This document shows positions 1 through 38,789 of a stretch of 38,789 nt of DNA, piece by piece. The DNA lies in the NCBI GenBank assembly GCA_003132325.1, contig PKXK01000232.1, forward strand, positions 1-38,789, read 5' to 3'. The notes beneath the pieces are model-generated. The model was not told where the DNA came from. It ran no database searches and was given only the letters and a program-made list of their open reading frames with translations. The DNA is from Acidobacteriaceae bacterium (GTDB taxonomy: Bacteria > Acidobacteriota > Terriglobia > Terriglobales > Acidobacteriaceae). How positions within the stretch are numbered: the stretch's first letter is position 1; each line of letters opens with the position of its first letter. A program made the translations under genes and the position numbers.

Positions 1-756
1 GTTAATTTGGACGCGAATGATATCGGATTGGGGGAAATTGGAAGCTCTTCAGGTCTCAAACTGCGCGTTTCCGCTTGATGTGAAAGAGGCAAATGTGGGC
101 AAGGTGGCCCGCGCGGTGTCAAATTCTCAACCCACAACCCAACCCACAAAATGCGATGTCTTATACGACTTCCGCGTACTTTGGCAGTCCCCGCGGTCTT
201 GTAAGTTGTTGTAAAACCTATCCCGGCAAAACTGTCACGGCAGAGGTCGAGATATCTGGCGCATTTATAAATGATAGACGCCCTTATGGTCATTGACGGA
301 ACGAGTTCCAGCGGATTTCAAGTGGAACTTCTCCAGTTGCTGGAGAATGTAATTGCCAGATCGAAAGTGAAACCCCTGGATTCTGCCCGAGGTTTGGGAA
401 CTCTTTGCGCCTGTTTTTGAACCCACGCTTCGCATGTCTCTCACGTCCTCTCAAGGACTTAGGCGGCCACCTGGAGTCACTTAAGTTGTTGAGACTACAG
501 CTTAACGTAGCACTGGCCGGGCGGGTGTCGGCGGTTCATCTTTGTCTCTTAAGAATATCATTCTAAAGAAGTTGCAGTGTCGAAACAAACGCGCCGAACC
601 CACGATCCTAACCCATGATGCTTGGCTGAGAAATGCAAGAAAAGTCAGATGTGGTCGGAACCACGCGAGGGTAGGTGTGTCCCGGCGGTCTGATTCACGC
701 CGGACTTAGCGGATGAAGAGATCTCGGTGAAAATCCTGCTCCAGATGCCCGGTCAT

Positions 757-2273
757 TCACACATAGTCGAATAGTGTCATGAAGCCGAAGTCCATGTGCA
801 GTTGCTGGTGGCAGTGGAATAGCGTCCGTCCTGGATTGTCGGCCACAAAGTCGATTTCGGCTTCCTGATAGCCGCCCAACATGACCACATCTTTCAAGAT
901 TCCGGATGTTGTCTTTCCCGCCAAGTGCGTGAGTTCAAAGCTATGCCGGTGCAGATGGATGGGATGGATGTCGTCACTGGCATTGCGCATGCGAATTCGA
1001 TAGCGCTTTCCTTCTTTCAAATGAAATGAGGCGGGAGCCATTTCGTTGCTCATCTCGAGTAAGCCACGCCGTTGATCGTCCATCGGTTGAAGCCTTCTTC
1101 GGCGGCGTTATCTTTTGCAAAGATCATCTCGAAAGTTTCGTCCGGCGGCGGGGCACTTGCACCCGGCTTCGCGAATAACCCGTAGTTCCACCGATGGGGC
1201 GGCGGTGCAATCCATTCTGCCTTCCCCTTCGCCCCCGCGTATTCGATGACGATTCCCATGCCGTGCTGACGATCATCGTCCGCCAGATCGCCCATGATCC
1301 AGATTCCAGGATGCTTCATTTCAACAATGGCAGAAATGCGCTCCGCGGTGCCGAACCAGAGCACGGGAACACTCGCCGGATTCGGCACGGGATTGCCATC
1401 TAAGCCAACCACCTTAAAAGAATGACCAGGCAGAGCAAGGCTACGAATTTCGGTCGCGCTTCCATTCAACACATGGAACAGAACTCGTTCACCCTGTTTC
1501 ACGCGAATGGGCTCCCCGCGGTGCAGCATCCGGCCATTAATCGTAAAAGAACCGTAACCGACTTCGTATCCGTGCGGCATGCCCTTGGCGAGAGAAGTCT
1601 TCATGGCTGACTCGCCTTGATCTTCGAGCGCTTTCACCTTGGTTGGCGGTAGGAAGTTCTGGGCCATGTCTCCACCGCGGCTGAAAGTCGGCTCAAACTC
1701 CTTCAGCACAAGGAAGACTTCGCGGTCATAGCTACCTGGTTCGTGCTTTGGCTCGATGTACACGGGACCAACCTCGCCGCCGTACTGTCCCGCGTAGAGA
1801 TCCGCGCCCGCTCGATTGTGCGTGTGATAGAAACGAAATCCTGCGGGTCGCGGAGTGAATACGATCCGGCGTTTACCATGGGCAGGAATAAAGGGTGTGC
1901 CCTCTTCCGCAGATCCATCCACGTCAACGGGCACCATTTGCCCGTGCCAATGCAGTTGTTCTGGCACATCTGTGTCGTTGAACACGTCCACTGTGGCCTG
2001 TTGGCCTTCCTTGAAGCGAAGCAGTGGCCCCGGAAATTGCCCGTTGTAGGTGGTCACCGAAATGATCCGCTTGGGTGCGATCTCCACGGGAGTTGTTTTG
2101 ATGTGCAATGTGTAGTCAGGAGAACCGGAATCCGACGAAGTGACAGGTGAGTCGTTGCTCTGCGTTGAAATGCCCGATTCAGCAATGGCAGCGCCGGCGG
2201 GCAAGAGAACCACTGCTGCGGTCAGACCTGCTGCTTTTAGAAATTTGCGTCTGGATTCCGATAATTCCTTCAT
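757..2273 (-). pseudogene. Multicopper oxidase (Tat-exported, laccase-like), split by a frameshift near 1057-1070
   Basis: ORFs 1050..2273(-) and 757..1083(-) together form one MCO: Tat motif SRRKFLKAAG, copper motifs LHWHG and FYHTH in the first part, HPIHLHRHSF and HCHQQLHMDFGFM in the second. Confidence 0.9.
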
Positions 2274-2285
2274 CGAGCCTCCCTA

Positions 2286-2741
2286 TCAGTCGCTACTTGG
2301 GTGCCGAGCAAGCTTTGCGTCAAGGGACCAACTTCCACCACCCACTGAGATGAGAAAAACCAAGCAGCAGAACATGGCAAAATCGGTGTGCGCATCGCTG
2401 ACCATGTACCAGAAACCCTGGTTGGCGCGAAACAATTCCGGAATCTTTGTCGTCGCAATTGCGGTCGTGATCACGATCAGTAGCGGAATGGACACGAGCC
2501 TAGTCCAAAGACCCAAGAACAGAAGGAGACCGCAGAGGACCTCGAAGGTGCCGACAAAATGGGCTGTAAAGTAAGGATGGGGAAACCCGATTCTCGTGAA
2601 GCGAACCACTCCCATGCTTGGGTCGATGTACTTCAGAATGCCCTGCGTAAAGAAGATCAGTCCCGCCGCGATCCGAACCAGCAGCACGCTGCGCGGGCCT
2701 TGCGTGGGTCTGAGGAGGAACTGAATGATTCTACTCATCAC
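2286..2741 (-). CDS. DoxX family membrane protein
   Basis: 151 aa, VRIAAGLIFFTQGILKYIDPS...FVGTFEVLCGLLLFLGLWTRL...VFLISVGGGSWSLD; four hydrophobic segments; adjacent to the MCO in the same orientation. Confidence 0.85.
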   Translation of the reverse strand: MMSRIIQFLLRPTQGPRSVLLVRIAAGLIFFTQGILKYIDPSMGVVRFTRIGFPHPYFTAHFVGTFEVLCGLLLFLGLWTRLVSIPLLIVITTAIATTKIPELFRANQGFWYMVSDAHTDFAMFCCLVFLISVGGGSWSLDAKLARHPSSD

Positions 2742-2965
2742 AGGAGAACTCGTTGGACACGCTCGACATCATATTATCGAATGTCTTTGTCGAAATGCTA
2801 TGTAGAGAGGACAGTTCGCATCAACTAATTATGCAGGGCGATGCGCTCGGGTGTGTGACGCTGGAAGGTCTTGTGCCCCTTCTCACCGCCTCCGCAGCGC
2901 TAGCAGGGCGAGGGCTGAGGTGCACGTGAAACCTACGCGAGATTGTCTGCGAAGGGAGGAGAGAA

Positions 2966-3200
2966 TTGAGAAAAGTGTGTCGCATTAGTCTCGTTCCGAT
3001 ACTGATGGCAGCATTAGGCGTGCAAGTCTGTGGTCAGAACAACTCGGCACCTCCGGGCGCAGCTCCGCTCGATTTGACTGGAGCCATCCCTTTGTCGAAT
3101 GTGAAAGGGCGCATTGATCATTTCGGTCTAGATCCTGAGCACAACCGCCTTTTTGTATCCGCGCTCGGAAATAATACGGAAGAGATCATTGGCATCAGCG
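2966..3200 (+). pseudogene. N-terminal fragment of a YncE/YVTN beta-propeller-like secreted protein
   Basis: Signal peptide then LDLTGAIPLSNVKGRIDHFGLDPEHNRLFVSALGNNTEEIIG; propeller-like sequence stops near 3195; SD-like gaagggaggag before TTG start. Confidence 0.65.
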
Positions 3201-3426
3201 CACAGACGACAGCCATAGAAAGATCCCGAAGGCACGGTACCAGCGTACGAACGAAGCTCTTCGGTCAGGAGCCAAGTCGGGGGACTCATTGAGATCCCCA
3301 GATCTTGGCCGCGCGATGGGGTGAGACCACAACAAAGGTCCCGAACGACATGGCGACAGCACTCACCACAAGGTCGGTTGCCATTAGACTACCGCTGCTT
3401 AAGAACGCAACTAGTACCGCCTTCAT
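3200..3426 (-). pseudogene. Small membrane protein remnant (MKAVLVAFLSSGSLMATDLVVSAVAMSFGTFVVVSPHRAAKIWGSQ / LAPDRRASFVRWYRAFGIFLW), frameshifted and 3'-truncated
   Basis: Hand translation of reverse strand; ATG 3 bp after the TolC-like stop; reading continues in another frame after WGSQ, then runs into the YncE fragment. Confidence 0.5.
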
Positions 3427-3428
3427 AG

Positions 3429-4712
3429 TTAGCTCTTTGGGATATCGGTTCGGTTCCACCATCCGCCGCCAAGAGCCTGAAACAATGCGGCTGTGTCGGC
3501 ATAACGATTCGACTGAGCCTGCACGAGGTTAAGCAGGGCTTGCTGATAGGCTTGTTCCGCGCTCAAGAGCGCGAGGTAGTTGGCGTAGCCGGATTCAAGC
3601 TGTTTCTTCGTCAGGTCGAGGGTGACGCTGGCGGCATCCTTTGCGGCCGCTGCGGCCTTTAAGGCGTCGGCATCCTGTTGAAGCGCATTCAGCGTGTCCG
3701 CAACATTCTGGAACGCAGTGAGGACCGTGCTGCGGTATTGTTCGTCGGCCTGAGTATAAGCGGCTCTGGCGGCGCGCTCCCGATGCAGGAGGGTGCCGCC
3801 TTGAAAAATGGGCTGGGTGACGCTTGCGCCGATATCCCGAAAGCCCGTGCCCGCCGCGAACATATTGCTGGCAGCCAGCGCCATGCTGCCAACATCTCCA
3901 GTCAGGGCAAAGTTCGGGAGGCGGTTCGCGCGCGCTATTCCAATCTGGGCGCTGGCGGAATGCAGGCTCTCCTCGGCCTGGCGCACATCCGGGCGTTGCT
4001 CCACGAGTTGCGAAGGAAGGCTCACCGGCAGTTCCTGCGGCAGTTGCAAACTCGACAGTTCAAACTTTTCGGTCAAATCCTGGCTGGGGAACCCGCCCGA
4101 CAGCACAGCAAGCAGGTCCCGTTGTTGAGCCAACTGCTTAAGCAGCGGAGGCAAGGTGGCAGCGACTTGCGCGAGCTGCGATTCCTGCGCGGCCACGTCG
4201 AGCTGGCTCACATACCCCTTCGCATACTGATTCCGCAAAATCTGCAGCATGTTGGTGTTGATGGTGATGAGCTCACGGGTCGCGGCAATCTGCCCCCGCA
4301 ATGACGCCTCTTGTATCGCTGCGGCGGCGATGTTTGAACTTAATGTGATATGGGTCGCGGCCAGGGCAAAACGCGCCTGCTGTTCCTGCGCCTGCAACGA
4401 CTCCACGGTTCGCCGGTTCAGACCGAAAACGTCCGGCACAAACGACACGCTCACCTGCGGCGTGTAGAGGCTGTAATACAAGGCACTGGTGTTGGTCACA
4501 GGTGAAAGGTCACTCGATGTCTTCGCCCGGGTCGCTGAAAAACTTCCCGAAACACTTGGGTAGTAAGCACCGCGTTGGGCCAGCACATTCTCTCTTGCAA
4601 CTAACAATGCGGCCTGCGCCGCCTTGAGGTCGGGATTGGCTTTGAGCGAGCGCTCAATCAAATCGTTGAGCGGCTTCGAGTGAAACAATGTCCACCATTC
4701 TCCGGGAATGTC
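3429..4712 (-). pseudogene. RND efflux outer-membrane factor (TolC/NodT family), 5'-truncated
   Basis: GEWWTLFHSKPLNDLIERSLKANPDLKAAQAAL...LLSAEQAYQQALLNLVQAQSNRYADTAALFQALGGGWW typical of NodT-type OMFs; signal/lipobox N-terminus missing and replaced by antisense of the downstream gene. Confidence 0.85.
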
Positions 4713-4734
4713 GCGCCCATCAACCAGGTGTTGC

Positions 4735-5615
4735 GCCTCTCCACCGTCGCTGAACATTCTCCAGAAGTCGTCATCGACAAGCCGGTGCTGGCCGTTCGCG
4801 GCGCCAATGTCTACGTGAGCTTTAACCACGATCAGACGCTCGCGGTAGCGGCGTCGCATGATTACGCGCAGAATTTTTCTCCCACTGTGTTGAATCCTGG
4901 TGCGGGGCCTGGCTGGTCACTGGCTGCAGGGGCTACTGTGGATCCCGTCGGCAACGTCTATTTTTCCTGGACGGCGTACCCGCGAACAGATATTCTCACG
5001 CGACCGGTGGAGGTGTTTGTAAGCCGATCGGCGGACGGCGGCCGGAACTGGAGTACGACGCCGATGGACGTTTCCACCGCGGCGCCGGGTTGCTCGGTTC
5101 AGGTCTGTTCGGCTGGCTTTCTGGCCTCCCAGATGGCTCTGGCTTCCGATGATGCCGGAATCATCTATGCCTTGTGGAACTCCGACTCGGTCGTAGGCGG
5201 TCCGGAGCGCATTTACTTCTCCTCTTCCACGAACGAAGGGCAAAACTGGTCAGCGAGGGTTGACGTCTCGAATGCCCCGTTTGACGTGGAGCACTGCTTC
5301 CCGGCCATCACCGCCGGCCCCGCGGGCGACGTCCGCATTGCATGGATGGACACGAGAGAAGTGGATACGCAAAACCATGCTCTTTGGAATACCTTCTACC
5401 GGGCTTCCACCAACGGCGGGGCGACCTGGTCGCCGGAATCGCAGCTCTCCAGCCCAGTGCGCGGATACGATTACATCCTGCCCAACGGTTTCCTCTTCCC
5501 ATTTGGCAACTTGTTTTCCATCGGCATCGATAACCTCGGTAGCACTCATGCGGTGTGGGGAGAAGGGCGCAATTACTGGTTGCCAGGTTCAATCTGGTAC
5601 ACGCACGCGCGCTAA
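4735..5615 (+). pseudogene. Exo-alpha-sialidase/BNR-repeat-like protein, 5'-truncated
   Basis: ORF 4680..5615 with Asp-box-like repeats VSRSADGGRNWST, FSSSTNEGQNWSARVD, YRASTNGGATWSPES; no signal peptide; the first ~20 codons lie in NodT antisense. Confidence 0.7.
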
Positions 5616-5794
5616 ACCCGTGACTTTAGCATCGTCGCTCCGATCAGTTCGATCGTAAGCAGCGTCCATGATCTGGCTGGCTGTTACCGCACCCTCCAGA
5701 CTCGACGCGATGTGAACGTTTCAAACGAAGACGCTTCGCACGTCAAAAGAGATTCACCCGAGGGTCGCGCAGCTGACGCTTTGGCTGAAGCGAC

Positions 5795-6025
5795 CTAGTG
5801 GGCCGCCACTTTAACTTCGGTATATCCTTCCGCCTTTAGCGTAGAAGACTTCGAAAAGATTTCGCTGAAATTGCGCGCCTTGCGACCGTGCCAACTGCCT
5901 TTGTGATAGACGTAACCCGCAATCAGCGGAAACGCCGCTGGTACAGGGGGCATGGCGACGAGGGCTGTGGCCCGATTTGGCAAGAAAGCCCTCAAGTTAT
6001 CCCACCCAAGCCCAAATTTGGACAA
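5795..6025 (-). CDS. Small hypothetical protein (start uncertain)
   Basis: 76 aa ORF, plausible composition ...FPLIAGYVYHKGSWHGRKARNFSEIFSKSSTLKAEGYTEVKVAAH; overlaps an ORF on the + strand. Confidence 0.25.
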   Translation of the reverse strand: MSKFGLGWDNLRAFLPNRATALVAMPPVPAAFPLIAGYVYHKGSWHGRKARNFSEIFSKSSTLKAEGYTEVKVAAH

Positions 6026-6270
6026 CCTTGCGAGGTCATTGCAACCTCAAACCAGACCGGCGCCGACACGACCTGGTCCAGAGAGTACGATTATGCTCAG
6101 ATCTATCATGAAGCGATCTCGGATCTCGCTGAAGCCTTCGGCGTCCCAGTCTCAACCCTGATACGGCGAGCGGAACGGCGCATTTCGGCTCGCAAGAAAA
6201 CGCGACATCTGCGTGCCGACAGCTTGGCGACTCGCCGCTGAAAGCAAACAATAAGCGCGAGGCGAGAGCA

Positions 6271-7005
6271 ATGAACGGCGCATATCTTGAAGTGCAGATC
6301 CGTGGATACATCATTGGGCCGATAACCGCCTTCCGGGAATATATCTTCGGCGACGTGCTGCCAGCTTTTGGAGATCTTAACGAACGAGCTGACAAAGTCG
6401 CCCGGGAATACTACGACACAATCGGCTCGCAGCCCGCCGGGGAAGACTGGGATATCGATATGGGAGATGTGGCCGAAGACGCCCAGGATCGAGGTTTGAG
6501 TTGGTATCAGATGATGACCTCGCTGCGGCAATCGATGATGAATCTGCTGGCGGCCGGTCTCTTCCACCTCACCGAACAGCGGCTCTCGCTCCTCTGTAGA
6601 GATGGAGGATTCATGATGGAACCGCCGCGGGATACGAAGCTTGAAGAGGTTAAGAAGTGGTATGTTACTAATCTTCGCCTCGACTTCGAAACACTGCCCT
6701 CCTGGCCGACAATTGACGAGCTTCGCCTCGTTGCGAATGCGGTCAAACATGCGGAGGGTCCTGCGACGCGTCAATTGCGGGATATTCGACCAGAATTGTT
6801 CAGCGATCCAGCATTTGAGGAGCTCTATAAGAAAATGGAAGAAGATGGGCTTGGGCGGATAGACGGCAGGACCGTCTCTGCGCCGCTTTCCGGGGAGGAG
6901 TTCTTCGTCAGCGAGAAACTGCTGAAGGGGTATGCAGAAGCCGCCGAGTCGTTTTTTCGCGAGATAGCTGATCACTTTCGGGCGCACAGCGACGAGTACT
7001 ATTAA
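6271..7005 (+). CDS. Hypothetical protein with HEPN-like ANAVKHAEG motif
   Basis: 244 aa; SD-like gaggcgagagca; helical composition; ELRLVANAVKHAEGPATRQLRDIRPELF resembles HEPN/Abi-type cores. Confidence 0.75.
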   Translation: MNGAYLEVQIRGYIIGPITAFREYIFGDVLPAFGDLNERADKVAREYYDTIGSQPAGEDWDIDMGDVAEDAQDRGLSWYQMMTSLRQSMMNLLAAGLFHLTEQRLSLLCRDGGFMMEPPRDTKLEEVKKWYVTNLRLDFETLPSWPTIDELRLVANAVKHAEGPATRQLRDIRPELFSDPAFEELYKKMEEDGLGRIDGRTVSAPLSGEEFFVSEKLLKGYAEAAESFFREIADHFRAHSDEYY

Positions 7006-7163
7006 TTGCTCTCGCCCGGCTCCACCGCCGCTCCCGTTCAACTGCCGCTGCAGCATTTTGGGCGGTTGTGGCTCGTCAAAACTAAACGGCGCTCGGTTTC
7101 TCGCTGGAATTCTTCCTTATCGCCCTGGAAACGGGAAGAGCTCGACTCGACGGGCCAGAGACG

Positions 7164-7189
7164 GGCTTCGAGGAGATGTCCTCGAAGCC
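7164..7189. repeat. Perfect 11-bp inverted repeat, 4-nt loop (GGCTTCGAGGA-GATG-TCCTCGAAGCC)
   Basis: Read directly from sequence, ~160 bp after the HEPN-like gene. Confidence 0.85.
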
Positions 7190-7449
7190 GACTTCGGGAC
7201 AACTTCCGGAGCCAGCTTCCGGTGTGGGTCGCTGTTCAACCGCCGATGAGTCGCATGCCGATAACTGCCGGTTTGCCCGTGACTCGGGAGGAACGAGCCA
7301 GACAGGAGATGCGGTTTGTCGGTTGCCACGGCTTCCGCCCGCTGCGTCACTACCGGCGCGTGAAATTTCAAGTTATCATTTCAGCGAGACTGGCGCTGGT
7401 GCCGCTGATTGCGACCTCGGGAACATTGACAAATCATTGAGGGGAAAAG

Positions 7450-7875
7450 ATGTCCATCAACTTTGTGCGGACACGTGACGGAAACGACGACTCCATACGC
7501 TTGCAACCAATGGAGCGCTTAAAAGTATATTTGTTTGGGGCAACTGTATTGTTCGCATCGTTTGGGATGGGTGAAGCGGTCTATCGACTCTTGTTTTCAC
7601 AGTTTGACGGCGCAACCGATCGTATTCCGGTTGAGGTGCTGTTTGGTTCGGTATTTGCCTGGCTTGCCACTAAGTTCGTCTGCGGCGTTTACAGAAATCG
7701 CAAGGAGAGAAGCGCAAGGCTCAACTTCATTTGGGCTCGGAATCATCAAATACGAGGCGCTGTGGAAGGGATCGCTCCGGTGGCCCACCCGGTGAAAAAC
7801 CAGCAGTCGATCCGAATCATTCGCGAAGAGGTGGACAGGATTGAGTGGGCATTGAAGGAGATCTTGCCGGGCTAA
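7450..7875 (+). CDS. Hypothetical protein with two predicted TM segments
   Basis: 141 aa; SD-like gaggggaaaag; hydrophobic stretches LKVYLFGATVLFASFGMGEAVYRLLF and VLFGSVFAWLATKFVCGVY. Confidence 0.7.
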   Translation: MSINFVRTRDGNDDSIRLQPMERLKVYLFGATVLFASFGMGEAVYRLLFSQFDGATDRIPVEVLFGSVFAWLATKFVCGVYRNRKERSARLNFIWARNHQIRGAVEGIAPVAHPVKNQQSIRIIREEVDRIEWALKEILPG

Positions 7876-7912
7876 GCTTCTCGGGCAAGCTGCAACTGGA
7901 ATAGCTGCTTTC

Positions 7913-7937
7913 AACAGTGCCGGGTGGAGGCACTGTT
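7913..7937 (+). terminator. Stem-loop 3' of the 7450..7875 gene (AACAGTGCC-gggtgga-GGCACTGTT)
   Basis: Perfect 9-bp stem, 7-nt loop about 40 bp after the stop; no strong U tract. Confidence 0.45.
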
Positions 7938-8200
7938 CGGTTTAGTGAGCCCAGAACTTCATTATAAGGAAGCTGATCTTTGCGCACATTTCCGTCCGTC
8001 GGCATCGAGCCATGCTAAATGTAAACCGGAGGGGAGGGCGTCGAGACATTTAGGATGGGACCCGGCTCAGAGTCGATGACAGGAGGGTAGATTGGGAGCA
8101 CAAGGCGAAGTAGGAGTATTTCCAGGCGGTCTACGGGTGTTACGTAAACGTTTGACCAACACACCTGTCCGCAGAGGCGTGTCTGTGTTGAAGTAGCTGG

Positions 8201-8557
8201 ATGACCATGGAAAATAGGTTGTCAGCGCCCAAGCGACGTACACGCGCGGAAGTTCAGGAGTTGGTGGCGAAATTCATGAGCAGTGGCATGCGACGCAGCG
8301 AGTTTTGCCGGAGTCGAGGTTTGAGCTTCAGCACGCTGGATCGCCATCTGAAGACGCGGCGTTGGAAAAGGCGTAGACGAGTTTCTTCGGCCGGCCGGTT
8401 GGTGCCGGTAGAGTTGGCCGCCAGGGAATCGCCGACGCAGCACAGAGCGAGTTGTGGGCTGGCGGTGGTGCTGCCGGGCGGGCGCCGGATCGAGGTACAT
8501 CCTGATTTTGATACGAATACGTTCGAGCGCCTGGTGAGTACACTGGAGCGGGTGTAA
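8201..8557 (+). CDS. tnpA: IS66 accessory protein TnpA
   Basis: 118 aa, RTRAEVQELVAKFMSSGMRRSEFCRSRGLSFSTLDRHLK. Confidence 0.85.
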   Translation: MTMENRLSAPKRRTRAEVQELVAKFMSSGMRRSEFCRSRGLSFSTLDRHLKTRRWKRRRRVSSAGRLVPVELAARESPTQHRASCGLAVVLPGGRRIEVHPDFDTNTFERLVSTLERV

Positions 8558-8560
8558 GCC

Positions 8561-8935
8561 GTGTTTGGTTTGGGTCCAGCCACACGGATCTATCTGGCCG
8601 CCGGAGTCACCGACATGCGCAAGGGGTTCGAGGGGCTGTACGGTCTGGTCCGGGATCGATTGTCGTGCGAGCCCTTGAGCGGGTACCTGTTCTTGTTCTG
8701 CAACGCCCAGCGCAATCGGTTGAAGGTCCTCGTCTGGGACGGAACCGGACTCTGGGTCTGTGCCAAGAGGCTGGAGAAAGGGCGTTTCACCTGGCCGCAA
8801 TCCGGCGATGCGCAAGGCAAGGTCGTCCTGAGTCACGAAGAGCTGTCCCTACTATTAGGTGGGATTGATCTGGCCAAAACCAAACACAAGCAATGGTACC
8901 GGAAGGCCCTGCCAGAGGGACATGCTGCCGCATGA
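8561..8935 (+). CDS. tnpB: IS66 accessory protein TnpB
   Basis: 124 aa, IYLAAGVTDMRKGFEGLYGLVRDRL...LFLFCNAQRNRLKVLVWDGTGLWVCAKRLEKGRFTWP. Confidence 0.95.
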   Translation: MFGLGPATRIYLAAGVTDMRKGFEGLYGLVRDRLSCEPLSGYLFLFCNAQRNRLKVLVWDGTGLWVCAKRLEKGRFTWPQSGDAQGKVVLSHEELSLLLGGIDLAKTKHKQWYRKALPEGHAAA

Positions 8936-8987
8936 TTGCTTGGTTGTTTGAACGTTTCGATCGACTCTGGTAAATCATTAACTCATT

Positions 8988-10508
8988 GTGAGTTTAGCTT
9001 CCATTCCTTCCGCACCAGCCGATCTGGAACTCATCGCCCAACTGAAGAGCAAGCTACAGTACGCGGAGCTGCGGATTCGCGTGCTGGAAGAGCGGCTGCG
9101 GCTGATGCGGATCGAGAAATATGGAGCGGGCGGAGAAAAACTTTCGCAGGCGCAAATGCAATTGTTCGAGCTTGCACCTGTCGTCAGTGAAATGATCGAG
9201 CAGGCGGAGAGCGAGCACGCGCCAGTGCATCGCTCGACCAAGAAATCCGTCAAGCATCCGGGTCGCCAAGAGTTGCCGGCGAATCTTCCACGCGTAGAGC
9301 GGGTTCTGGCTTGCACGCCGGATCAGCGTGTGTGCAAACGCTGCGGCAGAGAAACAGTGGTGATCGGCTACGAAGAAAGTTCCCAGTTGGAAGTGGAACC
9401 GGCGGAGTATTTCGTTCTGGTCACAAAACGAGAGAAGCGGGCTTGCCGGTCCTCTGAGGATCTCGGAGTTGTTTCGACGCTCCTGCTGCCAAGGATTATC
9501 GAGAAGTGCCTCGCGAGTGACCGCATCGTCATCGACACGGTCGTCAGCAAGTATTGCAACCACACGCCGCTGCATCGGCAGAGCGTGATTCTGGAAAGAG
9601 ACACGGGCTTGGAAATCAGCCGCGCAACGCTGGACGGGTGGGTCCTCAAAGTCGGCGAGTTGCTCATCCCCATGGTCGCCGCGATGAGGCGAGAATTGAT
9701 CAGCGGAAGTTACATTCAGGCGGATGAAACCCCAGTCGATGTGCAGACACGCGAGGGCCGAGGTAAGAACCACCAAGCGTACCTCTGGCAATACAGTCGC
9801 CCCGGAGGAAGCGTGGTGTTCGACTTCCGTCTAGGCCGTGGACGCGATGGGCCGAAGCGGTTCCTGGGACAGTTCGAAGGCATTCTCCAAACCGACGGAT
9901 ACGCGGCTTATGAACAGATCGGTGGGCCGGGAATGGTACATGCGGCTTGTTGGGCTCATGCTAGAAGACAGTTTTTCCAGGCGGTGCAGCTAAATCCCCA
10001 AGACCCGGTTGCAACCCCGATCGTGGCGCGGATGAATGAGCTGTTTGCCGTCGACGCCGACGCTCGCCGCAAGGCGCTGAGTGTTACCGCGCGCCATGTC
10101 CGGCGGCAGGAGAGAGCCAAACCTCTTCTGGATGATATCCGCAGCAAGATCAAGGCAGCGCAGTCCATCGCATTGCCCTCCAGCGCGTTAAGCAAAGCCT
10201 GCCAATACGCGCTCACACTTTGGAGGAAACTTACACGATTCTTGGAATATCCAGAACTTGAATTGAGCAATAACATGGCGGAGAATTCAATGCGACCAGT
10301 CGCGCTGGGTAGAAAGAATTGGATACACATAGGCAGCCCACAAGCGGGGCCAAAGGTCGCGGCGATTCTCTCCATCGTGGAAAGCTGCCGCAGGTTGAAA
10401 CTCCCAGTGCGCGACTACTTGGCCGCGGTTCTCCCCGGGTTTGCCGATCTCCCAATCCAGTGCCTCGCAAGTCGTACTCCCGCTGCGTGGGTCGCCCAGC
10501 ATTCATAG
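8988..10508 (+). CDS. tnpC: IS66 transposase TnpC
   Basis: 506 aa; IQADETPVDVQTREGRGKNHQAYLWQY, HAACWAHARRQFFQA, LELSNNMAENSMRPVALGRKNWIHIGS, IS66 C-terminal tail. Confidence 0.95.
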   Translation: MSLASIPSAPADLELIAQLKSKLQYAELRIRVLEERLRLMRIEKYGAGGEKLSQAQMQLFELAPVVSEMIEQAESEHAPVHRSTKKSVKHPGRQELPANLPRVERVLACTPDQRVCKRCGRETVVIGYEESSQLEVEPAEYFVLVTKREKRACRSSEDLGVVSTLLLPRIIEKCLASDRIVIDTVVSKYCNHTPLHRQSVILERDTGLEISRATLDGWVLKVGELLIPMVAAMRRELISGSYIQADETPVDVQTREGRGKNHQAYLWQYSRPGGSVVFDFRLGRGRDGPKRFLGQFEGILQTDGYAAYEQIGGPGMVHAACWAHARRQFFQAVQLNPQDPVATPIVARMNELFAVDADARRKALSVTARHVRRQERAKPLLDDIRSKIKAAQSIALPSSALSKACQYALTLWRKLTRFLEYPELELSNNMAENSMRPVALGRKNWIHIGSPQAGPKVAAILSIVESCRRLKLPVRDYLAAVLPGFADLPIQCLASRTPAAWVAQHS

Positions 10509-10726
10509 AGTCAAACGACACTGACCTCAAAATTGACGGTTACCGATCATAGATCGTGCGACAACCGCTGGCGTCGATTGAAGTATTGAAGTCCCGGCAT
10601 CCAAGTCAGGCACAAAAGAACACTGAGCAAGGGATCTTCTCCTGTAAACCCCTTTTGAAGCTTAAAGCATGCCTGTCTTGAGAAAAGCTGTTAAGCGATT
10701 AAGCAATCGCGTAAGCAGATATAGTA

Positions 10727-11125
10727 CTAAGCCTTCGGAACAGGCCGAGGTGGTCCCGTCGATTGACCTAAACGAAGCTCCGGCACCACGATGTATTCTT
10801 GGCCCATGTGAGTTGCGGAAGCGAACAGATCGTGGAGACTATCGGCCGCGATGCGTCCCAGCAGATCGCGCTTCAAATCTACAGTCGTCAGGGAAGGACT
10901 GGTGTACTGCGCCATTTGAATAAAGTCATAGCCGGTCACCGACAAGTCGCCGGGAATATCCATACCGCGAGTGCGCACGGCCTTCATGATCCCTATCGCA
11001 GTGAGGTCGTTCATCGCAACGACCGCGGTAGGCATGGGTTTAAGTTGAACGATCGTCGTGCCGGCGGCAAGACCACCATCAAAGTGACTATCGCCTTCCA
11101 ATCGGAAGTTCAAATCTTCTCTCCC
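10727..11125 (-). pseudogene. LacI-family regulator, C-terminal ligand-binding fragment only
   Basis: LEGDSHFDGGLAAGTTIVQLKPMPTAVVAMNDLTAIGIMKAVRTRGMDIPGDLSVTGYDFIQMAQYTSPSLTTVDLKRDLLG; no HTH half upstream. Confidence 0.8.
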
Positions 11126-11262
11126 CGACCAATTCCAAAGCAACTTATCGGGACTAACAGTGGGCGCAATTGGGCGCAACTCAGGGACAGTGAAGCCCAC
11201 CCCTAGAGCAGGCCGTGCGATGTCGCACTATCAGATCGGCTCACGTTCGCTCACGATTCATT

Positions 11263-11282
11263 GTTCCCGAGCGTTCCCGAGC
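11263..11282. repeat. Tandem 10-bp direct repeat GTTCCCGAGC x2
   Basis: Read directly; upstream of the LacI fragment. Confidence 0.6.
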
Positions 11283-12078
11283 GTGATTTTCAAGACCTGT
11301 AAGGCATCGCCCATGCCCCACATTCAACAAGATAGAAACATCTGTCTGCACTCATAATGCAACGACCACGATATTCAAGTGCGACAGTGATGGGGCCGAG
11401 GCGATGCGAAAGCTCGAAGAATCCGTTGAATCGCTTGTCAGCGGCCAGGATAATGCCACGGAAACCGGCAGGCCACTGAAGAACTGGATCTACTGAAGTT
11501 CAAACCTGCACTCCTTGCCGGTTCTCTGGGAGCCGCAGACCGGCCCATCACGCTGTCAAAAGCGCCGACTCGGCGAAGTGGCCCAGTCTGCCGCCCCTCG
11601 GCGTATCGCGGTGGGCCAAACTTCTCCCAAGCCAGCTTTGTTGAGAGTCCGTCTCGGGACATAACTTCCGCTTAGCCCGTCAACGGGCCACAATTTGCGA
11701 ATACGGCGAACGCCTCGGCATGCGGGGAGGTGGCAATCTCCGTCCCGACGGGCCCCTTCGCAGCCGCCTGAACGGCAGCCACGACCTGCGTAGCGGGGTT
11801 GAGGCTTGGTACTCAAATCTCCCGGCGTACCTAAACGTCCTGCCGAGGTCGCACTTCCATCCGATCAAAAAGCGACATATCTCATCATGGCCATTCCCTT
11901 GCCTACATTTGAACTAGGTCTGCGCCCAATGAGTTAAAAAATCTCTGCCACATCATTGAAGACAAAGGACTGACTGCTGGCTCATGAGCGCCGATGTTCC
12001 GGCGAGTCACGAGCTGGGCTGTGGTTTTCGTCCAAGTTTCATACACACAATCCAGATTTTAGACACGGAGAACGTTCA

Positions 12079-12525
12079 GTGAAAAGCCAGGGATCAGGTC
12101 AAGTGACATCAAAGTCCTTTTTGAATCGCAAAATGCAACTCGCGTTCGGCTCCGCGATGTTGACGTTACTCGTCGTAGGTGCGATTTCCTATCGAGGCAT
12201 CGTCGTATCCAGGGAGAGCGCGCGGTGGGTGAGCCACACTCACAAGGTTCTGGAAAGCATCCAGGATTTAGTCTTCGCCGTGGAGGGCATCGAATCGAAC
12301 TCCCGCGGATTTACGCTGACGGGCAAGGAGTCCTATCTCGAGTCCTACCGGGCCGGCCTGCTCAAGGTTGCGCAGGACCAGGCAGCGATTCGCTTCCTAA
12401 CGTTGGACAACCCTGAACAACGGCAACAGATCCCCAAGCTCGAAAGCCTGACGGCTCAGAAGATCGAGCACACGGAGATGGTCATCGCTCCCGTTTTCGA
12501 AGCCAAAAAGGAAATTCCGGTGTAG
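12079..12525 (+). pseudogene. CHASE3 sensor domain protein, truncated (histidine-kinase/cyclase N-terminus)
   Basis: TM segment then SHTHKVLESIQDLVFAVEGIESNSRGFTLTGKESYLESYRAG; no downstream catalytic domain. Confidence 0.7.
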
Positions 12526-12651
12526 ATTGCTCTCGAAGTCGTCAGCCCATTGTTGCCCGTACGCCTCCGATCTTTTGTGGACAAGGGCTCGTGTTCCGAC
12601 GTTACGAATTGTCTTCAGCCGCTCGGGTTTTCACGAGCCCTAATTGATTCC

Positions 12652-15600
12652 TTACCAAATTATCTTCACCCCGAACTGGATCTCGCGCGAGTCCGTCTGG
12701 GTTGTAGTGATCTGGCCGAAGCCGGGAACCGGATTCCCCGATGCGTCGATCGCCTCGAGATTAGAGATTGGAGGCGCGAAGTTAACATGGTTCAAGATGT
12801 TAAAGAACTCGGCCCGGAACTGGATATTGAAGTTCTCTGACACTCTTTTGATGTGGTCGTTCTTAACCAAGGAGAAATCGACATTGACCAAGCCTGGCCC
12901 AATAATCGAGTTACGACCCAAATTGCCGAGGAGGTTAATACAGGTCGGGTAAGGGAATTTGTGATCGCAGCCGAACGGTGGCGCCGCATTGTAAAATGCG
13001 AGGCTGGGCGCAACGGCATTGATAAGGCAATTCGCCTTGAGGTATTGGACACTTCCGGGGTTGGTCATGCTGCTGCAAACGCGGTCCGGAATAGCCAATG
13101 GCTCCGAGTTGAGTTGACCCATCGGATCTCCCTCGATGCCATCCAGGGGCCAGATGGGAACACCGTCCTGCAACTCAATGACTGATCCTACTTCCCATCC
13201 TCCAGCTATCCATCCCTTGAGCCCCGAGAGCGACGGTGCGGGGACCTGCCACAGGCCGTTAAGAACTAGGTTGCGTCTTAGATCGAAGTCCGCCGGCCCT
13301 TTAGTGATACGGGGATCCCACCAAGGGATCGTGGGGGTCACATCCCCCGCGTAGTTGTCTCCCGCAAAGCTGCCGGAGGAAGTGTCCAAGGCCTTGCCCC
13401 AGGTAAACGAGGCCTCCCACTGAAGGCCATGTCTCATTCGCTGCTCCCACCGCACTTCGAGAGAGTCGTACCAGGACTGGCTTGTCCAAACGACCCCCCC
13501 CCCTAACTCGCCGACATTGGCGTTTATGAGTTGCCCAGGGACAATGCTGGTCGCGCTCGGGTTTATCACGCCGCTGCCGACGGGGTTAGGAAACAACCAG
13601 CCCGCGGAAGTCTTGAAGGGAAAAACCGTGTTGAACTCGTCGGTCTGGAAGGGGTTGTGGAACGCCCTCGCTCCTGCATAGGCCAGCGTTACCGTGTTAC
13701 TTGAGGCGACTTGCCTCTGGATATTCAAGTTGTATTGCAGGATGTAATTGCGCTTCGGGTTCGGTTCGACATACTGCCATGCTTTGCTCGAACTCGGCGG
13801 GATGCAGGTCGGGCATCCCAGAAACAGGTTAGCCAGGCCGTGTGGGAATGACCCTTGCGGAGGATTGGTCAGAATAATGGTGGGTGTGAATGGAGAGGTT
13901 TGCGCGTTATTGAGCGCTAGCTCGTACGGGAGGGGAAGAGCGTCAAAGATTCCGAAACCACCGCGAACGGCAGTTTTGCCACTGCGAAATGGATCCCAGG
14001 AAAAACCGATCCGCGGCTCGAAGTTCTTGGTGGTCGGGTTTGACTGAAAGTAAGACTTGTAAAAACCCGGACAGTTAGCATTGCCGTGGCTGTCAAGCTG
14101 GCAATTGCCCGGATTAGTAAAGAGGGTCTCCATGACTTGAATCTTTCCATCAGTCTCGGTCGGAATCGTCGACATTTCATAGCGCAACCCTAAGTTAATG
14201 GTCAGCCCGGGGCGCTTCTGCCAATCGTCCTGGATATACCCGGCGATAATCGAGGCGCGGTTATGGTGTGGCGAGATCCCGGTGACGAACGGTGGGACGC
14301 CAGGACTCTGCGCCTTAAACGGTATGTCCTGCAGAAAGTCTGCCAGTGTGCTAAAGGAGACGGTGCCATTCGCGAAATTCCAAAAGAAAACGTCTTCATG
14401 ATCTCTAAGGAACATGGCGCCGAACTTCAGGTTGTGGGTCCCCACAATGTAGGAGGCATCGTCGTACACCTGAAAGGTCTCCCCAGTGAAGTTCTCGTTC
14501 CCCTGGGTGTTGAAGGTTGGTAGCGAGCTGACCCCCCCCACTCCTCCGCCCGAGTTTACGGAAGCGATTTGCGGCTCGAATGACGACGGTAATATCCCAA
14601 AGGAGTGGTCTAGCCAAGCCGGGACAATCGCCGCTACATCTGCGTTATTCACAGTCGAGAGGCTATATCCCAGTCGAACGTTATTAATCATTCTGTTGCT
14701 GACGACGTGGCTCTCTTCTAGGGAAGCGCCCTGCCGATACGTTCCAAAACCTTTCAATTGAGTGTTCAAAGCATCGGGCTTGCTGTAACTCGAGCGGTCG
14801 TAATACCAAAAGGAATTCAGGCCGTCTTTGCCCGAGAACTTTACATCGCCCCTCGCCGTGACGAAGTTGTCGATCACCTTTTGCTGACCCGCAACGACGT
14901 ACGTGCCCGTATTGTTTGACGGGCCGATTAGGCCAGCATTGGGCAAGGGATAGAAGGCGGTTAGCACATTCTGGACGTTAGGGTCCACTGTAATCGGGGG
15001 TAGCGGATTGCCGTTCGCGTCGTTAAGCAGTCCGAGCCGCGCATTGGGCGAGGGAGTAAACGCGGTTTGGGTGACCCCCTTGTTTTGACGAAGTCCTTCG
15101 TAGTCACCAAAAATGAAGATCTTCTCCTTCTTGATGGGCCCTCCTGCCGAGCCGCCGAACTGGTTGCGTTTAAAAGGCGGCTTCTGGACGTGATTGTAAT
15201 CGTCGAAGAAATTTGGCGCGTCCAGAGCGCTGTTACGCAGGAACTCATATGCATTTCCATGAAACTGATTGGTGCCGGAGCGCGTGATGGCGTTGATGAC
15301 TCCCCCGGAGGTATAGCCGTACTCGGACGAGTAGTTGCTGGTCAAAACCGAGAATTCCTGAATCGCGTCCACACCCAGGTTTGCGCCGAGTACGTTTCCT
15401 GGACCCGCGTTCGAGTAGTCGTTGACGATGATGCCGTTTATCCGGTAGACGTTTTGCGAAGGGCGTTGTCCGTCGATCGACATCTGCATTCCCAGCCCGC
15501 GAGCATGACCCCCAGGGTTGCTAACCGTATCCTGGGTCTTCACCTGGACGACACCGGGTTGGAGCAAGGCCAAAGATGCCCAGTCGCGGCCATTAAGAGG

Positions 15601-16071
15601 CAATTCCTTAATCGTCGCGGATTCCACCGTGTTGTCGAGACTCGAGGTGCCAAGTTCAATCGCTGGGGCTTCGCCAGTGATTTCGAGCTTTTCGGTAACT
15701 TTCCCCACGCGCATGGCAATATTCAGCACTTGCACAGCTCCAACTGTGAGCGTTAGCCCTGACTGCACTGCCGTCTGAAACCCTACCGCCGTGACGCTAA
15801 TTTCATAGGTCGCCGGCCGCAGGTTGCTCACTGTGTAGATGCCATCCGGATTTGTCGTGGTGGTCACGGTTACTCCGGTCGCGGAATCTCTAGTTGTGAT
15901 TTGCGCATTAGGGATGAATGCGCCCGAAGGGTCCGTAATTCTCCCGGTGAACGTCCCGCCGGTCACCTGCGAATAGATCGGAAGGGACATCAACATGCCG
16001 AAAGTTAGCGTTACCAGTACCAGTTGTAGGAGCCTCGCGGAGATTTTGTGTGAACCCCTCTGGTGGCTCAT
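12652..16071 (-). CDS. Oar-like TonB-dependent outer-membrane receptor with carboxypeptidase-regulatory domain
   Basis: ORF 12652..16170, preferred ATG at 16071 with AAAGGA SD and signal peptide; GTFTGRITDPSGAFIPNAQITTRDSATGVTVTTTTNPDGIYTVSNLRPATYEISV; plug and C-terminal beta-barrel, RAEFFNILNHVNF. Confidence 0.93.
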   Translation of the reverse strand: MSHQRGSHKISARLLQLVLVTLTFGMLMSLPIYSQVTGGTFTGRITDPSGAFIPNAQITTRDSATGVTVTTTTNPDGIYTVSNLRPATYEISVTAVGFQTAVQSGLTLTVGAVQVLNIAMRVGKVTEKLEITGEAPAIELGTSSLDNTVESATIKELPLNGRDWASLALLQPGVVQVKTQDTVSNPGGHARGLGMQMSIDGQRPSQNVYRINGIIVNDYSNAGPGNVLGANLGVDAIQEFSVLTSNYSSEYGYTSGGVINAITRSGTNQFHGNAYEFLRNSALDAPNFFDDYNHVQKPPFKRNQFGGSAGGPIKKEKIFIFGDYEGLRQNKGVTQTAFTPSPNARLGLLNDANGNPLPPITVDPNVQNVLTAFYPLPNAGLIGPSNNTGTYVVAGQQKVIDNFVTARGDVKFSGKDGLNSFWYYDRSSYSKPDALNTQLKGFGTYRQGASLEESHVVSNRMINNVRLGYSLSTVNNADVAAIVPAWLDHSFGILPSSFEPQIASVNSGGGVGGVSSLPTFNTQGNENFTGETFQVYDDASYIVGTHNLKFGAMFLRDHEDVFFWNFANGTVSFSTLADFLQDIPFKAQSPGVPPFVTGISPHHNRASIIAGYIQDDWQKRPGLTINLGLRYEMSTIPTETDGKIQVMETLFTNPGNCQLDSHGNANCPGFYKSYFQSNPTTKNFEPRIGFSWDPFRSGKTAVRGGFGIFDALPLPYELALNNAQTSPFTPTIILTNPPQGSFPHGLANLFLGCPTCIPPSSSKAWQYVEPNPKRNYILQYNLNIQRQVASSNTVTLAYAGARAFHNPFQTDEFNTVFPFKTSAGWLFPNPVGSGVINPSATSIVPGQLINANVGELGGGVVWTSQSWYDSLEVRWEQRMRHGLQWEASFTWGKALDTSSGSFAGDNYAGDVTPTIPWWDPRITKGPADFDLRRNLVLNGLWQVPAPSLSGLKGWIAGGWEVGSVIELQDGVPIWPLDGIEGDPMGQLNSEPLAIPDRVCSSMTNPGSVQYLKANCLINAVAPSLAFYNAAPPFGCDHKFPYPTCINLLGNLGRNSIIGPGLVNVDFSLVKNDHIKRVSENFNIQFRAEFFNILNHVNFAPPISNLEAIDASGNPVPGFGQITTTQTDSREIQFGVKIIW
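13494..13503. repeat. Homopolymer C10 (G10 on coding strand) inside the receptor gene
   Basis: cgaccccccccccta read directly. Confidence 0.9.
14532..14539. repeat. Homopolymer C8 (G8 on coding strand) inside the receptor gene
   Basis: gacccccccca read directly. Confidence 0.9.
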
Positions 16072-16228
16072 GGGCGATGTCCTTTCCGGGATATGAGCGC
16101 AACTACGTGAGAGGGCGCAATAATTCTGTGTTTTCATTAGAGAAACTCCTGTTCCCACTATTCGAACCACTTTTACTCTGGCGATTGGTCGATGTCAAGA
16201 AGAAAAGTGCCGATGTCTCAGCTCCATA

Positions 16229-17461
16229 ATTCTGTCATCCCTTAATGGCAACGTGAAAATGTCACCCCATGAACCGGGAGACATTTGCATTGAGCCAGAA
16301 GGAGCTGCAACGGGTGGCAGTGATTTCCAGATGCGTGAATGGGGAGTTGGCGTGTGTCAAAGCCGCCGCACTCCTTTCCTTAAGCGTCCGCCAGGTTAAG
16401 CGCTTGAAAAAGCGTATGCGCGAAGACGGGGAGGCGGCTTTGGCGCACGCTAATCGCGGGCGACCCAGCCACCGCCGCCTGCCTAACGCCGTGCGCGAGC
16501 GCATCGTGCAGCTGGCACGCAGCACCTACGCCGGCTTCAACGATCACCACCTCTGCGAGAAACTTATCGAGCGCGAGGGCTTCTCGCTCAATCGCGAAAC
16601 CCTTCGCCGGCTGCTGCGTATGCAAGGTCTCGGCTCGCCTAGAAAACGCCGTGCTCCCGTTCATCGCCAGCGCTGTGTGCGTTCCGCGCAACTCGGCGAA
16701 CTCGTGCAACTCGATGGTAGTCCGCACGACTGGCTCGAAGGACGCGGCCCCGGCTCACCGCTCTCGGTATGCAAGACGACGCCACCGGTAAAATCCTGGC
16801 GGCGCAGTTCTTTCCCTCGGAAACGGCATCCGGCTATCTCTGCTTGCTCCGCCAACTCCTGCGTCGCCACGGCGTGTCCCTCGCTTTTTACGGCGATCAC
16901 AGCGGCATCTTCGTCCGCAACGACGACTCCTGGACGGTCGAAGAACAGCTCGCGGAAAAACGCCATCCCACGCAGTTCGGCCGCGCCCTGGAACAGCTGG
17001 GCATCACCTTTATCGCCGCCCACAGTCTGCAAGCCAAAGGCCGCGTCGAGCGTCTCTGGGGTGTGCTGCAGGATCGCCTCACCAGCGAACTGCGGCTCGC
17101 CAAAGCTGCCGACATCGACTCCGCCAACGCCGTGCTCCGCAAGTTCATCGCCGACTACAACCGTCGCTTCTCCCGGCGGCCTCGCAAATACCAAACCGCC
17201 TGGCGCGCGGCTCCGGAAAATCTTGAGCGCATCTGTTGCTTCGTGTACGAGCGCGTGGTCAGCAACGACAACATCGTGCAGTGCAAGGGCCGCCGCTTCC
17301 AGATCCCCAGCAGGCTCGTCGCTTCAGCTTTGCCGGTGCCAAAGTGCATATCGACCAAGCTCTCGATGGGCGGGTCTCGCTCTACTACCGCGACACCCGC
17401 TTGGGAACACTTTACAGTCTCAGGGGGTGACAGTTTTATGTTGCTGTTAGGGCGACAGAAT
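16229..17461 (+). mobile_element. ISNCY-type insertion sequence, degenerate
   Basis: Ends ATTCTGTCATCCCTTAATGGCAACGTGAAAATGTCACCCC (left) and ATTCTGTCGCCCTAACAGCAACATAAAACTGTCACCCC (right, reverse complement); transposase inside. Confidence 0.8.
16269..17430 (+). pseudogene. ISNCY-family transposase with two frameshifts
   Basis: SQKELQRVAVISRCVNGELACVKAAALLSLSVRQVKRLKKRMREDGEAALAHANRGRPS then GMQDDATGKILAAQFFPSETASGY in another frame, then QARRFSFAGAKVHIDQALDGRVSLYYRDTRLGTLYSLRG in a third frame; shifts at C runs 16748-16751 and 17305-17308. Confidence 0.88.
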
Positions 17462-17580
17462 CACGTTGCTACAACGATGTGCCATCTTCTGCTTGACAAA
17501 ATGCGCAGTCAGACATACAAAAAAGGAGAACTGCACTTTCAATACAGAAAGAGCAGATCTCTGAAGTACAGGAACAATTT

Positions 17581-18681
17581 ATGGAGAGTGCTCCGGGGAT
17601 TGGGATCATCGGGGGTGGAATTTGGGCGGCTCATCATATCAATGCGATTCGCGATTTAGAGCGGCAAGGGATGGCACGACTAATTGCGGTGTGTGCTCGA
17701 ACCCAAGAGACAGTCTCGCGCCTGTGCGAGCAGTATCGCATCGTGGGGAACACCGACTATCGGGACCTTCTTGCTCGACAAGACATTGATGCGGTATGTA
17801 TCGTCACCCCCGATCATCTGCACAGAGAGATGACAGTTGCTGCGGCAAGAGCAGGCAAACACATCCTCGTGGAGAAGCCAATGGACCTCAGTTTAAAAGG
17901 CTGCGATGAAATGTTGGAAGCAGCGAGGGAAAACCGAGTGATGCTGTTTGTCGATTTTCACAAGCGCTACGATCCGGTACAACAGAAGGTCCGAGATCTA
18001 ATCTGCGAGAGACGCGTGGGCACGATTCAATACGGATACGCCTACATGGAAGCCAAGATCATCGTTCCTCGGGACTGGTTGTCGAAGTGGGCGGCGCATA
18101 CGACACCATTCTGGTTCCTCGGCAGTCACCAGGTCGATCTCCTTCGGTGGACCCTCAAGTCGGAAGTTCGAAGTGTGTTGGCTCATAGCTTCCGAGGGAA
18201 GCTTGAGGGTCTCGGGATCGACACTCCGGATGCAGTAAAGGCCGAACTTAAGTTTGAAAATGGCACAGTGGTGACTGTCGATGTCTCGTGGGTTCTTCCA
18301 GACGGATTCGAAGCGGTTGTGAACCAGGGACTGCGCTTAGTTGGGACAGAGGGCCTTATCGAAATTGACACTCAGGATCGAGGAGCTGCGGGCTGTTTCA
18401 GCGGAGGAACGATGGAGACCTATAACACGAATGCGGCTAACGTGACGATCAACGCTCTGGGCCAGTCGACGTATTCAGGCTATTTCATCGATCCCATAAA
18501 AGAGTTTTTGCACCTTGTCGGCTACCTGAAGGACGGAGGCGATCTGGAATCCATCAAAGGTAAGTATCCTTCCGGGGAAGATGGTAGAGAGGCCACGAGG
18601 GTCGCGGTAGCCGTACACCAGAGCATTGCAAAAGGGATACCCATTGCTGTGAAACAAAATGGCTGTGGTCCCGATGTCTAG
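17581..18681 (+). CDS. Gfo/Idh/MocA family oxidoreductase
   Basis: 366 aa; GIIGGGIWAAHHINAI nucleotide-binding motif, HILVEKPMDLSLKGCDEML. Confidence 0.92.
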   Translation: MESAPGIGIIGGGIWAAHHINAIRDLERQGMARLIAVCARTQETVSRLCEQYRIVGNTDYRDLLARQDIDAVCIVTPDHLHREMTVAAARAGKHILVEKPMDLSLKGCDEMLEAARENRVMLFVDFHKRYDPVQQKVRDLICERRVGTIQYGYAYMEAKIIVPRDWLSKWAAHTTPFWFLGSHQVDLLRWTLKSEVRSVLAHSFRGKLEGLGIDTPDAVKAELKFENGTVVTVDVSWVLPDGFEAVVNQGLRLVGTEGLIEIDTQDRGAAGCFSGGTMETYNTNAANVTINALGQSTYSGYFIDPIKEFLHLVGYLKDGGDLESIKGKYPSGEDGREATRVAVAVHQSIAKGIPIAVKQNGCGPDV

Positions 18682-19975
18682 CTCAAACCGCATGGCCGTA
18701 GTATTACGGGGCATTCAGAGTGGCCAGCTGCGCTGGGGCGTTCTGATGATGCTCTTTATGGTGACGGTCATCAACTATCTCGACCGGCAGTCACTGTCGG
18801 TATTAGCGCCGGTCATCATTTCGGATCTGCGTCTTAGCGCAGAACAGTATTCGCACGTGATATTGGCATTCATGATCGGCAATGCTGTGATTCAGCTGCC
18901 CTTCGGTCCTTTCCTTGATCGTGTCGGTGTACGGCTTGGACTGGGGCTTTCAGTGATGGTGTGGTCATTAGGAGCTGGTCTCCATGCGCTGGCGGCTAGT
19001 GCGCTGAGTCTGGCATGCTTTCGTTTCATCTTGGGGCTCGGAGAAGGCGGCAATTGGCCGGCGAGCACCAAGGCGGTGGCAGAGTGGTTCCCCTCAGAAG
19101 AGCGCGGCTTCGCAATGGGGTTCTTCAACGGAGGCACAGCAATCGGCGCGATCATGGCGCCCCCCGTCGTCGCGTTTATGGCGACCAAGCTTGGTTGGCG
19201 TTACGCATTTCTGTTGACGCCACTTATCAGCATGCTCTGGCTTATCATTTGGTTCCGAACCTATCATTCGCCTCAAGATCATCCGAAGCTATGCTCGGAA
19301 GAACGCGAACTTCTAATTAATACAACTGTTGCTGGCAGTGCTGCGACTCACAAGAAATCGAAGTCCGCACTTCTCACAAGTACGCGGTTCTGGGGGATAT
19401 TTGCTGCGCGTTTCATTACTACTCCGGTTTGGTGGTTTGTTGCTTATTGGCTGCCGCTGTACTTGAAACAGCAGTATGGATTCACCCTTGTCAAGATTGG
19501 TGCTTTTGCGTGGATCCCATTTCTTGCAGCAGATATCGGAAATATGGTAGGGGGCGCATTGTCTGGGCGACTGATTGGAAAGGGACAGAAGCCGGTGAAA
19601 GCCCGCCTCATTGTGCTGGGGGTCAGTTCGGTGGTTATGATTGCTAGCGTCCCCGCTGTCTACGCAAGATCGGCATGGCTATCTATTGCGCTTATTAGTA
19701 TTGTCACATTCGCGTACGGGTCCTGGGCGGCAAACATTCTTGCGCTCGCCGCCGACCAGTTTGAAGGGCATGAAGTTGGGACAGTCGTGAGTTGGAGCGG
19801 AACGGGAGCCGTATTAGGGGGCGCAATCTTCACATTTTTTGTCGGCAAGGTAGCCGATGTTGCATATCTGCCGGTTTTCGTGGCCGCTGGAGTAATGCCT
19901 ATCGTGGGCTTTGGTTTGACGGCGTTGCTGAATTGGAAGAGATCAGAAGTCATTTCAGCCGGAATCGCGGGGTAA
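18659..19975 (+). CDS. MFS transporter (sugar-acid/hexuronate-like ACS type)
   Basis: 438 aa, VTVINYLDRQSLSVLAPVI, GLGEGGNWPASTKAVAEWFPSEERGFAMGFFNGGTAIGAI; 12 TM-like. Confidence 0.92.
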   Translation: MAVVPMSSSNRMAVVLRGIQSGQLRWGVLMMLFMVTVINYLDRQSLSVLAPVIISDLRLSAEQYSHVILAFMIGNAVIQLPFGPFLDRVGVRLGLGLSVMVWSLGAGLHALAASALSLACFRFILGLGEGGNWPASTKAVAEWFPSEERGFAMGFFNGGTAIGAIMAPPVVAFMATKLGWRYAFLLTPLISMLWLIIWFRTYHSPQDHPKLCSEERELLINTTVAGSAATHKKSKSALLTSTRFWGIFAARFITTPVWWFVAYWLPLYLKQQYGFTLVKIGAFAWIPFLAADIGNMVGGALSGRLIGKGQKPVKARLIVLGVSSVVMIASVPAVYARSAWLSIALISIVTFAYGSWAANILALAADQFEGHEVGTVVSWSGTGAVLGGAIFTFFVGKVADVAYLPVFVAAGVMPIVGFGLTALLNWKRSEVISAGIAG

Positions 19976-20063
19976 CGCCGCCGCAGAGATGCGGCGCGAA
20001 ATCATGAACGTTGAAGTGACAGAGCATGGTGCTCTTATTTGCAAACAGTGAAAGGATGGCGGG

Positions 20064-20804
20064 ATGAAACTTCCAGAAATGTCACGTAGCAAGGAAATGA
20101 GCCTGACTGAGGACCGGGAGATTCCTTGCCCGTACACGATCGAGGTCTCCGAATTGGTGGAACGGTACGAAAATCTTTACGCGGCCGCCGTCGTCGACAT
20201 CTTCCAAGAAAAGGGGCTCCACAACCAATGGCTGGGACCGGAGATCAAGTGTTTAACCCGTGACCTCAAACGGGAATCGGTTGCGGGCGTGGCCTTCACG
20301 GTTCAATGGATCAGCGATCCTGAGGCCGATGAAAGAGAAAAGCCAGCCGCAAGGATGGTGGCTTCCTATCCAAGGAACAGTATTGTTTTGGTGGATACGG
20401 GTGCCGACCAGGTCGCGGGATTCTGGGGCGAGCTTGCAACCACAATCTGCCTGCGCAATGGGGTTCGTGGCGCGGTCATTAACGGCGGTGCTAAAGACCT
20501 CGGATTTGTTCGCGAAATGAATTTCCCAATTTTCGCGAAGTTTTCAAGCCCAATAGACGGCTTTGCCTATTCCCGTTTACGGGGCTGGCAATTGCCGATA
20601 TGGTTGGGGACCGTTCTGGTCAAGCCGTGGGACATTATCATTGCTGACGCCGATGGTGTGTTGGTGGTGCCGCAGAGCATCACCGAAGAGGTCCTCATCA
20701 GGACCGAGGCACGACGGGACAGTGAAAACAACACTCGGTCCCTGCTGAAGAAAGGAGTTTCTGCCCTTCGTGCGTCAATGATGACTGGGCGAAAGGATCT
20801 CTAA
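20064..20804 (+). CDS. RraA-like family protein (HMG/CHA aldolase-like)
   Basis: 246 aa; GFWGELATTICLRNGVRGAVINGGAKDLGFVREMNFPIFAKFSSP, IIIADADGVLVVPQ. Confidence 0.88.
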   Translation: MKLPEMSRSKEMSLTEDREIPCPYTIEVSELVERYENLYAAAVVDIFQEKGLHNQWLGPEIKCLTRDLKRESVAGVAFTVQWISDPEADEREKPAARMVASYPRNSIVLVDTGADQVAGFWGELATTICLRNGVRGAVINGGAKDLGFVREMNFPIFAKFSSPIDGFAYSRLRGWQLPIWLGTVLVKPWDIIIADADGVLVVPQSITEEVLIRTEARRDSENNTRSLLKKGVSALRASMMTGRKDL

Positions 20805-20985
20805 CAAACTGTGCGGTGTGGTTGATGTTTATAACTCGCCAGACAACTTGAACTCACTCGATATATATAACACGAGAAGAATCATCATTATCCGCGGGAG
20901 CTCATCCTCAGCCTCTCAGTTGAGGGGCTCTGTGGGGTGACATGCGCTTCCACAAGATCGAGGGAAAGGGGCGTTATCCTCAACG

Positions 20986-21816
20986 ATGAAGCCAACGAAG
21001 AGTAACAAGAGCGCAACATCCCCAGTCTTGGCGTCGGATAAGAAGAACATCATTCCGATGCTGGCCAAGAGCTTTCAAATATTGGAACGCTTTCGAGAAA
21101 ATCCGGATGGCGTGACTTATAGCGAACTGACCACACTCTGCCCCAACTTCTCCAGAGTATCCATATTCAGGGTGCTGTGTTCGCTGGAGCGATTTGGTTA
21201 CCTAGAAAAACTCCCCGACAATAATCGCTATGTTTTGGGCGCCAAACTCGTGGAATTCGGGCGCATCGCAGAGTCACGTCTGGAGCTATTGCAAGTTGCC
21301 AGCCCACATTTGCAAAAGTTGCTCAAGAAATACAACGAGAGCATCAGTCTTTGTACGGTCAAGAATCGTGAGCTCGTCTATTTCACTACGTTGGAGAGCA
21401 GTCACCCGTTGCGTGTTGGACGCCCCGACCGGAGGGCTGCGGTTTACTGTTCGGCGGTTGGGAAGGCTATCTTGGCTCACCTACCAAAAGGCAATATCGA
21501 TCGTTATCTCGAAACGACGACTCTTGTCGGCTTAACGCCAAACACCATCACCACCAAAACCGAGTTGCGACGCGAATTGCAGCAAATCAATTCACGGGCC
21601 TACGCTGTAGATAATGAGGAGAACCTGGTGGGAGTGGTATGCGTCGGAGTCGCCATTCTTAACGTCGACAAAATACCGGTAGCGGGCATCAGCATGAGTG
21701 GACCTTCGGTTCGCATGCCTCCAGAGCGTATTGTCCTTGCAGCAGCCGATTTGAAGAGCGCAGCAAAAGCAATCTCCGACAGGTACCCGCTCCTGGGCAA
21801 GATCGCGATAGTGTGA
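20986..21816 (+). CDS. IclR family transcriptional regulator
   Basis: 276 aa; N-terminal wHTH SFQILERFRENPDGVTYSELTTLC, C-terminal YCSAVGKAILAHLP. Confidence 0.92.
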   Translation: MKPTKSNKSATSPVLASDKKNIIPMLAKSFQILERFRENPDGVTYSELTTLCPNFSRVSIFRVLCSLERFGYLEKLPDNNRYVLGAKLVEFGRIAESRLELLQVASPHLQKLLKKYNESISLCTVKNRELVYFTTLESSHPLRVGRPDRRAAVYCSAVGKAILAHLPKGNIDRYLETTTLVGLTPNTITTKTELRRELQQINSRAYAVDNEENLVGVVCVGVAILNVDKIPVAGISMSGPSVRMPPERIVLAAADLKSAAKAISDRYPLLGKIAIV

Positions 21817-21887
21817 AGCTGCTGACTGAGCGGTCGTCCGGCCCGTCTGATTCACAGCCTTCACAGTGTTGCCTTCACACTTTTGTC

Positions 21888-21915
21888 TTGACACCGACCC
21901 AGCCCGGCATAGAAA
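21888..21915 (+). promoter_or_regulatory. Candidate sigma70-like promoter (TTGACA-16 bp-TAGAAA) upstream of the 22084 gene
   Basis: TTGACA 21888-21893, TAGAAA 21910-21915; repeated TTCACA boxes just upstream. Confidence 0.4.
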
Positions 21916-22083
21916 ATGTGCATTGTGGAACTCGTGTTTCTCTAATGAAATTTGGGAAGTCGTATTCCTGGAGCTAGGTAGCGATTCTCAATGTAAAAAG
22001 GCAGGTTGGCTGTAGAAGACGATTTCATCCGGTGAGATCGTGTGAAAGAGTGTAGAAGGCTAATGGCGCAATAAGGTAAACCA

Positions 22084-23082
22084 ATGAAGGTGGTGGTCAC
22101 GGATTACATTGAGCCCGATCTCGACTGGGAAGCGAAATGCATGCGCGAAATGGACATTGCCTTCCAAGCCTGCCAGCTAAAGTTTGCGGGAGAGAAGCAG
22201 TTGCTCGACGCGACTTGGGACGCAGACATCGTAGTGGTGAATATGGCGCCGATCACGGCAGGCTTGGTGGAGCAATGGCAGCGCTGCTCTCTCGTGATTC
22301 GTCACGGCGTTGGATACGACAATGTGGATGTGTCGGCGTTGACCCGGCGGGGTATTCGGTTCGCAAACATCCCCGATTATTGCGTAGAAGAGGTTGCCGA
22401 ACACACTATCTCACTTATCTTTGCATTAGCCCGAAAAATTCTGCCGAGCCGCACAATATTGGAGCGATCGAGTCGGCAAGGCCGCTGGGAATTCAGCGAG
22501 GTCGAGCCCATCTATCGGATGAAGGGCCAGACCTTGGGCATTATCGGCGTTGGACGAATTGGAGCGCGCATTCTGGAAAAGCTGCGGAGCTTTGGGTTTA
22601 GCTTCTTATTGTGCGACCCCTATCTCAGCAGTGCGCGGCAGGATGCGGTCGGGATCGAGTTGGTATCTCATGAAGAGGTTTACCGCAAGTCCGATTTCAT
22701 TGCCCTCCATACGCCACTCAATGCGGAGACCCGGCACCTTATCAACGAGCGGACCTTAGCGCTCATGAAGCCGTCGGCCTTTCTTATTAATACCGCGAGA
22801 GCTGGCTTGATCGACCATGTCGCGTTGTATCGAGCCTTGAAAGACGGTCGCCTTGCGGGTGCGGCCATTGACGTTTTCGACCCAGAGCCCCCCCGCAACG
22901 ACAACCCTTTGTTTGAACTGCAAAATGTGGTTCTGACGCCGCATCTCGCCTGGTATTCGGTCGAAGCAGGATTAGAAATCCGCCACAAGATTGTTCAGCA
23001 GATTCAACGGTTCAAGGAAGGCCTGCCGCCGCTCAATTGGGTCAATGAAAGAAAATTACAGTTCCAGGGGGTGGAATCATGA
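22084..23082 (+). CDS. D-isomer-specific 2-hydroxyacid dehydrogenase (CtBP-type)
   Basis: 332 aa; IGVGRIGARILEKLRSFG, LINTARAGLIDHVALYRALKDGRLAGAAIDVF, LTPHLAWYS. Confidence 0.92.
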   Translation: MKVVVTDYIEPDLDWEAKCMREMDIAFQACQLKFAGEKQLLDATWDADIVVVNMAPITAGLVEQWQRCSLVIRHGVGYDNVDVSALTRRGIRFANIPDYCVEEVAEHTISLIFALARKILPSRTILERSSRQGRWEFSEVEPIYRMKGQTLGIIGVGRIGARILEKLRSFGFSFLLCDPYLSSARQDAVGIELVSHEEVYRKSDFIALHTPLNAETRHLINERTLALMKPSAFLINTARAGLIDHVALYRALKDGRLAGAAIDVFDPEPPRNDNPLFELQNVVLTPHLAWYSVEAGLEIRHKIVQQIQRFKEGLPPLNWVNERKLQFQGVES

Positions 23083-24398
23083 CGGGCGGCCTTGTCAATG
23101 TGAGATACGAATTGCCGGGACCTCGTTCCAAACAACTGTTTGAAAGGTGGAGCCACGTAGAAGCGCAGTGTGCGGGTTATCAGGCGAAGGTTGTGTGGGA
23201 GAAGGCGCTTGGGGTCATGGTCACAGATGTCGATGGGAATACATTCCTGGATTGGACGTCAGGTGTGCTGGTGACGAACGTGGGGCATTGCCATCCGGAC
23301 CTGGTGAAGGCTATCCAGAGAGCCTGCGAAAAGTTGTTGAACAACTATGAATGCCTCACGGAGGCCCGCGTCGAAGCGGCCGAGAAACTGATTTCAGTAC
23401 TGCCGGCTCATTTGGACAAATGCTTTTTCTTTAGCACTGGTTCCGAGGCAACCGAAGCTGCGCTACGAGTTATGAAGCGCAAGTCGGGAAAATTTGAAAT
23501 TATCAGCTTCTATGGCGCTTTTCATGGGCGGACCTATGCCGCCTTGAGTGCGGGTGGCCTCCCTGGTCCCAAAAAGGGATACGGACCGACCGTACCTGGC
23601 TCGATCCGAGTTCCATATCCTAATTGCTATCGGTGCCCTTTGCGCGCAAAGCCCGAGACCTGTGACTTCCTATGTCTCGACTATTTGGATGATGCGGTTC
23701 GGGCCAATAGCACTGGCAGTCTAGCTGGTGTCATCGTCGAACCCTATCAGGGGGCCGCTGGATTTATCTTCCCGCCAGAGGGCTGGCTGTCGCGACTCGA
23801 AGAATGGATTCGCTCTCACAACCTTCTTTTCACGTTGGACGAGGTGCAATCGTCATTCGGGCGTACCGGGAAGTTTTTCGCCATGGAGTGGGAAGGACTG
23901 ACACCGGACGTCGTGTGCATTGGCAAAGGTATCGGCAGTGGTGTTCCAGCTTCCGCAATTGCGGCTCGCGGCGAAGTGCTGGCCGTCCTCAAGAGCGGAG
24001 ACATGAGCAGCACGATGGGAGGCAATCCCGTAGCCTCAGAGGCTGTGGTCGCGGTCGTAGATATCATGCGCCGTGAAAGACTCGAGGAAAATGCCCTGCG
24101 CATCGGACGGATCATGAAAGATCGGTTGAGGGAGATGATGGGAAAGAGCTCGCACATAGGGGACGTTCGGGGCATGGGACTCGTGATGGGAGTCGAACTG
24201 GTAAAAGACAAAACGACAAAGGAGCCTGCTCCCGAACTGGCGAAGAAACTGATCGATCTCGCAGCACAGCACGGGTTGCTGATAGGTGCGGTCGGCACGT
24301 TCGGCAACGTTATCCGCGTAGCGCCTCCACTGGTCATTTCCGAAGAGCAAGCTGAGGAGAGCCTCGATATCTTCGAGCGAGCCCTGGATCAGCTGTAG
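23079..24398 (+). CDS. Class III PLP-dependent aminotransferase-fold enzyme with Cys-rich insert
   Basis: 439 aa; FFFSTGSEATEAALR, LFTLDEVQSSFGRTGKFFAME, CIGKGIGSGVPASAI (PLP lysine); YPNCYRCPLRAKPETCDFLC. Confidence 0.93.
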   Translation: MTGGLVNVRYELPGPRSKQLFERWSHVEAQCAGYQAKVVWEKALGVMVTDVDGNTFLDWTSGVLVTNVGHCHPDLVKAIQRACEKLLNNYECLTEARVEAAEKLISVLPAHLDKCFFFSTGSEATEAALRVMKRKSGKFEIISFYGAFHGRTYAALSAGGLPGPKKGYGPTVPGSIRVPYPNCYRCPLRAKPETCDFLCLDYLDDAVRANSTGSLAGVIVEPYQGAAGFIFPPEGWLSRLEEWIRSHNLLFTLDEVQSSFGRTGKFFAMEWEGLTPDVVCIGKGIGSGVPASAIAARGEVLAVLKSGDMSSTMGGNPVASEAVVAVVDIMRRERLEENALRIGRIMKDRLREMMGKSSHIGDVRGMGLVMGVELVKDKTTKEPAPELAKKLIDLAAQHGLLIGAVGTFGNVIRVAPPLVISEEQAEESLDIFERALDQL

Positions 24399-24421
24399 AA
24401 CCATGCCAAGGAGAATACGCA

Positions 24422-25657
24422 TTGATCTCTGACATCCAAGCGGCGGTCCAAAGCGTCCGCGACGAGGCGACGCAGTTTCTGTGTGAATTGATCAGATATC
24501 CATCTCTGCCCGGTGAAGAAGCTGGAGTGATGAGGCACGCCAGCTTGCGTTTTGCCGAATTAGGGTCGGTCGAATACGTGTCGCTTTCCAATGAGCTTCG
24601 GCAGGACGCGGACTATTCAAATCCGATACCTGACATCGAATATGAAGGGCGTTACAACCTCCGAGTGCGACTCCCAGGTGCAGGGAAGGGCCGAGCGCTA
24701 CTTTTGAACACCCATTTGGATGTGGTACCAGCCTCGGAAGGTCAGGATCGCCCCTTCGACCCGGCTGTGCGAGATGGGATAGTTTGTGGCCGAGGGGCAT
24801 GCGATGCGAAGGGACAGGCAGCAACAATTTTTGCAGCGCTTTCCGCCATTGCCCGTCTCGGGTATGCATTCCGAGGCGACATCATAGTGCATCTGGTCAA
24901 CGAGGAAGAGATTGGCGGTAACGGCACTATGGCGATGGTCCGCCGGGGGGAGGTCGCGGATGGTTGCATCGTCATGGAACCGACAGACCTGAAGATCGGA
25001 TGCTCCGTGCGCGGGGCAGTGTGGTTCCGGGTCATCTGCACCGGAAAGCCTGGCCATAGCGGACAGGCTCGGGGACCTATCAGTGCACTGAAGATGGCCA
25101 CCCGCGTCATTGAAATTCTTGAGCAGTATCAAGCCCGCCTGCTGGAGTCTTCCCGAGGAATTGCGTTCTTCGACGATCATCCTAATCCCATGCCAATCAC
25201 GTTCGGCAAATTGAATGCGGGCAACTGGCCTGCGACCGCTCCAGCACATGCTGTAATCGAAGGCGTGCTGGGTTTTCTTCCAAATAAGACACGTTTTCAG
25301 GTAATGCAGGAGATGCGGGAAGCGATTCACGAGGCGGGAGATCCCTGGTTGAAGGAAAACTTCACACTGGAGTTTATGTATCGCCATGACGCCCATGCTC
25401 TTGCCCCAACTCATCCCCTCGTTTCAGAGCTGCAGGTGGCTTGTAGGGAAGCCGGCAGCGAGGGTGAAGTGGGGGCGATAACCGCATCGTCCGATTCTTG
25501 GTACTACGCAAACCAATTGCAGATACCCGCCCTGGTGTTTGGCCCGGGAAGTTTGAGCGTTGCCCATTCCAATCATGAGCAAATCCGCATGGACGAAGTC
25601 TGCCGGGCTGCCGTGACTCTTGTGCGGTTTTGTGAGAGTTGGTGTGGAAAAGCTTAG
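24422..25657 (+). CDS. M20 family metallo-hydrolase (ArgE/DapE/deacylase-like)
   Basis: 411 aa, TTG start; LLLNTHLDVVP, CGRGACDAKGQ, VNEEEIGGNG, VMEPTDLKIG, VAHSNHEQI. Confidence 0.92.
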   Translation: MISDIQAAVQSVRDEATQFLCELIRYPSLPGEEAGVMRHASLRFAELGSVEYVSLSNELRQDADYSNPIPDIEYEGRYNLRVRLPGAGKGRALLLNTHLDVVPASEGQDRPFDPAVRDGIVCGRGACDAKGQAATIFAALSAIARLGYAFRGDIIVHLVNEEEIGGNGTMAMVRRGEVADGCIVMEPTDLKIGCSVRGAVWFRVICTGKPGHSGQARGPISALKMATRVIEILEQYQARLLESSRGIAFFDDHPNPMPITFGKLNAGNWPATAPAHAVIEGVLGFLPNKTRFQVMQEMREAIHEAGDPWLKENFTLEFMYRHDAHALAPTHPLVSELQVACREAGSEGEVGAITASSDSWYYANQLQIPALVFGPGSLSVAHSNHEQIRMDEVCRAAVTLVRFCESWCGKA

Positions 25658-25698
25658 GGCTGCAATTCAACACCATCAGGGTTGCACGTGAGGTTCTC

Positions 25699-26733
25699 AT
25701 GCAGGCATTAGTAAAAACACAGAAGGGTGTCGGATTTGTGGAGCTGCAAGACCGGCCGGTACCATCTCCCAGCAAGGGCGAGGTGCTCATCGAAGTCAAA
25801 GCCTGCGGAATTTGCGGTACTGATCTCCACATCTTTCACGATCAGTTTCCTTATTGGCCACCTGTGATTCTGGGCCACGAGTTTTCGGGAGAGATTGTCG
25901 AGGTAGGACGTGACGTTAAGGGCTTCAAGGTAGGCACTCGCGTCGTCGGGGAACCGCACACCGAGGCATGTGGAACCTGCTATCTTTGCCGAACCGGAAA
26001 TATCCAAATCTGCCCCATGAAGCGATCTCCAGGATGGGGGATTGACGGAGCTCTTGCGAGATATCTGTGCATGCCTGAAATCCTGTTGCACAGAATTCCT
26101 GACAACCTTTCCTTTGATGACGCGGCATTAGTCGAGCCCACGGCCAATACAGTCCATGATGTCATTGAGCGCGCCGGTATTCAGGCTGGAGACTTCGTAG
26201 TTGTCCTTGGCCCTGGTCCCATTGGCCTTTTGGCTGCGCTGACAGCCCGAGCGGCTGGCGCCTGGCACGTTCTCGTTGTCGGCGCTCCAGGAGACGAGGC
26301 TATTCGGCTAAGGAAGGCGCGTGAACTCGGGTTTCAGACTGTTAACCTTGGAAACGCCAATCCCAGGGATGTGGTAAGCGAAATGACCAGTGGACGAGGA
26401 GCTGACCTCGTGGTGGAGTGCAGCGGTGCTCCTACCGCTATTGCCTCTACCGTTGATCTGGTCCGCAAGAAAGGGAAGATCTGTGCGATCGGCCTGACCG
26501 GAAACGAGAATGTGCAGTTCCCTTGGAACCAAGCCGCCTTCAAGGTCTGCGACATCGTTTTTAACCTTTCCACCAGCTACACAAGCTGGGACCGCACCAT
26601 CAATCTTATTGCCGGAGGACTGATCCCTGTTCGCGAACTGATATCACACCGCCTGCCATTGAAATCTTGGAAGCACGCATTCCAAGAGTTGGAAGCACAG
26701 CGGGCACTAAAGATATTGCTCATTCCAGAGTGA
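25699..26733 (+). CDS. Zinc-dependent alcohol/sorbitol-type dehydrogenase
   Basis: ORF 25639..26733, likely ATG 25699 (MQALVKTQKGVGFVEL); CGICGTDLHIF, GHEFSGEIVEVG, CGTCYLCRTGNIQICP. Confidence 0.92.
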   Translation: MQALVKTQKGVGFVELQDRPVPSPSKGEVLIEVKACGICGTDLHIFHDQFPYWPPVILGHEFSGEIVEVGRDVKGFKVGTRVVGEPHTEACGTCYLCRTGNIQICPMKRSPGWGIDGALARYLCMPEILLHRIPDNLSFDDAALVEPTANTVHDVIERAGIQAGDFVVVLGPGPIGLLAALTARAAGAWHVLVVGAPGDEAIRLRKARELGFQTVNLGNANPRDVVSEMTSGRGADLVVECSGAPTAIASTVDLVRKKGKICAIGLTGNENVQFPWNQAAFKVCDIVFNLSTSYTSWDRTINLIAGGLIPVRELISHRLPLKSWKHAFQELEAQRALKILLIPE

Positions 26734-26750
26734 GAGAAGAGGAGGTAGCG

Positions 26751-27428
26751 GTGTCCGACTTTGATCGAGTGACCGTTCTCTCGACCATGCTTGACAGCGG
26801 GCTCGTACCAGTGTTCTACAGCCCCGAGATTGAGATCGCGAAGAACGTTGCGAAAGCATGTTTCGAGGGAGGGGCGCGGCTATTAGAATTCACTAACCGC
26901 GGTGATGGTGCACAGGATGTATTTCGCGAACTCCAGTCTTATCGCAAAAAGGTCCTTCGTCACCTAATTTTGGGGGCGGGGTCAATAGTGGATGCTCCAA
27001 CTGCACAGGCGTATATTGCACTCGGTGCGAGTTTTGTTGTTGGTCCCATCCTCAATCCAGATGTGGCACGGCTGTGCAACCGCCGTCGGGTCGCGTACCT
27101 TCCAGGATGCGGTAGCGCCTCTGAAATCTCGTGTGCCGAAGAGCTAGGTTGCGACATCGTCAAAATCTTCCCCGGCATGCAGGTAGGTGGACCACCCTTT
27201 GTTAAGGCGATGGCTGGGCCATGTCCGTGGACTCGGCTAATGCCGACGGGAGGAGTGAGCCCCAACGAAGAGTCGCTATCGGCTTGGTTCCAAGCTGGAG
27301 TCGCTTGTGTTGGCATCGGCTCTGAACTTATCACGAAAGATATTTTGCAGTCCGGTGACTATGCGCGGCTGACTCATGACGTGCGGTCCACGGTTGAACT
27401 CATCGCGAAGATAAGGCATAGAGCTTAG
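26751..27428 (+). CDS. eda: KDPG/KHG aldolase family protein
   Basis: ORF 26667..27428, likely GTG 26751 after gaggag SD; LLEFTNRG, DIVKIFPG (Schiff-base Lys), RLMPTGGVSPNEESLSAWFQAG. Confidence 0.88.
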   Translation: MSDFDRVTVLSTMLDSGLVPVFYSPEIEIAKNVAKACFEGGARLLEFTNRGDGAQDVFRELQSYRKKVLRHLILGAGSIVDAPTAQAYIALGASFVVGPILNPDVARLCNRRRVAYLPGCGSASEISCAEELGCDIVKIFPGMQVGGPPFVKAMAGPCPWTRLMPTGGVSPNEESLSAWFQAGVACVGIGSELITKDILQSGDYARLTHDVRSTVELIAKIRHRA

Positions 27429-27440
27429 AGAGCAGGGGCG

Positions 27441-28535
27441 ATGTCGATTCTGAATATAAGGTCTGAATGTTTGTGGGATCTAGTTTCGCTTGGCGAAGTG
27501 ATGTTACGACTAGATCCTGGGTTTGAACGGATCCGCACAACGCGCCATTTTCAGGTTTGGGAGGGAGGAGGAGAATACAACGTTGCGCGTGCTTTACGAC
27601 GGTGCTTCGGCAAACGCACGGCTGTACTCACGGCCAGTGTGGATAATGAAGTGGGACATCTCCTAGAAGATCTCATGTTGCAGGGCGGCGTAGATTTGCG
27701 ATACGTCAAATGGTTTCCGTTTGACGGCATCGGTAAGGCCGCGCGCGTGGGCCTGAACTTCACTGAAAAAGGCTACGGGATACGGCCGGCTTTAGGGTGC
27801 TCTGATCGCGGCCACTCTGCTGCTTCGCAACTGAAGCCTGGAGATTTCGACCTCGATGAGCTTTTTGAAAAAGAGGGCGTGCGCTGGCTACACTCTGGCG
27901 GAATCTTTGCTGCACTTTCCCCTTCCACCGCGGCGCTAACCATGGAAGTGATGGGAGTTGCCCGTGCGAACGGCACTATTGTGTCCTATGACTTGAATTT
28001 TCGCCCATCACTCTGGAAATCACATGGCGGTATTGAGCGGGCAATGGGACTGAACCGTGAGATTGCCAAATACGTAGACGTAATGATCGGGAACGAAGAA
28101 GATTTCACCGCTGGCCTCGGATTACAGGTGGCGGGAATCGACGAAAACCTGACGGATTTGAGCCCCGAAAGCTTTCAGCGCATGATGCACGAAGCCATTG
28201 CACAATTTCCTAATTTCAAGGTGGTAGCTACTACTTTGCGAAATGCCCGCACCGCTTGTGTCAATGATTGGAGCGCAATCTTGTATGCCGACGGAAGCTT
28301 CTATCAAGCCATGGTTCGCGGTGGTTTAGAGATTTATGATCGAGTGGGCGGGGGAGACGGGTTCGCCTCCGGCATGATTTACGCGTTGTTGCAAGACATG
28401 TCTCCACAAGATGCCGTCGACTACGGTGCCGCTCATGGTGCGCTGGCTATGACCACACCAGGTGATACCTCGATGTCCACTCTGAAGGAAGTCGAAGCCG
28501 CAGTCAAATCCAGCAGTGCAAGGGTAATCCGTTAA
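27441..28535 (+). CDS. kdgK: PfkB family sugar kinase, 2-keto-3-deoxygluconate kinase-like
   Basis: 364 aa; LGEVMLRLDPG, GGGEYNVARALRRCFG, VSYDLNFRPSLW, DRVGGGDGFASGMIYALL. Confidence 0.88.
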   Translation: MSILNIRSECLWDLVSLGEVMLRLDPGFERIRTTRHFQVWEGGGEYNVARALRRCFGKRTAVLTASVDNEVGHLLEDLMLQGGVDLRYVKWFPFDGIGKAARVGLNFTEKGYGIRPALGCSDRGHSAASQLKPGDFDLDELFEKEGVRWLHSGGIFAALSPSTAALTMEVMGVARANGTIVSYDLNFRPSLWKSHGGIERAMGLNREIAKYVDVMIGNEEDFTAGLGLQVAGIDENLTDLSPESFQRMMHEAIAQFPNFKVVATTLRNARTACVNDWSAILYADGSFYQAMVRGGLEIYDRVGGGDGFASGMIYALLQDMSPQDAVDYGAAHGALAMTTPGDTSMSTLKEVEAAVKSSSARVIR

Positions 28536-28986
28536 GCTAATCATTGCGAGCAATGCCGGGGACCGCGAACTGCGCTAGCGGCTGAATCCTGCGGCTGCGG
28601 TTTTTGCAGCCAATCTCCTTACTGGTCACGCGCATCCCAGTCACCAGCTTCCGGAATCCTGATCCTGCGCTAGAATAAAGAGTAGCCTCGCATGATGCAG
28701 CAGTAGGCCGGGGGAGTCCGGGGGGCGGCCTGAGCGCCTCTCGAAAAAATCTTTGCCAATTGGGTAAGGACCATGCAATGGCAGCGTCTTCTCAGCGAAC
28801 GACAGTTACGGATCGTCGGGCATACAGTCTTCGGGAACGATGTGAGCGAGCCGAGCCATGATGAAGAGACCAGTTCCGATTGACTTCAGTCGTTCGCGAG
28901 GTTCGATCATCATCATGACGGAAGATCGCAACTTCACGCATTCGACTCTCCGTGAACTCATTGTGGAGCAAGTATTTCGATAAAAG

Positions 28987-29148
28987 ATGGAAGCGGTTTG
29001 GGCCTGCGGGACAACACAGGAGCAGATTGACCGATTGACCGCCACAATGACTAGCAGTCCAAACAGCGAAGCTGCAGCGGAGGCAGCCGAGGCTTTTACG
29101 TCCGAGCTGAACATGCTTCGTTGCCTCCGCATGCATCGGATATGCTAA
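28987..29148 (+). CDS. Small ORF, 53 aa (MEAVWACGTTQEQIDRLTATMTSSPNSEAAAEAAEAFTSELNMLRCLRMHRIC)
   Basis: Hand translation; below the ORF-track cutoff; no clear SD. Confidence 0.25.
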   Translation: MEAVWACGTTQEQIDRLTATMTSSPNSEAAAEAAEAFTSELNMLRCLRMHRIC

Positions 29149-29345
29149 CCACCCGCCCAGGCAATTGGTGGTGTGGGGACTTACACCCCATTAGATTCAC
29201 AGCCTTGTCGGCTGCTCCAGTGTAATCGGGATGTTTCGCTAACTACCCTCTTGAGTCACCGCCAACTCCGCGTCTTTCATTTGACTTGTCGGGTTCACAC
29301 ACGCCTGTGGGGCGTCCCTCGGGATGAAGTCAAATCAGGTCGGGC

Positions 29346-29678
29346 TTACGACGAGAACATCTGCGTCAGATGAGTGATGCGCAGCAATTCCAGCACGCCT
29401 GGCGTCATGTTGGCGAGTTCAAGGATGCATAGCCCTTGCTCGATTGCGGACACCTTGAGGCCAACCAGCGCTCCGAGGCCCGCGCTATCCAGATGTTTTA
29501 CATCGCCAAGGTCGATAATGATGCGTCCGCCAAGAAGAATGAGGGGCCTCACCAGTTCTTTTATCTGACCCGCGGTGTCACTGACTAGCTCGCCATGACA
29601 CTTGATGATCGTCACTTGATTCCCGTTCTTATCTTTCGACTTCTCAAGTTCATAGTGGAACGAACGATCTCGTACCAT
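29346..29678 (-). CDS. STAS domain anti-sigma-factor antagonist
   Basis: ORF 29346..29765, likely ATG 29678 after AAAGGAGAC SD; IKCHGELVSDTAGQIKELV, RIIIDLGDVKHLDSAGLGALVGL. Confidence 0.88.
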   Translation of the reverse strand: MVRDRSFHYELEKSKDKNGNQVTIIKCHGELVSDTAGQIKELVRPLILLGGRIIIDLGDVKHLDSAGLGALVGLKVSAIEQGLCILELANMTPGVLELLRITHLTQMFSS

Positions 29679-30061
29679 AGCTCCGCCGTCTCCTTTAGTG
29701 AGAGCTGAGCACCTGACCGACATGGCAACTCGAGACCTGGTGCCTACGCGCTGCGTCGTTCGCACCGTGCTTCTCGAAGCTGCTCGACCACGCTATCGAG
29801 ATCGGGATAGCCAGGCGCCAAAGCTCCGTGTGAACCAGTTCGCGCCGCGCTCGGAAATTCCCTCACCGTCAGCGATTTTATACGATGGTTGATGAAAACG
29901 GACGATAGCGCTCAGAACCCCGTCAATGAGTGCAATCGGGATTTCACGCCAGCTATGCATGGCAGGGCAGAGTCTGCCAGTTGAGCAAAGGCGGTTGGGC
30001 TAGCGGCGAGCGGTTTCGCGTGGCGCCTAACGCCGAAGTTGTCAAACGCCAGTAATGCAGC

Positions 30062-30775
30062 CTAACAAGGCGCCAACGATGAGGCTGCGGCGCCCAGCGG
30101 TTGCGGCTTAGCGCCCTTGATCAGGAGCCACAGCATGATCGCCAGTTCTCCGAGCATGGCGGGGAAGGCGCTGTTAAAGACCCGAGCCTCGTATTGCGGG
30201 AACAGTAAGCCCGTAAAGCTGACGGCCAGATAGGCGAAGCAGTTGATCATCAGCCAGACGCCCAGGATCCGGGGAAGGAAGCGTGACCGGTACACCAGCA
30301 GGCCGAAGGGAAAGAGCCATAGGCCCCAAAAGATCTCGTTGGCAACGACGCCACCGTGATGCAGACGGAGGAACAGCATGGCGAGGGCGTCGCGCTGCGG
30401 TTTGTCGAATACCGAGAGGAAATCGGCGCCACGCACGAGCAGGAGGGCAGCGACGTCGTTCAGCGTGTTGAGGAAGTAGATTGGCGTCACCATCAGACTC
30501 CCCAGGATCACCATCAGTCGAGCGAGGTCCTGGTCCACTCCCTTGAACAGCCGGTACAGAGCCAGGGTGAGGAAGATAGCCATGGTCCCGGTGAGCAGGT
30601 CGCCGACGATTCCCAGACGGAAGAGCAATTCGTGCGCGGCAATGTTGTTGGCCGTCGCGGTCGCGTTCCCGGTCACGAACAAAGTGTTGGGAATATAGAC
30701 GAGGCGGAGGGGAGCACCTAGCAGGGATAGATAGAGCAACCCTGCGACTCTCCCTGGGTTGTGGGTCAAGCTCAT
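30062..30775 (-). CDS. DUF4386 domain membrane protein
   Basis: 237 aa, multiple TM segments, PGRVAGLLYLSLLGAPLRLVYIP...GLWLFPFGLLVYRSRFLPRILGVWLMINCFAYL; SD gggaggg. Confidence 0.85.
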   Translation of the reverse strand: MSLTHNPGRVAGLLYLSLLGAPLRLVYIPNTLFVTGNATATANNIAAHELLFRLGIVGDLLTGTMAIFLTLALYRLFKGVDQDLARLMVILGSLMVTPIYFLNTLNDVAALLLVRGADFLSVFDKPQRDALAMLFLRLHHGGVVANEIFWGLWLFPFGLLVYRSRFLPRILGVWLMINCFAYLAVSFTGLLFPQYEARVFNSAFPAMLGELAIMLWLLIKGAKPQPLGAAASSLAPC

Positions 30776-31233
30776 GTTCCCTCCCTTGTAAGGGGCTAGT
30801 GTAAGCGTCTAGCCGGAGATACGGCAAAGGCTGTCAAAAAGTTTCGCCACACGACGAAAAGGGCGATTGCGCTCGCAACGTCTGCAACCAGGTCTGGACC
30901 GGAATCTGGTCGTATGACGGGCAAACCGGCGGACCATCCCATTAACAATCCACAACGAAAAACTAGGCGGGGAGACGGGTCTGGATAGTTTACGAAACCA
31001 GGCGTCTCTAACAATGTCGGCCGCGTCAAGCACTTTTTGGGCACACTAGTCTGTGCACTCCGAAGAGCGCGCCATTTCGCTCTAGTTGAAGAACTGCCAT
31101 GCCAACCCAGGCCCGCTCGTAATCCTTTTTCAGGTCAGGAACTCAGTCCGACCCATGCATCTCTTCGGTCCCAACCGCGATCATGATTACTACTTCGAAC
31201 TCCCCCGTGAAGGGGAGCGGGATACCCAATCAA

Positions 31234-32298
31234 TTACTCGGTGTTCAACTGCACACCATCGCCTGTTCCGGGTTGTCCCGCGTGCGAACTGAACTTCGTC
31301 ATCTGTTGATAGTCCCATCCCTTGCGCCACATCCAGTACAGACGAACGGCGAGTCTGCGGGCCATCGCGACCTTGGCGATCTTCCGCCCTCGCCGCATCG
31401 CCAGGTGAAAATACTTACTGCGCCACTCCGGATCGCTGCGCACTGTGACCTGGGCCGCTTCCACCAGCAGGAAGCGCAACAGAGAGCTGCCTTGTTTCGT
31501 GATGTGTCCCAGCCGTCGCCGCTCTCCGCTCGACTCCTCCGAAGGCACCAGTCCCAGATAGCTCGCGATCTGCTTGCCACACTGAAACCGCTCCGCTCTC
31601 CCGATGATCAACACGAAGGCCAACGCCGTCAGAGAACCGACCCCGGGATGCGTCCTCAACCGCTGCGCCTCGGGACACTTTTCCACTTCCTGCTCGATCG
31701 CTTGCGTCAGCTCCGCAATCGTGGGGCTCAGTCGGTCCAATAACTCCAGCAGATCGCGCCGACGCCGGCTCGCCCACGGTGCTAACTTGAACGAATCCAG
31801 TTGCTCGCGCCCGGCTTCCCGCCACAACTTTTTCTTGCAGCGCAGGCCTTCGTTCAGCGCCACCGCTTGCAACTGGTTCATGATCCGCGTCCGCGCCTGC
31901 ACCATCCGGTGACGGTGCCACAGCAACTGCCGCAGATCGCGATTCTCCCAGCTCGGTACCCAGACCCGCGGAAAGCGATCTTCCAGCAACAATCGCAGAA
32001 TCAGTTGCGCGTCCTGGCGATCCGTCTTCTGTTTGCGCACCCGCTTCGTGCGGATCTCGGCGGCGTCCCCAATCCACAACTCAAACCGCAGCTCCGAGAA
32101 CAGTCGTTCAAACCAGCGAGCGTGCCCACTCGCTTCCATCCCCAGACGCACGCTCACTCCTTGCGCCGCGAGATTGCGATAAAACTCTTCCGCTTCCTCG
32201 CGGTGCTCCAGTCGCCGCTCTTGCAGTTCCCCGGTTTCGGTATCCACAAACGCAATCTGTTGGAACCCCGGGTGGTAGTCACAACCTATAATCATCAT
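31234..32298 (-). CDS. IS110 family transposase
   Basis: 354 aa; GCDYHPG, LGMEASGHA, KTDRQDAQLILRLL (DEDD), C-terminal THPGVGSLTALAFVLIIG and ITKQGSSLLRFLLVEAA. Confidence 0.95.
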   Translation of the reverse strand: MMIIGCDYHPGFQQIAFVDTETGELQERRLEHREEAEEFYRNLAAQGVSVRLGMEASGHARWFERLFSELRFELWIGDAAEIRTKRVRKQKTDRQDAQLILRLLLEDRFPRVWVPSWENRDLRQLLWHRHRMVQARTRIMNQLQAVALNEGLRCKKKLWREAGREQLDSFKLAPWASRRRRDLLELLDRLSPTIAELTQAIEQEVEKCPEAQRLRTHPGVGSLTALAFVLIIGRAERFQCGKQIASYLGLVPSEESSGERRRLGHITKQGSSLLRFLLVEAAQVTVRSDPEWRSKYFHLAMRRGRKIAKVAMARRLAVRLYWMWRKGWDYQQMTKFSSHAGQPGTGDGVQLNTE

Positions 32299-32319
32299 GT
32301 TCGGCTCCTTTCTCCCGGG

Positions 32320-32344
32320 CCTTGGTTGGTTGGCACCACCAAAG
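32320..32344. repeat. Inverted repeat in the IS110 5' non-coding region
   Basis: CTTTGGTGGT-GCCA-ACCAACCAAGG on the transposase strand, about 10-bp imperfect stem. Confidence 0.5.
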
Positions 32345-32779
32345 TCTACTCGGGCGTCGGAGCCGACATTGTTATGGAATCAATTACACTCAGAACCCAG
32401 CGCCACGCCGCCCCGCCCCCTGACGCTTTTCATGGCATCGTCACCCATGCGACGGTCGCGCATACGGTAATGTCGAACGCGCTGGAAATCCGCAAAGTTT
32501 TTCCACAGACGACTACGGAATCAGGACGTCAGGTGGTTCTTAGCCCTGTGTCTTTGGTTCTCCTTATGAGGTCGGCTTCGGCCTTCTGCGCGCAATTCGG
32601 GTTATGATGTGCGGAAGTCGCCTAGATCATGGGAGCGACGAATCGGAGAGGGTTGTGCCAGAGCGAGAAGAGGGCCGACCCGACGCGATCGGCCCTTCCA
32701 AGCGAGGCTTTTGACGCAGCAGCCGCTATCGTGCTGGAAACGCGGCCAGAAAAGCAAAGAAAATCGGGAGGAGTGAACC

Positions 32780-32929
32780 ATGGCAGACGACAAGACACCA
32801 CAGCAGGGCGGCACCCTTGACGACACGTCCAGACCAAACGGACACGGCAAGCCGTCAGAGAATGATCCTGTGGTCGCGAGCCGCCAGCCGATCCCGACGC
32901 CGAACCTTCCCCCGCGAAAGCGAAAGTAG
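32780..32929 (+). CDS. Small ORF, 49 aa polar/Pro-rich (MADDKTPQQGGTLDDTSRPNGHGKPSENDPVVASRQPIPTPNLPPRKRK)
   Basis: Hand translation; strong SD gggaggag 6 nt before ATG; below the ORF-track cutoff. Confidence 0.55.
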   Translation: MADDKTPQQGGTLDDTSRPNGHGKPSENDPVVASRQPIPTPNLPPRKRK

Positions 32930-33356
32930 ACGCTATTGCTCTGCCAACCCTGCCGTGACATGCGAACGCCGCGACTGCGCCCTGGCGGATCGCATATCCC
33001 ACCATGTTACGAACGGTCGCCCTTTGGTTACGCTGATCGCAGGTCGCCGCGCAGGCGCGCCTAGCCGGAGTCTTCGTGCAATGAGCAACTTGCCATCGGG
33101 CAGACGTGTTACACGCCTTCCCGGACGTAACATCCGCCATCGCCATCCAGATATGCGAACCTATGCGAACCGCGTCACAATTCCCGCCACCGCTGTCGCA
33201 GACCATCGATCCAATATGCCCAACCGAGCACGATCGGGGAGAGGATGAGATCGACCGTCACGAGAACGTGGACGCTTGGTGGGATTAGCAACATCGATCC
33301 GCGTTAACGGTCAAAATTGATCACTTTGTTTCTTCCGCTTGTCGCACAATGCAAAA

Positions 33357-33561
33357 ATGGCCAAGAAGCTTACTCTCAAACGGGTACAAGCCGTCCGCTG
33401 CCCTATCTGTGCAGCGGGCCCCGGCGAGAAGTGCGAACTCAGCACCCGGGCAGCCTCGTACAGAGGCGCATCGTGACCGACGCTTGATTGCGGCAGATTC
33501 AGTGAAGAAAATCCGTCAGCAATTGAAATCGAAAAAGGTTATGAACTTGAACGTAGGATGA
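33357..33561 (+). pseudogene. Small zinc-finger-like protein with a +1 frameshift
   Basis: MAKKLTLKRVQAVRCPICAAGPGEKCELST in frame 1, GQPRTEAHRDRRLIAADSVKKIRQQLKSKK in the next; shift at CCC 33445-33447. Confidence 0.6.
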
Positions 33562-33674
33562 TCTGTTACCTGTTGTCGATGCTGAAACGCCACAGTTCAG
33601 GTTGTGAGAATTGCAACCCTGGCGAACGATGCCGGGGAGAGGACATGCGCAAGAGGCTTGAAGACTTACGGTGA
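33558..33674 (+). CDS. Mini-ORF, 38 aa, Cys-containing (MICYLLSMLKRHSSGCENCNPGERCRGEDMRKRLEDLR)
   Basis: Hand translation; start overlaps the stop of the preceding zinc-finger-like ORF. Confidence 0.3.
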   Translation: MICYLLSMLKRHSSGCENCNPGERCRGEDMRKRLEDLR

Positions 33675-33898
33675 ACTGCGGTGAGAACGGAGACCAGAAC
33701 GGGCAAGTCGGTTAATCAGTGATATGGAGATTTCTAGAACCTATTTTCGCTAAGTGCCTTTCCATCCGCACGAGTTGTGTTCTATAGGACATGACGCTCG
33801 CAGAGCGTACATCTCATGCTCCAAAGACTGTCGCTTTGCTTCAACACCAGATCCAGATCTGACCATAGAAAATCGAACCCCCTGAAGAGAGGAATCAA

Positions 33899-34336
33899 AT
33901 GATCTTGCTCAAAACAACGGTTATACCGGCGGTTCTGTGTCTCACCTTAGGTGCAGCGACGGCCCTGCATGCGCAGGAGAGGTTGCGGACGGGCATGTGG
34001 GAGAACACGGTGACTGCTGCATCTGGGCAGTCCGGTACGCACAGCAGCTGCTTAAAACCAGAGGATACGGCGAAGTCGAATGGGCCCGCGGCGGTAGTCC
34101 GCACGGAGACGGAAAAGGCGATGTCGAAGAGTGCCTGTACGCTCAAGGACTTCAATCTGGACGGTAACACCCTGACCATGACCATGGTCTGCGCAGGGAC
34201 CGCCACCCACCAGGAGACGAAGTTCCATGGAGGAGACAGCTTCGAGACAACTATGACCAGCACAGTGGATGGCGTCACCAAAGTCACGCAGATCAAAGGC
34301 CGAAGGACCGGAGATTGTAAAGCAGGGGCGGAGTAG
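33899..34336 (+). CDS. DUF3617-like secreted protein
   Basis: 145 aa, signal peptide, RLRTGMWENTVTAAS...SSCLKPED...CTLKDFNLDGNTLTMTMVCAG; SD gagagg. Confidence 0.8.
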   Translation: MILLKTTVIPAVLCLTLGAATALHAQERLRTGMWENTVTAASGQSGTHSSCLKPEDTAKSNGPAAVVRTETEKAMSKSACTLKDFNLDGNTLTMTMVCAGTATHQETKFHGGDSFETTMTSTVDGVTKVTQIKGRRTGDCKAGAE

Positions 34337-34469
34337 GGCGGATGCCCATATGCGCGATTTTGTCGCGCCCGCATGGTCGTGGCTGGGCTGGATGCAGTAG
34401 GGCACTGAATGGGGAGTCCCTATCGGTTGCTGGCTCCCTTAATTCGTCTGTTCTCTTGGAGAAAATCGC

Positions 34470-35036
34470 ATGAAATTGATGGTTTTACTGGTAACTCTCG
34501 CGTTGATTCCTGTGGCATGTACCAGCAAGGGAGGCGAGGCGATGCAGCGCAGCGCATCGGGGCCGGAGAAGGTATCGGCTCAGTCTGGTCAGAAGCATGA
34601 TCCGTGCTCGCTCGTCACGAAAGAAGAGATGTCGCAAGTGACGGGCGAGCAGTTCACAGACGCGAGCGCCGAGAAGAATTCCAAGACTTGCATCTATATG
34701 AGTGCGGACCCGTCGGTCGCCAGCGCGGTCATTTCCAGCACTTGGGACGGGGAGGAGTCGCGGGCGATGATACCCGCGATGAAAATAGGCGAGGACCTGA
34801 CAAAGATGACGCCTGGCGGGGAGGCGATGATTCCCGGGCTGGGAGATCAGGCGAGTTTTGCGACGTACGCGTTGACGGTGCGCAAGGGCGACGCGGCTTT
34901 TATGATCCGGCTGAACTTGCCGAGTCGGCTCTCGCGCGCCATGCGGCAAGAAGGAGGAAAAGGAGCACAACAATATGGCGACGATATTCTCGCCATGGAT
35001 AAGGCACTGGCCACGAAAGCGCTGACACGGCTTTGA
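34470..35036 (+). CDS. Putative lipoprotein (DUF3558-like)
   Basis: 188 aa; lipobox-like IPVAC; DPCSLVTKEEMSQVTGEQF...KTCIYMS. Confidence 0.7.
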   Translation: MKLMVLLVTLALIPVACTSKGGEAMQRSASGPEKVSAQSGQKHDPCSLVTKEEMSQVTGEQFTDASAEKNSKTCIYMSADPSVASAVISSTWDGEESRAMIPAMKIGEDLTKMTPGGEAMIPGLGDQASFATYALTVRKGDAAFMIRLNLPSRLSRAMRQEGGKGAQQYGDDILAMDKALATKALTRL

Positions 35037-35156
35037 TCTTTAGTTGAACGAACCGAACCGACCCCGCACAGTTTCGACACTAATCTGCGCGAAGCTGTGC
35101 CATGATCGCGGCGGTGAACTAGAGCAGATTCGTGCAAAGAGTCAATTGCTTGTGGG

Positions 35157-37763
35157 TCACCTTCGCCATGGAGTGCCGTCGAGTGGCTGAACCCAGACGT
35201 TATCCGCGCCATTCTCGGCGATGGGGTAGGCGACTGCTTTCCCATCTTGCGTGAATTGCACGCCCTTGGAAATTCGTGGATTCACTCTAAGGAAATGGGG
35301 CGAACTGAGAGTCGCGGTATCCAACAGGGCGATCTTCTCCTCGGGCGCCGCGTCTAGTGCATTTACGATTCCGATCACATACGCCAGGGTTTTCCCATCG
35401 GGCGCAATGCCGATACCGCGCCCGGCTAGAAATGCGCCCGCGACCCTGCTACCGGCAATCGCTTCCGCGGGGCCGGAGCCATCCAACGGTACGCGCCCCA
35501 ACTCTCTAACGTTGGGGAAAAAATAAACCCAGTTCTGATTGGCCGAACACACCGGAAACGACTCGAAGTTCTCATCCGCCAGCTTTACTGGATGGGAACC
35601 ATCGGCATTGACGCGGTAAATGCTGGGGAAGTTCGCGTTGTCGTGAAAAGCCCAGGGGAAAACGATGTAGGCCCCGCACGACCACAAATTGAGAATACCC
35701 GCCGTCGGGTCGCTGACCAACTGGCGCTTATTTTTTCCATAGGCATCCATGTGTTCCAGTTGCGTCAGGTCGGACGCGAGCAATCCGCCATCTGTAGCCC
35801 AATTGAAATACTGGATTTGTGCGCCGTTCGAAGCGATGGGACTTGTGTCCGCTGATGCGCTGCCTTCGCCGGGCAAAACATAGAAGTTGCTAACGACTTT
35901 CTGTTGCACCGTGGCCAAAGTTCTGCCATCGGCCGAGAGACTCAAAGTCGCGTAGCTGTTGGTGTCCCGCGAAATGGTTCGCAACTGGCCGTCCCCCAGA
36001 GTTACATAGCCAATCTGACCGCAAGCGAAGTTCGGTCCTTTTTGTCGATAAATGACAAACAGGCCATCCCCAGACACCGAAAACGCAACCTCGAAAGGCA
36101 CCTTGTCAGGATAGGTCAGGAGCTGTATTTTTCCTGAGTTGATATCGAACAGATTGATCCCGCCAAAAGCGCCCGCCGGTTGGAATTCGGGATAAGCTAT
36201 TTTCTTGCCGTCGGGAGACCAACTCAGAGAGCGCGCCAATCCTTTCATGGGCGAAATGTAAAGCACTTTTTCATCGCTGCCGTCCACGTTGGCGCTGAGC
36301 AGGCGATACTTGCCGACCTCCGGATCGTTGGCGCGGAGGTAGGCCATCCGCCGACCATCGGGAGAAAACGTGAAGGCAGTATCCACATCCTGGGCAACGG
36401 TTTTTGGCGTGCCGCCTAACACCGGCGCGCGATAAATATTGAAGACGCTGGCAATGGCATTCTCGGCCTTGCGGTAATAGATGTAGTTTCCATCGGGCGA
36501 GAACGCGACGTTGGGAATCGTGGCTGAAGGAGGAACCACTTGCGTGTCGCTTCCCGTGGCCACGTTGCGGAGCCAGAGGCTGTTCAGCCCTTTGTCGTTC
36601 ATCACCGTCCGCACGTATTTTGCGTCGGGAGATATGGCGGCCACGACCGCCCGGCTGGAATTCGTGACCTGCGCGATGCTGAAGTTTTGGAACGGAGTGG
36701 GCGCGGCGCGATGCAGCATCGAATAAACGCCAAAGCCCGCCGCAGCCAGGACGGCCAAAGCGGCAAGCGCTCCTCCCACGAACCCGAACTTGTGTTGTTT
36801 CACGCCGGCGACAGCTGCTGAACTGCTGGTATGCGCAGGCGGTGCCGTACCGCTCCTATGAACAGTTGCTGCCCCACTCACGGGCGAAGGGGTATTTAGT
36901 CCGCTGAGTGATGCAACCGAACCGACGAGCGGGGCAGCATCCGTTCGGCTGGACGCGGCTGCACGGCTTGACTCTGTCTCCCGTTTGAGGCGTTTTAGGT
37001 CGGCACGCATATCGGCAGCGTGCTGGTAACGTAGATCGCGATCCTTCTCCAGTGCCTTGTTGATGATGCGTTCGAGTTCGGCTGGCAAATCAGGGTTCAT
37101 TCGCACCGCGGCAACCGGAGCGGAATCCAGAATCTCCCGCTGAATCACTCCCGAGCTTTCACCTTGGAACGGCAACGTGCCCGTCGCCATTTCATAGAGC
37201 ACCGCTCCGAATGAAAACAGATCGGTTCGGGCGTCTAATTCCCTGGCCCGCACCTGCTCAGGCGACATATAAGCTACCGTTCCCACCGCCATTCCCGGAC
37301 TCGTCAGGTGGGCCTCCACCGTACCGGTTTCTGTAGCGTCGGATGGGGTCTTCGTCCCGGTTGCGGTCACTTTGGCCAGCCCAAAGTCGAGAACTTTAGC
37401 GTGTCCGCGCTTGGTCACGAAGATGTTGGCGGGCTTGATGTCACGGTGAACAATGCCTTCCGCGTGGGCAGCATCGAGCGCATCGGAAATCTCGATCGCC
37501 AGCCCGAGTGAAACCTCGGTCTCCATGGGCCTTCCGGCGATGCGATGCTTCAGCGTCGCTCCATCCAGAAACTCCATGGCGATGAATGCCTGCCCATCCT
37601 GCTCGCCAATGTCATAAATCGTGCAAATGTTCGGGTGGTTCAGTGCGGACGCGGATTGGGCTTCGCGTTGAAAGCGGGCAAGCGCCTGCGGATCACGGGC
37701 AACTTCCTCGGGCAAGAACTTGAGGGCGACAAAGCGATGCAGCCGAGTGTCCTCGGCCTTGTA
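35157..37763 (-). pseudogene. Ser/Thr protein kinase with PD40/WD40-like C-terminal repeats; 5' end including the glycine loop missing
   Basis: ORF 35157..37715; homology extends to [16 protein letters not shown] (37763) where it breaks; [28 protein letters not shown] segment, PD40 repeats [33 protein letters not shown]. Confidence 0.85.
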
Positions 37764-37784
37764 GTCAATGAGTGTAATCGCCTT

Positions 37785-38275
37785 CCATGAGAAGGCCGGT
37801 CGGAGTCAAGTGGGTTCTTTTGTTTTTTCGTTGGACAAGGGTTTTCTCCCTCCGAGTCGCCACTGTCGTAGGTCTGTCCCCGCAACCCGACTCGGCCGCC
37901 TTCCAGATCCGCCTTCGTCGAAGCGTGCATGATCACTTCGATCAATCGCTTTAGTTTGTCCGGCTGGAACGCTTTAGCGCGGACAGGAAGTCCGAACAAA
38001 GTTCTCCGCACAAAGTCTGACGCCAACGGCAGGAGTTTTCGACGCGCGGGTTCGTAAAGAACCTTCACGCGATCGCGGTTCTCAGGGAAATGTGCGTCGT
38101 CACCTCCATCGATCCCAGCGATCAGTTCGTAAAGCGTGATCGAGGAGATCGCATAGCGAGCGCGACTCGACATGTACTTGAGAACCGACTCCCAATCGGC
38201 ACGAGCGATGCGCCCGCTCTGAACGTAAGAGGGAATTTGCGCGTCAAATATGAACTTCGGTCGTCGGGGGGGCAT
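37785..38275 (-). pseudogene. PIN-like domain protein, 3' end replaced by out-of-frame kinase sequence
   Basis: ORF 37640..38275; KFIFDAQIPSYVQSG, AISSITLYELIAGIDGG; C-terminal ~45 aa is an alternate frame of the kinase gene. Confidence 0.65.
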
Positions 38276-38497
38276 CGCTAGAAGCGTACCGGCAGCGGTC
38301 GCGGAGACGCCAAGGCCGAGTACATCATCTCACGTAGGCTCCGCCCGCTTTACTTTGCTTCGTTTCGCAAGCATGACCCGAACGGATCGTTAAAAGGCCG
38401 TCGAACGTTATTTGCGTCTTGCGAGCGTTGGACGAATTACGGGCTATCGGTACAAGTGGCCGCGCTCGGCATTTCGATTCGAACCACCACGTGACAG

Positions 38498-38789
38498 AAG
38501 CTGGGCGCGATCTCGAAGCAAGGCAACCGGCTGGTGCGTTCGTTGCTGGTGGAAGCGGCGCAGATCGCGGTGCGTTTCGACCCCGGCATGAAGAAGCAGT
38601 ATTTGCATCGCTGTCATCGGAAGCCCAAAGGTGTGGCCAAGGTGGCGGCGGCGCGGAGATTAGCGGTACGACTCTACTGGATGCTACGCACGCAGAAGCC
38701 GTATCCAGAGATCGTTCGCATCGAGAGCAGCCCGGGTGCCCCTGGTCGGCGCGAGCTAGACCGCTGTGTTGATTGGGCGCTCTCGCATC
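38498..38789 (+). pseudogene. IS110-family transposase C-terminal remnant (runs off window)
   Basis: Hand translation KLGAISKQGNRLVRSLLVEAAQIAVRFDPGMKKQYLHRCHRKPKGVAKVAAARRLAVRLYWMLRTQKPY; no N-terminal DEDD part upstream. Confidence 0.8.

Follow-up and report, generated by a model that had tools for sequence, protein, structure and literature searches.

A cluster of ten co-oriented genes on the + strand, at 17581-28535 of the window (the whole stretch of 38,789 nucleotides that was analysed), was read as a catabolic operon in which an N-acylated anion, most likely an amino-sugar acid, would lose its nitrogen and pass its carbon through a 2-keto-3-deoxy sugar acid into central metabolism. This reading is tentative and is held with a confidence somewhat short of even. 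If its function were assigned, the module would name a nitrogen- and carbon-containing food of mostly uncultured Armatimonadota and Acidobacteriota. The related loci also give a concrete starting point for working out what two unnamed clades do, one of class III PLP enzymes and one of M20 deacylases, whose families carry the automatic labels "aspartate aminotransferase family protein" and "ArgE/DapE family deacylase".

The window comes from the draft genome (G000) of an uncultured bacterium, 5.3 Mb in size and 93.5% complete with 6.65% contamination. Window proteins were assigned to families using Pfam and NCBIfam models. All ten ORFs were present, several neighbours overlapping or separated by short gaps (coordinates below are all on the + strand). 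The first gene encodes a Gfo/Idh/MocA oxidoreductase (17581..18681) that shares a clade, at 41-48% identity, with the Gfo/Idh proteins encoded beside the PLP gene in Armatimonadota loci of group B. It is followed by an MFS permease of the anion:cation symporter type (18659..19975; nearest model the D-galactonate transporter TIGR00893, below cut-off), a protein matching the RraA-like aldolase/decarboxylase family (20064..20804), in which Lys replaces the RD-motif Arg of the other module RraA proteins, and an IclR-family regulator (20986..21816; nearest models BhcR and KdgR). Next come a D-isomer 2-hydroxyacid dehydrogenase (2HADH; 22084..23082) with intact catalytic Arg/Glu/His, a class III, fold-type I PLP enzyme (23079..24398; PF00202, 360 bits), an M20 (ArgE/DapE-like) N-deacylase (24422..25657; PF01546), and a zinc alcohol dehydrogenase (ADH; 25699..26733) with intact Zn ligands and Tdh as its nearest model. 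The last two genes encode a KDPG/KHG aldolase (26751..27428; NF005499, above its cut-off) with an intact KIFP motif and a KDG-kinase-like PfkB protein (KdgK; 27441..28535), which has an intact GGGDGFASG motif and the KDG kinase 2afb as its nearest solved relative (E 6.5e-49). For the ADH, an ATG start at 25699 with an SD-like sequence is likelier than the TTG at 25639, and for the aldolase the GTG at 26751, with GGAGG upstream, is the likelier start. ORFs, families and catalytic motifs thus bear out the earlier sequence-only reading, made from the window's letters, of ten co-oriented, motif-intact genes. The cut-off of a characterised NCBIfam equivalog was reached by none of the PLP, M20, ADH, 2HADH, Gfo/Idh and kinase proteins, and no match came from scanning the window for Rfam families and tRNAs.

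The M20 metal ligands and catalytic Glu (H98, D128, E161-E162, E186 and H382) are invariant in ten module relatives. No close copy of the M20 gene was found in 60 sampled genomes related to that of the window, only paralogues at 31-34% identity, and the operon was therefore probably acquired by transfer. Searches of a plasmid collection returned only distant relatives (PLP below 41%, M20 below 34%). An IS-bounded composite transposon was rejected because no long direct repeats were found within the window.

The conserved core comprises the 2HADH, PLP, M20, ADH and Gfo/Idh genes and occurs in Acidobacteriota, Armatimonadota, one Chloroflexi MAG and one Firmicutes MAG. The PLP clade was present in 56 of 291 sampled Armatimonadota genomes (about a fifth) and is scattered through Acidobacteriota. 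The sequence-only reading had called for gene neighbourhoods to be compared across genomes, and the comparison showed conserved co-occurrence: an M20 gene lies near the PLP gene in 32 of 53 module loci but in only 2 of the 72 loci used for comparison, which carry distant class III PLP genes; 2HADH (26/53), ADH (21/53) and the Gfo/Idh clade (27/53) were found in none of these 72. The position of 2HADH directly upstream of the PLP gene is highly conserved, and in the window the two ORFs overlap. Transporters adjoining the module are of the MFS type in the window, the SSS type in loci L103-L106, and in L139 an ABC system of the branched-chain amino acid type. N-acyl chemistry recurs around the module: five loci carry a PIG-L deacetylase family protein, and L028 encodes an AAC(3)-like domain.

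KdgK and the KDPG aldolase lie outside this core and are a variable add-on, contrary to the earlier reading, which grouped KdgK in a trio with the PLP and M20 genes. The PLP gene has KdgK nearby in the window and in L025, L103, L104 and L188; of these, the window, L103 and L188 also have the aldolase. The window copies of both are only 34-37% identical to those of the other module loci, whereas the PLP enzymes are 51-72% identical. The differing lineages imply at least two separate recruitments to one role, which supports a 2-keto-3-deoxy sugar acid as the product and gives backing to the earlier claim that this is the entry compound. In the class of genome G418, a close KdgK was found in 6 of 7 PLP-bearing genomes versus 43 of 135 others (Fisher p 0.007), and the KdgK-aldolase pair is common there without the module. 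Most core loci have neither gene nearby, and so the module may not generally yield KDG.

In the proposed pathway, an anionic compound with an N-acyl group, our best guess being an N-acylated amino-sugar acid, would be imported, and the Gfo/Idh and Tdh-like dehydrogenases would oxidise one or more of its hydroxyls. The M20 enzyme, whose family is clear, would deacylate this substrate, and the class III PLP enzyme would then take off the nitrogen, either by transamination, with the adjoining 2HADH acting on the 2-keto acid formed, or by direct elimination of ammonia. The carbon skeleton would become a 2-keto-3-deoxy sugar acid (KDG or a stereoisomer), to be phosphorylated by KdgK and cleaved by the KDPG aldolase to pyruvate and a triose phosphate; for these two enzymes the family is established and the specificity presumed. 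Against this explanation, two or more dehydrogenases have no assigned step in the scheme.

The PLP enzyme has the hallmark residues of class III transaminases: the catalytic lysine, K283 of the window enzyme (in GKGI), is invariant and the C-terminal R413 nearly so. The module PLP genes form one clade with full support (48 rows, SH-aLRT 100), separate from the solved class III enzymes, of which the best matches are about 35% identical. In sequence and fold the nearest enzymes are GABA transaminases, amino-acid racemases and dialkylglycine decarboxylase, which share the fold (TM-score about 0.9), the catalytic lysine and the C-terminal Arg. At the acidic position of EP.QG[ED] the module clade has A/S/T/G, versus Glu in solved GABA transaminases and Asp (EP.QGD) in the solved Ala/Ser racemase; the window enzyme has Ala at this switch residue (EPYQGAAG). 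An amino-acid racemase was dropped because that Asp is missing. The enzyme may be a transaminase or an ammonia-eliminating enzyme. Some of its relatives may be non-catabolic, as a 44% identical one in L189 adjoins genes that were read as nonulosonate biosynthesis.

The conserved adjacency of 2HADH mildly favours transamination followed by reduction for the core module, and the solved structures closest to the PLP enzyme include class III transaminases. In one version of this route, which we consider rather improbable as a whole, the keto acid is reduced by 2HADH to an aldonate, from which a dehydratase encoded elsewhere makes KDG. No IlvD/Edd, UxuA, UxaA or enolase-superfamily gene was found in the window locus, in agreement with the sequence-only reading, and a dehydratase was linked to the module in none of the examined loci, judged by the annotated neighbours. 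The whole draft holds one IlvD/Edd-family gene and one MR_MLE_C match but neither UxuA nor a UxaA-type second domain, and the protein of either hit could be the unlinked dehydratase; the IlvD/Edd gene may, however, just encode the enzyme for branched-chain amino acids.

Somewhat less probable is the scheme proposed earlier, in which M20 deacylates an N-acyl aldosaminate and the product is turned directly into KDG by the PLP enzyme, working as an aldosaminate dehydratase/ammonia-lyase. This would be a non-homologous counterpart of the ong pathway, where the same logic has been proven with OngB and OngC. It would account for KdgK and the aldolase without a dehydratase, and genomes G418 and G327 (94-95% complete) carry the module and KdgK without IlvD/Edd, UxuA or UxaA. 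The acidic residue lost from the PLP clade and the lack of a 2HADH near the PLP gene in L103-L105 also fit. However, both genomes hold several enolase-superfamily genes that are candidates for aldonate dehydration, and the missing dehydratase was for this reason rejected as proof of the scheme; the nearest relatives of the PLP enzyme are not known lyases, and 2HADH, ADH and Gfo/Idh are given no role. Of the earlier proposal, the KDG-type product is supported, whereas elimination is one of two options and most core dehydrogenases are unexplained. That Acidobacteriota and Armatimonadota hold an independent second N-acyl aldosaminate pathway, with a class III aldosaminate ammonia-lyase/dehydratase and an M20 sugar-acid deacylase, is unlikely; to our knowledge, both activities would be new for their families.

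It is similarly unlikely that the substrate is an ordinary N-acyl amino acid, or that part of the module is biosynthetic, with KdgK and aldolase forming a separate sugar-acid route next to it. M20, class III PLP and Tdh-like proteins are amino-acid enzyme families, the ABC transporter of L139 would suit such a substrate, and several core loci have a DAP epimerase and an aminotransferase nearby. Against this, the Gfo/Idh gene accompanies the PLP gene in about half of the module loci, KdgK sits inside the gene run of L025, between M20 and ADH, and the window genes are tightly packed. An aminocyclitol substrate of the N-acyl inosamine type, deacylated by M20, converted to an inosose by the PLP enzyme, oxidised by Gfo/Idh and ADH and ring-opened towards KDG in the manner of the Thermotoga inositol route, is very improbable: the window Gfo/Idh matches the IolG model best, the ADH matches IolM third best and L028 encodes a xylose-isomerase-like TIM barrel fused to its AAC(3)-like domain, but the Gfo/Idh scores fall far under cut-offs, the ADH is closer to threonine dehydrogenase than to IolM, and the window has no ring hydrolase or epimerase gene. 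An ectoine-type deacylase with a class III transaminase was set aside, as no ectoine hydrolase is present.

No published description of the cluster was found in the open-access literature, nor a characterised pathway to which it could be assigned. The inositol route of Thermotoga, which runs through IolG and IolM to KDG, is alike in combining Gfo/Idh and a zinc ADH with KdgK and aldolase; the window differs in its M20 and PLP enzymes, besides the ADH and ring-opening differences given above. L028 shares an FAH protein (nearest the 2,4-didehydro-3-deoxy-L-rhamnonate hydrolase model, below its cut-off) with the L-rhamnonate-type non-phosphorylative 2-keto-3-deoxy acid pathways, whereas the window has a kinase and an aldolase instead. 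The deacylation-deamination-KDG-KDPG logic, which had been put forward as a candidate for an undescribed pathway, is already present, with non-homologous enzymes, in the ong pathway (PMC9537276). In Pseudoalteromonas, that pathway takes GlcNAc1A from oxidised chitin through N-acyl-aldonate deacylation and deamination to KDG and on to KdgK, using OngB, a D-aminoacylase-like amidohydrolase, OngC, a fold-type III PLP enzyme, and a RidA protein (PMC9537276, PMC12017989). The two systems share deacylation, PLP-dependent nitrogen removal, KDG and KdgK, the kinase step being putatively matched by the window PfkB protein; some ong genomes also have a KDPG aldolase gene, and the SSS transporter recurs in L103-L106. 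RidA, hexosaminidase, an OngB-type amidohydrolase and an OngC-type deaminase are absent from the window locus, in which the corresponding positions are taken by an M20 deacylase and a fold-type I class III PLP enzyme, together with several dehydrogenases.

Ten plus-strand genes are present at 17581 to 28535 (ORF listing), and Pfam and NCBIfam searches bore out every gene family named in the sequence-only reading. The NCBIfam cut-off was met by the KDPG/KHG aldolase only (NF005499), the remaining operon names being family-level; motif checks showed intact catalytic residues. The zinc alcohol dehydrogenase (ADH) gene more probably starts at 25699, and the aldolase gene at 26751. Relatives of the class III PLP enzyme (23079..24398) were gathered using a genome-contig scan and genome searches in four taxa, and their flanks were fetched and mapped. 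These relatives, about 43-77% identical to the window enzyme, were found in 6/396 genomes of the window's phylum, 56/291 Armatimonadota, 7/142 genomes in the class of G418 (another module-bearing genome), and 2/300 in the phylum of a Firmicutes MAG. Near the PLP gene, M20 deacylase genes were found in 32/53 module loci versus 2 of the 72 loci that the same scan gave for more distantly related class III PLP genes, 2-hydroxyacid dehydrogenase (2HADH) in 26 versus 0, ADH in 21 versus 0, and Gfo/Idh (any of four clades) in 27 versus 0; Fisher p values (M20 1.8e-13, 2HADH 1.9e-12, ADH 8.9e-10) are guides only, since the loci are kin and many are truncated at contig ends. The module is real and conserved. 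Group A has the order 2HADH-PLP-M20-ADH-(PIG-L)-Gfo/Idh; group B has Gfo/Idh (41-48% identical to the window's), PLP, and M20 in variable order.

In the PLP tree, a fully supported branch separates the 48 module sequences from the rest, and the window enzyme falls among Solibacteraceae, Bryobacterales, and Armatimonadota sequences. Together with the absence of a close M20 from all 60 sampled genomes related to that of the window and with nearby insertion sequences, this placement suggests that the operon was acquired by transfer. IS66 and IS110-type transposases (8988-10508 and 31234-32298) flank the operon; no long direct repeats bounding it were found in the window. An ISNCY-type transposase at 16269-17659, split into two overlapping frames (393 and 296 aa) and apparently frameshifted, ends just within the first operon gene. 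The draft genome is 5.3 Mb (completeness 93.5%, contamination 6.65%), and the contig could have been misbinned; it also encodes a large Oar-like outer-membrane beta-barrel receptor (OMP_b-brl_4, PF25183; 12652-16170, upstream and in the opposite orientation) and a PD40-repeat protein kinase, which we take to fit Acidobacteriota.

With TM scores of 0.90-0.94, the AlphaFold model of the PLP enzyme (mean pLDDT 91.8) matched GABA transaminases, an Ala/Ser racemase, and dialkylglycine decarboxylase. At the position taken by an acidic residue in solved GABA transaminases (Glu) and in the racemase (Asp), the window enzyme carries Ala and the module clade varies among Ala, Ser, Thr, and Gly. This disfavours a Glu-switch transaminase and racemase action and leaves, we infer, a pyruvate-type transaminase or lyase. 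The recurring presence of 2HADH beside the PLP gene points to a 2-keto acid as the product; 2HADH was not seen near the PLP gene in loci L103-L105, suggesting that it is not obligatory.

Several observations connect the module with N-acyl chemistry. M20 metal ligands did not vary among ten module relatives, and a PIG-L family deacetylase lies within the gene run in five loci. An AAC(3)-like acetyltransferase domain is present in locus L028, fused to a xylose-isomerase-like TIM barrel (15946-17508). The nearest solved structures to group A Gfo/Idh are 3q2k and 3q2i (E 1.5e-47), which carry only the labels oxidoreductase or dehydrogenase in the search output; they are WlbA, which acts as 3-dehydrogenase on an N-acetylated amino-sugar acid. 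The transporters are of different types (MFS, SSS, or branched-chain amino acid type ABC), each of which would suit a substrate that is anionic or resembles an amino acid. In L189 (1-7976), a 44% PLP relative adjoins apparent nonulosonate biosynthesis genes (PseG, SpsF, NeuB/PseI), a PfkB kinase, and an ATP-grasp ligase.

KdgK lies close to the PLP gene in L025 (where M20 and ADH enclose it), L103, L104, and L188 as well as in the window; L103, L188, and the window also have a KDPG aldolase there. Despite 51-72% identity between their PLP enzymes and the window's, KdgK (35-37%), the aldolase (34-37%), and RraA (28% only, L103) are so divergent from the window proteins that separate lineages fill these three roles. 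The window RraA-like protein (20064-20804) has Lys where other module RraA proteins have the Arg of the RD motif. In the class of G418, a close KdgK occurs in 6/7 PLP-bearing genomes versus 43/135 others (p 0.007), adjacent to the PLP gene in 3 of those 6. The L028 run instead holds an FAH protein whose nearest model is 2,4-didehydro-3-deoxy-L-rhamnonate hydrolase. The separate recruitment, KdgK co-occurrence, and FAH protein support a 2-keto-3-deoxy sugar acid product in at least part of the module's range; KDG may not be a general product, since most core loci have neither KdgK nor KDPG aldolase near the PLP gene. In L138 (1-19490), HMGL-like, phosphotransacetylase, transketolase-like, RhaT-like, and LacI genes beside the module hint at a different end route. 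The L188 run (2557-6430) with KdgK, aldolase, and PLP genes also holds an aldehyde ferredoxin oxidoreductase and a DeoC/LacD-type aldolase with ferredoxin domains.

The reasoning from the lack of a visible dehydratase holds at the locus, where none was found, and is unproven for the genome, where one IlvD/Edd-family gene (on a different contig) and one MR_MLE_C match occur; UxuA and a UxaA-type domain were not found in the whole draft. G418 and G327 (94-95% completeness, both with module and KdgK) have no IlvD/Edd, UxuA, or UxaA, and five and seven enolase-superfamily matches, respectively.

Literature searches of open-access papers returned no other description of the module, which is apparently undescribed as a unit. 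The ong pathway converts N-acetylglucosaminate to KDG via OngB and OngC, followed by KdgK (PMC9537276), the same logic as the proposed deacylation and deamination. OngB is D-aminoacylase-like (PMC12017989) and OngC is a fold-type III PLP enzyme (PMC9537276), families other than those of the window, so the operon is not a member of the ong system.
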